A stretch of DNA of 64,000 bases, from contig JAFUAB010000008.1 of assembly GCA_017460885.1 (NCBI GenBank), forward strand, positions 1 to 64,000. The letters run 5' to 3'. The DNA is from Lachnospiraceae bacterium (lineage in GTDB: Bacteria; Bacillota; Clostridia; Lachnospirales; Lachnospiraceae). Numbering within the stretch: position 1 is the stretch's first letter; each line of letters starts with the position of its first letter. The translations under genes and the position numbers were made by a program. The notes beneath the pieces are model-generated. The model saw only the letters and a program-made list of their open reading frames with translations, was not told the origin of the DNA and did not search any database. Positions 1-64,000 of this stretch are shown piece by piece.

Positions 1-131
1 GTCAATCTGCTCTCTTTGATCAGGTGTTCATTGTCTCAGAAAGAATCTCCGTCAAATATAATACTGTTATCAATGTGCAAATGAAAGGTATATAATGGTA
101 CTGTGATTACATATACGGGTGCTTTAACTTA

Positions 132-236
132 ATGGCATTGGTTTGGAAAAATGTCGAAAATATAAAAGAATTCATGGAAAAAGTGCAAAAATACACCAAA
201 GTCAACCTGCCTGTATTAGAACAAATAGTCTTATAG
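132..236 (+). pseudogene. Possible C-terminal remnant of a serine recombinase
   Basis: A 34-codon reading frame begins at an ATG and ends with TAG. A TATAAT-like box (about 91-97) lies upstream. The peptide reads NVENIKEFMEKVQKYT followed by a short hydrophobic end. This resembles, from memory, the C-terminal DUF4368 segment of Tn4451-type large serine recombinases in Firmicutes, which carry an F..LV.KYT pattern before the terminus. No recombinase catalytic domain is present in the window, so if the resemblance is real this is only a tail. It faces the accessory module next to it, which fits mobile-element debris. It could equally be a chance small ORF. Confidence 0.25.
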
Positions 237-611
237 TGGGGAAACTATCTGGCATTCGTTAGCAAGTCTTAACGCTTTAATGAAACTTATCTGGATTTCA
301 TTTTCTGACTCATGAATCTCAGCATGGTATTTATTCTTCTTGTTGCCCACAGGAGTTGGAAAAGTCCCGATCTTCCTGCAGATACCAGTCTGAATTTTGA
401 CTGCGTGACCATAATCATCAGATTTGGCAAAACGATTCATAAAAGATTCTACAATCTATGCTTCGGCTCTTCCGCCATCTCTATCTACAGACACGCCTTT
501 TCCATCGATAAATAAAGCTGCCGTAGGTTTTCCATCTATGAAACTGTCAGGATAGGATTTACGCACTACCCGATATAACATTTCATTATCTTCTATCCTA
601 TCTAACTTCAT
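231..611 (-). pseudogene. Small conserved-type protein interrupted by an in-frame amber codon
   Basis: Reading on the minus strand from ATG at 611, which overlaps the end of the previous gene, the frame encodes MKLDRIEDNEMLYRVVRKSY and continues through a GKPTAALFIDGKGVSVDRDGG stretch. TAG at 456-458 stops it after 51 residues. The same frame then stays open for 74 more codons (IVESFMNRFAKSDDYG...KYHAEIHESENE) to the stop at 231. The second half has the same protein-like composition, so the unbroken ancestor was probably about 126 residues. A CAG-to-TAG change would explain the stop. I do not recognise a function. It is the third gene of a compact unit with the two genes upstream. Confidence 0.6.
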
Positions 612-1188
612 AAAATCTTTCAACCTCAGTTTGAATTGTACTTATAACATTGTCAGTAAACGTTTTTTCTTCTGCCTCATCGTAATTGCCTTCTGGCACA
701 AATACCATTCTTGTTTTTTTTAGGCTCACATCAAATGCCAACAAACTTTTATCATTCTTCTCATATTGCACAAGCAGAGATTCATTTCCCGTAGGGGCTA
801 TTTTAGGCTGTCGATTCAGAGAATTAATCAGTTTATCGAACAGTTGAATAGAAGCTTTAGTAAAAGGCTTGGCGTTGTTACCATTCCAATCACTTTCAAA
901 TTTACTCATCATTCTGAGTTTATTCAGGTTTTCAATCTTCAATAAATCAAAAGACGGATTAAAAGAACTACAATCAATCCCACTACTTAGCACACTTTCA
1001 ATAAGCCGTGGATTATGATTACCATTGTTGAGATTTATATTATATTCGGATATCATTCCTGTTCCGGCAAACATAAAAATGTCAAATATAAAACTGGTCC
1101 GTATCACATTATTTGCCTCGACCTTGTCTATTACTATATTCCTTGAATAATATTCGGGAGTTTGATATACAAGCCTGTTAATTGTCAT
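598..1188 (-). CDS. Hypothetical protein with WNGNNAKP motif (accessory module)
   Basis: This 196-residue soluble protein has no signal peptide or membrane segment. A central FESDWNGNNAKPF motif (about residues 98-110) is followed by a predicted helix and then a PKIAPTGNESLLVQYEKND stretch. The order W-(D/N)-G-x-x-A-x-P, helix, P-x-I-x-P-T-G, strand recurs in hypothetical proteins of bacterial accessory loci, which I recall but cannot verify here. The start codon overlaps the end of the gene upstream, and the end overlaps the start of the amber-interrupted gene, so the three are probably co-transcribed. Function unknown. Confidence 0.65.
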   Translation of the reverse strand: MTINRLVYQTPEYYSRNIVIDKVEANNVIRTSFIFDIFMFAGTGMISEYNINLNNGNHNPRLIESVLSSGIDCSSFNPSFDLLKIENLNKLRMMSKFESDWNGNNAKPFTKASIQLFDKLINSLNRQPKIAPTGNESLLVQYEKNDKSLLAFDVSLKKTRMVFVPEGNYDEAEEKTFTDNVISTIQTEVERFYEVR

Positions 1189-1610
1189 TTATTTCTTCCT
1201 TTAACATAAATCCCATAACGCCCAATTTCTTTGTTATTAAATAACACAGTTGTAGTATAGACCCCCTCTCTTTCAAAAACCACATTTCTCATATCCATAC
1301 AAAGATTAGCACCTTTATAACTATCCGGAATATCTATTTGAGTATCCACAACAGGGATATTTAACGTTATTTCACCTGAATCAACCATCTTCTTGTCTAA
1401 ATCATCACCGAAAACAATCCTGATAGTATTGTTTGAACTAACATCAAAATCAATGATTGAAAAAACAATTGAAAAAGAAAATGCTCCGGGTACATATTCA
1501 GGCATAATAGTTGAAACAATGCCAACCGCATTTGTCATTTCACCTTTTCCGCCGGGCGCAGTGATGCGTTCCGCATTTAAACAATACACAAATCCGCTTA
1601 TTTTCGCCAT
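1185..1610 (-). CDS. Hypothetical beta-rich protein, possibly DUF6941-like
   Basis: A 141-residue soluble protein dominated by short hydrophobic strands. It opens with an N-terminal ISGFVYCLNAERITAPGGK segment, then PEYVPGAFSFSIVFSI and a C-terminal TTTVLFNNKEIGRYGIYVK. This pattern resembles DUF6941-type single-domain proteins (a small beta-sandwich ending in 'V.lng.elg...i.v'). The assignment is from pattern memory. Ribosome site GGGGG lies just upstream of the ATG. It is the first gene of a three-gene unit with translational overlaps. The stretch 1611-1692 separates the unit from flagellin debris and contains an AT-rich region with a TAAAAT box that could be its promoter. Confidence 0.55.
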   Translation of the reverse strand: MAKISGFVYCLNAERITAPGGKGEMTNAVGIVSTIMPEYVPGAFSFSIVFSIIDFDVSSNNTIRIVFGDDLDKKMVDSGEITLNIPVVDTQIDIPDSYKGANLCMDMRNVVFEREGVYTTTVLFNNKEIGRYGIYVKGRNK

Positions 1611-1692
1611 ACAAATGTTCCCCCTGTCCTCACATACAGAATCCTCGTTTACTTTATTTTAGCATATTAACTTGGTTTCTGCTCTCATTTTT

Positions 1693-1791
1693 CTATCCCA
1701 TCAGTGCAAGCACGCCCTGATTAGTCTGGTTGGACTGAGCCATGAATGTATATCCGGCCTGCTCAAGGATGTTTCTGATGGTATGTTCCAT
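1693..1791 (-). pseudogene. C-terminal remnant of a flagellin gene
   Basis: On the minus strand the frame ending at TAG 1693-1695 reads EHTIRNILEQAGYTFMAQSN then QTNQGVLALMG. The intact flagellins in this window end NILSQAGQSMLAQ(A/S)NQSNQGVLSLLG, so this is clearly a flagellin D0 C-terminus. The preceding EHTIRN matches the EHTIKN found about 30 residues earlier in the intact proteins. That suggests an internal deletion joined EHTIKN to NILSQAG, although the EHTI part could be chance. The remnant overlaps the 3' end of the glycosyltransferase gene in another frame. No flagellin start or ribosome site remains. Confidence 0.8.
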
Positions 1792-2911
1792 CGGGAATAA
1801 ACCTTACCGCACAATCATCATATATCTCGTTGGTACGCTTAACCTCTTCCTCTGTCGCAAGTCTCTGACGGCCGGCTTCACTGCGCTTGAAATTAAGCCG
1901 CCTGGTGACATATTCTTCCTCAGATTTCACATAGTAGTGATTAAGCCGCAGGATATCGCCCTTAGAATCATAAAAGAATGCGCCGGGGATAAGGGATCCG
2001 TGTTCACTGATACACCAGTACCCGGGCTTATATATGGCAAAATGCGGGTTAATGATCTTATCCACGCACAAAGGTTTGCATATGGTCTTGATATGGGCGT
2101 TGATCATCAGGTCATCCGGTCCGCGGTATCTGTACTCATCTATGACAAGACCGTCTGCCGGCGTCTTGTGTCCTGAAGACCCGTACACTCTCCAGTTGAT
2201 TCCTATGCCGCCTGCGGCGCAGGATCCCGGTGACTTGAAGGGATTATTCTCATATGTGGAGAAAATATCATCTATCGCATCGATTGCCCGATCATGTCTC
2301 ATAGGCATCAGGAATTCATCCGTATCTATAAAAGCCAGGTACTCAGCGGAATACCTTGCCCGTGCAAGCGCATCATTATATACCGCTATCTGGGTTGGCA
2401 GATACTCTCCCTCTACCGGAATGATCTCAACCGTCCCCTGCTTGGCATAGGTTGCAAGCACCTCAAGCGAATCATCCGTACTTCCATGATCATATACGTA
2501 GAAATGCTCCGCCCCCATCAGTATGTGATACTCCAGCCATTCCTTTAAGTATCGGCCTTCATTTCTCTCCATAAGGGCTATGGACAGTTTGCATTTGCGG
2601 GCTTTGATACACTTATCATATAAGTCGTGCATGTCTGCCAGTTTATGTCTAATACCGGACGTTTCAGTGGCTTGTCCTGTACCGAGCAGATAAACCATTT
2701 CGCACAGTTCTTCGAAAGAACCTACTATCTCATCGGCACCGGTCAGCCAAGTATCCTCCATCCCGGTACATACTTCTATTACCGACTGTTGGTATGCAGT
2801 CAAACCCGCCTGATCAATGCCGCCTGCGCACAGCAATTCAAAATCTGCCAACAATCTGTCAAGGCTGTCATTATAACTCTGTCTGAATGTATCATAATAT
2901 TCCGGTAACAT
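1763..2911 (-). CDS. GT92/DUF23-type glycosyltransferase with recombinant 3' end
   Basis: A 382-residue cytoplasmic glycosyltransferase. A helical N-terminal region (about 1-105) precedes a GT-A fold: ALMERNEGRYLKEWLEYH (about 112-129), FYVYDHGSTDDS, and the metal-binding DTDEF (196-200). The ERNE..YL.EWL.YH..(M)G and HGSTD motifs are typical of the GT92-like family PF13704. ATG 2911 is preferred over TTG 2923 because GAGG lies 6 bases upstream. The last codons (TYHQKHP) are read out of frame through a flagellin tail remnant, so the native C-terminus may have been replaced. Being the last gene of the neu/LicD/GT run, it probably acts on the same flagellar or surface glycan. Acceptor unknown. 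Confidence 0.8.
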   Translation of the reverse strand: MLPEYYDTFRQSYNDSLDRLLADFELLCAGGIDQAGLTAYQQSVIEVCTGMEDTWLTGADEIVGSFEELCEMVYLLGTGQATETSGIRHKLADMHDLYDKCIKARKCKLSIALMERNEGRYLKEWLEYHILMGAEHFYVYDHGSTDDSLEVLATYAKQGTVEIIPVEGEYLPTQIAVYNDALARARYSAEYLAFIDTDEFLMPMRHDRAIDAIDDIFSTYENNPFKSPGSCAAGGIGINWRVYGSSGHKTPADGLVIDEYRYRGPDDLMINAHIKTICKPLCVDKIINPHFAIYKPGYWCISEHGSLIPGAFFYDSKGDILRLNHYYVKSEEEYVTRRLNFKRSEAGRQRLATEEEVKRTNEIYDDCAVRFIPDGTYHQKHP

Positions 2912-2987
2912 AATTAACCTCAATACCTTGTTTCAACTCCGGATATGTTTAACCCTGAAAACGACCGTAATAAGCAGATTCTTCATC

Positions 2988-4622
2988 TCATATACACTTC
3001 AATGTATATGCATCATTCATCACTATCTGCACTGTAATATCCATATCGTCAACATCGCGGACCAAGTTATCGTACAGGCAATCATGCACATCATCCATTA
3101 TTGATCCGTCAGTTTCATCCGCCACACGTATGATCTCCAGATCGTGCATAATCACGTCATCCAATATTCCCTTGGAGATCCAACCATTATCTTCAAAATA
3201 CCCGTTAACATCAATTATCCTGTACGGATTGACTTCACGGATGATCCGGATCATATCTGCTTCCGAATGACCCACAACGGTTATGCACTTTTCCGCAGAG
3301 TAAACCGGATCACATGATCTGCCAGACGCCTGATTCATGATATATGCATAAAACGTTCCAAATCCATGCTCTGTCCGGATAATATACTCATTACGTCTGT
3401 TGATCTTATAGAATACTGATGAATCTCTAAGCCATTCCGCCCCGGTGGCTGTGATCCTCTGATTCATGGCTAACTGAAGATCGTAGACAGCAGGCGGAGA
3501 CGGGCTGATATTGTCAAAAGCCTCCCTGATACCCTGAATATGCCTGTATCCCGCATCGCATATGTAATCCACCATAAAATAATCGGCCAATTCATCCGAG
3601 TATTCCCAGTATAGCCACAAACCCTCCATCAGGAACTGCATAGCAGAATGCCTTTTGGCAGAGACTATAAGCGACAGAGTCCATCTGCCCTTCTGTATAT
3701 CCATCCCCCATAACGGCGGATCAAATCTCAGTGAATACAGCTCCTGCCTGAGAAACTCATCGGTGATCGGCCGGGAGACATAGTAGGTAGCATCAATCCA
3801 CATTCCACCATACCTATACAGCAATTCCGCCCTCAGAATATCCGACAGATGGGTAGGCGTTATTATCCCTCTTTCGTATCTGTCTCTTACCGCATCGGTA
3901 AGAGTAACATATTCATAACAGTTATCATATGTTATCAATATAAGATGTGCCGACTCCGGAAGATTTCGCTTAACCGAATCAACGCACGCCCTGACAAGCT
4001 CCGAAGCGGATTCAAGCCCCTGCCACCAGCATATCCAAACCGGAATCTTTCCTCCAAAGTCGCCTGTGTACGGATCTGATTCGGCAAACCCATCTTCAAA
4101 CCCGGTCTGTTTACGAAGATCGATGTACTCCGATAATACAGCGTCAACATATCCCTGCAGGGTTTCAATTCTGCGATGCCCAATATTCCACATTTCCGAA
4201 TCATTTCGTGAAGTGTTCTCACTTTTAACCCGGAAAGAGTGCTCTTTGAGTGAGCATATTAGTGCTTCACAAACCGCGTCCTCGTCGTCAGGATCTTCCA
4301 CACACCGCAAACTGTCACTCAATACCGAAAGAACCTTCTCCTTTGCTATTATCATACCCTTTTCTGACAGTCGTCCGGCAGGACAAGGCAAAATGCAGTC
4401 ATATCGCCGTAAGATCGAACTGATATAACTGCCGGTCAGAGGTTGTGAATTACGTACAAAAAAGCGTCCGCCGGTAAGAATTCCTGCGATATCGTCATCT
4501 TTTCCTCCTTCATACTGCATCAGTATTCTTCCAAAAGAACTGTCAGACAACATCTGAGTATATACCGGGTCACATGTGTATTCAGTTTCAGCTTCCTGAT
4601 TATATGATATAATTCTGATCAT
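2988..4622 (-). CDS. Capsular-polysaccharide-type glycosyltransferase (Caps_synth-like)
   Basis: This 544-residue protein has a recognisable sugar-transferase core at about 190-400: KIPVWICWWQGLESA (start of the fold), the RAELLYRYGGMWIDATYY block (264-281) whose Asp277 is the usual DxD-type metal ligand position, and a Trp-rich region after it. These match the Caps_synth/Gly_transf_sug families (PF05704/PF04488). About 185 N-terminal and 130 C-terminal residues lie outside the core and I cannot assign them. The C-terminal segment has the look of a second Rossmann-like domain (TVVGHSEADMIRIIREV). It is part of the flagellin-linked glycosylation run, between LicD and GT92. Substrate unknown. 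Confidence 0.75.
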   Translation of the reverse strand: MIRIISYNQEAETEYTCDPVYTQMLSDSSFGRILMQYEGGKDDDIAGILTGGRFFVRNSQPLTGSYISSILRRYDCILPCPAGRLSEKGMIIAKEKVLSVLSDSLRCVEDPDDEDAVCEALICSLKEHSFRVKSENTSRNDSEMWNIGHRRIETLQGYVDAVLSEYIDLRKQTGFEDGFAESDPYTGDFGGKIPVWICWWQGLESASELVRACVDSVKRNLPESAHLILITYDNCYEYVTLTDAVRDRYERGIITPTHLSDILRAELLYRYGGMWIDATYYVSRPITDEFLRQELYSLRFDPPLWGMDIQKGRWTLSLIVSAKRHSAMQFLMEGLWLYWEYSDELADYFMVDYICDAGYRHIQGIREAFDNISPSPPAVYDLQLAMNQRITATGAEWLRDSSVFYKINRRNEYIIRTEHGFGTFYAYIMNQASGRSCDPVYSAEKCITVVGHSEADMIRIIREVNPYRIIDVNGYFEDNGWISKGILDDVIMHDLEIIRVADETDGSIMDDVHDCLYDNLVRDVDDMDITVQIVMNDAYTLKCI

Positions 4623-4692
4623 TATGATCCATATATTCCGATAACCGGTCCTGTCATGCGCTCACTCTCATATATGCCGGCATCCGGTCCTT

Positions 4693-6051
4693 TTATTCCC
4701 CAAATCCCATATCTCCCATATCTATAGCTTCATGCCCGTAATACAATTCATTAACCGCCGCCGAGAGTATGCGATTGTTCTCTGAAATACTACGCAGACC
4801 TTCTTCGATACCGGACTGAACACCACTCTCAATCATTTTTTCAACCTTAGCAATATCCTCCCTGATGTGTCGTATCAGCTTAACGGCCAGCACTCTCTCA
4901 TCAAAATCTGACCTGATCATGTTAGACAGATTTTCTATCAGATTATCAAGACTCTTCAAAAGCGCCTTTAACGAAGTCGAGTTATCCGCCGCGACTTTTT
5001 CAATAAGATTCATGGCCTGTGAACACACGTCAATAATCTCTTTGCTCTGGGTTGCATGCTCTGTATGTTTATCCGAAACAGCATTTATATATGCTAACAT
5101 CCGGTCATTATTCTGTTTCTTCAGATGATCTGTCAGTATCTGCTGTTGAACTATATACACGGGATACGGATGGGTTGCTCCGTATCCTCTCCGAATCAAC
5201 CTGTAATCGCCATACTCGGTTCTCAATACTTCTTCATATTCTGATGGAACCGGCATCTCTATGATCTCAAAAGGCTTCAAAACCGGATTCTCATACCATT
5301 CTCTTGGGTATTTATATGCAGATCGGGTTCGGATCCATCCGGGCATATATGCCACATATTCGGTATAAGCCGAATCACATTCGGAATAGATTTTTCTGAG
5401 CAGAACCTCGAGTGACCGAAGCAATCCGTTTCCACCGGGGAGTTTCACATGGTTCTCTGATTCCACCTCACTTATCAGCCTGAGGCGCTTCTTTCTATCA
5501 TCAATGGACTCATTTGCTACCAATCCGATCAATGTTCTTACCTTAGCGGCTCTTTCGCACCTGTCCTGTTCCAGTTCCGGATCATCATATACCGAATCCA
5601 GCAGATATATGTCGACGCCGGCTGTATACGGACATCCGCAGAACTGCTCAAGATATTCTCTGCTGAATCCTATCTGATGAGAATTGACTACCCTGCCGTT
5701 CTGATCATCATAATCCTGATTAAGCCTGATATCCAGTACCACATATGAATCAGGAAGTTCTTTTACTGCAGCATCCAGAAATACCTCGTAGTCCGATCGC
5801 AGCATGACTATATCCATGTCATCATCCCACGGTATGAAACCGCTATGACGAACGGCACCCAAAAGAGTTCCAAAATCTGCATACCACTTAAGACCGTGGT
5901 TCTTGCAAATCAGGTCAATCCAATCAACGACCATCAACTGAACAGCCCAATACCTTTTGGTCATCTCAGCTATGCGGAAGCCTTCACGGACTTCACTGCT
6001 ATAATAATCTTGATCAAATTCAAGGTTACTCATCGGATTATCCATCCTCAT
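4693..6051 (-). CDS. LicD-family phosphotransferase with long helical C-terminal tail
   Basis: A 452-residue LicD protein (PF04991). The nucleotidyltransferase-like core holds GTLLGAVRH (61-69) and PWDDDMD (74-80), the conserved active-site blocks of enzymes that move a phospho-substituent from a CDP/CMP carrier to a glycan. The core resembles the genes at 53.5, 55.5 and 56.5 kb (shared 'REGF...MTKRYWAVQL' opening). Unlike them it carries about 145 extra residues (about 308-452) that are strongly helical and charged, a likely coiled coil that could oligomerise or dock a partner. Start is uncertain: ATG 6051 lacks a good ribosome site, and ATG 6033 has GAGG 12 bases upstream. Confidence 0.85.
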   Translation of the reverse strand: MRMDNPMSNLEFDQDYYSSEVREGFRIAEMTKRYWAVQLMVVDWIDLICKNHGLKWYADFGTLLGAVRHSGFIPWDDDMDIVMLRSDYEVFLDAAVKELPDSYVVLDIRLNQDYDDQNGRVVNSHQIGFSREYLEQFCGCPYTAGVDIYLLDSVYDDPELEQDRCERAAKVRTLIGLVANESIDDRKKRLRLISEVESENHVKLPGGNGLLRSLEVLLRKIYSECDSAYTEYVAYMPGWIRTRSAYKYPREWYENPVLKPFEIIEMPVPSEYEEVLRTEYGDYRLIRRGYGATHPYPVYIVQQQILTDHLKKQNNDRMLAYINAVSDKHTEHATQSKEIIDVCSQAMNLIEKVAADNSTSLKALLKSLDNLIENLSNMIRSDFDERVLAVKLIRHIREDIAKVEKMIESGVQSGIEEGLRSISENNRILSAAVNELYYGHEAIDMGDMGFGE

Positions 6052-6090
6052 CAGCGTAGTATCACAGTACTGTATACGTCACTTTACTAT

Positions 6091-7647
6091 TCAATAAAAC
6101 CCTTCGCGCGAAGTCATCTCATTTATTATCCTGACAAACTCCGTCTCACTATCCATAACCTTCCTGGCTCTGTCTATGGATTTTGCACTCATCATATCAT
6201 AATAGTTCCGATCGTTTGCCAGTCTCATCACATGATCATACATTTCGTCATAATCGGCTACATAGAATTCAGATCCTGCGCTCCTTGCCACATCTCCATA
6301 AGCCGGTGTCAACGCCGGAAGCCCCTTAAACATAGCCTCTACAACAGAAGTTCCGCCGCCTGCTCTTCTGGGATTGATATATATATCACAGCATTCGCAT
6401 ACCGCCAGAATATCTGTCTGAAATCCAAGATTATAGGTGGTATCTTTCAGTTCCGGATAACGTTGCACGTAATCGTCATAATTATCAAATAACCCGGCGA
6501 AAGCGACATGTATTCCCATGCGTCCGAGCCTAAGCACAAGATTGATAAATTCATCGTCAATTTCCGAAAAAAGCCGTCCTCCAATCACTATGCATATGAC
6601 AGCATCAGAACTCATACCAAGCTGTTCTCTGGTTAATGTTTCACTCTGAGGCTTTAATGCGAACGTAAATAAGCTTTCGATATAATGATCATGCGGAATT
6701 GAATGCTTGTCCATCCACTCTATATCCGATAACTCAATCGGCCTTCCAACTGCCTGAAACCGACTTCTGGTTTCCGCAAGCTCCGAAAAGCCCAGATTCA
6801 CCGTGAGCGTTGGAACAATCTGAGCACACAGATCGGCAGTAATATTGGCTGACCCGAGCGACAGAATAAACCATGGTTTCTCCTCACTGATCACGTTAAT
6901 GATCTCCTGCATAACGGATATTTCCGGCATTACCGGTGGACATTGAAAAAAACTGAACACTTCATCCTGATATTGCAGGGAATCCACTTCCTGATATGTA
7001 TCCACATAATTGGCGCCCATCGCTCCAAACCAGGGAACGCTGTTGTTACGCGTGGCCACATCACCTGTATTGATGATAAACACTTTCTTATTTAATTTAT
7101 TCTGCAAAACGTATGCGCGGTCAAACAAAGTCTTGGTCGGACCATGTTCAAGCTCAAGTACCTGAGCAATAAAAATAATAACCAGATCCTCATTTCTCTC
7201 AGATGCTTTTATCCATCCACAGTAATCCTTCGTCATACGACGATAATCCTCGAATATGCATTCATACAGATCATCAAGAAGATTTTTAATCGTGTTCGTG
7301 TTGAACTCAGAGTTAAAGAATTTATAAGTGATAATCTGACAATAAATATAATATTTATTTCCACACGAAAGATTATCATCCGCTATACATAGCCTGATGA
7401 TCTCCTCCATCTTCCTGACATCATTAGTCAACTTCATACAAGCAGACAGACAATAATACGGGTGCTGTGCCCCCACAACATCAGCCACGCATCTGGTAAA
7501 GTTTTTTTCAAACTCCGGAGCATTATCTGTTCTGTACTTCGGAGCATTATTAAGGTATTCCAAAAAGATTTCATCCAATTCTGTAATGGATACTTCTTTT
7601 TCTTCAAACCTTTGCATCGCTTCAATTACATCACGAACATTCATCAT
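6091..7647 (-). CDS. GT-B glycosyltransferase with N-terminal helical region
   Basis: A 518-residue protein. The C-terminal third has the donor-binding half of a GT4/GT41-type fold: CDIYINPRRAGGGTSVVEAM (420-439), FKGLPALTP and a following AYGD, where the Glu of the VVEAM block normally contacts the nucleotide sugar. Residues 1-150 are helical and rich in Asp/Glu, TPR-like in appearance, as in enzymes glycosylating proteins or O-GlcNAc-type transferases. It starts inside the end of the neuA-like gene (17-base overlap), so it belongs to that operon. A role in transferring a sugar to flagellin or extending its glycan is inferred from position only. Confidence 0.75.
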   Translation of the reverse strand: MMNVRDVIEAMQRFEEKEVSITELDEIFLEYLNNAPKYRTDNAPEFEKNFTRCVADVVGAQHPYYCLSACMKLTNDVRKMEEIIRLCIADDNLSCGNKYYIYCQIITYKFFNSEFNTNTIKNLLDDLYECIFEDYRRMTKDYCGWIKASERNEDLVIIFIAQVLELEHGPTKTLFDRAYVLQNKLNKKVFIINTGDVATRNNSVPWFGAMGANYVDTYQEVDSLQYQDEVFSFFQCPPVMPEISVMQEIINVISEEKPWFILSLGSANITADLCAQIVPTLTVNLGFSELAETRSRFQAVGRPIELSDIEWMDKHSIPHDHYIESLFTFALKPQSETLTREQLGMSSDAVICIVIGGRLFSEIDDEFINLVLRLGRMGIHVAFAGLFDNYDDYVQRYPELKDTTYNLGFQTDILAVCECCDIYINPRRAGGGTSVVEAMFKGLPALTPAYGDVARSAGSEFYVADYDEMYDHVMRLANDRNYYDMMSAKSIDRARKVMDSETEFVRIINEMTSREGFY

Positions 7648-8341
7648 CTTTACTATCTCTCATAATGCTCTCTGCCACATACAAATCCCTGATCTCATCT
7701 ATATCCACTGACCTGTCTTTGTCCATGATATAGGGAATCGGATTATCATTAAAACTCGTATCCTCTTTCAGCGAAGCCACGTCATTTATGTATATGCATC
7801 CATTAACCTTATAGTATAATGGCATATCCTGACGTCGTATCGTGCTTTTACTGTTTAATATACTATGCAGAACTCCTTCAGAATCTATCGTCCGAATCAG
7901 GATTGGATGATCATCAACTTCGGTAACAGACACCAGACCTGCTCTACCGCATTGATAGAATTTCTCCACAGCCCTGTCTATATCCTCAGCACGCCTGAGA
8001 GGCTGAGTTGGTTGAAGAAGCACCAGCATCTCATACCGTTCACCCATTTGCTTTAGTCTGTCCATTGTGTATATGACCGCATCAATAATATTTGAACGGT
8101 CTCCGGCAAGCTCCTCGGGTCTTAAGAATGGAACCTTCGCACCAAGTTGTTTTGAAATATCCGCAATCCTGTTACTATCAGTAGAAACGATCACATCATC
8201 TATGTACACACTTTTGAGCGCAGCATCTATAGTGTATGCGATCAGAGGTTTACCATTTAGTGGATAAATATTCTTATCAGGAATTCCCTTACTGCCTCCG
8301 CGCGCCGGGATGAATGCTATTATCCTATTATCATTAAACAT
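7631..8341 (-). CDS. neuA: CMP-ulosonate (acylneuraminate) cytidylyltransferase
   Basis: A 236-residue enzyme of the NeuA/LegF/PseF family, which activates a nonulosonic acid with CTP to give the CMP-sugar used by transferases. The CTP-binding P-loop-like IPARGGSKGIPDKN occupies residues 11-24, followed by LNGKPLIAYTIDAAL and LLQPTQPLRRAEDID. Length and motif order are normal. Its neighbours in the same operon are a NeuC-type epimerase, a Maf glycosyltransferase and a NeuB-type synthase, giving the full A-B-C set. The exact sugar (sialic or legionaminic type) cannot be read from this gene alone. GAGGAAGAT directly precedes the ATG. Confidence 0.9.
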   Translation of the reverse strand: MFNDNRIIAFIPARGGSKGIPDKNIYPLNGKPLIAYTIDAALKSVYIDDVIVSTDSNRIADISKQLGAKVPFLRPEELAGDRSNIIDAVIYTMDRLKQMGERYEMLVLLQPTQPLRRAEDIDRAVEKFYQCGRAGLVSVTEVDDHPILIRTIDSEGVLHSILNSKSTIRRQDMPLYYKVNGCIYINDVASLKEDTSFNDNPIPYIMDKDRSVDIDEIRDLYVAESIMRDSKDDECS

Positions 8342-8348
8342 ATCTTCC

Positions 8349-9488
8349 TCACAAGTTCATATCAACAAAGTGCTTCTGAACCGTTGTATTCCATAATGAC
8401 TCATCAGAGAGAATTGACACAAACCTGTCTGTACTGTGTCCGTCGCCAAAAAACATAACATGTTTTCTATAGGATTCAACATTATCAATTGCAGTTAATA
8501 TCTCTGAAACAGTTTCATTTGAATGAATAATATTCGAGGATAAGTTCACATCATATCTTCCTTCCTGTCTCGTCCCCAGATCAATAGCAGGAATCCCATA
8601 CACTCCGGCCTCCCTTACGCCGGCGCTTGAATTCCCTATAATATGATCCGCATTCTTCAGCATAGAGAGAAAATACTCAAATCTTACCGATGGGAAAACC
8701 CTGAAATGTCTGTTTCCATTGAACCTTTGATATTCATTTATGATGATTTCAGATCCCAGATCGTTATTAGGATATATTACAATATAATTATTGTTGCTTT
8801 TTATCAATGCATCTGCAATTGTACTGATATGTTGACCGACCTTTTCATGTTCTGTTGTCACGGGATGATACATCAGGATACCATACTTTTCAAAAGATAT
8901 ATCATAACGTTCCCTGACATCCTTCATCGTAGGCAATCTGTCACTCATCATAACGTCTATGTCCGGAGAACCGATCACATGGATCCGATATGCTTCCTCT
9001 CCCATCTGTATTAATCGCTTTTCGGCATCTGCATTACAGACGAAATGCAAGTGTGCAAACTTGGATATCGCATGCCTTATTGATTCATCCATTGTGCCGG
9101 ATAATTCGCCCCCCTCTATATGGGCGACCAGGATATTATGAAGTACCCCGACAACGGCCCCTGCCAAAGCATCCATCCTGTCCCCGTGTACAACGATCAT
9201 ATCGGGAGATACTGCTTCAACATATCCCGACAGACTGCGAATAGTGTCACCCAGATTTGCACTTTGGGATGTAGTCCCCTCTAAACCGAAAGCTATATAA
9301 ATATTCCTATAATTATCCTTCTGAATCTCTCGATACGTACTTCCATGAATGTCAGATAAATGCATGCCGCATACATATACATATAGTTCAAAATCCGTAC
9401 TGTCTTCCAAAAGCATCATAAGAGGCTTCATTTTTCCATAATCCGCCCGAGTGCCTGTTAAAAAAAGTATTCTCTTATTTCCACTCAT
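8349..9488 (-). CDS. neuC: UDP-GlcNAc 2-epimerase, hydrolysing (NeuC/LegG type)
   Basis: A 379-residue GT-B-like epimerase: FLTGTRADYGKMKPLM at the N-terminus, a central HIEGGELSGTMDESIRHAIS and IGNSSAGVREAGVYGIPAID near residues 280-300. These are hallmark blocks of hydrolysing UDP-GlcNAc 2-epimerases that release ManNAc, or its 6-deoxy-diamino analogue in legionaminate synthesis, plus UDP. The ATG overlaps the Maf stop codon (ATGA), showing translational coupling. With neuB and neuA it supplies the first ulosonate pathway. The dehydratase, aminotransferase and acetyltransferase needed for legionaminate are not visible beside it, so either the product is sialic-acid-like or those genes lie elsewhere. 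Confidence 0.88.
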   Translation of the reverse strand: MSGNKRILFLTGTRADYGKMKPLMMLLEDSTDFELYVYVCGMHLSDIHGSTYREIQKDNYRNIYIAFGLEGTTSQSANLGDTIRSLSGYVEAVSPDMIVVHGDRMDALAGAVVGVLHNILVAHIEGGELSGTMDESIRHAISKFAHLHFVCNADAEKRLIQMGEEAYRIHVIGSPDIDVMMSDRLPTMKDVRERYDISFEKYGILMYHPVTTEHEKVGQHISTIADALIKSNNNYIVIYPNNDLGSEIIINEYQRFNGNRHFRVFPSVRFEYFLSMLKNADHIIGNSSAGVREAGVYGIPAIDLGTRQEGRYDVNLSSNIIHSNETVSEILTAIDNVESYRKHVMFFGDGHSTDRFVSILSDESLWNTTVQKHFVDMNL

Positions 9489-11008
9489 GTTCTGTTGAAT
9501 TTCTCCGCTCCGTTTATCAATGCTCCGTGCTTGGACATATTAACAAATCTGATGCCGTTATGCGTAGCAATCTGCTCCTCGATCACTTCTCGAAACCAGC
9601 AAAACACTTCGCTTGTCTCAACCATATTACCATCGACAGATGGCACCTGCACTAACACGCCTTCCATGTTTTCCTGATGATGCGGCATTCCGACTGCATA
9701 TTTCTGACCGCCGGGATAAGCCAGATCGAGTCCAACCAGATAAATCGTTTTTGCATCCAATCTGGCTGCTGCTTCGATACCCATACTTGAAACGGTTCCC
9801 CCTATCTTCCAAATGTCAGAGTCTTCCGGCTCATTATTCCCCGCTGATGTTTTTACAAAAACAATCATGCCCTTATATGCACCGGTATATCTCCAGTTGG
9901 TCAATTGGTCTGCTATGAGTGGCACATCGGCTGTATAATCTTCTATCCCTCTGATGTGATCCTCCAGTTGCGCATATCTATCAGCCGCTACTGAAATATC
10001 CGGCATAATACCTTCAATACATAATCGTTTTAAAACCGTATTTACTGCTATTATTCCCCTTTTGCCCTTGCTGTCTCTGAGGAATCCGACAGCATCATTC
10101 AGTGATGGGCCTGCTCCTACAACGATCCATTCGTCATATGCCAGTGAATCATGTATTTTGTCAAAAGAAAAGGATTTGAGCTGAAGATTCTTCCGCCTGT
10201 TGACTTCAGTTATGTCATGCATACTTCTTGCAAGTTCCAAATTTGCAGCAGTCCTTACAATACTATCATATCCGTTTTCTGTAAACGTTCGTCTCTTCCA
10301 GTCAGATATATATGCACATGAATTGCTGTTTTGATGAGTTTCCTTAAGAAATCTTTCAGAAACATACTTTGCATCTCCGGAAATCACCTCGATCAATTCT
10401 TCGGGAATCCATCCAAGCACCCCATAATTATACGCATATTCTATTATCTTTTCATCCTCTTCATATACCCTGATACATGAAGCACCACCTGATATCCACC
10501 ATATCTGATAGGGAAGATATCCTAACCCGCACCCCAAGATATAGAACTGTTCCACTTCGGGCCTATAGAGTTCAGTTGCCAGATTATATGCCTCCCACAT
10601 AGGATCATGAGTATCATGAATATGCATGTTGATACCGGAATCATACAATGTCAAAAAACCGGAATCTGCACTTTTGATAACGTATGATCCAGCATCAACA
10701 CTTATGTGTGTCAAAGGTGCAACCGCTTCGTATAAAAGCGGCAAAAGCCTGCTCAAAGCCTCTCCCGCAGCGAATCCACAGTCTTCAAATCTCTCCGCAA
10801 TCTCCAATGCCGTATTCTGTATATCCAACGCCAGTTGCAGGTTTGAGGAGGCAATTCGGGAAATCATGTTCTCCAATATTTTCGCACCTTCGTTGTAGGC
10901 TCTCCTCGCGTCTCGCCGTTTGCAAATATACGATAGATGAACAAATTCATTAATATATTCTATTGACATCGAATCATGATATATTTCTTCAATAAAATCT
11001 TCAGCCAT
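9485..11008 (-). CDS. Maf-type flagellin nonulosonate transferase (MAF_flag10)
   Basis: A 507-residue motility-accessory-factor protein. The central PF01973 (MptE-like/DUF115) domain begins at VVGAGPSLND (about 296-305) and continues with KGKRGIIAVNTVLKRL, PDISVAADRY and YLVGLDLAYPGG. The N-terminal half (about 155-225) contains a second Rossmann-like segment (YILGCGLGYLPYQIWWISGG). Maf proteins transfer CMP-pseudaminate or legionaminate to flagellin Ser/Thr in the cytoplasm before export. The gene sits between neuB and neuC, downstream of the flagellins. ATG 11008 is preferred, with GGATGG upstream and only three bases past the neuB stop; in-frame starts at 11017 and 11023 are possible. Confidence 0.85.
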   Translation of the reverse strand: MAEDFIEEIYHDSMSIEYINEFVHLSYICKRRDARRAYNEGAKILENMISRIASSNLQLALDIQNTALEIAERFEDCGFAAGEALSRLLPLLYEAVAPLTHISVDAGSYVIKSADSGFLTLYDSGINMHIHDTHDPMWEAYNLATELYRPEVEQFYILGCGLGYLPYQIWWISGGASCIRVYEEDEKIIEYAYNYGVLGWIPEELIEVISGDAKYVSERFLKETHQNSNSCAYISDWKRRTFTENGYDSIVRTAANLELARSMHDITEVNRRKNLQLKSFSFDKIHDSLAYDEWIVVGAGPSLNDAVGFLRDSKGKRGIIAVNTVLKRLCIEGIMPDISVAADRYAQLEDHIRGIEDYTADVPLIADQLTNWRYTGAYKGMIVFVKTSAGNNEPEDSDIWKIGGTVSSMGIEAAARLDAKTIYLVGLDLAYPGGQKYAVGMPHHQENMEGVLVQVPSVDGNMVETSEVFCWFREVIEEQIATHNGIRFVNMSKHGALINGAEKFNRT

Positions 11009-11009
11009 T

Positions 11010-12056
11010 TCAACCATCCACAATCATATTCCATGAAATCTGAGTATCATTTTCTATGTCACATGCAGCAGTTCTTCCCAAAAGACTATCATAGTTCTCC
11101 GCTTTAATGGTTCCCGTCCCGGGTCTTTTAACCCAAAGGTTCTCCTTACTAAATAGTTCACCTTTCCGGATATTCTTTATGCTGACAACCGTTGCAAACG
11201 CAAAATCCATAGTTACCTGTTCTTCTGCAAGCGCCTTCTTGGTACCGCCAAGCATCAGGGGAATATCATGAGCCGCATCGATAAGTTCCATGCACTCCTT
11301 AGAGTTCATTGAGCAAATAACATCCGGGCCCGGTCGATCCTTTCTATCGATAAAGTGCCTTTCTACCAAATCCGCTCCCAGCGCAATCGCAGATATGCAC
11401 GCGAAATTATTCAGTGTGTGGTCAGAAAGACCGATCGAGACGCCAGGAAACGCCTTCATCATCTCGCACATAGCACCGAGTCTTACCATGTGAGGTTCCG
11501 TCGGATACAGATTAGTCGTATGCATCAACGCATACGGAATATTATATTCCTCCATAATATCAACAGTTTTTCTTATGGCTGATATATCGTTCATTCCGGT
11601 AGATACTATCATGGGTTTACCATATGAGGCTATATGTCTTACCAATGGGTAATTATTTAATTCTCCTGAACCGATCTTGTATGCAGATACACCGAACCGA
11701 TGTAATCTATCGGCTGCTGCTCTTGAAAACGGGGTACTCAAGAAGACCATACCTTTTGACTTAACATACTGCATGAGTTCATATTCATCTTCTTCAGAAA
11801 GAGCACATCTTTTCATTATGTCATAGATAGAATCCTTGCTGTTTCCCGGGATAACTCTTCGTGCAGCGCCGCTCATTTCATCCTCGACAACATGAGTCTG
11901 GTGTTTTATTATCCTTGCGCCGGCATGACATGCTGCATCTACAATCTCTTTTGCTACAGACAGACTTCCCTCATGATTAATACCCATTTCAGGTATAACC
12001 AGCGGTTCATCACCTTTGCCTATTGTAATTCCCTCGAATTCAAAAGAACTATACAT
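11010..12056 (-). CDS. neuB: Nonulosonate synthase with SAF domain (NeuB family)
   Basis: A 348-residue synthase that condenses phosphoenolpyruvate with an N-acyl-mannosamine-type sugar. The TIM barrel begins with PEMGINHEGSLSVAKEIVDA (about 22-41) and includes IGSGELNNYPL, STGMND, and LSDHT with the later VERHFID. The C-terminal SAF (antifreeze-like) domain at about 285-346 (NIRKGELFSKENLWVKRPGTG region) is intact, unlike in the second synthase at 40.2 kb. The motif style is closest to legionaminate/sialate synthases. The gene is preceded by AAGGAG and follows the GT2 gene by 15 bases. It heads the neuB-maf-neuC-neuA set. Confidence 0.9.
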   Translation of the reverse strand: MYSSFEFEGITIGKGDEPLVIPEMGINHEGSLSVAKEIVDAACHAGARIIKHQTHVVEDEMSGAARRVIPGNSKDSIYDIMKRCALSEEDEYELMQYVKSKGMVFLSTPFSRAAADRLHRFGVSAYKIGSGELNNYPLVRHIASYGKPMIVSTGMNDISAIRKTVDIMEEYNIPYALMHTTNLYPTEPHMVRLGAMCEMMKAFPGVSIGLSDHTLNNFACISAIALGADLVERHFIDRKDRPGPDVICSMNSKECMELIDAAHDIPLMLGGTKKALAEEQVTMDFAFATVVSIKNIRKGELFSKENLWVKRPGTGTIKAENYDSLLGRTAACDIENDTQISWNMIVDG

Positions 12057-12071
12057 CAGTACATATTCTCC

Positions 12072-13061
12072 TTACATAAATCTATTCATCAATTGTTCAG
12101 AATCCCCGTCGTTAGCCCTCATTCTGGATATGCTTTCCGGTGATATACGTTGCTTAACATAAGGATTGTCATATCCCGGTCGGACACACTCTGATCTGAT
12201 TTTCCGTAATCTGTCGAGTTCTTTTAACGTATCTAATGTATGATCGTTCCGACGGTCTGCCAACGCAGCATAAATGCCGATATCATATATGTGCAGCATT
12301 TCAAACTCGATGGCATCCTCCAGTTCATAATAGTTTTCCAGTTTATTCTTAAGATTGCTCAATGCCTCCATAGCGTTTGCAACACTATCCACATATCTTC
12401 TGTAATTCCAAGTTTTTGATAATGATCCTTCTGATTTTGTATAATAATACAGTGTTTCCTCAACAGCACCCAGTTTTTTAGTGCGCGCGAGCAATTCTGT
12501 CATGATCTCTATATCTTCCAGCATATAAGTATCGTCTCTAAACCTGATCTGATTATCCAATATCAATTCTCTATTATAAATTCTTGTAACAAGATATCCT
12601 CCCTCTGCTATCAATTCCGATCTTTGCTGTGAATCAAGTTCACCTCTTTGCTCACGTCCTGTTAATAAAATGGCTCTGTCATTAGCTTCATCCACGAATC
12701 CGCAGTCTACCATATCATAATTTCCGACCTGCGCTGCCCGGATCAATTTATCATACATTCCACCTGCCACATAGTCATCACTATCCACGAATCCGATGTA
12801 TTTTCCTTCGGAATATTCCAATCCGATATTTCGCGCCGACCCCGGACCATGATTTTCGTTCAGGTCAACGACTAATATTCGTTCAGGTGCCAGCGTCTCG
12901 ATCTGCTGCAGGATTTCCAAGCTGGAATCTGTCGAAGCATCGTTAATGAAAATCAATTGTATTTCGCGGGTCTTCTGAAGTAATAGACTCTTTGCACACC
13001 GTAGCAGCGTCGATTCTGAATTATATACCGGAACAATTATGCTTAATAGAAAATCTGACAT
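12072..13061 (-). CDS. Family 2 glycosyltransferase
   Basis: A 329-residue GT-A enzyme. SIIVPVYNSE opens the fold (8-17), then INDASTDSS (39-47), HGPGSARNIGLEYSEGKYIG, and the metal-binding DSDD (93-96). The C-terminal half is helical with no membrane spans, as in soluble GT2 enzymes that extend glycans. ATG 13061 is chosen over an upstream TTG because GGTGAGAG lies just before it. A hairpin terminator after the flagellin lies 20-45 bases upstream, with only a weak T-run, so some read-through from the flagellin promoter into this glycosylation operon is plausible. Confidence 0.85.
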   Translation of the reverse strand: MSDFLLSIIVPVYNSESTLLRCAKSLLLQKTREIQLIFINDASTDSSLEILQQIETLAPERILVVDLNENHGPGSARNIGLEYSEGKYIGFVDSDDYVAGGMYDKLIRAAQVGNYDMVDCGFVDEANDRAILLTGREQRGELDSQQRSELIAEGGYLVTRIYNRELILDNQIRFRDDTYMLEDIEIMTELLARTKKLGAVEETLYYYTKSEGSLSKTWNYRRYVDSVANAMEALSNLKNKLENYYELEDAIEFEMLHIYDIGIYAALADRRNDHTLDTLKELDRLRKIRSECVRPGYDNPYVKQRISPESISRMRANDGDSEQLMNRFM

Positions 13062-13082
13062 TACTCTCACCAATAACAAATA

Positions 13083-13107
13083 GAGGAGAAACGAAACGTT
13101 TCTCCCC
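13083..13107 (-). terminator. Hairpin downstream of flagellin 1
   Basis: On the minus strand, GGGGAGAAACG is followed by a TTT loop and CGTTTCTCCTC, an 11-bp stem with one wobble pair. Only a weak T-rich tail (TATTTGTT) follows. It lies 36 bases past the flagellin stop and before the GT2 start, so it is a likely flagellin terminator or mRNA 3'-end stabiliser that may allow partial read-through. Confidence 0.75.
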
Positions 13108-13142
13108 TAATCATATCATTTTTTTCTATTCTACTCAACTGA

Positions 13143-13955
13143 TTAGCCAAGTAAGGAAAGAACTCCCTGATTACTCTGATTAGCCTGAGCAAGCATCGAC
13201 TGACCTGCCTGTGACAGAATATTGCTGTTGGAGTATTTAACCATCTCAGTGGCCATGTCAGTATCACGGATCTGGCTTTCTGCCGCTGTTGTATTCTCAA
13301 CGATATTATCAAGGTTCTTGATCGTATGCTCAAGTCTGTTCTGCACGGAACCAAGCTTAGATCTCTGACTGTTCAGTTTGGAAATAGCTGTCTTAATCGT
13401 GCTGATAGCATTTGCTGCTGAACTCTGGCTTGCTACGCTGACAGATTTGATTCCAAGTCCGGATGCAGTCATAGCTTTAATATCAATCGTAATGTACTGA
13501 CCTGTCTCTGCTCCAACCTGAAGAAGTTTGTTGGAGAATGTTCCATCAAGCAGGCTCTGCTGGTTGAAGGTTGTAGTTGAAGAAACTCTGTCTATTTCAC
13601 TTACCAGAGCCTGAACTTCCATGTTGATGTAGTCCTGATCCTCTGTAGTATTGGTATCGTTTGCAGCCTTGGTTGCCAGTTCATTCATTCTCTGGAGCAT
13701 ATCATGTACTTCATTAAGAGCACCTTCAGCTGTCTGAACTGCGGATATACCGTCCTGCGCATTAGAAGAAGCCTGTGTAAGACCTCTGATCTGACGTCTC
13801 ATCTTTTCTGAAATAGCAAGTCCTGCTGCATCATCTGCTGCGCGGTTTACTCTGTAACCGGATGAAAGCTTTTCTGTTGTCTTGGCCAGTGAGTTTGTTG
13901 TAAGACCAAGCATTCTGTTTGAGTTCATTGCTGTAAGATTGTGCTGTACTACCAT
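13143..13955 (-). CDS. fliC: Flagellin 1 (short, D0/D1 only)
   Basis: A 270-residue filament subunit. The N-terminal D0 begins MVVQHNLTAMNSNRMLGLTT, D1 contains VNRAADDAAGLAISEKMRRQ and LQRMNELATKAAND, and the C-terminal helix reads NILSQAGQSMLAQANQSNQG. Only about 50 residues separate the two conserved halves, so outer D2/D3 domains are absent. Glycan would sit on this short central loop, which has Ser/Thr-rich stretches (VASQSSAANAIS). A GGAGGAAAATAAT ribosome site, a GGA-loop hairpin and a sigma28-like promoter lie upstream. It is a tandem paralogue of the next gene and probably arose by duplication. Confidence 0.95.
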   Translation of the reverse strand: MVVQHNLTAMNSNRMLGLTTNSLAKTTEKLSSGYRVNRAADDAAGLAISEKMRRQIRGLTQASSNAQDGISAVQTAEGALNEVHDMLQRMNELATKAANDTNTTEDQDYINMEVQALVSEIDRVSSTTTFNQQSLLDGTFSNKLLQVGAETGQYITIDIKAMTASGLGIKSVSVASQSSAANAISTIKTAISKLNSQRSKLGSVQNRLEHTIKNLDNIVENTTAAESQIRDTDMATEMVKYSNSNILSQAGQSMLAQANQSNQGVLSLLG

Positions 13956-13976
13956 ATTATTTTCCTCCTTGACGGT

Positions 13977-13993
13977 GGAGCATCCGTGCTTCC
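13977..13993 (-). promoter_or_regulatory. CsrA-type GGA hairpin in flagellin 1 leader
   Basis: The leader RNA contains AGCA-CGGA-TGCT (core 13979-13990), a short stem presenting GGA in a four-base loop. The loop context CACGGATG fits the CsrA consensus CANGGAUG. It lies about 10 bases upstream of the GGAGG ribosome site, which itself offers a second GGA, as at B. subtilis hag. The CsrA role is inferred from the motif; csrA itself is not in the window. Confidence 0.6.
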
Positions 13994-14073
13994 ATTCCTT
14001 ATCTGAATTAATGGACTGTTTGTTGTCCTCTTTATTACGAATCCGTTCGCCTTTGTTCTTCGTTACACCTAAT

Positions 14074-14100
14074 ATATCGGAGCGATGTTCAAATACTTAA
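14074..14100 (-). promoter_or_regulatory. Sigma28-like promoter of flagellin 1
   Basis: Minus strand: TTAA, 15 bases, TCCGATAT. This is close to the sigma28/SigD consensus TAAA-N15-GCCGATAA. It gives a leader of about 110 bases before the flagellin ATG. Confidence 0.75.
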
Positions 14101-14177
14101 CCCCAAAATTAAAAAAATTTTTACCCTAAAAAAAACCGGTAAAATCCCCAATGTTCTCCATCACGGTTATATTTTTC

Positions 14178-14208
14178 AAAAAAAGGAGCCGCTTACGCGA
14201 CTCCTTTT
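14178..14208 (-). terminator. Rho-independent terminator of flagellin 2
   Basis: Minus strand: GGAGTCGC, loop GTAA, GCGGCTCC (one mismatch), flanked by A and T runs, with seven Ts following the stem. It starts 32 bases after the stop of flagellin 2. This classical terminator separates the two flagellin transcripts. Confidence 0.9.
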
Positions 14209-14239
14209 TGTTGGTAGATTTGCTCTGAACTTATTCAGA

Positions 14240-15052
14240 TTAGCCAAGTAATGACAGAACACCCTGATTACTCTGGTTGGACTGAGCCAGCATAGACTGA
14301 CCTGCCTGTGACAGAATGTTGCTGTTAGAATACTTAACCATCTCTGTAGCCATATCAGTATCACGGATCTGGCTCTCAGCTGCTGTTGTATTCTCAACGA
14401 TATTATCAAGGTTCTTGATCGTATGCTCAAGTCTGTTCTGTACTGCACCGAGCTTAGATCTCTGGCTGTTCAGCTTGGAAATAGCTGTCTTAATTGTGCT
14501 GATAGCATTTGCTGCTGAAGCCTGACTAGCAACGCTGATGGACTTAACTCCAAGTCCGGAAGCCTTCATTGAGCTAATGCTGATAGTGATATACTGTCCC
14601 TTCTCAGCACCAACCTGAAGCTTCTTTTTGGTGAATGTACCATCCAGAAGGCTCTGCTGGTTGAATGTCGTGGTCGAAGCTACACGATCGATCTCACTTA
14701 CAAGAGCCTGAACTTCCATGTTAATGTAGTCCTGATCCTCTGTAGTGTTAGTATCGTTTGCAGCCTTGGTTGCCAGTTCATTCATTCTCTGCAGCATATC
14801 GTGTACTTCATTCAGTGCACCTTCTGCTGTCTGAACAGTAGAAATACCATCCTGAGCGTTTGCTGAAGCCTGTGTAAGACCTCTGATCTGACGACGCATC
14901 TTCTCGGATATAGCAAGACCTGCTGCATCATCTGCTGCACGGTTTACTTTGTAACCGGAAGAGAGCTTCTCAGTACTCTTGGTAAGAGTTGACTGAGTAA
15001 GACCAAGCATTCTGTTTGAGTTCATTGCTGTTAAATTGTGCTGTACTACCAT
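14240..15052 (-). CDS. fliC: Flagellin 2 (short, D0/D1 only)
   Basis: A 270-residue paralogue of flagellin 1, nearly identical in the D0/D1 helices (MVVQHNLTAMNSNRMLGL, VNRAADDAAGLAISEKMRRQ, NILSQAGQSMLAQSNQSNQG). It differs mainly in the exposed middle: TKKKLQVGAEKGQYITISIS versus SNKLLQVGAETGQYITIDIK. The extra lysines are interesting because a flagellin lysine methylase gene (fliB) lies at the far end of the locus. ATG 15052 is used because the paralogue starts at the same residue and GGAGGAAATAATT precedes it. Eleven in-frame codons upstream are untranslated leader. It has its own sigma28-like promoter, CsrA-type hairpin and terminator. Confidence 0.95.
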   Translation of the reverse strand: MVVQHNLTAMNSNRMLGLTQSTLTKSTEKLSSGYKVNRAADDAAGLAISEKMRRQIRGLTQASANAQDGISTVQTAEGALNEVHDMLQRMNELATKAANDTNTTEDQDYINMEVQALVSEIDRVASTTTFNQQSLLDGTFTKKKLQVGAEKGQYITISISSMKASGLGVKSISVASQASAANAISTIKTAISKLNSQRSKLGAVQNRLEHTIKNLDNIVENTTAAESQIRDTDMATEMVKYSNSNILSQAGQSMLAQSNQSNQGVLSLLG

Positions 15053-15078
15053 AATTATTTCCTCCTTGAAATTGAAAA

Positions 15079-15094
15079 TTCGCATCCTTGCGAA
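15079..15094 (-). promoter_or_regulatory. CsrA-type GGA hairpin in flagellin 2 leader
   Basis: The leader contains TTCGCA-AGGA-TGCGAA, a perfect 6-bp stem presenting GGA in a four-base loop. CAAGGATG fits the CsrA consensus CANGGAUG exactly. It lies about 12 bases before the AAGGAGGAAA ribosome site, giving the two-site arrangement of known CsrA-repressed flagellin mRNAs. A further GTTGTGT/ACACAAC hairpin lies near the 5' end of the same leader. Confidence 0.65.
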
Positions 15095-15198
15095 AACTTT
15101 GGTTTTTGGGTGATCACCTTCTCTGTTCGTTCACAGCCGTACGCTCTGTTCTCTTACATATCCGGCTCACACCGTTGTGTTTATTGCTTACACAACAT

Positions 15199-15225
15199 AT
15201 ATCGGTCCCATAAAGGGATTCCTTA
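15199..15225 (-). promoter_or_regulatory. Sigma28-like promoter of flagellin 2
   Basis: Minus strand: TAAG, 15 bases, ACCGATAT. A run of 12 T residues on the minus strand (A on plus, 15239-15250) lies 13 bases upstream of the -35 and could act as an UP-like element. The leader is about 140 bases. Confidence 0.8.
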
Positions 15226-15271
15226 ACCTTATTTTATGAAAAAAAAAAAATTATTGCAAGCATTTTATAAA

Positions 15272-15748
15272 CTAATTGACAATATCTAATATTGTATTCT
15301 CTCTTACAGCGAATATTGATGCGGATCTGTATCGATCCTGCAAAGTTTTTGCATTTTTCCTAGATGCCTGTATCGCGCTCTTTCTGTTATTAAAATGCAC
15401 TTCTACAAGCTTCCTTACTCTTTCCTCTATGTCATTGACTGCTATCAGCTTTCCTTCGATTTCTTTTGAAAGAGTAACAATATGACTGCGCCTGTCGGCC
15501 GATACGCCTGATAATTCCTCCCGGTACTTTTCAATGTATGCGTATATCACATCATACTCCTGATCGAGTTCGTCAAGTCTGCTTAAATAGGAATCCTGTT
15601 CCATCATATACTCATCATATATCTCGATCCCCGTCTGGGAAGAATTAACAGATTCTATTATTCTCCGGTCTGACTCGTATATATTCTCAAGCACGCTGAC
15701 CTTATCTGATAGATTTTTTTCTAATCTGTCTATATAGGAGGACATCAC
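15272..15748 (-). CDS. FliT/FlgN-like flagellar chaperone
   Basis: A 158-residue, almost entirely helical and charged protein with long heptad-like stretches and no membrane segment. It follows fliS with a 4-base ATGA overlap, the usual place of a FliT- or FlgN-type export chaperone in Firmicutes. I see no single signature motif, so the call rests on position, size and helical character. It probably binds FliD or hook-associated proteins before export. No clear terminator separates it from the flagellin 2 promoter, apart from the poly-T tract at 15239-15250 on its coding strand. Confidence 0.65.
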   Translation of the reverse strand: MMSSYIDRLEKNLSDKVSVLENIYESDRRIIESVNSSQTGIEIYDEYMMEQDSYLSRLDELDQEYDVIYAYIEKYREELSGVSADRRSHIVTLSKEIEGKLIAVNDIEERVRKLVEVHFNNRKSAIQASRKNAKTLQDRYRSASIFAVRENTILDIVN

Positions 15749-16128
15749 CCTTCTCCTCTTGCAACCTTCTCCATCACCAGTTTCCAGTTATCTCTTACCG
15801 AATGAAGATGCATATTAACTTCATTTAATATTTCAGGATCTTTTTCCATATTCGCTTCAAGAAGCCTTCTGGACAGATAACTGTATATATTCTCGAAATC
15901 CTGTGCTACAGGATAACTCATGTCAAGAGTCTGGCGAAGATAATTAATAATCTTCTGGACTTTTATGATATTCTCATGCGCTTTGCTTATATCGTTGTCT
16001 TCTATTCCTTTGAGTGCAATATTACAGAACTTGATTGCCCCCTCATACAGCATCAGCGTCAGTTCCGCCGGTTTGGCTGTAAGTACTCTGCTGTTATTAT
16101 ATTGTGCATAAGCCTGAGGCAGTGCCAT
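15745..16128 (-). CDS. fliS: Flagellin export chaperone FliS
   Basis: A 127-residue helical bundle protein that binds the flagellin C-terminus and prevents premature polymerisation. Typical features are QAYAQYNNSRVLTAKPAELT near the N-terminus, LMLYEGAIKFCNIA, and NIIKVQKIINYLRQTLDM. ATG 16128 is preferred because GGAGGATTATCG precedes it and the length then matches the family; an upstream in-frame extension to 16185 would read through a hairpin. It lies between fliD and the FliT-like gene in the standard filament-assembly order. Confidence 0.92.
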   Translation of the reverse strand: MALPQAYAQYNNSRVLTAKPAELTLMLYEGAIKFCNIALKGIEDNDISKAHENIIKVQKIINYLRQTLDMSYPVAQDFENIYSYLSRRLLEANMEKDPEILNEVNMHLHSVRDNWKLVMEKVARGEG

Positions 16129-16147
16129 CGATAATCCTCCATTCACA

Positions 16148-16177
16148 GGTGCGATTGGATACTTCTCCAATCGCACC
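16148..16177 (-). promoter_or_regulatory. Perfect 12-bp intercistronic hairpin between fliD and fliS
   Basis: Minus strand: GGTGCGATTGGA, loop GAAGTA, TCCAATCGCACC. No T-run follows; the fliS ribosome site begins about 8 bases later. It is therefore probably a processing or stability element, or a partial attenuator, rather than a terminator. Confidence 0.7.
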
Positions 16178-16211
16178 CGGATCAAATCTTATAATTCACA
16201 TACTGTCAAAC

Positions 16212-18203
16212 CTACTGTGCTCCACCAAACAATCCGGATAATGCACTGGTTTTACTCTGAAGTTTAGCCATAGCAGCTTCCATCTTGGAGAACTTGCTGT
16301 ACAGTCTGTCTTCATACTCATTAGCGGCGTCTTCGAGTTCCTTGATCTTCGAATCATATCCGGTATAATCAGACTTCATGGTCTGATCTTCATAGAATGA
16401 CCCATATGTACGACGACCGGCCTGTCTGGATGATAATTTATCAAGTCTCGAATATATGTCATTGCTCAACTTGGTAAAGAAACTTGACACCGAATCCGGA
16501 TCGGATGCTATAAGGCTCTTAAGCCTGTCAGCCTTCCCGGATGTCTTCTCATCATCCGAATCTCCGTCAATATGGAATGCGTGAGTTTCGTTCTTCTCCG
16601 CTTCAAAATAACTCAGAGTATTGATACCGAAATCAGAAAGGTGAAGTGACTTTCCGTTTATTGTTATACCCTGTGCCATACTCTGTGTCAGCGATGACAT
16701 GATAGCACTTACGGTTTCATCACCTTTGAACAGTCCGTCCTTGATCTTGGTCTCGTATTTCTCAACTTCCGAGTCGCTGAGTGCTTCCTTCTCCTCATCT
16801 GTCAGAGGTGTGAACTTGGATGAAGAATCTGCATTGTACAACTTATCCAACTCGTTGATTATCTTGTTATACGAAGAAACAAAATTCTTGATCTGATCAT
16901 ATATTCCGCTGGTGTCATTTGTGGTCGTCAGAGTGATCTCTTCGTTATCTTTAGTCTCACTTAAAGCAGTTATGGTTAATCCGTTTATCTCAAAGACATT
17001 AGTTGCGCTCTCAAACTCAGCTCCGTTAAGCTCTATCTTCGCATCCTGACCGGTAACTTTGGTTGCCTTACCTTTCAGTGTTCCTTTCGTTATAGCGTCA
17101 ATCTGAGTCTGCGCATACTCTGCTCTCTGGTCGAATTCCGCCCTTACCTGATCTCTAAGTGCCTCTCCGGATTCATCATCCCTAACCCGGACATTTGACA
17201 TGCTCTTGATGGTCCCGTCATCATTGTATTCAAAATCAGCTTCCCAATCTGCAGCTGACCATGCATCAGCAACCTTACCGGACAGTTCATCGGCGTTTGC
17301 CCTGGCATCTGCTATCTTCTGATCCATGGCTGCCTTGTCTTCATCAGTCGCCGGATTACCAGCTTCATCCATTTTGGCTCTTTGCTCAACCAGATCATCA
17401 ACCGTCTTCTCGGCGTTCTTCATGCTGTTGAACAGATCTTTATATGATTCTGCTGACTCCGATGCCCGTCTGAGAACTTCCGATTCAACATCCGATTCCG
17501 TATAAGTCAGATAGGATTCCAGATTCTTCTTCGTTGTTGCGTCGTAGGTGCTGATCCCCATCTTATCAAGTGCAGTCTGACCTGTGGCATCACTCGCCGT
17601 AATACTGAAATCAGATTTGGCTCCGGTAGTCTTCGAACTGATGAAGAATCTCTGATTATTCTCATCAAATGAAGCGTTAAGTCCCTGTTTCTTTAACGCA
17701 CTGAGGACATCCGAGATGGTTGAATCACCGTTAATCGAGAGCTCTGAAGTTTTACCGTTAGTGGTGATATTCAGCTTTGTATCCCCGGTGAATCCCAGAT
17801 CGCTCATCTTGGATAATGCGGTAAGCTTCTCTCCTGTCGCTTTTCCTTCGGAATCTACCGCCTCCACCTTGCCGCCGGTCAGATAACATGATTTGGCCAG
17901 CTGGGTGATCTTCAGGCTCTGTACACTGTCAACTGCTCCGCTTCCGGTGATAACACTTGCCTTTGACGTATCAGAAACCGTTGTGGCTTTCTTGTTCCAT
18001 GCAGTACTCCAACGCATGTTGGATGCCATGGTTCTCAGACTGACCAGCTGTTTATTTAAATCTTTCCATTTATCCTGTTTCCAACTGAGTTTGGTTTGGT
18101 TACCCTTACTCTTGGTGACCTTTAATCTCTTGCCCGAAACAAGCTGAGAGATTAAACTGTCTGTATCCAGGCCCGATATGAGGCCGCTCATTCTCATAGG
18201 CAT
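16212..18203 (-). CDS. fliD: Filament cap protein FliD
   Basis: A 663-residue flagellar hook-associated protein 2. The N-terminal domain begins MRMSGLISGLDTDSLISQLV, the canonical FliD opening. FliD_C at about 430-650 includes the NKIINELDKLYN helix and a terminal helix (MEAAMAKLQSKTSALSGLFG). The middle (about 225-370) is charged and helical, longer than the minimal FliD and likely the variable exposed cap region. FliD caps the growing filament tip, and in pathogens and commensals it can act as an adhesin. It lies 15 bases after flaG and is probably transcribed from the flaG sigma28 promoter. GAGAGATGACGT precedes the ATG. Confidence 0.93.
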   Translation of the reverse strand: MPMRMSGLISGLDTDSLISQLVSGKRLKVTKSKGNQTKLSWKQDKWKDLNKQLVSLRTMASNMRWSTAWNKKATTVSDTSKASVITGSGAVDSVQSLKITQLAKSCYLTGGKVEAVDSEGKATGEKLTALSKMSDLGFTGDTKLNITTNGKTSELSINGDSTISDVLSALKKQGLNASFDENNQRFFISSKTTGAKSDFSITASDATGQTALDKMGISTYDATTKKNLESYLTYTESDVESEVLRRASESAESYKDLFNSMKNAEKTVDDLVEQRAKMDEAGNPATDEDKAAMDQKIADARANADELSGKVADAWSAADWEADFEYNDDGTIKSMSNVRVRDDESGEALRDQVRAEFDQRAEYAQTQIDAITKGTLKGKATKVTGQDAKIELNGAEFESATNVFEINGLTITALSETKDNEEITLTTTNDTSGIYDQIKNFVSSYNKIINELDKLYNADSSSKFTPLTDEEKEALSDSEVEKYETKIKDGLFKGDETVSAIMSSLTQSMAQGITINGKSLHLSDFGINTLSYFEAEKNETHAFHIDGDSDDEKTSGKADRLKSLIASDPDSVSSFFTKLSNDIYSRLDKLSSRQAGRRTYGSFYEDQTMKSDYTGYDSKIKELEDAANEYEDRLYSKFSKMEAAMAKLQSKTSALSGLFGGAQ

Positions 18204-18218
18204 ACGTCATCTCTCCTC

Positions 18219-18677
18219 TCATCTCTTCTCGTCAACCATTATACCTGCCATCTCCCATACCTTGGCGATCATATCCAGTGTCTTTTCAGGAGGTAATTCC
18301 TTAATGGTTTCCTTGGTCTTTTTATCAACGATCTTAATAGTCACACGATTGGTTCCATCGTGTATACCAAACACAGCTTCGGAATTAGCTCCGGAGCTCT
18401 TGTTGAATCTGGCAACTGCTTCTTTAAGTCTTTCATTGGTGGCAGTCGCTTCTTCCTGATAAAAATTCCCTGAACCCTGCTCTTTGTTACCGTCCTTAGC
18501 ACCGGCTGAATCCTGACCTTTTGTCACAACCTGTGAAACAGACAGGTCAGAAGCCGTATCCTGTGTATTAGGATCCTGAGAGCTGTATTCAGGTGTCTTC
18601 TGCGCAGGATCCACTTGCTTGACCGGTACCTGCTGGGTCTGCAGCGTCATTATACTGCTCATTGGTTCTATGTTCAT
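18219..18677 (-). CDS. flaG: FlaG-family flagellar protein
   Basis: A 152-residue protein whose C-terminal half (about 85-152) is the FlaG domain (PF03646): FGIHDGTNRVTIKIVDKKT then KELPPEKTLDMIAKVWEMAG. The N-terminal half is polar, Gln/Ser/Thr-rich and probably disordered. FlaG proteins influence filament length and commonly precede fliD. ATG 18677 is chosen because GGAGGTGAGG precedes it. An apparent extension to 18743 runs through the leader, which carries two GGA hairpins and is untranslated. Confidence 0.88.
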   Translation of the reverse strand: MNIEPMSSIMTLQTQQVPVKQVDPAQKTPEYSSQDPNTQDTASDLSVSQVVTKGQDSAGAKDGNKEQGSGNFYQEEATATNERLKEAVARFNKSSGANSEAVFGIHDGTNRVTIKIVDKKTKETIKELPPEKTLDMIAKVWEMAGIMVDEKR

Positions 18678-18705
18678 AACCTCACCTCCATGTGACATAA
18701 AACGC

Positions 18706-18740
18706 GGGCTTCCTGCCCAAATACATATCTCATCCTGAGA
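18706..18740 (-). promoter_or_regulatory. Two GGA hairpins in the flaG leader
   Basis: TCTCA-GGA-TGAGA (18728-18740) and GGGC-AGGAA-GCCC (18706-18718) are consecutive small hairpins with GGA in the loop, upstream of the GGAGG ribosome site. The GGATG core is shared with the flagellin leaders, suggesting common CsrA-type control of flaG-fliD-fliS. Confidence 0.55.
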
Positions 18741-18762
18741 CACCTATATACTTCTGTCACTA

Positions 18763-18789
18763 TTATCGGTCATACGTATACGAAAGTTA
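18763..18789 (-). promoter_or_regulatory. Sigma28-like promoter of flaG-fliD-fliS
   Basis: Minus strand: TAAC, 15 bases, ACCGATAA. The -10 is one base from the consensus GCCGATAA. The leader is about 80 bases. Confidence 0.8.
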
Positions 18790-18868
18790 AGAGCATATTT
18801 ATGAAAAAATACACAAAAAAACAATTTCTCATTTTCCGAATATGTATCAACCAATTACTTACATACTC

Positions 18869-19819
18869 TCAGTCATCAACCCCTATCTTCATTGTATCCT
18901 TATACTTGCCGGGATTCCTGAAATAATCCAGGTATGATACATCGGCGTTATATATCGCCAGATGATTATTTGCCCTGACCGGAATGTTATAGTCTCCATA
19001 CCAGAATGTCAGCAAATCATGATATCTAGAAGGCACAGGAGCCATAAAACCTTCAAAAGGAATCCTGACAGTTTCATCAAAGTAGTGCTTATCATAGCCC
19101 TTAGACTGATACAGTATCTCGTAAAATTTATGTACATACAGCGATGATGAACCGACTAAAGACCCGATGATCTGTTCAAATATCCTAAATCTCTCAATAA
19201 CCGGCAGATCAAGGATATTTTGCAGATCTTCTTTGGATGTAGCGGAAGCATATCCGGGAGATACTATGTATTCCTTCATCTCAGGACTTCCAAATGCCGT
19301 GACATACAGTTCTTTCTCTATTTTATGCATTTCAGGCGTAAAATCCTTATCATCATACGCGTCATCCAATGGAAAAATATCTATCCATATACCTTGATTG
19401 ATCACAGATGGCATAGCCGGCGGTTCTATCGCAGTAGTCATCCTGTTCCTGATCTTGGCAAAGGGAAGCATATGCGCAGGCGTGATCTGTTCAGGAGTAC
19501 ATTTTGCCAGGTTGGTATATAAATCCACCCATTCATAGGGTTCACCAAGTTCTTCCTGCATGATCGCTGATGCACGGTCATAATCCGGTCTTGGCATGCA
19601 CACATCCAAATCATCATCCCAGGGAATAAAACCCTGATGCCTGACTGCACCTAAAAGCGTCCCGTAATCAAGCCAGTATGAAAGGCCGTGTTTGGCACAT
19701 ATCCTGTCAAACTCAGCTAATATCTCCAGTTGCCTGGCCCATATCTTTTTTCTTTCGGTCGTAACCTTGAAATCCCAACGGATCTCCGGTTCGTAGAACG
19801 ATTCATCTATTTCAAACAT
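18869..19819 (-). CDS. LicD-family phosphotransferase (WDFKVT subgroup)
   Basis: A 316-residue LicD protein with GTLLGAVRH (53-61) and PWDDDLD (66-72). It shares a distinctive opening (YEPEIRWDFKVTTERKKIWA) with the LicD genes at 25.3 and 54.5 kb, forming one of two main subgroups here. The ATG overlaps the end of the phosphonopyruvate decarboxylase gene by 8 bases, so the two are translationally coupled. That is the clearest physical link in the window between LicD and phosphonate metabolism. Known LicD enzymes move phosphocholine from CDP-choline. By context this one may move a phosphonate from a CMP ester. Confidence 0.88.
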   Translation of the reverse strand: MFEIDESFYEPEIRWDFKVTTERKKIWARQLEILAEFDRICAKHGLSYWLDYGTLLGAVRHQGFIPWDDDLDVCMPRPDYDRASAIMQEELGEPYEWVDLYTNLAKCTPEQITPAHMLPFAKIRNRMTTAIEPPAMPSVINQGIWIDIFPLDDAYDDKDFTPEMHKIEKELYVTAFGSPEMKEYIVSPGYASATSKEDLQNILDLPVIERFRIFEQIIGSLVGSSSLYVHKFYEILYQSKGYDKHYFDETVRIPFEGFMAPVPSRYHDLLTFWYGDYNIPVRANNHLAIYNADVSYLDYFRNPGKYKDTMKIGVDD

Positions 19820-20948
19820 TACCCTGTCCTATGGCATTCAAATACGTCATAAAGTTCTGTTTGTTTTCGATCGCGGTCGTAGTCGGCCTGCCCAGGTCTG
19901 CCCTTGCGCCTATCGAAGACTTAACTTCAATAAATGACAGGCCTTTACGATTCTTAGCTTCCTTAAGTGCGGTATCAAGTGCGTCAGGATCATCGACACA
20001 TACAGCTGAAGGATATCCGCATGCCCGTGCTATTGCAACCATATTTGTATTCCCCGCAACTGTCGGCATACCACCCACGGTTTCATGAGCGCCGTTATTG
20101 ATAACTATATGTATCAGATTATCCGGCTTATTCGCACCTATGACGGCCATGGCTCCCATATGCATGAGTGCGGCTCCATCACCGTCTATGCACCATATCT
20201 TCCGGTCAGGCTTATTAACCGCAACTCCGAGAGCTATGGATGAAGCATGTCCCATGGATCCTACCGTAAGGAAATCATAGCTGTGCCCCTGCGAATTCGC
20301 CTCCCTTATCTCGAACAATTCACGGCTGGCCTTTCCTGTCGTGCTGATGATGGGATCCTCGCCGCTTACACTGACTATATGCCTTATTATCTCCTCACGG
20401 GTCATAGCATAGTCATTTCTGTAATCCACCTTTGATTCATCACTCAGAGCGCCTTTTCTTACCACGAACGCAACGTCACGTTCTTTGGAAAGTTCAGCAC
20501 CAAACTCATGCATCGCCGATGCAGCTTCATCATCAGTAGTATCCTTGTCTATTATGAAATAAGATATTCCCATATCTTCAAGGAGTCTTAAGGTTACCTC
20601 TCCCTGATATATATGCTGGGGTTCGTCATGAATGCCGGGTTCTCCGCGCCAGCCTATAATAAATACCATCGGAATGGCATATACCCTATCATTCAGCAGA
20701 CTTGCCACAGGATTAATGATGTTGCCTTCTCCCGAATTCTGCATATAGACAACAGGTATCTTCCCGGTAGCCAGATGATATCCCGCAGCCAGGGCAACAC
20801 AGTTTCCCTCATTGGCCGCGATTACATGATGCTTCGGATCGATCCCATAGGTATGCATCAGATAATTACACAGCGACTTAAGCTGCGAATCCGGAACTCC
20901 GGTGTAGAAATCCGAGCCTATTATATTAACCAGTGTTTCTGCTTTCAT
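19812..20948 (-). CDS. aepY: Phosphonopyruvate decarboxylase
   Basis: A 378-residue TPP enzyme converting phosphonopyruvate to phosphonoacetaldehyde, the irreversible step that pulls PEP mutase forward. The N-terminal PYR half has FYTGVPDSQLKSLCNYL and the catalytic-type Glu47 in ANEGNCVALAAGYHLATGK. The C-terminal PP half has GDGAALMHMGAM (256-267) and NNGAHETVGG (284-293), the TPP/Mg motif. Length and motifs fit AepY/Ppd; sulfopyruvate decarboxylase is the close alternative, but PEP mutase at 52.2 kb favours phosphonate. CAGGAGAGAT precedes the ATG. It is coupled to a LicD gene downstream and lies 31 kb from the PEP mutase. Confidence 0.9.
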   Translation of the reverse strand: MKAETLVNIIGSDFYTGVPDSQLKSLCNYLMHTYGIDPKHHVIAANEGNCVALAAGYHLATGKIPVVYMQNSGEGNIINPVASLLNDRVYAIPMVFIIGWRGEPGIHDEPQHIYQGEVTLRLLEDMGISYFIIDKDTTDDEAASAMHEFGAELSKERDVAFVVRKGALSDESKVDYRNDYAMTREEIIRHIVSVSGEDPIISTTGKASRELFEIREANSQGHSYDFLTVGSMGHASSIALGVAVNKPDRKIWCIDGDGAALMHMGAMAVIGANKPDNLIHIVINNGAHETVGGMPTVAGNTNMVAIARACGYPSAVCVDDPDALDTALKEAKNRKGLSFIEVKSSIGARADLGRPTTTAIENKQNFMTYLNAIGQGNV

Positions 20949-21064
20949 ATCTCTCCTGAATTATAATGAGTTCTCTGCTTTATCATCTATATGTCCCGGT
21001 AGGCCTGCCTGCCCAAGTTCACGATCATCTGTCTATGGTCTGCGAAACTATGATATCTGCGTAA

Positions 21065-22315
21065 TTATGATGTCTGTGGAATTATGATCTTCTCGATCAG
21101 AAACTGTGCGGTCTTATCAATCTCATCATACGATACAGTCTTAGGGAGTTCGACTCCGAAGGCCTTCTTAGCCTTCCCGATGAGATCATCTGTATAGATA
21201 AGATTTCCGTCTGCCACATCCTCGACTCCGTCAAGTGCCATGGACGCCCTGTTGGCTGCATTCATCTCTTCCAGAGAAAAGGCCGACTCATCTATCCACG
21301 CATCCGGTCTGCCATTCCTGTATCCGATACATACAGGATATCCGCCGATGTTGCCGAATGCTCCGGGTGAAAAGATTCGTTTTGTTAGAGTTTTCTCCTG
21401 GCCCGCCGGACCTGCATCTGAACCGGCATTAATCGGATCATCCGAAGGATTTCCCTCATATGATTCACGTATCACACTTATAACCGCATCTATGATACGG
21501 TAATTACTGGATGCATTCATCATATTCCGCTGCTGGTCTGTCGGCATGGAAATACTGCAGCGCTTAAATATCTCATCCTGATCAAGGTCCTGCAGTACAC
21601 CTTTGTAATATACTTTAAGAGGAAGCTTGACGCCTTCGGTATGGCCTTCCTTACTTATGCACACATCGTGGAAATGCCCGGCAGCAAACATCACTTCCAC
21701 ATTCCAGAAATCTTCCGTCCCGATCATCGAAGCGACCGCATATCTGATCCTCGGAACAAGATGATTGAGATTGCCGCTCCCAAGATCAGGATAAGCCTTA
21801 CCGGCACTCTTAAGCCATGGAATCACGGCGTCCGAATATGATGTGTTAATGACAAGTGCATCTGTGTCGGCCTGATCGCAGGCTTCCATGATATTACGGG
21901 TGAATCTTATGGCAAGTGGAGTCCATATTCCGTATGCGCGTACATTTGCCCAGCTGATGCTCCCATATTTAAGACCCGGATAAGCGCGGCTGGAATTAAC
22001 TATGAAATCCGGTTTATATCTGTTTATCGCATCACAGATAGCATCTGTGTCATTTAAGTCCACTCCGTCACATATCTCGATCTGAGACTTATTCAGTTCT
22101 CTTATCAGTGCGGCGATGCGGACTATATTGACATTCTGCTCCATTTTGGCATAGTTTCGTCCGACCACAACTATTCTGATAGCCGGATCATTCCTGCTGA
22201 CCAGATAATCAAGCAGATATGTGCCTACGCTTCCAAGACCTATGATCATGATAACGATATTGTCTTCTTTGATATGCTTCTCAACACTTTCCAGTCTCTG
22301 ATTCAGTGTTCTCAT
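21065..22315 (-). CDS. Rossmann-fold dehydrogenase-like protein, substrate unknown
   Basis: A 416-residue NAD(P)-binding protein with GLGSVG at 26-31 in IMIIGLGSVGTYLLDYLVS, then VNSSRAYPGLKYG and a central VINTSYSDAVIPWL. The layout resembles saccharopine-dehydrogenase or inositol-phosphate-synthase-like folds with an added C-terminal domain, but no catalytic signature is clear. ATG 22315 is used, with a GGGGGG ribosome site, so it does not overlap the upstream epimerase. It lies between an epimerase gene and phosphonopyruvate decarboxylase and might reduce or rearrange a phosphonate or sugar intermediate; this is inference from position. Confidence 0.6.
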   Translation of the reverse strand: MRTLNQRLESVEKHIKEDNIVIMIIGLGSVGTYLLDYLVSRNDPAIRIVVVGRNYAKMEQNVNIVRIAALIRELNKSQIEICDGVDLNDTDAICDAINRYKPDFIVNSSRAYPGLKYGSISWANVRAYGIWTPLAIRFTRNIMEACDQADTDALVINTSYSDAVIPWLKSAGKAYPDLGSGNLNHLVPRIRYAVASMIGTEDFWNVEVMFAAGHFHDVCISKEGHTEGVKLPLKVYYKGVLQDLDQDEIFKRCSISMPTDQQRNMMNASSNYRIIDAVISVIRESYEGNPSDDPINAGSDAGPAGQEKTLTKRIFSPGAFGNIGGYPVCIGYRNGRPDAWIDESAFSLEEMNAANRASMALDGVEDVADGNLIYTDDLIGKAKKAFGVELPKTVSYDEIDKTAQFLIEKIIIPQTS

Positions 22316-22337
22316 TCCATACCCCCCCATGAATGAT

Positions 22338-23339
22338 TCATAATGCAAGATAGTTAGATATACACTCATCCAGTCCCTGACTGAGACTTACTGCCTGCTT
22401 CCATCCGGTTCTTGTTCTGATCTTCTCAGTGGACAGAAGTCTCCTCTCAGGATCAGACTCACGATACCCGCTGAATTCAATGACAGGATCGTCTATACCC
22501 ATCTTGGATGCACACAGTTTCGCCAGATCTATGATCGACAGTTCTTCGTCCGTGGCCACGTTATATACTGTTCCGTCAAGAGCCTTATCCGTATTCATCA
22601 GTGCCAGAACGGCGCTGCAGCTGTCATAATTATTCAGGAAAGTTCTTCTGTTCTTCCTGGAATTCTCAAGCAGAACAACCTTACCGTTATCCTTGAAGCT
22701 GTTGATGATAAAAGGAATGATATGCTTCGGATACCTCTCGTCCTTGCTGTAGACGTTTGCAAATCTGATGGAACATCCCAGGATCTTCCCCTCATCTACG
22801 GCATCTTTCATAAAAAACTCCGTAAGGAGCTTGCCTGTCGCATAGCTTGTTCTCTGACTGTGTTCAGCAACAGACATTGTCAGATAATCGCTTTCCTTCA
22901 CTCCGCCATCTTCATTCCATGAATTCATGGAATAGACTTCGGAAGTGGAACAGTTGATGTATTTCTTCGCTCCGACCCTGATGGCCTGTTCCATAAAGTT
23001 CTTCATACCCAGAACATTGGTTTCAAAGGTCTCATTCACATGATAAAAATGTTCGGTATGAACAACTGCTGCACAATTTATGTAAACCACTTCATCATAC
23101 GCTCTCGAGGCTTTCCGTATACGGTTCTCAAAGTCCGTCATCTGCTGTGCATTATTGACATCATATTCGAAGAACTCAAAACGCTCATCATCTATATGAT
23201 CAGATACAGTCTCTATAGATGAAGCATAAAAGTTATCAAACCCCAGAATATGATCCTCACTGTCTTCCGTAAGGATCTGTCTTACCAGTTCGTTGCCGGT
23301 CATTCCGGTCACGCCGCTTATTGCATATAATCTGCTCAT
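22338..23339 (-). CDS. NAD-dependent epimerase/dehydratase (extended SDR)
   Basis: A 333-residue extended short-chain dehydrogenase. The nucleotide-binding SGVTGMTGNELVRQIL lies near residues 8-23, followed by INCAAVVHTEHFYHVN, NCSTSEVYS and the catalytic YATGK motif, with a later RRTFLNNYDSCSAVL region. Members act on nucleotide sugars (epimerisation, dehydration) or cyclitols. ATG 23339 is chosen over 23348 because AGGAGTG lies 6 bases upstream. It follows the nucleotidyltransferase gene closely and so may act on its product, although which sugar cannot be read. Confidence 0.8.
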   Translation of the reverse strand: MSRLYAISGVTGMTGNELVRQILTEDSEDHILGFDNFYASSIETVSDHIDDERFEFFEYDVNNAQQMTDFENRIRKASRAYDEVVYINCAAVVHTEHFYHVNETFETNVLGMKNFMEQAIRVGAKKYINCSTSEVYSMNSWNEDGGVKESDYLTMSVAEHSQRTSYATGKLLTEFFMKDAVDEGKILGCSIRFANVYSKDERYPKHIIPFIINSFKDNGKVVLLENSRKNRRTFLNNYDSCSAVLALMNTDKALDGTVYNVATDEELSIIDLAKLCASKMGIDDPVIEFSGYRESDPERRLLSTEKIRTRTGWKQAVSLSQGLDECISNYLAL

Positions 23340-23353
23340 AACGATCACTCCTG

Positions 23354-24151
23354 TTAACTTTCACTGATATCTGCAGATCTGTCATAATTCCAGTAAGTCA
23401 AAATACGCCTGTAGTCCTCTCTCGTATTACAGTTGGTCCAACGCTTAAGGCCTATGATCCTTGGATCATCATCTCTTTGCTGATCTATATATTCCTGTAT
23501 GATACACAGATTGGTACCACTTTTATTATCGGAATAAAAAATGTCGTTCGCAACCTTAAGTTTCTCAATATCCGTGAACTTCCACATCTGTCCGGAATTA
23601 AGGATCATGGAGAAGGGCTCATCTATCCGGAGCAGTCCATGGCTGCTGTTAAAAGCATATCTGTAACTGCCAGTCCCGTCACGATACAGCACCACCGCCT
23701 TATTGGAATAAATAGGTTCATAATTATATGTAAGGACATCAGACTTGCAGGATACAACGGTATCAAAAGAATCCCTGTCAATATCCAGATCGCCTTCAAC
23801 GAACAGTATCTCTTCAATGCTGTCATTCTCATATGTCTCAAATATAGCTTTAAGACCGACATACAGACTGTATCCCGACGCGAGATCAGCATAGTGTTCG
23901 TTGTACACTAACTCTATCCGGGTCTTCATATCCCCCGGAAGCTTATCGCAGTAATCCTGAACCTCATCATATCTGTTCCCGCCAACCAGCACGATGTGAT
24001 CGAAGGAACCGCACTTCTCCAGAAGATGATACAGAAGCGTATCCTCACGGTTCCCTTCATAATAAATGATTTTATGCCTTTTTTCTTCCTCCGGCACTCC
24101 CTCATTGAAACGGCTGGATACGCCGGCTATGGTTATAACTGCAATCTTCAT
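23354..24151 (-). CDS. Nucleotidyltransferase (LicC/PntC-like candidate)
   Basis: A 265-residue NTP-transferase-fold protein: MKIAVITIAGVSSRF at the N-terminus, an atypical form of the LAAGxGxR nucleotide loop, and EGDLD (119-123), the metal-binding block. The fold and ASGYSLYVGLKAIFE region resemble the cytidylyltransferases that make CDP-choline or CMP-phosphonates. In this subcluster it lies between an SGNH protein and an epimerase, flanked by two LicD genes, with phosphonopyruvate decarboxylase downstream. It is the second such activity beside the fused domain at 50.6-51.3 kb, implying a second activated head group. ATG 24151 has GAGGATATT immediately upstream. Confidence 0.7.
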   Translation of the reverse strand: MKIAVITIAGVSSRFNEGVPEEEKRHKIIYYEGNREDTLLYHLLEKCGSFDHIVLVGGNRYDEVQDYCDKLPGDMKTRIELVYNEHYADLASGYSLYVGLKAIFETYENDSIEEILFVEGDLDIDRDSFDTVVSCKSDVLTYNYEPIYSNKAVVLYRDGTGSYRYAFNSSHGLLRIDEPFSMILNSGQMWKFTDIEKLKVANDIFYSDNKSGTNLCIIQEYIDQQRDDDPRIIGLKRWTNCNTREDYRRILTYWNYDRSADISES

Positions 24152-24220
24152 AATATCCTCGACAAATACCGGTTGAACAAAACAAAGCGTCCGGAGTTTC
24201 ACATCATTCTTATTGCGGAA

Positions 24221-25207
24221 TCATGATACTCCGGAAGCATATATCTCTCCTAACAATTCGTCTATCAGAGCTGTTGCTTTAAATGCTCCCGCTTCACTCA
24301 AGTGGTCGGCGTCTCTGAAATCGTCATTCGTAAACAACTCACAGTCAGCATTCATATCAATATAATGCAACGGATATGGGATCTGTTCCATTACATTCAT
24401 AAGTTCCTCAGTATAACTGCTGTCAATAAGTTCCATATAGTTTGCCGAATGAGGATACATCGCCAATACGGGAACTATACTGTTCTCAACGCATATCCTG
24501 CATATATCCGTAAGAATACCGACATTTTCATTAAATGTTTCGATGTATTTCTTAAGTTTGTTATGACTGTCAGTTCTTTTTGCTGCAGCGGCTTTTTTGA
24601 CTTCCTCAGGCATATCAGTCCACGAACTGTATCCGCTCCAGGTATCGGCAAAATCCCTGTCCGCCCTCATAACGGTTCCATAGTATCTATATCCGTTTTC
24701 TTTGATCAACTCACGGGTCCACTTATCCGCGAAAGCAAGAAATTCCGGTTCTCTGAATATCTCATACGAAGTATTAAAGCATCTGGCAGGATCAAATTCC
24801 AAATCCTTGTCTTTATGGTGCGAGACCCCATATACTCTGTAGAGCGTTCTCGGAATAGTGATCGATTCACGGCTCTGCATGGACAGATCATGATACAGTA
24901 TGTAGCGGCCTCCGGAAAAAACAAAAATGTCAGGCTTCTTTATCTCACTTATGTATCTCCTCAGAACTTCCCTGATATAGTACAGATCCTGAGAACTGAT
25001 CGAGAGATTGACCGTATTATACTCAGAGACATCATCCCTGAATCCGTCCATCATATACGAGGATCCACACATAACCACATCCGGTCTCGTATCGTGACAC
25101 AGTTTCCATTTCTCATCCAGGAAGCAGTAATCATAATTATCAAATGCATAGGTTAATAGAAGTGTCTTTATTTCATCAAAATAGGCCTGTTCAAATAATC
25201 GATTCAT
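24221..25207 (-). CDS. SGNH/DltD-like protein
   Basis: A 328-residue protein with elements of the SGNH hydrolase/acyltransferase fold: block I VVMCGSSYMMDGF (45-56) with Ser49/50 as nucleophile candidate, and block V DADHLSEAGA (299-308) carrying the Asp-x-x-His pair (Asp299/His302). DltD- and DUF1574-type relatives acylate or deacylate surface polymers. There is no signal peptide or membrane segment, so a cytoplasmic substrate is likely. It lies between two phosphonate-linked genes (LicD and a nucleotidyltransferase) and may O-acylate the glycan or its head group. That is inferred. Confidence 0.6.
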   Translation of the reverse strand: MNRLFEQAYFDEIKTLLLTYAFDNYDYCFLDEKWKLCHDTRPDVVMCGSSYMMDGFRDDVSEYNTVNLSISSQDLYYIREVLRRYISEIKKPDIFVFSGGRYILYHDLSMQSRESITIPRTLYRVYGVSHHKDKDLEFDPARCFNTSYEIFREPEFLAFADKWTRELIKENGYRYYGTVMRADRDFADTWSGYSSWTDMPEEVKKAAAAKRTDSHNKLKKYIETFNENVGILTDICRICVENSIVPVLAMYPHSANYMELIDSSYTEELMNVMEQIPYPLHYIDMNADCELFTNDDFRDADHLSEAGAFKATALIDELLGEIYASGVS

Positions 25208-25251
25208 ATTTTATATAACCGGTCTCAGTAGTGTATTCTTGCAATATAATA

Positions 25252-26214
25252 CTAATCAATACCAATCTTTAATGTATCAATATACTTATCGGGATTTTCA
25301 AAATAATCCGTATACGGTACATCCGGATTATAGATCGTTATATGACCGCCCGATGACATCCTTGGTTCAGAATAATCACCATACCAGTGTGTCAGCAGTT
25401 CATGATATCCTCCGGGCACAGGTATATCTATGCCTTCAAACGGCAATCTGATTGTCTCATCAAAAAAAGACTTACTAAACACTCCTGAATTGTTGAAAAT
25501 CTCACCATGTTTATATGAATACATGGTCGAAACGCCAACTACGGATTCCAGCATCTGCTCAAATATTCTGAATCTGTCAGCCATGGGCATATCGATTATC
25601 GCTTTCAGATCTTCCCTATCCATAATAGGATCAAATTCCGGAGTCAAAAGCCTGGCTTTGAGTTCCGGCTTTCCGAAAGTGGCGGCACAGAGAGCTTTCT
25701 CTATCTGAAATGCTTCCGGAGTAAGCCCCTGGCCATCAAATCCGTCATCTAACGGAAATATATCAATCCATATTCCCTGACAAATAACCGGTGGCATAGC
25801 CGGAGGACTGATCGCGGTCGTCATTCTATTGGATATCTGCGCAAACGGGAGCATATGAGTCGTAGTGACCTCTTCCGGAGTGCACTGATTCAGATTGGTA
25901 TATAGATCCTGCCACACGAACGGATCCTGCAATTCTTCCTTCATGATCTGCGCTGCGCGTGCATAATCCTCTCTGGGCATACATACATCCAGATCATCAT
26001 CCCATGGAATGAACCCCTTATGTCTGACTGCTCCAAGCAGTGTTCCATAAGCTGCCCAGTATCTCAGTCCATACCTTCCGCAGATCTCATCAAACACAGA
26101 TAAGATCTCCAGCATTTTGCCCCATATTTTCTTTCTTGTCGTGCTGACCTGATAGCCGTACCGAACCTCAGGCTCATAGAGTGTCTCGTTCAAATCTAGC
26201 TTATCTGCCTTCAT
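25252..26214 (-). CDS. LicD-family phosphotransferase (WDFKVT subgroup)
   Basis: A 320-residue LicD protein with GTLLGAVRH (57-65) and PWDDDLD (70-76). It is similar along its whole length to the gene at 18.9 kb: both share TTHMLPFA/PAHMLPFA, AISPPAMP/AIEPPAMP and a WIDIFPLDD block. They look like a duplicated pair flanking the phosphonopyruvate-decarboxylase subcluster. It is probably the first gene of that subcluster, following the hairpin that ends the 26.4-48.1 kb operon. The ribosome site is weak. Confidence 0.88.
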   Translation of the reverse strand: MKADKLDLNETLYEPEVRYGYQVSTTRKKIWGKMLEILSVFDEICGRYGLRYWAAYGTLLGAVRHKGFIPWDDDLDVCMPREDYARAAQIMKEELQDPFVWQDLYTNLNQCTPEEVTTTHMLPFAQISNRMTTAISPPAMPPVICQGIWIDIFPLDDGFDGQGLTPEAFQIEKALCAATFGKPELKARLLTPEFDPIMDREDLKAIIDMPMADRFRIFEQMLESVVGVSTMYSYKHGEIFNNSGVFSKSFFDETIRLPFEGIDIPVPGGYHELLTHWYGDYSEPRMSSGGHITIYNPDVPYTDYFENPDKYIDTLKIGID

Positions 26215-26317
26215 ATCTGCAAACTTAAAGATCAGATTTCAGTATAATGTTACCATCTGCGCTCCACAAAGACATTTCTCCGGTGTGTTTATCTAAATAA
26301 GAATTATATTTTAATCA

Positions 26318-26365
26318 AGAAACTGATAATTCGCTTTGTAAAAAGCAATTAACTCATCAGTTTCT
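26318..26365 (-). terminator. Long hairpin ending the 24-gene operon
   Basis: AGAAACTGAT (26318-26327) pairs with ATCAGTTTCT (26356-26365). Inside, AATTGCTTT pairs with AAAGC-G-AATT around a four-base loop. The combined structure is about 19 bp with one bulge, 28 bases past the stop of the second Maf gene. The downstream tract is A/T-rich without a clean T-run. It is a likely transcript end; the rest of 26215-26392 shows nothing else. Confidence 0.65.
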
Positions 26366-26392
26366 ACACTCATATAGCATATATCCCTTAAT

Positions 26393-27580
26393 TCAAATCA
26401 ATGAATCAAAATTAACTCTATCAAATACTTCCAAATACCCTCCGCGAGTAGCATTATATATCTTTACCCCTATCTTTTCTGTCTCTCTTCTGGCTATCCG
26501 GTAGCCTATCTCCATATCAGAATATGCCTCAATTGCGAATTTCTCCCAGTCATCAATATTTTCATTCAACTGTTTGTCTTCATAACAATACAGTTTTCTC
26601 CCTGACGCAATACCATTATCACACCCTAAAAGATAAATAGTTTTTGCCCCCATATATACAGCAAACTGCAGTGCTGCATAAATTATAGTATTGGAGCAGT
26701 AAACGCCTTTGCTGCAGTCGAGACTGAATCCCATCTTTTCAAAATCTTGTATTTGTCTGAAAAAAAATGTATCAGAAGTATCGTCTTCCTTAAGCATCAG
26801 TGGCGTATAATTATCAGAATATATCTTCTTAAGCGGCCTTACAGCTTCAATAGCTTCCTGATCCTCAACGTTCTTTGTAAGCTGTCTTCTGTCCGATGCA
26901 AGATAATAATCGGGGCGCCACTTTGTCTGTGGAAACATATAGAATATATCATTTACACTAATGCTGGCATATCCATGATCATATAGTTTATCAAGATCTG
27001 ATGCCGTAAGACTTGGCCCGCATCCAATAACGAATACCGGTCTGTCTTTTAATGCATCCTTAAGTGTGGCAATCCTCGCATTAAATCCCCCATAATATAA
27101 TTCATTTATCCTATCCTCAAAAAAAACATCTGATTGTGCTTGTTCATCATCAATCCAGTCAACCATAAAGCCATCTGATATCAGCGTATAATAAAGCAAA
27201 TCCTGATAGAATCCAATGCGAGCAAGGGAATACGCTTTACCCTTCTCAAGTTTCAAATGATCAGAGTATGAGCCATCAAATAAAGATGCGTATGCCAGAA
27301 TCCCAACTCTGCTCTTTTTCAGGATTGAATAGTTGGTTATTCCATTATCAATCAGGAGTTTCTCCATTTCCGAAAACTTGAAGGTGCTAACAACAACAAG
27401 ATGCTCCGGAAGGTCCTCTCTCCTTTCCAGATATTCATCAAATGTGATTATCGGAAGATTCATTATCTTCAGAAAACTATTGTCCTTGCTTTTATCAATA
27501 ATCGCACAGACATCTTCATGAGGTATAATCGAGTACAATTCAAGCCCATTCTGCCCCATTCCCCAAATTACATATTTCAT
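26393..27580 (-). CDS. Second Maf/DUF115-type flagellin glycosyltransferase
   Basis: A 395-residue protein. Residues 1-95 form a Rossmann-like domain (YVIWGMGQNGLELYSII). The PF01973-type domain begins at FVIGCGPSLTASDL (183-196), continues with YASISVNDIFY and YYLASDRRQL, and ends with TIYLLGCDNG, the same motif order as the Maf at 9.5 kb but otherwise divergent. It is the last gene of the ulosonate/heptose operon, so it most likely transfers that operon's CMP-sugar product to flagellin. Shorter than classical Maf proteins and with a different N-terminal domain. An alternative is a DUF115 enzyme acting on another surface protein. Confidence 0.75.
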   Translation of the reverse strand: MKYVIWGMGQNGLELYSIIPHEDVCAIIDKSKDNSFLKIMNLPIITFDEYLERREDLPEHLVVVSTFKFSEMEKLLIDNGITNYSILKKSRVGILAYASLFDGSYSDHLKLEKGKAYSLARIGFYQDLLYYTLISDGFMVDWIDDEQAQSDVFFEDRINELYYGGFNARIATLKDALKDRPVFVIGCGPSLTASDLDKLYDHGYASISVNDIFYMFPQTKWRPDYYLASDRRQLTKNVEDQEAIEAVRPLKKIYSDNYTPLMLKEDDTSDTFFFRQIQDFEKMGFSLDCSKGVYCSNTIIYAALQFAVYMGAKTIYLLGCDNGIASGRKLYCYEDKQLNENIDDWEKFAIEAYSDMEIGYRIARRETEKIGVKIYNATRGGYLEVFDRVNFDSLI

Positions 27581-27588
27581 GCTTCACC

Positions 27589-28152
27589 TCAGATAGAATT
27601 CTTTAGTTCATCAACAATTTGTTGCAACAGCATATTGTGAACTGACTCCACCATCCCATAATCATTCTTAGGGACATACAGATTCAAATCTCCAAGTCTT
27701 CTTATCCCATTATCTGCAGCAAATCCGGACAAAGTTATAACTTTGGTTTTCTTTTGCCGAGCAATATTAATCGCATTAATTATGTTTGTAGAGTTACCGG
27801 AACTGCTGATTGCAACAAGAAGATCATTCTCATCGGCAATCATCTCAACTGATTTAGAAAAGACATTTTCATATCCAAAGTCATTTCCCAAACAAGTAAG
27901 TATAGAAGGATCAAAGAGACTTACCGTGCGTACGCCTCCATTCTTCATAAAATCCGTAGTCATATGCATGGCAATCGCAGCACTACCTCCATTTCCAATA
28001 AAAAAACACTTATTCCTGTTCTGTCTGGCATTACGAAAAAGATTTACCATTTCCTCAAATGCGGCATTCAGATCATCAATCGTACAATCTCCTCTGCAAA
28101 TCTGTATTTTTCTTAGCAGATCAACTATCTCGTTAATAAACCTAGAATACAT
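27589..28152 (-). CDS. gmhA: Sedoheptulose-7-phosphate isomerase (GmhA-like SIS)
   Basis: A SIS-domain isomerase of about 187 residues: CFFIGNGGSAAIAMHMTTDF binds the phosphosugar, VAISSSGNSTNIINAI is the SIS motif, and MVESVHNMLLQQIVDEL closes the fold. GmhA converts sedoheptulose 7-phosphate to D-glycero-D-manno-heptose 7-phosphate. It is adjacent to gmhB and in the same operon as the HldE-like gene, which supports a heptose pathway. ATG 28152 has GGAG 9 bases upstream; the earlier ATG at 28161 lies directly on that GGAG. A second SIS gene of this type lies at 47.0 kb. Confidence 0.85.
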   Translation of the reverse strand: MYSRFINEIVDLLRKIQICRGDCTIDDLNAAFEEMVNLFRNARQNRNKCFFIGNGGSAAIAMHMTTDFMKNGGVRTVSLFDPSILTCLGNDFGYENVFSKSVEMIADENDLLVAISSSGNSTNIINAINIARQKKTKVITLSGFAADNGIRRLGDLNLYVPKNDYGMVESVHNMLLQQIVDELKNSI

Positions 28153-28153
28153 A

Positions 28154-28720
28154 TCACTCATCTCCGCAAATCAAATGCGCTGCCTCATACAAGCTCTCTC
28201 TATAGCCTATATTTGGATATTTACCACCCTCAACTTCATTGATAACATCATTTTCCTCAGTATGTCCAATCAGTATCCCCTTACACTTAGTTGTTCTTGC
28301 AATCTCACAATCTCGTAGTCTGTCGCCTACCGCATAACTGCTATCTATATCAATATCCAATTCTTCCGCAGCCTGATAAAAAAGTCCTGTTTCTGGCTTC
28401 CTGCAGCTACATCTCTTCGCATATTTTTTTATTGGAGCATCCGGCAGATGTGGACAATAGTAGACACCAGTTAGATTTATCCCTCTGTTTCTCAAATCAT
28501 TCTGCAGCCAAGTCTCCAGTTTTAGATAATCCTCTTCGCCATAATATCCTCTTGCTATTCCAGATTGATTGGTTATTATCACGATTTGAAAACCATTCTC
28601 TGAAAGAATTTTCATTCCTTCAACAGCTCCGGGAAGATATTCAAACGCATTTATCTCAAATAGATAGTTTTTTTCTTTGTTAATGGTTCCATCACGATCT
28701 AAAAAAACTGCTTTATTCAT
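28154..28720 (-). CDS. gmhB: Heptose-1,7-bisphosphate phosphatase (GmhB)
   Basis: A 188-residue HAD phosphatase. MNKAVFLDRDGTIN carries the DxD nucleophile (Asp8/Asp10), followed by IVIITNQSGIARGYY, the zinc-loop CPHLPDAP...CSCRKPETG, and AVGDRLRDCEIA with the acidic motif. All are standard for GmhB, which removes the 7-phosphate of heptose bisphosphate before nucleotide activation. It lies directly before gmhA. An in-frame ATG at 28747 overlaps the previous gene, but the family starts at MNKAVF. Confidence 0.9.
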   Translation of the reverse strand: MNKAVFLDRDGTINKEKNYLFEINAFEYLPGAVEGMKILSENGFQIVIITNQSGIARGYYGEEDYLKLETWLQNDLRNRGINLTGVYYCPHLPDAPIKKYAKRCSCRKPETGLFYQAAEELDIDIDSSYAVGDRLRDCEIARTTKCKGILIGHTEENDVINEVEGGKYPNIGYRESLYEAAHLICGDE

Positions 28721-28739
28721 AGATGGTAGCCCTTCATTC

Positions 28740-29258
28740 TCAAGCATTATCTTCTGATGATTCTATCAGCATATCATATATTATATCTTCCAAAGAAACT
28801 ATTTCCGCACTAGTTTTTCCTTCTATAGCCGTCTTTATTCCATTGTAATACATAAATGGTGTAACAATAATTATATCTGCATGTGGCAATTCTTCATTCG
28901 GAAAATAGACATATAATTCTGTTCTGGCCTGATTGGCATACAAATCTATCCCATATTTCACATCAATTGTCCCATCTGAAGATTCTTTTAGTTCATTAAA
29001 CAGAGCCTCACCCAATTCTCCCATTCCATATATTGCCACACTTTTATAATCTCGATTTCTGAACCAATTCAATAGGCATGATCTGTTCTGCCTTATTGAC
29101 AGCCAATCATAAAGCAAATAATACATATCTTTAAACTTTTGTTCAGATAATTTTGTCTGTGTGTTAGTTCTGATTAAGCACCGATTTCTAAAAAATAACA
29201 CTATAATCACTATTAATGACAGACAAAGGGCCAGTAACAGAATAATCATTATAACCAT
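28740..29258 (-). CDS. Membrane-anchored Rossmann-fold protein
   Basis: A 172-residue protein with one N-terminal transmembrane helix (about 2-23, IMIILLLALCLSLIVIIVLF), a short basic linker, then a Rossmann-type segment (YKSVAIYGMGELGEALFNEL, about 72-91). The domain resembles the N-terminal Rossmann piece fused to some glycosyltransferases in this window (for example 26.4 and 31.5 kb), here tethered to the membrane. No catalytic residues are evident. It might anchor or regulate the operon's enzymes at the membrane. Function unknown. Confidence 0.6.
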   Translation of the reverse strand: MVIMIILLLALCLSLIVIIVLFFRNRCLIRTNTQTKLSEQKFKDMYYLLYDWLSIRQNRSCLLNWFRNRDYKSVAIYGMGELGEALFNELKESSDGTIDVKYGIDLYANQARTELYVYFPNEELPHADIIIVTPFMYYNGIKTAIEGKTSAEIVSLEDIIYDMLIESSEDNA

Positions 29259-29289
29259 GTCTCCTCAAAACGAACCGCCAATTTATAAA

Positions 29290-30393
29290 TTACAATGCAC
29301 TTATAATGTCAAATGTAGACTCCCCAGATAAATATCTTGGATAAAACCTCTCTCTGTTTTCCATATCAATCTCAGAATTCGTATATGCGCCACTGTATTT
29401 TAATACATCGCCTCCACTCAAAACTTTAAAATCAAATCTATCACGCACTGAATTAAAAGCAGTCTTTCCCTTTACAGAGTTTAGAAAAACAAGAGAAGTA
29501 CCTTTATTATCATCAAAGTTTTCCAAATACCGCTTCACACTCCAAAAGTCACCCAAAGTCAAATCGCTCTTTCGATTAAGACCCTTAAAATTACATGCAT
29601 AACAACTTCGCCTGTCGTAGTATCCATACAAGAATCCCTTCATAAACATGTTATTGTTCTGCGTATCAACATATGACTTTCCGTTTTCAAATTCCATATA
29701 CATACCATAATTATGCCAGCCCTCCAATGATGTATCTCTAAAAGACACATAGCAACATTTTGAACCAAAACGTTTCTCCATAATAGTCACAAATTCTTCC
29801 CATATAATAGGTGATGGCACTCCATGACATATTAAATCAATCAATAACAATCCCTCATATCTTTTTCCCAGAAAACTGCTCAAACCGTTAACCTGGCATG
29901 GTGTTCCCACAAATAATACTGTTCTGCCACATTCCAGCAAGCCTCTTATTTCTGAAAAACAATTACCCAGATTACTCTGAACATATTTGGAACGCATAAG
30001 GTCAACTAAGTTTTCTTCATCATCCACTATCTTATGTATGACTTTCATTGATTTGTTAAAGCCGGCACCACATACCGCCCCACCCTGTTTTATAATATGT
30101 AGAGCCAGTTCATAGAACACTCCTCCAGAAGAGCTATTCTCCCGTATTTCAGTGCACTTATTCATTGCACACACAATCTCCGGATCAGTTTCAAGCTTTT
30201 GTTGTTGTATTATCGGACAACTACGAACACACTTTCCACATTTAATACATAGTTCTTCATTACATTTAGGATACTCAAAACCTTCCATCCAATCAGTATG
30301 AATGCATTTTTCAGGGCAAGTATGCAAGCATGCCATACACCCGGTGCATAGATCTTTTGAAATAGAATTAACATTTTTGAAATCTGTATTCAT
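29290..30393 (-). CDS. Ferredoxin/F420-H2-dehydrogenase beta-like protein
   Basis: A 367-residue redox protein. Two 4Fe-4S motifs open it (CTGCMACLHTCP and CIKCGKCVRSCP, about 17-58). Then come the FrhB-like domains with SSGGVFYELA, GTPCQVNGLSSFL and LICHGVPSP, and further Cys in CYACNFKG. Proteins of this type (PF04432/PF04422) recur in exopolysaccharide operons, usually beside pyruvyltransferases as here, and presumably supply electrons to an unidentified step. ATG 30393 with GGGGG is preferred; a GTG at 30408 is the alternative. It overlaps no neighbour. Confidence 0.85.
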   Translation of the reverse strand: MNTDFKNVNSISKDLCTGCMACLHTCPEKCIHTDWMEGFEYPKCNEELCIKCGKCVRSCPIIQQQKLETDPEIVCAMNKCTEIRENSSSGGVFYELALHIIKQGGAVCGAGFNKSMKVIHKIVDDEENLVDLMRSKYVQSNLGNCFSEIRGLLECGRTVLFVGTPCQVNGLSSFLGKRYEGLLLIDLICHGVPSPIIWEEFVTIMEKRFGSKCCYVSFRDTSLEGWHNYGMYMEFENGKSYVDTQNNNMFMKGFLYGYYDRRSCYACNFKGLNRKSDLTLGDFWSVKRYLENFDDNKGTSLVFLNSVKGKTAFNSVRDRFDFKVLSGGDVLKYSGAYTNSEIDMENRERFYPRYLSGESTFDIISAL

Positions 30394-30400
30394 AATCCCC

Positions 30401-31468
30401 CTATTCACATTGCAAATCTAATGCAATACGCAAAAATCCTAACGACCGCTCTCGCTCTTCATTCAATCGATCATTCACAAAACTATAATCTATCATATCA
30501 AGAGTCTTGTTCTGACCTTTTCTATTCACGAAATGTCCATCTATACCTAATAGATTCAAAATGTTTGTGATCCTGCAATCATAGTCATACATGATTTTAC
30601 GATTTCCGATTCTTTGGAATGACATAAATGGTTTGTTGAAATTAATTGAAAATGCAGTACCATGAAAAGAATCTGTAAGTATCGCCTCTGCACCATATAT
30701 TAGAGCCATAAACTCAGCTGGTCCGATTGGTCCTTTTATCTCGGCAGGTTCTCCATCTTCGTATATAACTCTATTGCATTCATCAATATAAACCAATGTT
30801 TCACAGCCAAATGATCGTTTTATAGGGGCTATATATTCCTTAAGAATATCCCATTTCCCGATAAAATATACTAAGATATACCTTTTACGGATTAAGCGTT
30901 TTCTGTACATCATCAGTTTCCATTCGTCTGTTGGAATAAGTAGAGTAGGATCGATGACAGTGGCACAATCTCGTCCTGTAAATTCACTTATCAACCTGCT
31001 ACCCTCTGTTTCTCGGGTAGACAGGTAAGATATATCATTTATCCAATTTTTAATATTTTTTTTGTATCTGGAACTGACAACAATTGAGTCTCTAAGCGAT
31101 GGCGCATACGCAATTTTTTTCCCGTTCGAATGAAAGTTAAGAAAATAATAGTCCTTGATGCTGATCTCGTTCCATATGCAATCACTGCCACACACAATGT
31201 ATTCTGCATCTGCTGTTATCTTTTCCATCTCCTTGATGTCATTTGTCCGAAGGATCGTATTTCTAATATTCTTTTTTCTGAATCGTTCAAAGCGGTACGC
31301 TCTGATGATATCTCCAAGTTCAAATTCCAATTTTTCAGAATCAGGAGAAAGGGTAATGGTAATAAATCCCAATTGCGAAATCACTCTGTTTAAGGCCACC
31401 GCTTGCAACGTTTCTCCGAAATTGGGAACATATTTGTTGCATTCAGTTACAATATAAACTTTCTTCAT
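30401..31468 (-). CDS. Polysaccharide pyruvyltransferase family protein
   Basis: A 355-residue protein of PF04230. The N-terminal NFGETLQAVALNRVISQLG and the C-terminal AEAILTDSFHGTAFSINFNKPF (about 268-289, with the Ser-Phe-His-Gly signature) define the GT-B-like fold that adds pyruvate ketals to sugars, although many relatives have unknown acceptors. A central RYILVYFIGKWD strand precedes the donor half. Its partner is the adjacent ferredoxin-type gene, a frequent pairing in surface-glycan clusters. An 8-base T-run (plus-strand sense) lies within the coding region near 31050. Confidence 0.85.
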   Translation of the reverse strand: MKKVYIVTECNKYVPNFGETLQAVALNRVISQLGFITITLSPDSEKLEFELGDIIRAYRFERFRKKNIRNTILRTNDIKEMEKITADAEYIVCGSDCIWNEISIKDYYFLNFHSNGKKIAYAPSLRDSIVVSSRYKKNIKNWINDISYLSTRETEGSRLISEFTGRDCATVIDPTLLIPTDEWKLMMYRKRLIRKRYILVYFIGKWDILKEYIAPIKRSFGCETLVYIDECNRVIYEDGEPAEIKGPIGPAEFMALIYGAEAILTDSFHGTAFSINFNKPFMSFQRIGNRKIMYDYDCRITNILNLLGIDGHFVNRKGQNKTLDMIDYSFVNDRLNEERERSLGFLRIALDLQCE

Positions 31469-31503
31469 TCCTTTCTCATTCTCCTTTTGTCAGAAGTTTC
31501 ACA

Positions 31504-33090
31504 CTATAATCCGCCAAACAAAATGTCTTTATTCTGTACAATATACCCGGCACCCATCTTTGCCAAAAAAAGTTGATCATCCCTACAGCCGTTTTTCAAC
31601 ATATGATCTCTATAAATTTGAAAATAACGATTCTGAAGCATTATGCATTCTTTGCTTTCCGTCCATCTTCCTGTTAAACGCAAGTACACTTCTCTCGCCA
31701 AATCACATATTTCCTCTTGCGTATTACTTATATGCTCAATCCCCATTTCATCATACTTTTCCGCTTCTCCCATAGCAAACTCATCAGCCTCTAACATTTC
31801 CTGCAAATTCAAATATCTGCCTTCGGACTTTTTATAATACTTCTTAAGGATAAAATATGCTTCTCTGTTTTGGGGCATATCTGCCCACAGATCATTTAAT
31901 GGTGTTACATTTGTATATGCCAATACTTTGTCCATCATTTCCGGAATCACCATAAGTCCGGTTAGGTCTCCAAGATAAAACAAGCATTTTTTCGCCAAAT
32001 ACAAATCCATAAAATCATCATGATATTTATTTGCATAATCGATACAAAAGTCAGCAGTATCATCTCTAATATAGCCTGTACGGATACATTGAAGTCCATG
32101 ATTATTTAGCATTTCAACAGCCATTTTGAATGATTCAATCTTAGAATCCCTGAAATTATGATACGAATAATCTTTATCTGGAGCAAGTTCTCGCAAGTAT
32201 CCTGAGTCTCGATTTGTTATACAGACAAAAGGAAGTGAAAGCCCCATTTTTTCGCAGTATTCTTTGCCTTTTTTTTCTTCTTCATCAGAAAAAACTAGAT
32301 ATCTAGCCGTAACAGAAGAATCTATTGCCACGCATGCGGCATCTGAAAAACGATTTTCATACAAATCCCAATAATCCATATTTATGCTTTCTATTTTTTT
32401 TCTGATAAACCAAATCCAATATGCCAGATCTTCCGGCATGACAATATGCAGATTTCTTGCAACAATTCTTACTAGGGCCTTGTTAACATCTTGATAGTTA
32501 CTAAGAATAAACACATCCAAAATCCCCTCTGATCTGTGTTTTTCCGATGTGATCATCGCCCTTTCTGCTCTACACAGAAATTCACCTATCCTTTCTGACC
32601 ATAAACGATATAATCTGATTTCCTTATATTCCCTAAGGGCAATCCTTTCCCGAGTTTCGTAATTTTCAATTGCAGTACGAAAAAGACTGGCAAACTGATC
32701 CTCTCTTCCAATACTATTGACCATATAAGAAAGAATTTGGTAAAAATCGCTTTCTTTGGTAAAAACCATATCAAGCGCATCCAGAATTCCCATATCAACA
32801 ACAAATTCAAAATGATTCTGCAACTCCTCCAACAGACCTTTAATATAACCAGTTACCGTCACAATACATACATCAACATCTGATAAGTCATATATATCTT
32901 GTTTTGAGCAAGCATAGATTCCCTCACATAGTTTTCCTGATTCCCTATCTGCTATCGCTTTTATCTCAACTCCATATTCCCGAAGAAGACATACTGCAAT
33001 CTTACATCTGTCTCCAGCACCATAAATAACCACCCCTTGATTTTTAATCTTTCCATATATTGTCAATAAATCTTTTCTATTAATATACAT
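31504..33090 (-). CDS. TIGR04372-type glycosyltransferase with N-terminal Rossmann domain
   Basis: A 528-residue two-part protein. Residues 1-110 are Rossmann-like (GVVIYGAGDRCKIAVCLLRE). The rest resembles the TIGR04372 putative glycosyltransferase family: PFVCITNRDSGYL, YHNFRDSKIESFKMAVEMLN and CLFYLGDLTGLMVIPEMM are its typical blocks, with a GT-B-like order. Such enzymes occur in flagellin- and capsule-type glycan loci. Acceptor and donor cannot be read. It starts 15 bases after the radical SAM gene. An A8 tract (T8 on plus) near 32390 lies in its coding sequence but shows no frameshift here. Confidence 0.7.
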   Translation of the reverse strand: MYINRKDLLTIYGKIKNQGVVIYGAGDRCKIAVCLLREYGVEIKAIADRESGKLCEGIYACSKQDIYDLSDVDVCIVTVTGYIKGLLEELQNHFEFVVDMGILDALDMVFTKESDFYQILSYMVNSIGREDQFASLFRTAIENYETRERIALREYKEIRLYRLWSERIGEFLCRAERAMITSEKHRSEGILDVFILSNYQDVNKALVRIVARNLHIVMPEDLAYWIWFIRKKIESINMDYWDLYENRFSDAACVAIDSSVTARYLVFSDEEEKKGKEYCEKMGLSLPFVCITNRDSGYLRELAPDKDYSYHNFRDSKIESFKMAVEMLNNHGLQCIRTGYIRDDTADFCIDYANKYHDDFMDLYLAKKCLFYLGDLTGLMVIPEMMDKVLAYTNVTPLNDLWADMPQNREAYFILKKYYKKSEGRYLNLQEMLEADEFAMGEAEKYDEMGIEHISNTQEEICDLAREVYLRLTGRWTESKECIMLQNRYFQIYRDHMLKNGCRDDQLFLAKMGAGYIVQNKDILFGGL

Positions 33091-33104
33091 ATTATTTTCC
33101 TATC

Positions 33105-34175
33105 TCAAATAAAGTCTAAATGGTTATAATCAATATCAAAATATGCATTTATCATCTCATTCCGATCTTGATAGGCGCAAAAATTCCTGCAAGACTCAAC
33201 CGGATCAAGCAAATCCAATTTTCGTCTTGTAGCATCCGAGAACCAGAGTTGTTTAAAACTCATTGATTTCAAATCACCAATCACCGCGCCTTCATCATAT
33301 GCTCTGGTATGGCAAAGATATACTTTCTGGTCTGCTCCAACAACCGATACTAGTTTACATGTAAAACATCTTTTGAAGGGTTGCTCCAAAAACTGCTTAT
33401 CATGACAATCTCCCTCATAATTATTTATTATCTGGAATACATCAGACTCAAAATCTTTTTTTGCACTTTTAATCTGCTCAATTACCTCCTCGCATATTTC
33501 TTCATGATAATTAGGGGTATTAGATACAACTGCAGCAAATTTGATATTATTTACGCCCAGTTCTCTAAGTAATTCGGCCGCTCTATATACATGCCTGAAA
33601 TTATCTTTGGAAACCACAAAATTCACACCCAAAGTGCAATCAGTACTCTTATTTCTCGAGAATGATCTCAGATTATCACATACCATATTAAATGCCCTGG
33701 GAGAAACTCTTCGTATTCGACAATACTCTTCTTCAATTGGCGAATCAAAAGAGATCCTTACCCATTTTGCACCATAAAATGCTTCAGCTATTTCTCCGCA
33801 TAATAACTGTCCATTACTTATCAGAGAACATGACATATTACCCTCATTGACCAGATTAACGGCATCTACTATATGAGGATAAGTCAGAGGCTCTCCGCCG
33901 CCCGAAAAAGTAATAGCCTTGACCCCCATATCTATAAAGTCGAAAAGAATCTCTTGAAGTTTGTTCCATGGTATTACATCCGTGTGCGAAATAATATCCC
34001 TATTTGTTGTTCGATTATCGGTATTGCCAGAACCATATGTACAGTAAGAACAGTGATGATTGCAAAAATTCGTTGGTTTTAACCTTATATATATAGGAGC
34101 TTTGATCTCATTTTTCTCTATAGCATCTAAATAGTCCTTGTGATGAAATATTTTAAGCGAACTATATGCTTTCAT
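33105..34175 (-). CDS. Radical SAM/SPASM-type enzyme
   Basis: A 356-residue radical SAM protein. The cluster motif CNHHCSYC (Cys38, Cys42, Cys45) is followed by KAITFSGGGEPLTYP. The C-terminus has extra Cys residues (CFTCKLVSVVGADQKVYLC and a CRNFC near the end), a SPASM-like auxiliary-cluster region. Relatives in polysaccharide loci epimerise or dehydrate sugars or modify peptides. Here it lies directly after a DegT aminotransferase gene, suggesting modification of an amino sugar. ATG 34175 is chosen because AAGGAG lies upstream; it still overlaps the aminotransferase end by 14 bases. Substrate unknown. Confidence 0.85.
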   Translation of the reverse strand: MKAYSSLKIFHHKDYLDAIEKNEIKAPIYIRLKPTNFCNHHCSYCTYGSGNTDNRTTNRDIISHTDVIPWNKLQEILFDFIDMGVKAITFSGGGEPLTYPHIVDAVNLVNEGNMSCSLISNGQLLCGEIAEAFYGAKWVRISFDSPIEEEYCRIRRVSPRAFNMVCDNLRSFSRNKSTDCTLGVNFVVSKDNFRHVYRAAELLRELGVNNIKFAAVVSNTPNYHEEICEEVIEQIKSAKKDFESDVFQIINNYEGDCHDKQFLEQPFKRCFTCKLVSVVGADQKVYLCHTRAYDEGAVIGDLKSMSFKQLWFSDATRRKLDLLDPVESCRNFCAYQDRNEMINAYFDIDYNHLDFI

Positions 34176-35334
34176 TAAGCCTAATCTCCTTCTTGATAAT
34201 ATCAATAATGCGATCTAATTCTTCCTCTTTTATTCCGGGATAAACAGGTAATGAAAGGATGCTTTTGCAAACATTTTCACTTATGGGTAGACTTCCTTCT
34301 TGATAGTTCAAGTATTTAAATGCAATCTGCATATGGATGGGCACAGGATAATGCAATCCTGTTTCTATGTTATTCTCATGCAGTTTACTCCTGAGTTCAT
34401 TTCTTTTATCAGTTCTAAACGGAAATATATGATAAACATGCCTTCCATGTTCCTGCTCATGCTGAAGCATTGCCTGATCCAACAGGTTAGAATAATACTC
34501 AGCATTCTTTCTTCGCATCTCAATCCATTTATCCAGATATCTCAATTTCACTGACAAAATCGCAGCCTGTATCTCGTCAAGTCTGGAATTCTGTCCTATT
34601 ACAAAATGATAGTATTTCTCATGATCTTCTTGTATATCAATGGCCTCCAGGTATGTTTTATTGTTTCTTAATAACTGTAATCCGTTTTTCCCTGCTCCAT
34701 GAGAACTATATGCTCTGGCAGCAATGGCATACTCTTCAGTATTTGTGACGATCATTCCTCCATCCCCCATTGCCCCTAGATTCTTTGTCAAGAAAAATGA
34801 GAAACAACTAATGTCTGATAAGTTCCCTATTTTTTTCCCTTTATATGTGGCGCCTATCGCCTGACACGCATCTTCAATAACAAATAATCCGTGTTCTTGG
34901 GCAATCTTATTAATCCTATCCATATCGCAGGGATTACCAAAAATATGAACCGGAATAATCGCCTTTGTCTTATCCGTTATTTTTTCTTCAATCTTTTCAG
35001 GGTCTATATTATATGTATCACTGTCTATGTCCACAAAAACGGGGGTTGCTCCTGCCAATGCAATACTCTCTGCCGTCGCGAAAAAAGAAAAAGGTGTAGT
35101 TATAACCTCATCCCCCACACCAATTCCCAGTACTTTCATAGCTATAAACAGTGCATCGGTGCCATTCCCAACTCCAACAACATATTTTGCACCTAAATAC
35201 TCCTGCATAGTTTCTTCAAATCCACGGACTTCTGTCCCCATGCAATACTGCTGAGAACGCATCACTTCCAATACTTTTTTCTCAACTTCTTCCTTTATCA
35301 TTTCATATTGATATGACAAATCCACAAACTTCAT
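34162..35334 (-). CDS. DegT/DnrJ/EryC1 sugar aminotransferase
   Basis: A 390-residue PLP aminotransferase of the ArnB/DegT family. GNGTDALFIAM (57-67) binds the cofactor phosphate, EDACQAIGA (154-162) includes Asp155, and FSFFLTKNLGAMGDGG carries the Schiff-base Lys184. Members aminate 3- or 4-keto sugars on nucleotide carriers. In this operon the substrate could come from the SDR/epimerase at 37.6 kb. GGAGG lies before the ATG. The following radical SAM gene overlaps it, so the two products are made together. Confidence 0.9.
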   Translation of the reverse strand: MKFVDLSYQYEMIKEEVEKKVLEVMRSQQYCMGTEVRGFEETMQEYLGAKYVVGVGNGTDALFIAMKVLGIGVGDEVITTPFSFFATAESIALAGATPVFVDIDSDTYNIDPEKIEEKITDKTKAIIPVHIFGNPCDMDRINKIAQEHGLFVIEDACQAIGATYKGKKIGNLSDISCFSFFLTKNLGAMGDGGMIVTNTEEYAIAARAYSSHGAGKNGLQLLRNNKTYLEAIDIQEDHEKYYHFVIGQNSRLDEIQAAILSVKLRYLDKWIEMRRKNAEYYSNLLDQAMLQHEQEHGRHVYHIFPFRTDKRNELRSKLHENNIETGLHYPVPIHMQIAFKYLNYQEGSLPISENVCKSILSLPVYPGIKEEELDRIIDIIKKEIRLNESI

Positions 35335-35357
35335 GTTTTTCCTCCATCGGCGACAAA

Positions 35358-36878
35358 CTATATATTCAACAGTGTACTTGCAAACTTAAGAACGTTTACT
35401 TTTTCTATAGAATCCTTATTTCCAACTATATTTGTTGCTAATGCTCCGGCTACATTCCCCAAAAAAAGAGAAACCTCGTCAGCCGCTCCTGAAGCAGCAC
35501 TTATACTTGCAATAGCAAAAAAAGCATCTCCCGCACCAATCGTGTCCTTGACTGACAGAGTAAAAGCAGGGCAATTCAATACTTTGTCATCTGAGTATCC
35601 TATTGCCCCGGCAGATCCTCTGGTAAGCCACCCCTTACCTCCAAGATGAGACTGCAAACAATCGAGTCCTTTTTCCTCATCACCGGCCTGCTCAGGAAAA
35701 GCTAATTTCAATTCTTTCTGATCTACAGAAAATGCATCTGCCCTTTTATATTTTGTAATAAGGTTTAAGCCATAATTAGATGAATTTGTCTGACAATTAA
35801 GAGCTAAAAACCTGGCCTTTTCTTCTAAAAGTCTTATCATCTCCTTATTTAATAGTCCATGTCCAAAATCGCAAACAAATATTGCGTCAAATCCGTCAGC
35901 TTTCTGTGCTATAAAAGCCTCCATTGACCTATATACTTCATCTTCATATTTCATATCTTCAGAAATATTATTAATTACAAATATTTTTTGAAATTCATCC
36001 CTCTTTAAATCCTTCTCCAAGAATCTATGCTTGACAATAGTAGGTCTCTTTTTGCTTTTAAACAGTTTATACTCTATTTCTCTAGGAAGATTCTCATTAT
36101 TTATGACCGCATCGTCTCCCACAACCGACATCAATGTCACTTCGTTAGCAAAAGATTTAAGGTGTCTTGCAACTGCGAGCGCTCCACCCATATAACTCTC
36201 AGAATACTGAAGCCGTGCGGAATATCCTCTATCCTTACTCATAAGCCCCTGTATCGTACAATAAGTATACTTATCGATAATCACCTCACCAATAACAAGA
36301 ATTCTTAAGTTTGACATAGTCTGAACAATTCTCTGTATATCCTCAAAGTTATATTTTTCCTTAAAACTTTTAACATACAAGAGAATCTCGTCAGACAACC
36401 CCCCTAAAGCATTATTGATAAGCTTTGTCGAACTGAAAACAGGGCCCCCTGTAAATACAAGTCTTCCCCCATATTTTTCAACCCACGCACGCTCCTTACT
36501 GATATTCCCAGTAATATCATCCTCGTCACGAGCATACTCACTACCTTTTACATATAAATCCGGTTTAACAACATCTACAATATCTTGAACAGTATACTCA
36601 TTTGAAAGAATGACATAATCAATACAAGATATCTGTGAAAGAAACTTCATTCTCTGTTCGTCATCAAAATATGGTCTTCCAGGGCCTTTACGTACATATT
36701 GAGCTGCAGTAACCGATACGACTAAAATATCGCCCATGTTCTTAGCCTGTTCCAGATGCGCGATGTGTCCAGGGTGTACCAGATCAAAAACCCCATGACA
36801 TAGTACTATCACTTTACCTTCCATCCGTATCTGTTCCGACAATGCTTTAAAACCTTCTTTTGTTACAATCTTTGCCAT
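35358..36878 (-). CDS. HldE-like bifunctional enzyme with reversed domain order
   Basis: A 506-residue fusion. The N-terminal nucleotidyltransferase (about 1-158) has FDLVHPGHIAHLEQAK with HPGH (35-38) and VFSSTKLIN (147-155). The C-terminal PfkB kinase (about 190-506) has GEVIIDKYTY, MGGALAVARHL and DTIGAGDAFF (445-454). Canonical HldE (heptose-7-phosphate kinase/heptose-1-phosphate adenylyltransferase) places the kinase first, so the order here is inverted. With gmhA and gmhB in the same operon, an NDP-D,D-heptose product is likely. An inverted HldE or a related kinase/cytidylyltransferase for another sugar are both possible. Confidence 0.8.
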   Translation of the reverse strand: MAKIVTKEGFKALSEQIRMEGKVIVLCHGVFDLVHPGHIAHLEQAKNMGDILVVSVTAAQYVRKGPGRPYFDDEQRMKFLSQISCIDYVILSNEYTVQDIVDVVKPDLYVKGSEYARDEDDITGNISKERAWVEKYGGRLVFTGGPVFSSTKLINNALGGLSDEILLYVKSFKEKYNFEDIQRIVQTMSNLRILVIGEVIIDKYTYCTIQGLMSKDRGYSARLQYSESYMGGALAVARHLKSFANEVTLMSVVGDDAVINNENLPREIEYKLFKSKKRPTIVKHRFLEKDLKRDEFQKIFVINNISEDMKYEDEVYRSMEAFIAQKADGFDAIFVCDFGHGLLNKEMIRLLEEKARFLALNCQTNSSNYGLNLITKYKRADAFSVDQKELKLAFPEQAGDEEKGLDCLQSHLGGKGWLTRGSAGAIGYSDDKVLNCPAFTLSVKDTIGAGDAFFAIASISAASGAADEVSLFLGNVAGALATNIVGNKDSIEKVNVLKFASTLLNI

Positions 36879-36913
36879 TATTCTATTCTCCGACAGTGTT
36901 TATCCGGTCAGGA

Positions 36914-37609
36914 TTATCTTTTTTTATAACTACAAACCGCAAACAAATAGCATGACATTGGTGCAAACCCTGTATGCACAACTTCATCGTTCATCCCGAA
37001 CATAAAAACTGTATTAAAATGCCTTGCGCATAACTCAAATAGTCTTTTTTGATCATACAGGTTAATGTGTCCCGCCTTAGATGTTTCCGATGCATATGGA
37101 TCCATATTGATATTTGGTGTTCCTATAACAGCAAATCCTGTATCATTCAGGTTTGTGGTTATTGTTCGCACAAAATCATCCTCTAATTCTGTTCTAATAT
37201 GTTCGATAACATCCAATGAAAAAATAGAATCGAATCCATTCCCCCCTGCCGACAATTGTTTGAGATCCTTTAAAAGAAAATCTCCTTCAATAAATGTAAC
37301 TCGTTCTGACCCATAGGTTTCTTTTGCAAAGTTTACTGCCCTTGTGTCAAAATCAATTCCAACATATCTCACATTATCAGCCGTCTGGACTACATATGGT
37401 GCACCAAGACCATAGCTACTACCCAACTCTAAAACAGAACCTGTAGCATTCCCCTGCAAAAGCTTGGAGACAAATTTATACCTAGATAATGTGAATCCCA
37501 AATGCTTGATATCATGATCCACATCATACGAATATAGTTCCCCCAATGAAATATTACGTCCGTCCTTGATTGTATCAAGTGCATGCTGCCACTTTTCATC
37601 AGCCGCCAT
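36914..37609 (-). CDS. Class I SAM-dependent methyltransferase
   Basis: A 231-residue methyltransferase. VLELGSSYGLGAPYV (about 58-72) is the SAM-binding motif I, GIDFDTRAVNFAKETYG motif II, and FDSIFSLDVIEHI motif post-I. It has no N-terminal extension. One of three unrelated small methyltransferases in this operon, presumably each acting on a sugar of the modified glycan. It starts just past the end of the epimerase gene with a strong GGGGGAGAAATGAC ribosome site. Confidence 0.8.
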   Translation of the reverse strand: MAADEKWQHALDTIKDGRNISLGELYSYDVDHDIKHLGFTLSRYKFVSKLLQGNATGSVLELGSSYGLGAPYVVQTADNVRYVGIDFDTRAVNFAKETYGSERVTFIEGDFLLKDLKQLSAGGNGFDSIFSLDVIEHIRTELEDDFVRTITTNLNDTGFAVIGTPNINMDPYASETSKAGHINLYDQKRLFELCARHFNTVFMFGMNDEVVHTGFAPMSCYLFAVCSYKKR

Positions 37610-37610
37610 G

Positions 37611-38609
37611 TCATTTCTCCCCCAAATATTTAAACCAATCTGCTGTAGCTTCTTTTATTGTTTGTGAAGTCCATACAGGTGCTTCTTTCCAATAATCTAT
37701 GTTCTGAAGAATAAGTGAAACCCCCTCCTCCAAAGATACCTTAGGATGCCAACTAAGGACAGTATTTATCTTTTTTGTATCCGCCCAGGTACAATCAGGT
37801 TCACCAGGCCTCTTGGGAATATGCACCACATTTTCCTCAGTTCCTCCAAGCAGTTCTACAAGCCTGTTTACTGAATATGTATGCTCGCTTCCAACATTGA
37901 ATCTTTCTCCTACAACATCTGAACTAGCTACAGTATAAAAAGCATCTACAACATCCGTTACATATGTGAAGTCTCTTGTCTGTTCTCCTGTACCAACCAC
38001 GGTATATGGCTTACCTGCTAGTTTCTGTCCAAGAAATACGCCAAAAACTGCACCATATGTTCCTGAAGTACGTGATCTTGGTCCATAGACATTGAAAAGG
38101 CACAATGACACCACTGGAAGCTTATATACTTTTGCCCAATGGAGAGCCAACTCCTCTCCAAGCCTTTTGGTGAGCGCATACGGATATTCAGGTCGTATCG
38201 CAGCCTCCTCATTAGTCGGAAACGAATCTGGAATACCATAGCAGGATGATGACGCCGTGTATACGAATCGTTTTATTCCCGCTTTTTGAGAAGCTCTAAG
38301 AACAGAATAAGTTCCATCTACATTAGAATGATAATAATCATCAGGTCGTTGTATTGATGGTACAATATCAGCAAGAGCCGCCATGTGAAAAACCCAATCT
38401 ATTCCTACAAATAGATTATTTATTTTCTCCTGATCGCAGATATCTGCTTCCACTATGGTAAGGTGCTGATTGCCTTCATGATGCTTTAAGTTTTCTATTC
38501 TTCCCGTACTAAAGTTATCTATAACCGTAACATCATGTCCTTCTGCCAGTAAACGATCCACCATATGTGAACCAATAAAGCCACATCCACCTGTTACAAT
38601 AGATTTCAT
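37611..38609 (-). CDS. NAD-dependent nucleotide-sugar epimerase/dehydratase
   Basis: A 332-residue extended [18 protein letters not shown] (about 7-21) binds [22 protein letters not shown] is the typical substrate block, YTASSSCYG and [10 protein letters not shown] hold the Ser/Tyr/Lys catalytic set, and [10 protein letters not shown] follows. The sequence resembles UDP-GlcNAc/UDP-glucose 4-epimerases (WbpP/GalE-like) and related dehydratases. It overlaps the previous gene by ATGA. The product could feed the DegT aminotransferase in the same operon if the enzyme is a dehydratase; the sequence alone does not decide. Confidence 0.85.
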
Positions 38610-39484
38610 TGTATATCCCCCTTTTTTATCATTCGAAAGAACAATGTATCACACATATTCTGTTCTTCAAGCATCTTGGAATATTCTTTATTTATTTCCT
38701 CAGAATTTAAAAATGTCCAAACATTCTGCCCGCCTGGTTTTCCTTTGGCCAGCCAGTAAAAATGATTTGCGATCGGATATCTCTGAAATTGCCCATCCGA
38801 TTCAATTTCAAAATACCCATTCTCTTTTATTACTCTTGTAAGGCTTTCTTTTGTATAAAGATATAGATGAGCGCTCCAATATGTAAAATCGGCAAAAGCA
38901 CTATTTTCATATAGACTTAACAATACATCATTTGCATTCGGTACCTCTATAAAAAGAATGCCTCCGGGTTTTAAAAATCCGGCGATATCATTAAGCCATT
39001 TTTGAGGCGATTTTAAGTGTTCAAACACATGGAACATTGTTATTACATCAAATGGTATCTCATGATCAAGAATGCTTGATCTAACATCATATCCCAAATT
39101 CGTCAGATAGCCCCTCTCATCACAGCCAAGTTCAACCCCAGCTACATCTCCGGCATCCTGAGAAATATTCTGCAGAAATCCTCCAAATCCGCAACCGAAG
39201 TCCAAAACCCTCTTACCCCGGCACCAATCTTTGACCATGTGATATCTTCTGTAATCATCTATGCGGCATTCCGAAAGCCTGTCTGCAATCTCTTCAGCTG
39301 TCATCCCAAGTTTTTCATTCATAAAACCCTGATCGTAGTCATTGTCCACGATTCGATCCAGTTGTTTGGTATGACATGATGTGCATTCATAGACATTTAT
39401 ATCCGGATTATCTCTGGTTCCTTCATGAATCAGAATAGATTCAGCTCCGCAAATATCACATTTTATAGAAGAAGCTTTGTTCAT
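38606..39484 (-). CDS. SAM methyltransferase with N-terminal zinc ribbon
   Basis: A 292-residue protein. Four cysteines in CDIC (9-12) and CTSC (34-37) form a zinc-ribbon-like N-terminus, followed by the methyltransferase core with [15 protein letters not shown] and [18 protein letters not shown]. This zinc-ribbon plus class I layout is common in C-methyltransferases of deoxysugar pathways. The C-terminal part ([14 protein letters not shown]) is standard. It lies between another methyltransferase and the epimerase gene, with ATGA coupling to the latter. It probably methylates a nucleotide sugar. Confidence 0.82.
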
Positions 39485-39515
39485 AAAAAATCCTTTTATA
39501 TTCCCCTGATTAAGA

Positions 39516-40178
39516 TTAAGAAAGCTTTACTCCCGTAGCCAAAAGCATCAACTCTCTTGAAAATCTGTAAAACTTGTTTTTGCTCACTTTCTTTACCGGT
39601 CCAAGTAGCTGCAAAAATCTGCATATTACCTTGATCGTTGGATATTTCCAGACTATAGGCAACTGGTAAAACTGGTTTGATACAACATCCTTAAATCCAT
39701 ACATCCTAAGGCAGTCTCGCAGTCCTACTGCCGTATATGGCTGTACATGTGTATGGTAATCATAGTAAATATACATACAGGTGTGCCAGTCCGGAACCAT
39801 CGCTATGATACGGCCTCCGGGCTTAAGGATTCTGCGGCACTCACTCAACATCTTCTCCGGTCTGTGGATATGCTCCAGGACACTCTTGGTAAAAACAACG
39901 TCTACTGAGTTATCTTCAAACGGAAGGTTGTCCGTTTCAAGATTTATACATCCAATCATGTTATTATCATCAGTCTCTGCCCCATCTAGTCCAATCGCGT
40001 CTATCCCGCAATTAATGAAGCCATAAAGGAAATCCCCTCTGCCACAGCCAACATCTACCAACCTGCTACCCTTCCTGATTTTATAATGACTTACAAGATA
40101 CTGTGCAAGCTGGTCGGGATACTTTGTTATTGGTCTGTCTTTGGTATTGTAAACTGTCTCCAGGTAGTTATTCTGCAT
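39516..40178 (-). CDS. Class I SAM-dependent methyltransferase
   Basis: A 220-residue methyltransferase with LVDVGCGRGDFLYG (motif I), GLDGAETDDNN, VDVVFTKSVLEHIHRPEKML and LKPGGRIIAMVPDWH (the typical Methyltransf_11 tail). The C-terminal 60 residues are basic and partly hydrophobic. It lies 15 bases downstream of the SAF-less NeuB-type gene and may act on its ulosonate product, although the acceptor is unknown. Confidence 0.8.
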   Translation of the reverse strand: MQNNYLETVYNTKDRPITKYPDQLAQYLVSHYKIRKGSRLVDVGCGRGDFLYGFINCGIDAIGLDGAETDDNNMIGCINLETDNLPFEDNSVDVVFTKSVLEHIHRPEKMLSECRRILKPGGRIIAMVPDWHTCMYIYYDYHTHVQPYTAVGLRDCLRMYGFKDVVSNQFYQLPIVWKYPTIKVICRFLQLLGPVKKVSKNKFYRFSRELMLLATGVKLS

Positions 40179-40192
40179 GATATATACTCTTG

Positions 40193-41026
40193 TTATACTC
40201 CTCTAAGTTTTTTTCTGACTGCAAGTTCAGCATCAGAAAGGACTTTTTCACCGGTTCCCATTATCGCCGGAAGCGCCCTAATATCCTTTACTAGTCTTAC
40301 AAGGTCATCTACTTCCAGTGAAGCTGCCTGATCCGAACCATACATCGTACGATCAAGTGTAATGTGTCTTTCTACAGAACTGGCTCCCAGGGCTGCGGCT
40401 GCAAAAGAGACAATCCTACCGGATTCATGTCCGCTGTATCCCACCTTACAATGGTAACGATCCTTCAGTGTCTGCATCATTTGTAAATTTGCATCTGCAT
40501 TTTTCATTGGGTATGTACTGTTACAATGAACCAGTTCAAATGGACAATCATTATTCTTGAAAACCTCTACTGCCGCGTCAATTTCTTCCATTGAACTCAT
40601 ACCTGTAGAGACAAAAGTATATTTTTCCTCTTTTGCCACCTTGTCAAGCAATTCCATATTTGTAAGCATGGCCGATGCAATCTTGTTGTATTTCAAATCG
40701 TACTGCTCAAGGAAAGTCTGCGAATCCAGATCCCATGCGGATGCAAACCATTCAATTCCTTTCTCTTTGCAATACCTGTCAATTTCATCGTACTCTGTCT
40801 TGCCAAATTCAAGTCCCATTTTCTGCTCGCGATTAGTAGTCCCCCAGGGCGATTCCCTATACTTATCCAGTTCTTCTTTCGAGTACACCTTCTCAACTGT
40901 TCGCTTCTGAAACTTCACTGCATCACAGTCTGCCAAAACAGCCCAATCAATCAACTTTTTTGCAATATCAACATCACCATTGTGATTGATACCAATTTCT
41001 GCAATAAAAAAAGTTCTTTCCATCAT
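40193..41026 (-). CDS. NeuB-like ulosonate synthase lacking the SAF domain
   Basis: A 277-residue TIM-barrel synthase: AEIGINHNGDVDIAKKLID (9-27), VKFQKRTVEKVYSKEEL, IASAMLTNMELL, STGMSS, HCNSTYPM and YSGHESG with a later VERHITLDRTM. These are the PEP- and substrate-binding blocks of NeuB-family synthases. The protein stops at the barrel: the roughly 65-residue C-terminal SAF domain, which in NeuB dimers supplies an Arg to the partner's active site, is absent (compare 348 residues at 11.0 kb). The loss suggests a different aldose substrate, such as one without an N-acyl group. AAGGAG precedes the ATGs. Confidence 0.85.
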   Translation of the reverse strand: MMERTFFIAEIGINHNGDVDIAKKLIDWAVLADCDAVKFQKRTVEKVYSKEELDKYRESPWGTTNREQKMGLEFGKTEYDEIDRYCKEKGIEWFASAWDLDSQTFLEQYDLKYNKIASAMLTNMELLDKVAKEEKYTFVSTGMSSMEEIDAAVEVFKNNDCPFELVHCNSTYPMKNADANLQMMQTLKDRYHCKVGYSGHESGRIVSFAAAALGASSVERHITLDRTMYGSDQAASLEVDDLVRLVKDIRALPAIMGTGEKVLSDAELAVRKKLRGV

Positions 41027-41074
41027 TTTTCTCCTTAAAATGAAAACTCAATCAGGAGGATCTCTGCATCCGCA

Positions 41075-41503
41075 TCAGAGTTCCTGAACCAATTCCAGAT
41101 AATTACCTTCTGGATCCTGACAAAAGCATACATATACTTTTCCATCAGGGGACAACATGGGTTGTGAGATAAAGGTTATCCCTAATTTCGCAAGTTTATT
41201 ATATAGTATCTGTAAATCTTTTACGGTGAATGCAATATGTACACATCCACAATTGATCACATTTGAAGAATGCGCATCTTTATCACCATCACGATCAGGC
41301 TCAATAAGTTCCAGCATTGTTCCATCCGGGAATCTGAGTTTACAAACATTTATCGATAGTTCCGGATTTCCCAGTAGATTCTCAATGTACGAACCGTTTT
41401 CTATACCCTCACTGACAATCTGCATCCCAAAACAGGAACAATAGAAATCTTTCATCGCGGTAAGATCTTTTACATATATTCCCGTATGCCTGATACTTAG
41501 CAT
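41075..41503 (-). CDS. VOC-superfamily (glyoxalase-like) protein
   Basis: A 142-residue protein of vicinal-oxygen-chelate fold: IRHTGIYVKDLTAMKDFY at the start and PEGNYLELVQEL at the end give the paired beta-alpha-beta-beta-beta modules. A metal site could use His5, the Glu of MLELIEPD, His96 region and Glu near the C-terminus. It begins at the codon after the aminotransferase stop, so it is translationally linked to it. In an ulosonate operon it may act as an epimerase, lyase or isomerase on an intermediate. The specific reaction is not evident. Confidence 0.75.
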   Translation of the reverse strand: MLSIRHTGIYVKDLTAMKDFYCSCFGMQIVSEGIENGSYIENLLGNPELSINVCKLRFPDGTMLELIEPDRDGDKDAHSSNVINCGCVHIAFTVKDLQILYNKLAKLGITFISQPMLSPDGKVYVCFCQDPEGNYLELVQEL

Positions 41504-42907
41504 TTATGCTCTCCCATCCTGTTCTGCGATGATTTCTCCCATGGACTCGATAACAATATCCATTCCTTCTATGAGTGCATCCTCCGGAATAGTAAGCGGG
41601 GGACCGACTTTAATAGTTCCAGTCATAGTACGTATGGACATAAGTCCCTTTTCAAATGCCCTCTCAATTATCCGATCCACTAATTCTACATCCAATTCTC
41701 TGGTTCCAGGCTTAACAACAATTGCCGCATAAGCCATCCCCATACCATGTATAGAAACTACTCGATCAGGAAATCTGTCTTTCAACTCTGAAAACTTCTC
41801 TTTGAGAATTTTCTCTTTTTCTTTGGCTTTCTCAACTAAATGTTCAGCTTCCAAGTATTTTAGATTTGCAAGTGCAGAAGTCACAGGAAGAGGGCTTCCT
41901 CCATGAGTACTGTTAAGTGATCCGTCCACATCAAGAATCTCTCTGTTACCAAGAACCGCTGAGAGAGGCAACGCACCGCTGACTGCCTTGCCACAGCAGA
42001 TTAAATCCACATCCACACCGTAATACTCATATCCGAACAGTTTTCCAGTCCTACCAAATCCGGCCTGAACCTCATCCGAAACCAAAAGTGCTCCTCTCTC
42101 TGTCAGGAACTCTCTTAGCGCCTTGATATATCCTATCGGATAAAACAAAGCAGCCCAGCCTTGGTATGGTTCAAAAATTGCTCCTGCTATTGTGTCCGGA
42201 TCAACTCCCTGCTTCTGAAGATTCTCGATATCTTCTTGGAATTTCTGTCTTCCGGCTTCTTCATCATATATCTGGTCCATATCTCTGAAGGGATCTGTAG
42301 GGCATGGCAGGTGGTATATATACGGATCCGGTCGTCCGATCCAAGCCTGTGCAGCTGGTTTTCCGGACATGGTCTGTGCACCTAAAGTCTTTCCATGAAA
42401 CGCACCCGAGAAGGCCAGCATTCCCACCTTATCAGGATTCTTTTTTCTTCCTCGGATACGACATAGTTTCATTGCACACTCAGTTGATTCCGCGCCGGTT
42501 GTGAGTAGAAAGACTTTGTCCATATGTTTCGGAGACATTTTTACCAATTGTTCTGATAAAAGACTCCTCTGTTCCAGAAAATAATAATAACTGTTAAGAA
42601 GAGGCTTATCGATCATTTCTCTAATCGCCTCAACCATTGCCGGATTGCCATGACCTGTGTTGGTAACAAATATTCCGGAAGAGAAATCAATCCAAATATT
42701 CCCCCATCTGTCAAAAACCTGATAATCTACTGCTTTGTCCCATACTGCATAGAGCTGATGGTTCATGGACCAGGGTTCATATTTAACAGATCTTTCTATG
42801 ATTTCCATACTCTCCGGTACTGGTATCATAGTCCTGATCCTACGGTGTTTTGTCTCTATCAACGGAACCTCTTTGGGTTGCCTGTGAAACAGATACTCTT
42901 CACTCAT
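41504..42907 (-). CDS. Class III PLP aminotransferase
   Basis: A 467-residue aminotransferase of the ornithine/GABA/GSA class: TTGAESTECAMKLCR (136-150), the cofactor Asp278 in VSDEVQAGFGRTG, and the Schiff-base Lys307 in DLICCGKAVSG. Length is normal for the class. Members aminate aldehydes at chain ends, or mutate glutamate semialdehyde. Its place between a CMP-transferase and a VOC gene, rather than amino-acid genes, suggests it aminates a sugar or ulosonate aldehyde. ATGA overlap with the upstream CMP-transferase gene. Confidence 0.88.
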   Translation of the reverse strand: MSEEYLFHRQPKEVPLIETKHRRIRTMIPVPESMEIIERSVKYEPWSMNHQLYAVWDKAVDYQVFDRWGNIWIDFSSGIFVTNTGHGNPAMVEAIREMIDKPLLNSYYYFLEQRSLLSEQLVKMSPKHMDKVFLLTTGAESTECAMKLCRIRGRKKNPDKVGMLAFSGAFHGKTLGAQTMSGKPAAQAWIGRPDPYIYHLPCPTDPFRDMDQIYDEEAGRQKFQEDIENLQKQGVDPDTIAGAIFEPYQGWAALFYPIGYIKALREFLTERGALLVSDEVQAGFGRTGKLFGYEYYGVDVDLICCGKAVSGALPLSAVLGNREILDVDGSLNSTHGGSPLPVTSALANLKYLEAEHLVEKAKEKEKILKEKFSELKDRFPDRVVSIHGMGMAYAAIVVKPGTRELDVELVDRIIERAFEKGLMSIRTMTGTIKVGPPLTIPEDALIEGMDIVIESMGEIIAEQDGRA

Positions 42908-43674
42908 TTTTTATCCTCCTGACGGTAGTTTTCCTTTAAATATTTATATAATACAGAATCTGTTTTCCCGATTTCATATTCAAGGTATTCAAATTCCTTC
43001 TGTGTATCAACTTCAGTACATACCGGACTGATATATGCCATCATCCTGTCCCCGTGTAGTCCTCCATTTTTTAGTACCTGCTCACTTATCAGGACATCAA
43101 CATATCCATCGGGGATAAAGACATCTTCAAATCCTTCCCTTCCACCATTGGCCTGATCATTTGTTATCCCTTTTCTCACAGGTACAAACTCTGAACTGTT
43201 GCCAAAAAGAAACCATTTAAATGGAGACTCCGGAGCCGGATGAGCTGATCGCAGTGATGTATATGAGTGATCGTTCGATATTTTTTGGATTGCTTCATCC
43301 ACTAAATCAGGCTCTCTAAGAGGGGTAGTCGGTCTCATATGGACCAAGTATTCCGGAACTTTGCCCTCATGTTTATCAAACCAATTTATCGCATGCATAA
43401 CAAAATCGTAATCTGTCGAACTATCCAATGCTAATTCGACAGGCCTGAGAAATGGCACCTCCGCCCCATATAGTTTTGATATCTCAGCTATCTCCTCATC
43501 ATCTGTAGAAACAACGATCCTCTGTATTTGCCCCGATAATTTACACGCCACGATTGTGTATGCGATAAGCGGAAAGCCCCCAAGATTTTTAATATTCTTT
43601 CGCGGCACACCTTTAGAACCGCCTCTAGCCGGGATCAATGCTACTATACTTCCCTTATCTATCCTATAATCCAT
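42904..43674 (-). CDS. CMP-ulosonate cytidylyltransferase (second copy)
   Basis: A 256-residue NeuA/PtmB-type enzyme. IPARGGSKGVPRKN (14-27) binds CTP, then LGGFPLIAYTIVACK and HMRPTTPLREPDLVD, with a FIPDGYVDVL block near the C-terminus. It differs throughout from the copy at 7.6 kb, so it probably activates a different acid, the product of the SAF-less synthase in the same operon. The start follows the amidase-type gene by three bases with a GGGGAAGAG ribosome site. Flagellin-modification cytidylyltransferases of Campylobacter (PtmB) have this layout. Confidence 0.88.
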   Translation of the reverse strand: MDYRIDKGSIVALIPARGGSKGVPRKNIKNLGGFPLIAYTIVACKLSGQIQRIVVSTDDEEIAEISKLYGAEVPFLRPVELALDSSTDYDFVMHAINWFDKHEGKVPEYLVHMRPTTPLREPDLVDEAIQKISNDHSYTSLRSAHPAPESPFKWFLFGNSSEFVPVRKGITNDQANGGREGFEDVFIPDGYVDVLISEQVLKNGGLHGDRMMAYISPVCTEVDTQKEFEYLEYEIGKTDSVLYKYLKENYRQEDKK

Positions 43675-43677
43675 GCC

Positions 43678-44478
43678 TTACTCTTCTCCCCTATAGAGCT
43701 CTGCATAAAAACCGTTTCTTCTATCCTTTAACACCGGAAATCTATCCCTGAACCCATGCGCATCATCATCTAATTCAAGAATATGCAGTCCTTCAGATTC
43801 CGATGCATTGTAAATAACAATTCCATCAGGATTGATCACACAACTGTCACCTGAATAGTACGTTCCCCCTATATTTCCTGTTCCATTTATCCCAACAATA
43901 TAAACCTGATTTTCGATAGCCCTTGCTTGCAGTAAAGACATCCAGTGATCCCGGCGGCTTGCAGGCCACTGAGCCGGTACCAATACCACATGTGCATCTT
44001 GCTTCATATTCCGAAATAGTTCAGGAAAACGCAGATCATAACATATCACATTTGAAATACCAATTCCTTTTATCCTACAAAAAGGAAGTTCTGTACCCGG
44101 AGAAAAAATGTCGTGTTCAGAAAAAAAAGGATGGCATTTTACATAGTCTGATATCACTTTCCCTGCAGTATCAACAATCGTGTAATGATTCTCGTATCCA
44201 CGTTCAACTGAATGACTTACCCAACCAAATCCGAGGGCGACGTGAAACTCTTTTGAATAATCTGACATAAGGTTTACTGTAGCATTATCATCTTCTGCGG
44301 TATTTGATACACTCATTGAAAACCCGGTGAAACTCATCTCCGGCATAAAAACACAATCCAATCCCTGCTCAAAAGACTCTTTTAATGCGTTTTCAAGGCT
44401 TCGGTAGTTAACCTGCTTATTCTCCCACCTAATATTACTTTGAAATAGCCCCAGTCGAATCGTTGTTCCTTCCATCAT
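43678..44478 (-). CDS. Carbon-nitrogen hydrolase (nitrilase superfamily)
   Basis: A 266-residue hydrolase with the full Glu-Lys-Cys set: Glu47 in FMPEMSFTGF, Lys114 in DYVKCHPFF and Cys146 in NVICYDLRFPELFR. The surroundings are those of omega-amidase-like members, which hydrolyse or transfer amide groups. Such an enzyme is unexpected among ulosonate genes. It could remove an amide from, or transfer an acyl group to, an amino-ulosonate intermediate. It lies between an SDR gene (6 bases) and the CMP-transferase gene (3 bases), so it belongs to the same pathway. Confidence 0.88.
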   Translation of the reverse strand: MMEGTTIRLGLFQSNIRWENKQVNYRSLENALKESFEQGLDCVFMPEMSFTGFSMSVSNTAEDDNATVNLMSDYSKEFHVALGFGWVSHSVERGYENHYTIVDTAGKVISDYVKCHPFFSEHDIFSPGTELPFCRIKGIGISNVICYDLRFPELFRNMKQDAHVVLVPAQWPASRRDHWMSLLQARAIENQVYIVGINGTGNIGGTYYSGDSCVINPDGIVIYNASESEGLHILELDDDAHGFRDRFPVLKDRRNGFYAELYRGEE

Positions 44479-44484
44479 ATTTCC

Positions 44485-45258
44485 TCAGAATATACTTAGC
44501 TGCCCGCCATCAACCACCAGAGATGCTCCTGTAATGAATCCGGCTCTGGCAGAGCAAAGAAACATTATTGCATCTGCTATTTCCTCGGGAGCTCCAAAGC
44601 GTCCCATAGGAACCTGCTCGCGAATATATTTATCCACACCCTCCGGATCTTGCTCCTTAAGTTCTTCCCAACGTCCGCCTTTGAAGAATACATTTCCGGG
44701 CAATACGCAGTTAACTCTTATTCCCTTATCTGCCCAGTCTTTCGCAAGATTTTTAGTCAATGTCAAGACTGCACTTTTTGCTGCTGCATAACCATACGGT
44801 GCAGACATTTTTTCCTTCGCTACAATAGACGAGATAAAAATCACGTTTGGGCTTTGCCCACATTCCAGCAGTGGATATAATCCCTTCAAAAGTGAAATAT
44901 TGGACAGGACATTAATGTCATAAAACCGTTTCCACTCTTCAACATCAAGTTTATCAGAAGACTGGGGTTTTCCTGATCCAAGATTAGCTACAAAAATATC
45001 TATTTTGGATGTGAATGATCTTATCTGTGAAAGTATCTCACTGATTCCGTTTTCCGTAGTTGCATCTCCCGAAGCTATCATAATCCTGCCGGGATACTTT
45101 GCAGAAAAACTCTTCTGTATATCAAGAAGACTCTCCCTATCTCTTCCATTGAGGATTACCTCCGCTCCTTCTTTCAAAAAACCTGTAGCCGTAGCAAGAC
45201 CAATCCCTCTTGAAGATCCCGATATGAAAACTATTTTTCCGGCAAGTTCCAGTTCCAC
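44485..45258 (-). CDS. Short-chain dehydrogenase/reductase
   Basis: A 257-residue classical SDR. ISGSSRGIGLATATGF carries the TGxxxGIG-type nucleotide loop (14-20), VANLGSG replaces the NNAG motif, and YGYAAAKSAVLTLTKNL contains the catalytic YxxxK, with VLPGNVF after it. It starts at GTG with GGTTATAGACC upstream. It probably oxidises or reduces a hydroxyl of an intermediate that the class III aminotransferase then uses, but that is inference. It is unlike the second SDR at 46.1 kb. Confidence 0.88.
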   Translation of the reverse strand: MELELAGKIVFISGSSRGIGLATATGFLKEGAEVILNGRDRESLLDIQKSFSAKYPGRIMIASGDATTENGISEILSQIRSFTSKIDIFVANLGSGKPQSSDKLDVEEWKRFYDINVLSNISLLKGLYPLLECGQSPNVIFISSIVAKEKMSAPYGYAAAKSAVLTLTKNLAKDWADKGIRVNCVLPGNVFFKGGRWEELKEQDPEGVDKYIREQVPMGRFGAPEEIADAIMFLCSARAGFITGASLVVDGGQLSIF

Positions 45259-45281
45259 GGTCTATAACCTTTTCTTATCTA

Positions 45282-46127
45282 TTATAACGAATACTTCACG
45301 CAGTAATCCTTTATAAACTCAAGTTGCTGCTGTATGTTTTCGGCTTCCTGGCCGTCTTCTCCTCTGGCTGCCTGCAGTATAATGCTCTTATTGTATCCGA
45401 TACGTCTCAGAGAAGAAAAAACCTTATCAAAATCTGCACTTCCTGTTCCAAGCTGCATTGTAGTACCATGCAATTTCCGGTCTTTAATGTGGACATTTGC
45501 GATATAATCTCCGAGACTCATTATTTCTTCCTCATGGTCATATCCCAGTCCCGAACTGTTTCCGGAGTCATAATTTGCATATATTTCGCAACCAATGCTA
45601 TCAAGGAACTCTTTAAAAGCCCCGGGGGGTAAATCAGTTTCCAGAGATATCTGAACCTCGAATCTCTCTGCCAACTTGACGACCTCATACACAAAACCAC
45701 GAACCATTTCCTTTTCGTGATCAGTTTTCATCGAGGAATCATCAACCAGAGGTATTTCCAAAAGAGAGGCACCTATCACCGACATTCCCTGCAATACTCT
45801 TTGTGTTATCTGAAGATTCTCATTTCTGAGTTCCTCTCTTTCAGCATTTTCTTTTTTGAAGAATGGCCTGCGCATAAAGTAATCAAAACATACTGATCTG
45901 ACAGTAACTCCTGTATCTTCGCACATATTCAGGATCTGTCTATATCCGGCTTCCGTCCATAATGGATTATCTTCATATCGATCATAATCAAATATCCATT
46001 CTATTTCCTGAATACCGATTTTCTTTCCGTTACTAAACTCGTCCTTCCATTCATCGAAAGGGAAAAACTGTATTCCCCGTCCTCCGGAGGGGGTCAATCT
46101 CCCCTGCATGATCCCCAAAGATCTCAT
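45282..46127 (-). CDS. Sugar phosphate isomerase/epimerase (TIM barrel)
   Basis: A 281-residue xylose-isomerase-like barrel (PF01261): MRSLGIMQGRLTPSGG at the N-terminus, IQEIEWIFDYD, SLETDLPPGAFKEFLDSI and ANVHIKDRKL, with Glu/Asp/His metal ligands in the usual order. Members interconvert aldoses and ketoses or act as epimerases or lyases on sugars and inositols. It lies between two SDR genes. It may supply or reshape the aldose accepted by the SAF-less synthase. GAGGTATTCTG precedes the ATG. Confidence 0.82.
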   Translation of the reverse strand: MRSLGIMQGRLTPSGGRGIQFFPFDEWKDEFSNGKKIGIQEIEWIFDYDRYEDNPLWTEAGYRQILNMCEDTGVTVRSVCFDYFMRRPFFKKENAEREELRNENLQITQRVLQGMSVIGASLLEIPLVDDSSMKTDHEKEMVRGFVYEVVKLAERFEVQISLETDLPPGAFKEFLDSIGCEIYANYDSGNSSGLGYDHEEEIMSLGDYIANVHIKDRKLHGTTMQLGTGSADFDKVFSSLRRIGYNKSIILQAARGEDGQEAENIQQQLEFIKDYCVKYSL

Positions 46128-46144
46128 ATCAGAATACCTCCATT

Positions 46145-46987
46145 CTACCAGCAGGTTCTTCCACCATCGATAATGACTGTAGATCCCGTCATATATGCGC
46201 TCGCATCTGAGATCAGATAAAGTACGGTTCCCTGATACTCATCCTTGTGTGCCATCCTGCCCATGGGTACAAGATTTACAAGTTTTTCAACAAACTTAGG
46301 ATCCTGCCCATTCTCAACTCCAGCTGGACAGATAGCATTACAACGAATCCCCTTCTCAGCCCAATATGTTGCCAGATACTTTGTGAGACCTATAAGTCCA
46401 TGTTTAATCACAGAGTACGTCACGGGCTTCACGCTCTGCTCGTCATCCGGAACCCCTTCTTTTTTGTATATTCTCTGATCAGGTGCAATAACGCCAAGGT
46501 CCGAAGAAATATTCAGAATAACACCTTTACCCTGCTTCTCCATCTGCTTTCCGAAGACCTGAGAACACAAAAACGCTCCGGTTAACCCTACTGCAATATC
46601 ATCATTCCATATTTCCATAGGCAGATTATCAAACCTCAAAGGACCCATGTTTTTGCTGTTTCCTTCCACCTTAGGATTGTTCGCAGCGTTGTTTATAAGA
46701 ATGTCCACATGACCATATTTTTCAACAAGTTTTTTGCAGACTTCCTCGAGTTCATCACGTTTAGTTATATTTGCCAGATATATCTCAACCTTCTGATCAG
46801 GATAATCGTTTAATAATCTGCTCTTCTCTTCCTCAAGACGTTCAGTACTTATATCCAGAAGAACCGGGATCCCACCACCGTCAATTACGGCCCGGGCATG
46901 ACTGTCTCCCAGAAGACCTGCTCCTCCGGTTATTACACATACCCTGTCTTTGATCAAAAATCTATCCAGAATCGTTTCCGTATTCAT
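46145..46987 (-). CDS. SDR, PtmA-like
   Basis: A 280-residue SDR. CVITGGAGLLGDSHARAVID (about 17-36) binds NAD(P), DILINNAANNPK is the NNAG block, LNISSDLGV carries the Ser and TYSVIKHGLIGLTKYLA the YxxxK pair. The GGAGLLG version of the loop is typical of the PtmA-type oxidoreductases of flagellin-modification loci. It overlaps the SIS gene by ATGA. A role in oxidising a C-position of the ulosonate precursor is plausible; the substrate is unknown. Confidence 0.85.
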   Translation of the reverse strand: MNTETILDRFLIKDRVCVITGGAGLLGDSHARAVIDGGGIPVLLDISTERLEEEKSRLLNDYPDQKVEIYLANITKRDELEEVCKKLVEKYGHVDILINNAANNPKVEGNSKNMGPLRFDNLPMEIWNDDIAVGLTGAFLCSQVFGKQMEKQGKGVILNISSDLGVIAPDQRIYKKEGVPDDEQSVKPVTYSVIKHGLIGLTKYLATYWAEKGIRCNAICPAGVENGQDPKFVEKLVNLVPMGRMAHKDEYQGTVLYLISDASAYMTGSTVIIDGGRTCW

Positions 46988-47589
46988 TCTTTTTCCTCTT
47001 CGATGATCATCTGTTCAATATATTCAGCCAAAATGTGACCTATGAAGATATGCGCTTCCTGTATGCGTGGAGTATCAGAAGATGGAACATGTATCACCAC
47101 ATTGCACATTGATTCATCTGCTTCATGATGAGTTCCACCTGTTAAAAGAATCGTATTAATACCTTTATCAGATGCATATTCCAATGCTTTAATCACATTA
47201 CGAGAAGTACCGCTGGTACTTATTCCGACGAGAACATCTCCCTTACTGCCTCTGGCTTCCAACTGTCTTACGAATACCCTTTCAAAGTCATAATCATTAC
47301 TTATCGCTGTTAATGCCGAGGTATTAACTGTCAAAGCCTCCGCGTTGATTGCCCTTCGTTCATGATAGAATCTACTGATAAATTCAGTGGCGATATGCTG
47401 TGCATCCGCCGCACTTCCGCCATTCCCACAGAAAAATAAAGCTTTTCTCTCAAACACCGCGTTATACATAAGTGTCGATGCACGTTTTATCTCACCTAAC
47501 ATATCAGCCGAACTCATCATATTCTGAAAAACACAGATATGGTCAGTAAACCTTTTTTCTATGATACTGTCAAAAGATTTCGAATTCAA
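46984..47589 (-). CDS. SIS-domain phosphosugar isomerase (second GmhA-like)
   Basis: A 201-residue SIS protein: ALFFCGNGGSAADAQHIATE, ISTSGTSRNVIKALEYA and TPRIQEAHIFIGHILAEYIE, all GmhA-type blocks. It starts at TTG with GAGG ten bases upstream, overlapping the phosphatase gene end. It is clearly different from the GmhA at 27.6 kb, so the operon has two isomerases. One may make heptose 7-phosphate for the HldE/GmhB pathway, the other an aldose phosphate for the ulosonate synthase. Which does which cannot be decided from sequence. Confidence 0.82.
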   Translation of the reverse strand: MNSKSFDSIIEKRFTDHICVFQNMMSSADMLGEIKRASTLMYNAVFERKALFFCGNGGSAADAQHIATEFISRFYHERRAINAEALTVNTSALTAISNDYDFERVFVRQLEARGSKGDVLVGISTSGTSRNVIKALEYASDKGINTILLTGGTHHEADESMCNVVIHVPSSDTPRIQEAHIFIGHILAEYIEQMIIEEEKE

Positions 47590-48068
47590 CTTTGGTTATC
47601 CTCGCAACGTCTCGTCTTTAAATAATCTAACAACTCGCCTATACACCCTTCTCCGCCCTTATTGATTAATCTTATATCAGCAACGGACTTAACCGCGGAA
47701 ATAGCATTTCCCGGGCATACCCCGGTTCCAACGTATTTGATAGGTTCTACGTCATACTTTCCGTCACCTATATAACATATATCCTCAGGTTGTAGACTCC
47801 AGATGCTTTCCATCTCTTTTATCGCAACTAGTTTATTCTTACATCCTGAATAAAACATATCCCACTCGGCTTTGTTTTTAAATACTTCTACAATGGGTGT
47901 ATCTTCACCTGTCACGGCTGCGATCTTGTATCCCATAGATCTTATTTCATTCAATGCATCAATATCCGTTAGCAGGAATGATTTTGATTCATTTCCAAGA
48001 TGATCTACATATACTTTACCATCTGTAAGAACGCCATCTATATCGAATACAACAAGTTCAATCGCCAT
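47586..48068 (-). CDS. KdsC-like HAD phosphatase
   Basis: A 160-residue HAD phosphatase without a cap domain. LVVFDIDGVLTDGKVYVDHL carries the DxD nucleophile, KIAAVTGED the second motif, and DICYIGDGKYDVEPIKYV the acidic motif. KdsC enzymes dephosphorylate 3-deoxy-octulosonate 8-phosphate. The NeuB-type synthase in the same operon suggests a 3-deoxy-ulosonate 9- or 8-phosphate as substrate. ATG 48068 with AGGGTTAGATTC is used; an extension to 48128 would run through the promoter. It is the first gene of the 24-gene run. Confidence 0.85.
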   Translation of the reverse strand: MAIELVVFDIDGVLTDGKVYVDHLGNESKSFLLTDIDALNEIRSMGYKIAAVTGEDTPIVEVFKNKAEWDMFYSGCKNKLVAIKEMESIWSLQPEDICYIGDGKYDVEPIKYVGTGVCPGNAISAVKSVADIRLINKGGEGCIGELLDYLKTRRCEDNQS

Positions 48069-48117
48069 GAATCTAACCCTTATATGTTTATTACTTCGTA
48101 AACAATATCCAGATACT

Positions 48118-48145
48118 ATATCGGACAATATCCCCGGATTCTTTA
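48118..48145 (-). promoter_or_regulatory. Sigma28-like promoter of the ulosonate/heptose operon
   Basis: Minus strand: TAAA, 16 bases, TCCGATAT. The -10 has the same CCGATAT core as both flagellin promoters and the -35 is the consensus TAAA. It lies in the 96-base gap before the KdsC-like gene, giving a leader of about 45 bases. It would place the whole 26.4-48.1 kb operon in the late-flagellar regulon. Confidence 0.65.
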
Positions 48146-48164
48146 GCGAGACATTACTTTGTTC

Positions 48165-49034
48165 TTACACCTCAAACTCACCCAGATCATAATCCGAAAC
48201 ATACACCTTGGCTCTACGCTCTTCCTCCGGTGGCAGCGTCATATAATCATCATACATGTATTTAAGGAAAGCATCATAATCCCGTATGCCGTCCAGTCTG
48301 TATCCTTCGAATTCATATCTGTGTATCTGCTTAAACCATATCTTGGGCATCCCGTACATATCCTTTACGGAGTTCTTAACATACAGCCTGCCAAATGAAG
48401 GAAACAGAAGTACGCGCACCCTGTTATTGGTACGATTATTACTCTTATCCGTAATGTGGCGCATCTTCTCGAATACATAATCCGTCGGAATCCTGGATAG
48501 GCGTGTATATATCCACTTCTGAAGAGCGTTACTGTCCGGTGAATATTTACCGACTTCAGAATAGAGCACCTTCCGCCAAAGGAAACATTCTATATCGTTT
48601 ATAACCTGGCCTATAGTAGTCCTCGGGATGTCGTCCATCGGAAAGATATCAACATATACGCCTGTCTGGGAATTGATATGTTCCTGTCCGAGTCTTATAT
48701 ACTTAGTCCCGGTTCTTCTTAACTTGCCATATCCCCATCTGTATTCCGGATCCGTGGAATGATCCTGGAAGAAGCATATGCTCTTATCCAGCTTATAAGC
48801 AATCTTCTTAAATCGTTCATACTCCTCACGCAGCATCGCTATATCTGCATCATCATCCCACGGAATGTAGCCCTTGTGCCTTACTGCCCCCAATAAAGTT
48901 CCACAGCATATCACATAATGGATACCTTCCTGCTTACATACACGGTCGAACTCCACCATCATCCCCAGCTGAAGAAGCTGCATACGTCGGATTTCTTCCG
49001 GTGTCATTAGTTTTCCTTTTGCACTGTTTCCCAA
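48165..49034 (-). CDS. LicD-family phosphotransferase (classical subgroup)
   Basis: A 289-residue LicD protein of the shortest, most classical form here: TPEEIRRMQLLQLGMMVEF, GTLLGAVRH (45-53), PWDDDAD (58-64) and a C-terminal region with YRLDGIRDYDAFLKYMYDDY. It starts at TTG with AAGGAGAGACAA upstream. It is the last gene of the phosphonate block, just downstream of the nucleotidyltransferase/ADH fusion, so it is a prime candidate for using that enzyme's CMP-phosphonate. It is different in sequence from all the other LicD proteins of the window. Confidence 0.88.
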   Translation of the reverse strand: MGNSAKGKLMTPEEIRRMQLLQLGMMVEFDRVCKQEGIHYVICCGTLLGAVRHKGYIPWDDDADIAMLREEYERFKKIAYKLDKSICFFQDHSTDPEYRWGYGKLRRTGTKYIRLGQEHINSQTGVYVDIFPMDDIPRTTIGQVINDIECFLWRKVLYSEVGKYSPDSNALQKWIYTRLSRIPTDYVFEKMRHITDKSNNRTNNRVRVLLFPSFGRLYVKNSVKDMYGMPKIWFKQIHRYEFEGYRLDGIRDYDAFLKYMYDDYMTLPPEEERRAKVYVSDYDLGEFEV

Positions 49035-49049
49035 TTGTCTCTCCTTCGC

Positions 49050-51323
49050 TCATAAGCCTATTCTGTCAAGTATCGCTTTATACATCCGCTTCAGAATTTC
49101 TGTCTCAAGTTTCACCGGATGATTACCAAGCCTTTCCGGCTTAACAGTGCTGACAAGCTCATCTATAACGCTATCCTTGCCGGCATATGTGGCTGATGTT
49201 TTATCTGTAATATCCATAAAACCGGTCTGATCCAGAATCTTATCAAATTCAGATGCTGCTTCCTGCGGCGTATCACGATCGAATGCTGTAGCAAGTTCTC
49301 TTAAGGTGGTAACAAGATATTTCTCACCGCGCTTATCTATACAATCATCCGTATGCTCTATCATATACGGCCACAATTCGTTTACGCACAATGCCGCCGC
49401 ATGTCCGTGGGCGATCCCGAACATGCTCGTCAGCATATAACACATGGCGTGGCCTGCCGTGGTCTGGGTGATATTGATGGCTCTGCCCGCCAGTTGTGAT
49501 GCTCTCTGCATGGCGATATTTCCGTGATTGTCATTTGCCAGATAATCATCCATGTTATCCAATATCATACCGATGGCTTCACGCGCATAGGACTTACTCT
49601 CATCCGTGGAATTCACGGACCAGTATGATTCTATCCCATGACACAAAGCATCGAACAAGGTTGCCTTCCTGTGATAGTCCGCTACGGTCTTAAGGAAAGA
49701 CGGATCGACAAATACCATAGAAGGTATGCAACTTTCGTGCGTTATCGACTGCTTGATCCCGTTATAGTAGATAACGGCATATCTGGTCACTTCACTTCCC
49801 GTTCCTGCGGTGGTAGGTACTGCCATCAGAAGTATATTGTTCTCATCTATCCTCTGCTCCAGGTAGTTTCTGTCATGATCCATGGATGCAAAGAGTTTAA
49901 TGCATTTCGCTACATCCATAGTACTTCCGCCACCTATCGCCAATATACTGTCGCAATTCTCATCTAAGAAGAGATCGACGCCCGCTCTCACTGATTCATA
50001 CTTCGGATTGGGCGTAAAATCGGAGAATCTGACGACTTTAATGCCGGTCCTGTCTTCCAGTGTGCAGATATGACTGAACAACGGATGGTATTCAACAGCC
50101 TTGCCACATACCAGAAGAAGCCTTTTAACATGATTATCTATCAGATACTCATCTATTAACATATAGTTGTTCTCCACATACGACATCTTCTGTGATATGC
50201 CGGCACGCTTTTCCAGACGCGCATACTTGGGGTCGCTTGCATATGAGAACTCGATCAGTCTGCCTCCGTATCCGGCCAGCAGCTCAACTACCTCGTCCCT
50301 TATAGGCTTCTGAAAGCCTTCCTTCCAGTCATCGCCGTGAACCACATAGGTAGGACGGTATCTCTCTATATTATCCTTATAGCTGAGTGTCTTCTGTTCC
50401 ACCACCTGTGAAACGCCCACTATATTCTCGAATAGTACTTTTCTCTCTTCGTAAGGAAGAAGCGGATATCTCTTATAACTTGCAACCACATCATCGGATA
50501 TCACGCCTATGATAAGCCGTCCGAGTCTTCTGGCCTTCTTGATGAGTGCCATATGGCCGCTGTGGATTATATCGGTCGAGAAGCTCACATATACTGTACG
50601 CTGTTCTATACGTCTTAAGATCCCCGATACCACCTGCAGATCCTCGGGGGTATCAATCTCGTTACAGAGCATGTCCCGTACATCCAGGGGATGTATGAGG
50701 CATCTGTCACTTACCTCGTTAAACGCATTCTCCGCATAGCATTTACGCTTAGCTTCCTCACCGTTTTCGCAATAGTCGATTATACTGTTAAGCCACACTT
50801 CCCAGTCATGTTTATCCAGCTTATATAACGGCTGTGCCGCAAGCGCAGAATCGAAGAATTCAATCCCGACTTTTATGATATGTTCGTCTTCAATGACTGC
50901 TTTAAAATCTTTCTGAGGAAGAGGAAGTGTAGAACTCACAGTCATGCAACTGCCTTCGAAATTGAGTACCTCGTCAAGGACTTCATTCTCGAACACCAGA
51001 TCTCCATGCATCAGGATGATGTCATCATTCAGATACTCTCTTGCACGGTATATCGAATATATGTAATTAGTCTCTCTGAATTGTTCGTTAAAGACATATG
51101 TAACAGATAACGGAAGGTTCAGACTGCTTACGTATTCGCGCAGGACTTCGTCATGTGCACCGGTTGTGATGACCACATCAGTAATTCCTGATTCAAGCAA
51201 CTGCTTAAGCTGCCTCTCCAGTATAGTTGTGGTCCCGTATACTTCTGTCATGCACTTAGGCTGTTCCGAGGTCAGGATCCCCATCCGGGTTCCCATTCCG
51301 GAATTAAGTATCAGAGCTTTCAT
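49050..51323 (-). CDS. Three-domain fusion: LicC/PntC-like + cytidylyltransferase-like + iron ADH
   Basis: A 757-residue protein. Domain 1 (about 1-235) is an NTP transferase, NSGMGTRMG (7-15), HGDL (106-109) and EIDTPEDL (222-229), of the LicC/PntC type. Domain 2 (about 243-375) is a cytidylyltransferase-like Rossmann unit with HSGH (254-257) but without the C-terminal ISTT-type signature. Domain 3 (about 396-757) is an iron-dependent alcohol dehydrogenase with IGGGSTMDVAKC (463-474), DALCHGIE, AGHAMCYML and FGIAHGHA metal histidines. Likely role: reduce phosphonoacetaldehyde to 2-hydroxyethylphosphonate, then activate it with CTP. It starts right after the phosphoesterase gene. Confidence 0.88.
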   Translation of the reverse strand: MKALILNSGMGTRMGILTSEQPKCMTEVYGTTTILERQLKQLLESGITDVVITTGAHDEVLREYVSSLNLPLSVTYVFNEQFRETNYIYSIYRAREYLNDDIILMHGDLVFENEVLDEVLNFEGSCMTVSSTLPLPQKDFKAVIEDEHIIKVGIEFFDSALAAQPLYKLDKHDWEVWLNSIIDYCENGEEAKRKCYAENAFNEVSDRCLIHPLDVRDMLCNEIDTPEDLQVVSGILRRIEQRTVYVSFSTDIIHSGHMALIKKARRLGRLIIGVISDDVVASYKRYPLLPYEERKVLFENIVGVSQVVEQKTLSYKDNIERYRPTYVVHGDDWKEGFQKPIRDEVVELLAGYGGRLIEFSYASDPKYARLEKRAGISQKMSYVENNYMLIDEYLIDNHVKRLLLVCGKAVEYHPLFSHICTLEDRTGIKVVRFSDFTPNPKYESVRAGVDLFLDENCDSILAIGGGSTMDVAKCIKLFASMDHDRNYLEQRIDENNILLMAVPTTAGTGSEVTRYAVIYYNGIKQSITHESCIPSMVFVDPSFLKTVADYHRKATLFDALCHGIESYWSVNSTDESKSYAREAIGMILDNMDDYLANDNHGNIAMQRASQLAGRAINITQTTAGHAMCYMLTSMFGIAHGHAAALCVNELWPYMIEHTDDCIDKRGEKYLVTTLRELATAFDRDTPQEAASEFDKILDQTGFMDITDKTSATYAGKDSVIDELVSTVKPERLGNHPVKLETEILKRMYKAILDRIGL

Positions 51324-52127
51324 TTATATCCCTTTTAACAGTCTGTCTTTATAGAAACTATCCACTCTTCCGTCGTACAGCGCCCTCGCCGCTTCTATAT
51401 CGTATGGAACCGACCGAAGCTGCACACTTAAACTATCAGCATCAAGCAAGGCATACTGTGCGTTTGAATTATGATTCCTGGGCTGTCCAACCGAGCCCGG
51501 ATTGATGAACGTAACCGCATGTTTATTTCTCATATCCGGATCATCTGCATCATAGAACACGGAAAAGACATGTGAATAATGAGAATGTCCTGAGAATACT
51601 ATGTCATAGTTTCTGTAATCTCCGTTAACATTCTCCGGACTTACAGATTCCCAGAACAAACTTTGATTCTCTGCACCGCTTACGGAGTCCGGAACAATCC
51701 AATCTAAGCCGTTATCGCCGGTATCACTTCGTAAGTTCCCCAACGCTCCATGTACGGCCAGGCACTTCTTTCCTGCAAGATCGAACTCTGACATTCCTCT
51801 GACATCCATCTGTGAACTTAGATATAACTTTGTTTCATCTTTTAATACTGAAGCAGTGTATTTTGCGCAGTCCACACCACGCTGTGATGAGAATCCGCTG
51901 TAATCCTCCAGCATGATCGCACGTTCGTGATTGCCCCAGATATTACATATAATGTCATACCCTAATCTGTCACGGATGAACGCAACCGTTTCGTCGGACT
52001 GCATACCGTAATCTATGAGATCTCCGAGTAATATTACCCCGTTAATGTCATAGTCTGACATGTCTGAAACTACGTTGTTAAGGGCGTGCATATTACCGTG
52101 AATATCTGCCAGGACCGCATACAACAT
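51324..52127 (-). CDS. Calcineurin-like metallophosphoesterase
   Basis: A 267-residue phosphoesterase of PF12850/PF00149 type: ADIHGNMHALNNV, LLGDLIDYG, NIWGNHERAIM and SGHSHYSHVF supply the two-metal site, followed by NPGSVGQPRNHN. This motif set is shared with YfcE-like and diadenosine-tetraphosphatase-like enzymes. It lies between PEP mutase and the fusion gene, in the same direction and almost touching both. It might salvage or proofread CMP-phosphonate or a phosphorylated intermediate, but the substrate cannot be read. ATG 52127 with GGAGAATATTG is used. Confidence 0.85.
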   Translation of the reverse strand: MLYAVLADIHGNMHALNNVVSDMSDYDINGVILLGDLIDYGMQSDETVAFIRDRLGYDIICNIWGNHERAIMLEDYSGFSSQRGVDCAKYTASVLKDETKLYLSSQMDVRGMSEFDLAGKKCLAVHGALGNLRSDTGDNGLDWIVPDSVSGAENQSLFWESVSPENVNGDYRNYDIVFSGHSHYSHVFSVFYDADDPDMRNKHAVTFINPGSVGQPRNHNSNAQYALLDADSLSVQLRSVPYDIEAARALYDGRVDSFYKDRLLKGI

Positions 52128-52155
52128 CAATATTCTCCATTATTTATATACAGGA

Positions 52156-53451
52156 TCATAGTTCATCAATAAGCGTGATTATATTCTTTATCGACATCAG
52201 CTCGGAATCTATCTCTGCCGCCCTGTGATGTGTCAGTATACTCTTTGCAGCGTTCTCCATCGCCGGGAAAGCCGCTCTCAACAGCTGGTTCGCGTATATA
52301 CAGATGTTGGCGCCATGAGCTTCAAGTTCTTCTTCTGTAACGGTATTATATGAACTGGGAACCACAACGATTGGTGTGTTCTGATCCTGCGTTCTGAATC
52401 TGTCGCAGAATTCCAGGATCTCATCCGGTTCCTTCTTCCTGCTGTGGATCATGATGCCGTCTGCCCCTGCAGCCACATAAGCTGCTGCCCGCTTCAGAGC
52501 ATCATCGATACCCTTATCAAGTATCAGACTCTCGATCCTCGCGATTATCATGAAATCATCCGAGAGCTGCGCCTCCTTGCCTGCTACGATCTTCGCACTG
52601 AAGTTCTCTATGGAATCCTGAGTCTGTTCGACTTCAGTACCAAAGAGACTGTTCTTCTTTAGACCGGTTTTATCCTCGATGATGACAGCACTTACTCCCA
52701 TTCTCTCCAGACTTCGTACCGTATACACGAAATGCTCCGTAAGGCCGCCGGTATCGCCGTCGAAGATGATGGGCTTGGTAGTTACCTCCATTACATCTTC
52801 TATGGTCCTGAACCTGCTGGTCATATCCACCAGTTCTATATCAGGCTTGCCCTTCTCCGTAGAATCGCACAGACTGGATATCCACATGGCGTCAAACTGG
52901 TCGATCTTCTCACCCTCAACAACCATGGTCTTCTCGGCAATCAGTCCCGTCAGACCGCTGTGTACCTCTATCGCCTTAATAAGAGGCATCATCTTAAGCG
53001 CCTTATGAAGCCTGCCCCTTCTGAATTCCGGCATGGCGAGTTTCTCCCGCATCTGCTTGTCGATCTTGGTAAGCTTCGGGTCTCTGTGATAAGGGATCTC
53101 TATAAGTTCAGCTCCATATTCTTTCGTCAGTGACAGTATATTCGCCCGTATTGCCTGCATGGATTCGGCTTCCCAGTTGTCACCGTGTATGATTATATCG
53201 GGATGAAGCTGTCTGAATACCTCGTCATACATGATCTCATTCTGTACGATGACATCTTTTACTCCGTCAATGCCCTTGACCAGTTCCACTCTTTCTTCAA
53301 TTGATATTGAGGGGAACCGGTTATACTTGACCATCGCCGCATCTGCCAGAACGCCTACCGTCAGCTCACCATATTTTTTTGCTTCCTCTACAAATTTCAG
53401 GTGCCCTTCATGAATTATGTCTGTGCAAAAACATGTATATACTTTTTTCAT
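52156..53451 (-). CDS. aepX: Phosphoenolpyruvate phosphomutase with N-terminal cytidylyltransferase-like domain
   Basis: A 431-residue enzyme forming the C-P bond by converting PEP to phosphonopyruvate. N-terminal domain (about 1-130) has HEGH (14-17) and is a paralogue of domain 2 in the fusion gene nearby. The mutase barrel (about 150-425) has FDAMWISSL (186-194), DGDTGG (231-236), EDKTGLKKNS (259-268) and MIHSRKKEPDEI, the defining PEP-mutase blocks including the Lys/Asn/Ser set. These distinguish it from isocitrate-lyase-type relatives. The decarboxylase partner is at 19.8 kb. GGAGAA precedes the ATG. Confidence 0.95.
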   Translation of the reverse strand: MKKVYTCFCTDIIHEGHLKFVEEAKKYGELTVGVLADAAMVKYNRFPSISIEERVELVKGIDGVKDVIVQNEIMYDEVFRQLHPDIIIHGDNWEAESMQAIRANILSLTKEYGAELIEIPYHRDPKLTKIDKQMREKLAMPEFRRGRLHKALKMMPLIKAIEVHSGLTGLIAEKTMVVEGEKIDQFDAMWISSLCDSTEKGKPDIELVDMTSRFRTIEDVMEVTTKPIIFDGDTGGLTEHFVYTVRSLERMGVSAVIIEDKTGLKKNSLFGTEVEQTQDSIENFSAKIVAGKEAQLSDDFMIIARIESLILDKGIDDALKRAAAYVAAGADGIMIHSRKKEPDEILEFCDRFRTQDQNTPIVVVPSSYNTVTEEELEAHGANICIYANQLLRAAFPAMENAAKSILTHHRAAEIDSELMSIKNIITLIDEL

Positions 53452-53491
53452 AACTCAGTTTATTCTCCTGCTCTTTCCCGATTATTGATAC

Positions 53492-54442
53492 TTATCCCTC
53501 GAATTCTTTAGGAAACGGTACCCCTCTGCTTTCATAATACATCCGGAGCTGTTTTTCGGCTTTTGCATAGCAGGGATACTCGTGGGTAGATCCGGCGAAC
53601 CGTACCGGAGTCATGTATCCTTCTCTGTAATACGCCTTTAACACTTCATCATACCCTTCCGGAACAGGTATCTCGATCATTTCAAAGGGCATCATGATCG
53701 TTTTCTGATATGCCCTTCTGTCAATATGCTCCCGCTCCGTATTCATATAGAACTGCATATCGGCAACTTCAACTGTTCTGTCATTTCTGTAGGATGCAGC
53801 TATTTCATCCGACAGTCTCAGGAACTGGGGCTTGATAGGCTTATCGGGATCGAATTGTGCTCCCGCAGCTTCTGTAAGGGTATCCATGGCATCTTTGATC
53901 TCCGGTTTCAGATCAGCTATCCTATCCTGCTCTCCGGTATGGTAGAAGCCATAGTATGCAAGCGTATATAATGCTCTGTGTATCTCACGCTCCTCGGGGT
54001 CATCCGGAATATTATCAAGCGGAAAGATATCCACGCCGCCAATATACGGAAAACCGTGGTATCTCTCAAGATGTTTGGGTTCTACGCAGACCACATCGGT
54101 ATTGATCACCTGAAGCGTTGACGCGGTTGGGTTCTCTTCATTCCTGCCGTTAAACAGATGCCATCCCTTGGGAAGATCTCTGGGGGCTCTTGCCATGAAT
54201 TTCTCATAATCTTTACGCATCATAGTAATATCCACGTCATCATCCCATGGGATATATCCTTTATGTCTGACCGCTCCCAGCAATGTACCGAACTCTGCAT
54301 ACCATTTGATCCCATGCTTTCTGCACACTCTGGCTATGAATTCTATTATCTCTAACTGAACCGCCCAGTTACGTTTCATCATGGATGTTATGTGAAATCC
54401 GTCCCTGTCTTCCGGTTCAAAAAAACCTTCGGGAAAATTCAT
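53492..54442 (-). CDS. LicD-family phosphotransferase (RDGF subgroup)
   Basis: A 316-residue LicD protein with GTLLGAVRH (52-60) and PWDDDVD (65-71), opening EPEDRDGFHITSMMKRNWAV. It closely resembles the genes at 55.5 and 56.5 kb and the core of the one at 4.7 kb, so it belongs to the second main subgroup. A shared FPYIGGVDIFPLDNIPDDPE block is also present. It is the LicD gene immediately upstream of PEP mutase on the same strand (40-base gap), part of a run of four. Confidence 0.88.
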   Translation of the reverse strand: MNFPEGFFEPEDRDGFHITSMMKRNWAVQLEIIEFIARVCRKHGIKWYAEFGTLLGAVRHKGYIPWDDDVDITMMRKDYEKFMARAPRDLPKGWHLFNGRNEENPTASTLQVINTDVVCVEPKHLERYHGFPYIGGVDIFPLDNIPDDPEEREIHRALYTLAYYGFYHTGEQDRIADLKPEIKDAMDTLTEAAGAQFDPDKPIKPQFLRLSDEIAASYRNDRTVEVADMQFYMNTEREHIDRRAYQKTIMMPFEMIEIPVPEGYDEVLKAYYREGYMTPVRFAGSTHEYPCYAKAEKQLRMYYESRGVPFPKEFEG

Positions 54443-54464
54443 GATCGTCGTTTCCTTCTCCGAA

Positions 54465-55415
54465 TCACTTCAAACTGCCGATATACTGTCCGGCGCCGTC
54501 ATAATAGTCTCTGTATGAGTTGTCCGGATCAAACAGAGCTGTATGAGCCCCGTACCTTACCGGTTTCATATAGTCTCCGTATATGGTCGACAGGATACTC
54601 TCATATCCTTCCGCTGCCGAAAATCCAATACCTTCTACCGGTAATTCCACCGTCCTGTCATACCATTCTCTGCACATATTCGGGAACGATTCTCTGATCT
54701 CATAGAATTTATTGTTTACCATCGTGGATTTTCCCGCATAAGAGATCATCAGGCTCTCAAACAGCTTAAATCTCTCTGCTAACGGCATATCCATCATCTT
54801 TTCCAGATCACCATAGGGAACTATGGTTGCCGGTTTATCTTCGATCAGTTTTCTGCGAAGCTCATCCTTGGCAAAGATCGTATAATAAACTTCTTTCTGC
54901 AATTCAAGCATCTCGCCAGTAAAGCCCTTATCATCCCTGGCATCGTCAATCGGGAAAATATCAATGTATATACCCTGATTGACAGATACAGGCATACCCG
55001 GTTCCTCTATAGCTGCCGTATTGGAATTCTTGATCTTTCCGAAAGGATGGAGCTTAAGCGCCGTATCATCACGTACGTCCGGATTCTCCAGGACAGTATA
55101 CATATCCTGCCACTCATACGGAGGCTCAAGCTCCTGTTTCAAAATCTCCTTGGCCTTCTCATAATCCGGGCGGAACATCTCAACATCAACATCATCATCC
55201 CACGGAATAAACCCCTTATGTCTGACAGCTCCGATCAGAGTACCATACTGAAGATAGTATTTCAGATTATTTTCCCGACAGATACGATCGAACACCACAA
55301 GGATTTCCAGTTCCTTTGCCCAGATCTTCTTTCTGAGTTCGGTTACTGTGAAGTCACATATTGTCTCTTCGCTATAGAAATCCTTGCGCAACAGCTCGTC
55401 TATACTTGTATACAT
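54465..55415 (-). CDS. LicD-family phosphotransferase (WDFKVT subgroup)
   Basis: A 316-residue LicD protein with GTLIGAVRH (58-66) and PWDDDVD (71-77). The opening (ICDFTVTELRKKIWAKELEIL) and C-terminal half match the genes at 18.9 and 25.3 kb rather than its neighbours, so it was not formed by a simple local duplication. Its Val-for-Leu in the catalytic block is conservative. The 112 bases upstream (55416-55527) show no clear promoter or structure. Confidence 0.87.
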   Translation of the reverse strand: MYTSIDELLRKDFYSEETICDFTVTELRKKIWAKELEILVVFDRICRENNLKYYLQYGTLIGAVRHKGFIPWDDDVDVEMFRPDYEKAKEILKQELEPPYEWQDMYTVLENPDVRDDTALKLHPFGKIKNSNTAAIEEPGMPVSVNQGIYIDIFPIDDARDDKGFTGEMLELQKEVYYTIFAKDELRRKLIEDKPATIVPYGDLEKMMDMPLAERFKLFESLMISYAGKSTMVNNKFYEIRESFPNMCREWYDRTVELPVEGIGFSAAEGYESILSTIYGDYMKPVRYGAHTALFDPDNSYRDYYDGAGQYIGSLK

Positions 55416-55527
55416 CCCACTATCACCGGTCTGTCTTCCATTGCCGGCTCTTCAATGACTTGCCACAACTCCACGTTGCTATACCATATATTGTACTATG
55501 ATTCTTCATCAAACACAAATTATTCCA

Positions 55528-56538
55528 TCAGGATAAACCGTTAAGTTTGTGCCAGTTTCTGCAGAATTCGTCTACCGGCGTATCAACTCCCGATTCATGA
55601 AGCAGTTCGACAAAAGCCTTTTCCTGTGTTGCATAAAAAGGATATGTGTGATCCGCGGCAAATCTCACAGGAGTCATGTAATCGTCCCCGAACTCCCATT
55701 TCAACACGTCGTCATATTGAACCGGGACATTGATCGTAGTGCACTCAAACTCCTTTTCAGTTCCTTCCGAAAACCATTCTGCTTTCATCGAATTAAATCC
55801 GTTGAATCCTCTCCGGTCTGAAGGAGTACGCAAATACAGAATATCGCTGACGCTGTCACCTTCGCCGCAACAGCTTGCAGCCAGTCTGTCCGACGCCAGC
55901 CATATCGCATGGGCATATTCCTCATCATTGTTAATATCATATGTTATATCATCCAGCAGATACTTATATGGTTTTATGCGGCTGTTTAAGGTTCCGTCCT
56001 TTCTATACACATCAAGATATCTGCCGGCAGTCTGCAGTTCATTGACGCCCTGTATAAGATCGTATTGCCGGTCAGGATCCGACGGAACATTATCTAACGG
56101 AAATATATCAACCCCTATCCTCATGTATGGAAAAGCATGAAAATAATTCATGTATCTTGGCAGTGTAAATACAGTTTCATCAGCTATAACTCTTCCCTGC
56201 GGTTCACCGTTCGCCTTCCAAAGCCTCGGTTCGCTGCCATATATTCCGGATATCACGAATCCCTCCGGCAGTTCTTCGTCCGCAATCTGCATAAATCTGT
56301 CATAATCGGAACGCAGCATGGCTATATCTATGTCATCATCCCACGGAATAAAGCCATGGTGCCTGATAGCGCCCAGTAAGGATCCGCAATATGCAAAATA
56401 AATCAGACCATTATCAATACACAGATTCCTGATGACATCAAGAACCTCGAGTTCAGCAGCCCATGCCCGTTTCATCATCTCGGGGACCGTAAAACCATCC
56501 CTTATTTCTTCGTTAAAGAATTCCTGCGGAAAGATCAT
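55528..56538 (-). CDS. LicD-family phosphotransferase (RDGF subgroup)
   Basis: A 336-residue LicD protein with GSLLGAIRH (52-60) and PWDDDID (65-71). It shares EEIRDGFTVPEMMKRAWAAE with its neighbours. The middle (about 175-260) diverges most, which may set acceptor choice. ATGA overlap with the LicD gene upstream shows the pair is co-translated. Confidence 0.87.
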   Translation of the reverse strand: MIFPQEFFNEEIRDGFTVPEMMKRAWAAELEVLDVIRNLCIDNGLIYFAYCGSLLGAIRHHGFIPWDDDIDIAMLRSDYDRFMQIADEELPEGFVISGIYGSEPRLWKANGEPQGRVIADETVFTLPRYMNYFHAFPYMRIGVDIFPLDNVPSDPDRQYDLIQGVNELQTAGRYLDVYRKDGTLNSRIKPYKYLLDDITYDINNDEEYAHAIWLASDRLAASCCGEGDSVSDILYLRTPSDRRGFNGFNSMKAEWFSEGTEKEFECTTINVPVQYDDVLKWEFGDDYMTPVRFAADHTYPFYATQEKAFVELLHESGVDTPVDEFCRNWHKLNGLS

Positions 56539-57503
56539 TCCTGTTTCGTCCCCTCCGGAAATATCGTGAACTCTTCGGGGAACTCCTGACCCTGCTGCTC
56601 GTACTGCTTCCTAAGTGTTCTTTCATCACGGATAAAATACGGATATTCATGAGATGCACTTGTGTTTCTGGGGGTCATATAATCTCCATACCATATACTA
56701 AGAACCTCATCATAGCCCTGAGGTACAGGCAGATTAGTAACCTCAAAATCAAATCTTACGATCTTACTGTATGTTTCAACAGGGAACACTATAGCCGGAT
56801 TCACGCAGTAATACGGTACTACCGTCATTCTGGAAGTCTCGACATCATAGTACATAGCCGAAATATGATCCGCCAGATCCAGAAGCTGTGGCTTGATGGG
56901 CACGGAATAATCAAAATCATAACTGCACACATCCGCAAGCTGGTATATCTCATCCCGGACAAGTTCTTCGCAGTCATCAGCCAGCTGTCCGATTTCAGCG
57001 CCCTTGAAGGCATGATAGGAGATAGTGGCCAGTTCCCTGAACGACGCTTCTTCCTCCGGATCATCCGGAATCTTATCGATCACAAATATATCCACTCCGA
57101 TTATATACGGACAGCCATGGTTATTCTTAAGAAATGCAGGACTGGTATTGATATTAGATGTATTCTGAACCTGCAGGATCGCTTCGGAAGGATTCTTATC
57201 CTGTCTTCCGTTGACCAGTCTATAGCCCTTTGGGAGTTCTTTCCTGGCATACCTCATGAATTTCTCATAGTCCGGCCTCAACATGGATATATCGATATCA
57301 TCGTCCCACGGAATGTAACCATTATGCCTTACTGCTCCGATCATGGTTCCGAATTCCGCAAACCAGCGTATCTGGTATTTTCTGCATATTCTGGAGATGA
57401 CTTCCAGAATATCCAGTTCAACGGCCCATGCCCTCTTTACCATTGGGCTTATATAGAAACCATCCCTTTCCTCGCCTTCAAAGAAACTCTCATCAAAATG
57501 CAT
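56535..57503 (-). CDS. LicD-family phosphotransferase (RDGF subgroup)
   Basis: A 322-residue LicD protein with GTMIGAVRH (52-60) and PWDDDID (65-71), closest in layout to the gene at 53.5 kb (both have a PIKPQ(L/F)L block in the C-terminal half). GAGGAGATTAGAAA precedes the ATG. It is the first gene of the four-LicD run and may be co-transcribed with the FkbM-type gene 49 bases upstream. Confidence 0.88.
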   Translation of the reverse strand: MHFDESFFEGEERDGFYISPMVKRAWAVELDILEVISRICRKYQIRWFAEFGTMIGAVRHNGYIPWDDDIDISMLRPDYEKFMRYARKELPKGYRLVNGRQDKNPSEAILQVQNTSNINTSPAFLKNNHGCPYIIGVDIFVIDKIPDDPEEEASFRELATISYHAFKGAEIGQLADDCEELVRDEIYQLADVCSYDFDYSVPIKPQLLDLADHISAMYYDVETSRMTVVPYYCVNPAIVFPVETYSKIVRFDFEVTNLPVPQGYDEVLSIWYGDYMTPRNTSASHEYPYFIRDERTLRKQYEQQGQEFPEEFTIFPEGTKQE

Positions 57504-57552
57504 TTTCTAATCTCCTCTGTATATCTCTATTATTATCGCTCATTTACGATTA

Positions 57553-58779
57553 TTATCTGCGGACCGCCCTGACTACTCCGTTTCTGAAATACGGAGGTCT
57601 GATGCGTTCATATTTGCCGTTTTCAAATAAGCTCCTGCAATACAGAAACAACATATAATGGTCCGATGTATATGAGCTGTATCCGTTACGTTCGAAGAAA
57701 TCCATTACTTCGTCACGCTCATCATTGGTATGATACACGGCGCAGGATACGTGACAGTTATTTCGCTCAAGCGTTTTCTGCGCACCTATCAGGGCATCCG
57801 GTTCCATACCTTCGATGTCCATCTTGATAAAGATATCTCTGTCTCTATATTCGTTCAAAAGTGTATCTATGGTTATCGTGGTGTCATCATCAGAAGCTCC
57901 GGCATACTTTGGGATGATATGGACTTTATCCATATGATCTTTGAATGTTTCCTTCAATGTCCTGATCCAATTGTCGGAGCACTCTATCAGATACACCTCA
58001 GAAGCTCTGTCGACCGCATCAAGAGCGATGATTCCCTCTGCCGTGCCCACATCAACGAATATATCCCCGTCATTTAAACAGCATCTGTTATCAAAATACT
58101 GATGAGGGCTTTCCATATCCTGTTCTAATATAAGCTGATTGTATTCTCTTTGAACATCCTCATCGTTCCATTCGGGGAAGAACAATTTCTTTCCGTGGTG
58201 TTCCACATATTTAAGTCCGCATGTCTCATCCCTGAAAACCCGGACCTTCGAAGCATCATATCTCTCCGTATAATTATATGGAAAGACATATATCTTATTA
58301 TGCCTGCGCATATAATCAGCTTCTTCCGGATAGTCAGCATCGTATCCGTGTGACAGTACGATATCGTTGCCAAGAATGTTCAATACTTCCTGAATCTCTG
58401 CATTAATCTCTGCTTCCGGTACCTTCGCCGCTGCCTCGCACATGATCCTGTGGCAGCCAGATGATACATGTATCATACACTTCCCTGACAGTTTTGATGC
58501 GGAAGATACGAGTCCATCATAATCCTCACTGTCACGAAGTTTCTGAAGACTGGCGGTATCGTCTCTTAACCCTTTGCATGAACCGGCTCCGAACATGGTT
58601 TCCATGCTGTCTATAACAGACATATATCCCGATATAACAGCAGATGAAAGTTCTTTTTTCTGGTCAGTATCATCTGTTTTGACTATCTCTTCCCTTACAT
58701 AGTCCAGTCTGTTGATCACGCCGTTGATGGTCTTCTCATATTCTTTTGTATTCGCCTGTGTCTCAAAGTATTTTTTCAT
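57553..58779 (-). CDS. FkbM-type methyltransferase with helical N-terminal region
   Basis: A 408-residue protein. Residues 1-130 are helical and charged. The C-terminal half has the FkbM-type methyltransferase core: IFVDVGTAEGIIALDAV (motif I), VYLIECSDNW, and IFIKMDIEGMEPDALIGAQKTL (the FkbM signature around the central Asp-Glu). FkbM proteins O-methylate sugars and lipid or glycan precursors. It lies 42 bases downstream of the flagellin lysine methylase gene and upstream of the LicD run. It may methylate a flagellar glycan sugar, which is inferred from context. Confidence 0.8.
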   Translation of the reverse strand: MKKYFETQANTKEYEKTINGVINRLDYVREEIVKTDDTDQKKELSSAVISGYMSVIDSMETMFGAGSCKGLRDDTASLQKLRDSEDYDGLVSSASKLSGKCMIHVSSGCHRIMCEAAAKVPEAEINAEIQEVLNILGNDIVLSHGYDADYPEEADYMRRHNKIYVFPYNYTERYDASKVRVFRDETCGLKYVEHHGKKLFFPEWNDEDVQREYNQLILEQDMESPHQYFDNRCCLNDGDIFVDVGTAEGIIALDAVDRASEVYLIECSDNWIRTLKETFKDHMDKVHIIPKYAGASDDDTTITIDTLLNEYRDRDIFIKMDIEGMEPDALIGAQKTLERNNCHVSCAVYHTNDERDEVMDFFERNGYSSYTSDHYMLFLYCRSLFENGKYERIRPPYFRNGVVRAVRR

Positions 58780-58821
58780 GTATAGTTTAAGGAATATAAC
58801 CTAACGGTATCCTGTCAATAG

Positions 58822-59979
58822 CTAACTGATCAGTTTCAGCAAATACGGCAGATCAGTCATCCCACCCTCTTTAAAATGCTGAAACGCAAGCCTTCGGAAA
58901 TTCCCGTCATGCTCCACCAAACGTGAAACCCTGGAGATTATCATCATCTTATGATCATCATCCGGTTCCTCACCGTTACGTAAATATGATAACGACAGGA
59001 TGCTGAGTATCAGCCCATATATCACCGTGATTCCCATAGCCACCTGTCCATAATAGTCCCCATCCGGAACAGCGTTCATCAAATATCTGAACAATTCATA
59101 GACAAGAAGATGCTCCTGCCATGTCATCTCTGAATCCGAATAGATCCATTCATATACCCTGTTCCATCTGCTTATCTGAATCTCCGTGTTCGCATCATCG
59201 CTATAATACTCAACCAGTTGAGACAACTCGGGTAAATGACCGGCAAAATCTTCGATCTGTTTGTAATAGCCCATGACCGCGGAACAGAAATCGATCTTCG
59301 TATCGTAATCACGGCTATTTGCAAAAGCCTGCTGAACTATTCCAAGAACATTACCGTACTCGGAAAATATCTCCATCAGTACTCCGGTATCACGCCCATT
59401 ATCATGATAATCCTGATACTGCCGGATCATTATCAGCAGAACTGCTATACGGTCTCTGATACATAATCTTCGATCCTGCATCAGGTTCATCGTCCACTCA
59501 AGTAATCCCAGGGTATCCTGCACCGTATCCTGATCATATTTATTACAATCCTTCAGGATCAGATCGTCTTCGGATATATATATCTTAAGAGGATCGCTGT
59601 GCTTAAGAAAGAATCCGGACACCTCGGGACAAGCTACACTTACACCCGCAAATCTCATGTTTCCGTAGAAAAATGTAAATCTTGGGAAATAATGGCAGGT
59701 AGTACACAGATGCTCCTCACCCAGTGTCAGAACGAGATCACATAATCTCTCTTTATTCAAAAACATGCAATCTCCGTTCTCATCCAGCTTAAATGTGCTG
59801 ACACCGTTCTCTGTATGTATATTCCGTTTCAGCCGGTTACCTATATCTCCCGTCACGGACTGATAGTAGGCAGCAGTGGTTTCATCTATTACGATTCCCC
59901 ACCCTCCACAGCAGGTAAACGGGCATTTCCCACCGCTGCATTGGAAATCAGAATACGTTTCAAGGTCGATATGCTTCAT
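58822..59979 (-). CDS. fliB: Flagellin lysine-N-methylase FliB
   Basis: A 385-residue protein with the FliB-type cysteine cluster CSGGKCPFTCCGGWG (Cys14, 19, 23, 24) and a second set near C-x-x-C-HYFPRF, together with DENGDCMFLNKERLC. This is the PF03692-like metal-binding pattern of FliB, which methylates lysines on flagellin. Flagellin 2 has several Lys in its exposed loop as possible targets. ATG 59979 is used; GTG 59991 is an alternative. A sigma28-like promoter lies upstream, which fits a late-flagellar gene. No other methylase of this type is visible. Confidence 0.88.
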   Translation of the reverse strand: MKHIDLETYSDFQCSGGKCPFTCCGGWGIVIDETTAAYYQSVTGDIGNRLKRNIHTENGVSTFKLDENGDCMFLNKERLCDLVLTLGEEHLCTTCHYFPRFTFFYGNMRFAGVSVACPEVSGFFLKHSDPLKIYISEDDLILKDCNKYDQDTVQDTLGLLEWTMNLMQDRRLCIRDRIAVLLIMIRQYQDYHDNGRDTGVLMEIFSEYGNVLGIVQQAFANSRDYDTKIDFCSAVMGYYKQIEDFAGHLPELSQLVEYYSDDANTEIQISRWNRVYEWIYSDSEMTWQEHLLVYELFRYLMNAVPDGDYYGQVAMGITVIYGLILSILSLSYLRNGEEPDDDHKMMIISRVSRLVEHDGNFRRLAFQHFKEGGMTDLPYLLKLIS

Positions 59980-60052
59980 ACTTACGTACACTCGTTCATT
60001 TCAACAAAACAGATACGATGCGCAATATATAGTCCGGATTGCTCCGATACTG

Positions 60053-60080
60053 TTATCGGCTGTTATCACATAATTCCTTA
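60053..60080 (-). promoter_or_regulatory. Sigma28-like promoter of fliB
   Basis: Minus strand: TAAG, 16 bases, GCCGATAA. The -10 is an exact match to the sigma28 consensus. It gives a leader of about 70 bases before fliB. The -10 half also lies in a CCGATA/TATCGG inverted repeat (60044-60059). The rest of the divergent region 59980-60253 shows no clear plus-strand promoter. Confidence 0.7.
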
Positions 60081-60253
60081 ACGGCAACCGGCATGTATTT
60101 TGCATATAACACAATACTTTCCACTGCCTCATATATTTGATATTATAACAAATATACAGATTATTAGCATCACATAAAGGACATGGTTATCGTGGCCGGC
60201 AGTTGTTTGGGGACACTCACCGGATCCGGCGTTTAACAGAAACGGACATACTT

Positions 60254-61570
60254 ATGAAAATACTTATTGCAGACTGGGACAGTTTTGGAGACAAAGACAT
60301 AGAGGAAGTATTCGCAAGAGGCGGACACGAGGTGTTTAAGTCGCCTTATGTAGAGAGCGAAGGTGAGGAGGTTTGTGCCCGGCAGATCGCAGATTTCAAG
60401 TTAGCAATAGAACGGTTTGGACCGGATTGTGTATTTTCTTTCAATTACTTCCCGCCGGTCTCAAATGTGTGTCAGGAAGCGAATGTACCCTATCTGTCAT
60501 GGGTCTACGACAGTCCCTACATGCATCTGTACTCCACATCGGTGATGAATCCGGTAAACCGCATATTCCTCTTCGATGCGGGGATGTATCAGATACTGGC
60601 ATCCCGTGGGATCGAAACCGTGTACCATCTGTCTCTCGGCGTTAATACCGCCAGATACAACAGGCAGTGTGGTACGCCTGCTGCCCCGAAGAAGCCGGGA
60701 CATATCGACCTTACTAAGGGCAGACTCAGTCTTGAGAGTGATATCTCTTTTGTCGGATCCCTATACACCGAGGAGCGGCATCAACTGTACGATATGATCC
60801 GGCCGTCTGAATATGTCGGCGGATATCTGGAAGCAATCATCGCCGCACAGAAACACGTCTATGGTGCCGACATCATCGAGCCTCTGCATACGGATGAGAT
60901 CGTTGAAGAGATTCAGAAATCTTTTCCTTACGCGGTCGAGAATGATATAACCATGACAGCGCGGGAGTTTTACTCACAATACGTGCTCGCCAGAAAGGTT
61001 ACGAGCATAGAACGATGCGAGATCATGGAGATGCTGGGAAGGTACAGCGAATTGATCAGTAATACCAATCCGTCATCAAAGTCAAGCGACCGGATAAATA
61101 CTGACGGATCGTCATCTACAGCAGATAAACACGCTGGAACGTCTGTTAATTCCCGAAAACAATCTCTAAAAGTACTGTTATTTACAAATGATATCGATGT
61201 GCACTTTAAGAACATCAAAAATATCGGTGCAGTGGAATATTATAAAGAGATGCCCGACGTATTCAGATCCGCAAAAATCAATCTGAATATTACTTTACGC
61301 AGCATTCTTACAGGAATACCACTTCGGGCACTTGATATCATGGCTTCAGGAGGATTTCTCCTAAGCAATTATCAGACTGAGCTGGATACCGGATTCATCG
61401 CCGGTGAAGAATATGATTATTATTCGGACTATGGTGAGTTGATCGGCAAGATCGACTATTATTTATCTAATGATAAAGAACGCAGGGCCATCGCCGCCGC
61501 CGGCTGGGAGAAGATTCAAAGCGAATACTCCATGGACGAGCGGGTTAAAGTGATGCTGGGGTATGTGTAA
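60254..61570 (+). CDS. CgeB-family glycosyltransferase
   Basis: A 438-residue GT-B protein of the CgeB/DUF3880 type: MKILIADWDSFGDKDIEEVF at the start, CVFSFNYFPPVSNVCQEA and YLSWVYDSP, and the C-terminal PF13524 block INLNITLRSILTGIPLRALD then IMASGGFLLSNYQ. Between them (about 270-315) is a Ser/Thr-rich low-complexity insert absent from the next gene. Relatives recur in spore-coat and flagellar glycan loci. It is one of only two genes on the plus strand, divergent from fliB. ATG 60254 matches the family start; an extension to 60203 has no support. Confidence 0.85.
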   Translation: MKILIADWDSFGDKDIEEVFARGGHEVFKSPYVESEGEEVCARQIADFKLAIERFGPDCVFSFNYFPPVSNVCQEANVPYLSWVYDSPYMHLYSTSVMNPVNRIFLFDAGMYQILASRGIETVYHLSLGVNTARYNRQCGTPAAPKKPGHIDLTKGRLSLESDISFVGSLYTEERHQLYDMIRPSEYVGGYLEAIIAAQKHVYGADIIEPLHTDEIVEEIQKSFPYAVENDITMTAREFYSQYVLARKVTSIERCEIMEMLGRYSELISNTNPSSKSSDRINTDGSSSTADKHAGTSVNSRKQSLKVLLFTNDIDVHFKNIKNIGAVEYYKEMPDVFRSAKINLNITLRSILTGIPLRALDIMASGGFLLSNYQTELDTGFIAGEEYDYYSDYGELIGKIDYYLSNDKERRAIAAAGWEKIQSEYSMDERVKVMLGYV

Positions 61571-61622
61571 GGAGCAAGACACCCTGAATGCTGCGAAGGA
61601 TCCCTCTGACGGAGATTATATA

Positions 61623-62792
61623 ATGAGCAGACGTGTAATTCAGATCGAATGGAATGCATACGGAAATGCAGATATAAAAGACACATTCATAAGGCGCGGA
61701 TATGAGCTTGCAGGATACGGGTTCGATTCCCGCCTCCCCTACGATAAACGCAAGGTAATGCTTGACGGTCTGCGTTCTAATATAGACGGTTTTCACCCTG
61801 ACTACGTCTTCTCATACCATTATTTTCCGGAGATCTCAAATGTATGCGAAGAAGCAAATGTGCCCTACATCGCCTGGGTATACGACTCCCCGGTCTTTGA
61901 TCTGTACTCTCCGACAGTGCTTAATCATGTAAATCACATATTCGTGTTCGACCGGGGAGTATATGAAGATTTTGCTGCAGGCGGGATTCCTACAGTGCAT
62001 TACATGCCGTTGGGAGTTGCGTGGAGAGACTATGACAACGGATATAAGTGTGACGTGAGTTTCATCGGTTCCATGTACTCAGAGCCAAAGCACAGATTGT
62101 ATGATAAGTTCGCCGATATTTCTCCATATGCCCACGGCTACTTAGACGCCATCATTGAAGCTCAGAAGCACCTCTATGGTGTGAACATCCTGGAGCGGTT
62201 CATCACACCCGAAATCGAAGCCGAGATGCAAAAGGCCTACCCCACTGATCCGAACTCAGTTAATGCGATGACGCCTGCGAAGCTGTATTCGCAATTTGTC
62301 TTATCCAGACAGGTTACTGCGATCGAGCGCAGGGAGATCATGGAGTTACTGGGGAAGCACTCTCTTTCAAACTGTCAGATGCAGAGTATACATACGCATT
62401 TATATACTCATGACAAAGCATTATATATCTCAGGTATTGTAAACAAAGGCCCCGTAAACTACGGCGACGAGATGTACCGCATTTTCGCCACATCGAAGAT
62501 CAACTTAAACATCACGCTTAGGAGCATCCTCACGGGGATCCCACTTCGTGCGCTTGATATCATGAGCTGCGGCGGTTTCCTCTTAAGCAACTATCAGGAG
62601 GAGCTGTGCGAGTATTTTGTTCCCGGCGAAGATTTTGATTACTATGAAGATTATGAGGACCTGCTTAATAAGGTCGACTATTATCTGACCCATGAGAAAG
62701 AGCGGCGCGATATTGCACGCTCCGCCCATAATAAGATCCGTAATGAACATTCTCTTGACTTGCGGCTTGACGCCATGGAATCATACCTTTAG
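61623..62792 (+). CDS. CgeB-family glycosyltransferase (tandem paralogue)
   Basis: A 389-residue paralogue of the gene before it, without the Ser/Thr insert: VIQIEWNAYGNADIKDTFIR, YVFSYHYFPEISNVCEEANV, YIAWVYDSPVFDLYSPTVLN and INLNITLRSILTGIPLRALD with CGGFLLSNYQEEL. ATG 61623 with ACGGAGATTATATA is used, 52 bases after the first gene. The pair is probably a tandem duplication making two consecutive sugar transfers. The donor sugar is unknown. Confidence 0.85.
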   Translation: MSRRVIQIEWNAYGNADIKDTFIRRGYELAGYGFDSRLPYDKRKVMLDGLRSNIDGFHPDYVFSYHYFPEISNVCEEANVPYIAWVYDSPVFDLYSPTVLNHVNHIFVFDRGVYEDFAAGGIPTVHYMPLGVAWRDYDNGYKCDVSFIGSMYSEPKHRLYDKFADISPYAHGYLDAIIEAQKHLYGVNILERFITPEIEAEMQKAYPTDPNSVNAMTPAKLYSQFVLSRQVTAIERREIMELLGKHSLSNCQMQSIHTHLYTHDKALYISGIVNKGPVNYGDEMYRIFATSKINLNITLRSILTGIPLRALDIMSCGGFLLSNYQEELCEYFVPGEDFDYYEDYEDLLNKVDYYLTHEKERRDIARSAHNKIRNEHSLDLRLDAMESYL

Positions 62793-62847
62793 GAATACTA
62801 ATTTCAACTCCCCCTGCGATTATATCATGATCCAAAACACCCTTTAC

Positions 62848-64000
62848 TCACACAAACATAGCCATATATAAAGGGATCGTTATTATTCGTCCGTCCTTAG
62901 TTCCGACATTACCGTCAATGAGTTTGTACGCGCGTACGATATCTGTATTCGACTCTGTCAGTTTGATCAGTGATGTGGCTTTTGTATTGCCGCTTTTGAT
63001 TTCCAATGGGATTATCGAACCGTTTTTCTGGATCAGGATATCTATCTCTCTCTTGGTTGTTTCGTTTTTATAGAAATACAGTGAATATCCCTTTTTGATC
63101 ATTATATCTGCTATGGCGCATTCGTATATACCGCCTTTAGTGTTACCGCCAAGCGTATTCTCCACTATGTGCTGCTTCAGTGCATAATCCTTCATCGCGA
63201 TCAATAATGACAGATCGCAGGTATATGCCCTGAAGAAATCGTCTCTGGCGTAATCGTCCAGATCAAAGCGCACATCTGTGACTACTCTGCTTAACCTGAC
63301 TATATCCGCGCGCACCAGCCACTCGATACTTGAGTGGTATTTCTGCGCTCTTCCGCCATACTCAACTTCCTTATACTGGAACTTATGATTCTCTTTATCC
63401 AGAAGTTGCTTAGCAATTGACAGATAACATTTTTCCGCCTTAACCTTCTCATTGGCATCGGCATAATGCGCTATATCATACTGATATCCCTGCAGTAGCT
63501 GTCTCTGGATCTTATCAACCACATTATAATCACGGGTTTCCATGTATGCCGCAACGACTTCAGGCATTCCGCCCACAGCGGTATATTCTCTCAAAAGCTC
63601 GGTCATCCTCTCATGAACCGCTGACGGAACCGGCTTTACATCCGTAAAATATGAATTCAGTGAAAGGATCATATCTTCGCTGATATCACAGGCCCACAGG
63701 AATTCCTCAAAATCAAGTCCATACATCTGCAGGTATTCAACATATCCGACCGGATACGATGATGGCCGGTGATAATCTATACCCAGAAGCGAACCGGAAG
63801 CTATGACATCAAAGCGTCCATCATCCGTACAGAACTTAAGGGCCGTAATAGCCTCAGGGCATTCCTGGATCTCATCAAGGAATATCAATGTGTCCCCGGG
63901 GGTAATATCTGTCGTGGGATATCTGAACCTGATTCCCATGATCAGCGTATTCACATCCAGATCAGATGAGAATATCTCCTTCGCCGAGGGCGTCTCTTTA
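62848..64000 (-). CDS. AAA ATPase with DUF4143 (5' truncated by the window edge)
   Basis: An open frame of 384 codons runs from the right edge (reading KETPSAKEIFSSDLD...) to the stop at 62848. It retains the Walker B block TLIFLDEIQECPEAITAL and the sensor-like VIASGSLLG. The C-terminal DUF4143 domain ends with SLYFYKNETTKREIDILIQK, a PD-(D/E)xK-like strand, and IIPLEIKSGN. Walker A lies beyond the window. These ATPases are common in gut Firmicutes with unknown roles, sometimes defence-linked. It is convergent with the CgeB genes and unrelated to glycosylation. Confidence 0.85.
   Translation of the reverse strand, partial: KETPSAKEIFSSDLDVNTLIMGIRFRYPTTDITPGDTLIFLDEIQECPEAITALKFCTDDGRFDVIASGSLLGIDYHRPSSYPVGYVEYLQMYGLDFEEFLWACDISEDMILSLNSYFTDVKPVPSAVHERMTELLREYTAVGGMPEVVAAYMETRDYNVVDKIQRQLLQGYQYDIAHYADANEKVKAEKCYLSIAKQLLDKENHKFQYKEVEYGGRAQKYHSSIEWLVRADIVRLSRVVTDVRFDLDDYARDDFFRAYTCDLSLLIAMKDYALKQHIVENTLGGNTKGGIYECAIADIMIKKGYSLYFYKNETTKREIDILIQKNGSIIPLEIKSGNTKATSLIKLTESNTDIVRAYKLIDGNVGTKDGRIITIPLYMAMFV

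Follow-up and report, generated by a model that had tools for sequence, protein, structure and literature searches.

In the window, as we call the whole 64,000-nucleotide stretch of Lachnospiraceae DNA that was analysed, we identified a set of genes that probably forms a module for phosphonyl tailoring within a flagellin glycosylation island, merged from two gene sets (blocks A and B) and adding a rare carbon-phosphorus compound, 2-hydroxyethylphosphonate (HEP), to the flagellin glycan. That this system makes a phosphonoglycan is well supported by the gene content, and HEP as the phosphonate product and flagellin as its target both seem likely. In the proposed route, PEP mutase (PepM) would convert PEP to phosphonopyruvate, and phosphonopyruvate decarboxylase (Ppd) would convert this to phosphonoacetaldehyde. 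The iron-dependent alcohol dehydrogenase (Fe-ADH) domain of a three-domain protein would then yield HEP, one or both cytidylyltransferase (CyTase) domains of the same protein would form CMP-HEP, and a LicD transferase would move the phosphonate from CMP-HEP to a heptose/nonulosonate-type glycan of flagellin. The steps as far as CMP-HEP had been put forward in a preliminary description of this DNA, and are supported by the domains present, by a match to the Fom1 chain 5x3d (131.8 bits) and by the lack of an above-cut-off match to AEP transaminase. Observed directly are the domains and motifs, the gene sets, a remnant of PepM and the association counts; every catalytic step, the HEP product, the acting LicD and the flagellin glycan acceptor are inferred from these. 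The central genes are the following:

19812-20948, minus strand, Ppd (TIGR03297; TPP motif)
49050-51323, minus strand, three-domain protein of PntC/LicC-like NTP transferase, Fom1-like cytidylyltransferase and Fe-ADH (profile matches, motifs); block A minus PepM
51324-52130, minus strand, calcineurin-like metallophosphoesterase (PF12850, PF00149); block B
52156-53451, minus strand, CyTase (aa 1-146) fused to PEP mutase (aa 147-431), the Fom1 architecture (PF01467 + PF13714, TIGR02320); block B

The PEP mutase, whose two motifs had already been noticed (EDKTGLKKNS, of the form EDKX5NS, at 52648-52677 and DGDTGG at 52744-52761), scores 406 bits against a TIGR02320 cut-off of 320. Its N-terminal cytidylyltransferase (CT2; profile span aa 11-94), which the preliminary description lacks, carries an HEGH motif and finds Fom1 5x3d as its best solved chain (96.8 bits, 33% identity). 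Ppd reaches 477 bits (cut-off 312.5) and, as described before, overlaps a LicD gene (18869-19819), by 8 bases; here it is 31 kb away from PepM, whereas several block B loci have both in a single operon. The phosphoesterase also proved to be as described, and it accompanies block B in L005, G047, G166, G177, G312, G396, G397, G399, G584, G697 and G767. All motifs checked in the module are intact, and matches as far above the curated cut-offs as those of PEP mutase and Ppd do not arise by chance. AEP as product is disfavoured, since no AEP transaminase in the genome passes the cut-off: the best match to PhnW (TIGR02326) has 43.8 bits against 400.8 and lies outside the window. For the class III aminotransferase at 41504-42907, acetylornithine/GABA-type models score best, all under cut-off.

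The fused nucleotidyltransferase/iron-ADH protein of the preliminary description is real, but it has three domains instead of two: an NTP transferase (aa 1-236; NTP_transferase profile aa 2-115), a CyTase (CT1; aa 237-376; CTP_transf_like 251-345) and an Fe-ADH (aa 377-757; profile 395-664). In the motif check, GMGTRMGILTSEQPK, HSGH and the Fe-ADH motifs were all intact. The Fe-ADH domain is matched best by the ErcA model (156 bits, versus 129 bits for the phosphonate ADH model TIGR03405), with both scores far under cut-off. CT1 has the Fom1 CyTase 5x3d as its top match among solved chains (131.8 bits, 45% identity). It is 58-71% identical to 50 CyTases of NTP-CyTase-PepM triple fusions, on average 45% (33-67%) to 41 CyTase-PepM rows and 36% to CT2. 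In the CyTase tree, all 56 CyTases from NTP-CyTase proteins fall into one clade (local support 0.94), which also takes in 6 of the 41 CyTase-PepM rows. Identity and tree thus agree in placing CT1 closest to the triple-fusion CyTases, and we rejected the idea that it is a duplicate of the CyTase on the PepM protein. The protein looks like an NTP-CyTase-PepM triple fusion after loss of PepM. The tree places Fom1 elsewhere than in the clade of CT1, and some CyTase-PepM rows are up to 56% identical to the Fom1 CyTase, against 45% for CT1; CMP-HEP formation would therefore be assigned to CT1 by resemblance only.

Block A consists of the triple fusion, in most cases accompanied by Fe-ADH and Ppd as genes of their own, and this fusion is the commonest architecture among relatives (47/62 loci). 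Block B comprises CyTase-PepM, phosphoesterase, an SDR, DUF6564, P21 and Ppd, and in the window it is divided between the two ends of the island, where three further members are found, none of which the preliminary description mentions:

21065-22369, minus strand, P21, Rossmann-fold dehydrogenase-like protein; block B marker
22338-23348, minus strand, P22, extended SDR of the nucleotide-sugar dehydratase/decarboxylase kind (GVTGMTG, STSEVY, YATGK); block B
23354-24202, minus strand, DUF6564 nucleotidyltransferase-like protein (PF20202, 314 bits); block B marker

In relatives, these three genes belong with PepM to one conserved set, and P22 is 66-87% identical across block B loci. Full-length P21 occurs in 5 of 391 genomes of the class, all PepM-positive, while none of 15 genomes with weak P21 matches has PepM; within the genome samples searched, neither full-length P21 nor full-length DUF6564 was ever found without PepM. 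Block B is present in all five genomes whose NTP-CyTase protein lacks PepM (G000 and the genomes of L001, L002, L005 and L016) and in none of 14 triple-fusion genomes, 13 of them judged by full-length DUF6564 and one by P21 (Fisher P = 1/11628, hand-worked). This count left out L040, which ends at a contig end, as well as L049 and L050, which have NTP frames only. A PepM remnant is kept in the NTP-CyTase protein of L005 (35.7 bits in one search, 33.4 bits in another), and L016 has a weak one (BLAST E 4e-4 only). The window module is apparently a merger of the two blocks, in which block A would have lost its own PepM domain and the CyTase-PepM of block B would now take over the PepM supply. The best tree gives three changes for the PepM loss, and a single clade gives AU p 0.07; since a single origin is not rejected, the losses in the five genomes may have some ancestry in common, and we do not claim several independent losses. 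Likewise, the three direct ADH fusions are not rejected as one clade (p 0.21).

The preliminary description had proposed one linear pathway with one nucleotidyltransferase, as the genes at 19.8-24.2 kb had not been recognised as one set with PepM. We rejected this proposal: with three cytidylyltransferase-type domains and DUF6564, the window has four domains of nucleotidyltransferase type, and it contains two gene sets that are separable and seem to have been merged. As far as searched, block B is an undescribed phosphonate gene set. DUF6564 is not named, and no function was found for it or for P21, in the literature searched; by sequence, P21 has no solved relative (best E 0.31) and neither has DUF6564 (up to E 1). 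The block B operon combines PepM and Ppd with the phosphoesterase and with enzymes of the nucleotide-sugar kind (P22, DUF6564, P21) but carries neither Fe-ADH nor AEP transaminase, and we tentatively suggest that it could be a pathway of its own, so far uncharacterised, in which remodelling of a CMP-linked phosphonate on its nucleotide handle yields a new phosphonate. The island might then put HEP and a second phosphonate on flagellin by separate LicDs. The locus suggests a phosphonate pathway as the context of DUF6564 and P21.

Of the ten LicD matches in the whole genome, eight fall in the window, namely the five clustered and three separate ones that had been noted before:

4693-6051, minus strand, LicD family transferase with C-terminal extension (PF04991, aa 49-281)
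18869-19819, minus strand, LicD family transferase (family match)
25252-26214, minus strand, LicD family transferase (family match)
48165-49034, minus strand, LicD48, candidate phosphonate transferase (LicD family match; relatives at phosphonate loci)
53492-54442, minus strand, LicD family transferase (family match; PWDDD motif)
54465-55415, minus strand, LicD family transferase (family match)
55528-56538, minus strand, LicD family transferase (family match)
56535-57503, minus strand, LicD family transferase (family match)

LicD48 is the best candidate for phosphonate transfer. Full-length relatives (55.7-60.1% identical) occur at L001, L005, L016, L036 and L112; every locus searched had been retrieved for its phosphonate genes, so that a restriction of LicD48 to such loci is not claimed. 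In L038, a natural Fe-ADH-LicD fusion directly follows the triple fusion and Ppd, which supports LicD as a phosphonate transferase. LicD-mediated transfer, as proposed earlier, gains from this fusion, whereas its substrate, product and acceptor stay inferences. The module explains no role for the seven other LicDs of the window.

LicD homologues are best known for phosphocholine, and the LicDs here might use CDP-choline or CDP-polyols, with DUF6564, P22 and P21 making the donor or an acceptor sugar and PepM being peripheral. LicC-choline kinase fusions do stand beside block B genes in G166 and G397, the latter also with a BCCT transporter, and because such a fusion adjoins the LicD48 relative of G166, this relative could be a phosphocholine enzyme. 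However, choline kinase (PF01633, E 0.001) has no match in the whole genome, which extends the earlier remark that none was visible; a LicC-choline kinase fusion of a relative, used as positive control, gave 54 bits with this model, and as a query the fusion matched the genome only with its NTP part. Together with the confinement of full-length P21 to PepM-positive genomes in the samples searched, this makes a phosphocholine or polyol-phosphate system very improbable.

The same genes could instead make a phosphonate that, like fosfomycin, is free and diffusible, with CMP serving as a transient handle, as cytidylylation does for HEP in fosfomycin synthesis (PMC6697681), and with the LicDs as unrelated glycan enzymes using other donors. 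The Fom1-like architecture fits this reading, as does the phosphoesterase, which could remove CMP. In L056, L057, L059 and L060, moreover, CyTase-PepM is followed by a protein that has a CyTase-like domain at its end; those of L056 and L057, the two scanned, are radical SAM-CyTase fusions. Against these points stand the Fe-ADH-LicD fusion, the presence of LicD48 next to the module at five loci and the embedding of the module in a glycan island, and we regard a free phosphonate as improbable.

The surroundings of the module point to flagellin as the target:

13143-13955, minus strand, second flagellin (PF00669, 149.7 bits)
14240-15085, minus strand, flagellin (PF00669, 149.6 bits)
16212-18203, minus strand, FliD, flagellar cap, adjoining the island (NF005833, 201 bits, under the cut-off of 444)
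27589-36878, minus strand, region with GmhA-like (27589-28161) and HldE-like (35358-36878) genes (matches under equivalog cut-offs)
40193-43674, minus strand, nonulosonate-type genes: NeuB family, class III aminotransferase, PseF/NeuA-like CMP transferase (profile matches)
57553-58779, minus strand, FkbM-type methyltransferase domain protein, 49 bases upstream of the LicD genes

Nucleotide-sugar and transferase genes lie in one same-strand run with flagellin and FliD, up to 58.8 kb, and the nonulosonate-type genes separate one half of the phosphonate module from the other. The GmhA-like and HldE-like genes would presumably provide the same glycan with a sugar of the heptose type. In G166, too, an FkbM protein stands directly before CyTase-PepM. 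A search for promoters and terminators found no more of them than in shuffled sequence. Among 33 flagellated PepM genomes, six have flagellin within 20 kb of PepM, where at most 0.83 are expected (P 1.6e-4, with distances compared after the data were seen); within 10 kb it is one genome, which is not significant (P 0.37). Proximity in relatives is above chance at 20-40 kb, which agrees with the flagellar glycan, one of the two kinds of acceptor proposed before. Against it counts the distance of 37 kb that separates PepM from flagellin in the window.

The same chemistry might also serve another target, such as a capsule, a teichoic-acid-like polymer or some other surface glycan, with the flagellin neighbours merely sharing a glycan locus. 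Only L033 and L041 have flagellin in their flanks of at most 10 kb, while 60 of the 62 relatives lack it there; block B in L005, G767 and G697 adjoins YidC-domain and CDP-glycerol glycerophosphotransferase-family (PF04464) genes, and capsular AEP has been reported for B. fragilis (PMC6697681; PMC12413058). In view of the enclosure of the window module in the same-strand run with nonulosonate- and heptose-type genes, and of the proximity in relatives, we find another target rather doubtful and prefer the flagellin glycan.

In the literature searched, we found no paper on this phosphonate-flagellin island system, but several known systems resemble it. It shares LicD transferases and a LicC-like NTP domain with the Lic phosphocholine pathway (LicA/B/C/D), but choline kinase (LicA) was not found in the genome, and the donor would be made by the phosphonate genes. 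Phosphonoglycans with HEP have reportedly been described by Yu and colleagues (2014) from Stackebrandtia and Glycomyces; these would be alike in an HEP-type phosphonate on a glycan but different in that the glycan is an exopolysaccharide of actinomycetes, not flagellin. Like Fom1, the window PepM carries an N-terminal CyTase, with HxGH and EDKX5NS motifs, and both window CyTases match 5x3d best among solved chains; in contrast to Fom1, the closer of the two is on the ADH protein and the more distant one on PepM.

Pnt clusters (Rice et al. 2019, PMC6697681) combine PepM fused to PF01467 and PF12804/LicC-like nucleotidyltransferases with Ppd and LicD-like transferases, and 42 PepM triple fusions with both nucleotidyltransferase domains were reported there. 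The window likewise has an EDKX5NS PepM, Ppd, a nucleotidyltransferase fused to or near PepM and a LicD nearby. However, characterised PntCs activate AEP, and that of T. denticola is fused to an aminotransferase (PMC6697681), whereas the partner here is an Fe-ADH, pointing to HEP, and for the AEP transaminase of the AEP type (PntC-AEPT) the genome has no match above the cut-off. Neither "alcohol dehydrogenase" nor "flagell" occurs in the main text of that paper, and passages of a Pelobacter paper deal with flagellin independently of PEP mutase. The Fe-ADH-LicD and NTP-CyTase-ADH fusions tie HEP formation, cytidylyl activation and LicD transfer within single proteins, and bear on the question of Rice et al. 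of what follows CMP-phosphonate (PMC6697681).

The closest parallel for the target is C. difficile, where 2-AEP was chemically demonstrated on the type A flagellin glycan; this species was PepM-negative in an earlier survey, and the authors describe its AEP source as unknown (Hensbergen et al. 2022, PMC8861647). In both cases a flagellin glycan of Clostridia would carry a phosphonate, in ours as predicted from genes alone, and they differ in that the window has its phosphonate genes inside the flagellin island and that HEP is predicted instead of 2-AEP. If our reading is true, the flagellar C-P group would withstand phosphatases and could play a part in phage binding and in sensing by the host. 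The locus offers a testable gene set, in a neighbourhood shared by some relatives, for making a flagellin phosphonate of the kind seen chemically in C. difficile.

Between ~13 and 58.8 kb of the window, two flagellin genes and FliD share a strand with an extended series of glycan genes. All elements listed in the preliminary description were recovered at the coordinates it gave, including the fused nucleotidyltransferase/iron-alcohol dehydrogenase (Fe-ADH) and the PEP mutase (PepM), but both of these had been under-read, as each contains an additional CTP_transf_like domain:

21065-22369, strand of the run, P21
48165-49034, same strand, LicD transferase (LicD48)
49050-51323, same strand, 757-residue fusion of NTP_transferase, CTP_transf_like and Fe-ADH (Pfam)
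52156-53451, same strand, PEP mutase with an N-terminal CTP_transf_like domain

The PWDDD motif is kept in all eight window LicDs. The window proteins also contain GxGTRx8PK, HxGH (twice), EDKX5NS, DGDTGG and the TPP motif of phosphonopyruvate decarboxylase (Ppd), and the Fe-ADH has its metal-ligand motif regions. For PntC and PepM, the motifs are defined as in PMC6697681.

We compared the cytidylyltransferase (CyTase) domains of the fusion (CT1) and of PepM (CT2) with all solved chains. Chain 5x3d was the best match to both CT1 (131.8 bits, runner-up 56.3) and CT2 (96.8 bits, runner-up 39.5). It is annotated as phosphoenolpyruvate phosphomutase, and we take it to be the cytidylyltransferase domain of Fom1. 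CT1 shares 45% identity with this chain and CT2 33%; in some other CyTase-PepM proteins the figure is up to 56%. The Fom1 CyTase is described in PMC6697681 as producing CMP-2-hydroxyethylphosphonate (CMP-HEP). The window NTP domain matches LicC (1jyk, 44.6 bits) and PntC (6pd1, 36.3 bits). Treponema denticola PntC is fused to an aminotransferase, whereas the window protein carries the Fe-ADH in that place; we therefore prefer HEP over 2-aminoethylphosphonate. For PhnW, the best match in the window genome scored 43.8 bits, the cut-off being 400.8.

The 757-residue protein, used as query against genomes of named species, yielded 62 loci. In 47 of them, BLAST with the window's domains placed NTP, CyTase and PepM in a single frame. 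This triple fusion, mostly with separate Fe-ADH and Ppd, is termed block A; the window fusion appears to derive from it by loss of PepM. Fe-ADH matches accompany 41 and Ppd matches 42 of the 47 within the stretches examined, some of which stop at contig ends. From all fetched loci except those skipped as duplicates, and after removal of identical sequences, we aligned CyTases of 50 triple fusions, 41 CyTase-PepM proteins, three NTP-CyTase-ADH proteins (window and relatives' loci L001 and L002) and three NTP-CyTase proteins (L005, L016 and, truncated at a contig end, L040). All 56 CyTases of NTP-CyTase proteins fall into one clade (local support 0.94), together with six CyTase-PepM sequences (L051, L053, L054, L056, L057, L059). 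CT2 and the Fom1 CyTase lie outside it.

Further architectures were observed among these loci. An NTP-ADH fusion without cytidylyltransferase adjoins CyTase-PepM and Ppd at L054:10001-11740. At L056:11320-12756 and L057:6348-7775, a gene situated between CyTase-PepM and Ppd encodes, by Pfam, a fusion of radical SAM and cytidylyltransferase domains; L059 and L060 contain similar frames, the Pfam run covering L056 and L057. By their domain composition, these fusions suggest radical chemistry on CMP-phosphonates.

In L005 and L016, the NTP-CyTase protein extends past the CyTase as a tail. That of L005 matches PEP mutase (TIGR02320, 35.7 bits, positions 151-241; own profile, 33.4 bits), and that of L016 does so weakly (BLAST E 4e-4, missed by our own profile). 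The L001, L002, L005 and L016 genomes, whose NTP-CyTase proteins lack PepM, each encode exactly one above-cutoff PepM, in a CyTase-PepM frame of 433-437 residues, and a full-length P21; the window genome likewise has one, in a 432-residue frame, plus full-length P21. P21 was absent from two control genomes, those of L009 (triple fusion kept) and L054 (NTP-ADH). P21 belongs to block B, which comprises CyTase-PepM, a phosphoesterase (MPE), the extended SDR P22, DUF6564, P21 and Ppd. Thirteen genomes of the family sample carry PepM in frames of 669-706 residues. We took these as triple fusions from their length, with a check of the domains in G018, G086, G132 and G176; none of the 13 encodes full-length DUF6564. 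A block B marker is thus present in 5/5 genomes with a PepM-less NTP-CyTase versus 0/14 with a triple fusion (Fisher P = 1/11628, computed by hand with two markers, excluding L040, L049 and L050). The PepM losses may represent one event or several.

In L005, a single same-strand run contains NTP-CyTase, Fe-ADH and Ppd, followed by CyTase-PepM, MPE, LicD, P22, DUF6564 and P21. In the window, sugar genes separate two parts of block B, CyTase-PepM and MPE (51-53 kb) from DUF6564, P22, P21 and Ppd (20-24 kb); in the L001, L002 and L016 genomes it is spread over two contigs apiece. The L002 genome, titled Ruminococcaceae bacterium YAD3003, is G457 of the class sample and has the same coordinates as G397. 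Six adjoining genes, CyTase-PepM, MPE, P22, DUF6564, P21 and Ppd, occur in G047, G177, G767 and G697, and in changed order with a LicD in G584. In G312, a 4.3 kb contig contains the first five genes, with an incomplete P21; on the 26 kb contig of G166, block B is accompanied by LicDs and lacks Ppd. G047, G177, G312 and G166 lack a block A protein, the best matches being to the CyTase-PepM of the same genome, ahead of Fe-ADHs with no more than 30% identity and short NTP or CyTase matches. DUF6564 reaches at least 285 bits in 5/396 family genomes, all five with PepM on the same contig; 28 further genomes with weak matches (at most 36.2 bits, largely triple-fusion NTP domains) were not counted. 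P21 at full length (>600 bits; the next score is 23) is found in 5/391 class genomes, all with PepM, compared with 0/15 genomes with weak P21 matches.

Genes with YidC domains and of the CDP-glycerol glycerophosphotransferase family (PF04464) flank block B at L165:1992-6058, L166:4570-8692 and L005:140-2173 and 12396-14657, as do sulfatase-like domains in L165 and L005. Such loci possibly direct a teichoic-acid-like phosphonate polymer. In G177, a solute-binding protein, an ATPase and a permease-like gene, the last assigned by reading its sequence, lie directly upstream of block B (L125:3467-6958).

Of 36 LicD frames in the fetched loci, own-genome stretches left out, only five match a window LicD over full length at 55% identity or more, and all five (L001, L005, L016, L036, L112) match LicD48. 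This shows that LicD48, unlike the other window LicDs, recurs beside the module; because the loci were fetched for phosphonate genes, the count indicates recurrence and not confinement. Counting against a phosphonate role, the LicD48 relative in G166 precedes a LicC-choline kinase fusion. Such fusions adjoin block B genes at L112:4784-6409 and L146:1557-5685, the latter in G397, where block B genes come after the fusion and a BCCT transporter. These two genomes may handle phosphocholine and phosphonate jointly. The gene at L038:13159-15465, which follows the triple fusion and Ppd, is a fusion of Fe-ADH (101 bits) and LicD (153 bits) according to a Pfam run covering L038; BLAST finds the same fusion from 13315 in L039, cut by the contig end. 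Judged by domains, the three L038 genes would constitute a near-complete phosphonoglycan route.

Above-cutoff PepM occurs in 46/396 family genomes, and in 33 of these a flagellin scores 100 bits or more; weaker matches were dropped (e.g. 98.7 bits on the PepM contig of G128), as was G122 (below cut-off). Expected counts assume uniform placement and rounded genome sizes.

Genomes, among these 33, with flagellin near PepM
within 10 kb: 1 observed; P 0.37
within 20 kb: 6 observed, at most 0.83 expected; P 1.6e-4
within 30 kb: 6 observed, 1.17 expected; P 9.5e-4
within 40 kb: 8 observed, 1.49 expected; P 1e-4 (window genome excluded: 7; P 6e-4)

Several subtypes are represented among the flagellin-near loci: G132, G176 and G018 have block A there, G166 has block B, and G148, G299 and G377 have other sets with CyTase-PepM. 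In two further named MAGs (L033, L041), a single stretch contains both flagellin and block A.

The window (C38:1-64000) belongs to a genome of 3.6 Mb in 55 contigs (99.06% completeness, 6.64% contamination). Identical-score match pairs on different contigs (C33:45891/C50:79567; C32:32777/C38:168090) perhaps reflect a duplicated or mixed assembly. Just right of the window, C38:65966-66526 (L066:1969-2493) is a broken Fe-ADH relic, interrupted by several stops, that shares ~39-41% identity with the ADH domain of the window; no match to any other window protein compared turned up in the 20 kb stretch searched. Within the window, 35358-36878 encodes an HldE-like protein with an N-terminal cytidylyltransferase-like domain followed by the PfkB kinase, the reverse of the usual order. 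NeuB usually has a C-terminal SAF domain; the short NeuB at 40193-41026 (277 aa) gave the NeuB domain as its sole Pfam match, SAF having none.

Our search of the open-licence literature found no paper joining phosphonate biosynthesis genes to flagellin glycosylation and none naming DUF6564. On C. difficile flagellin a phosphonate has been shown chemically, its source being described by the authors as unknown (PMC8861647), and phosphonylated glycoproteins have been proposed by others on the basis of marine PepM genes close to oligosaccharyltransferase-like domains (PMC8931226). Phosphonyl tailoring that involves fused nucleotidyltransferases is already known (PMC6697681). Block B may be more than a variant of this known tailoring.
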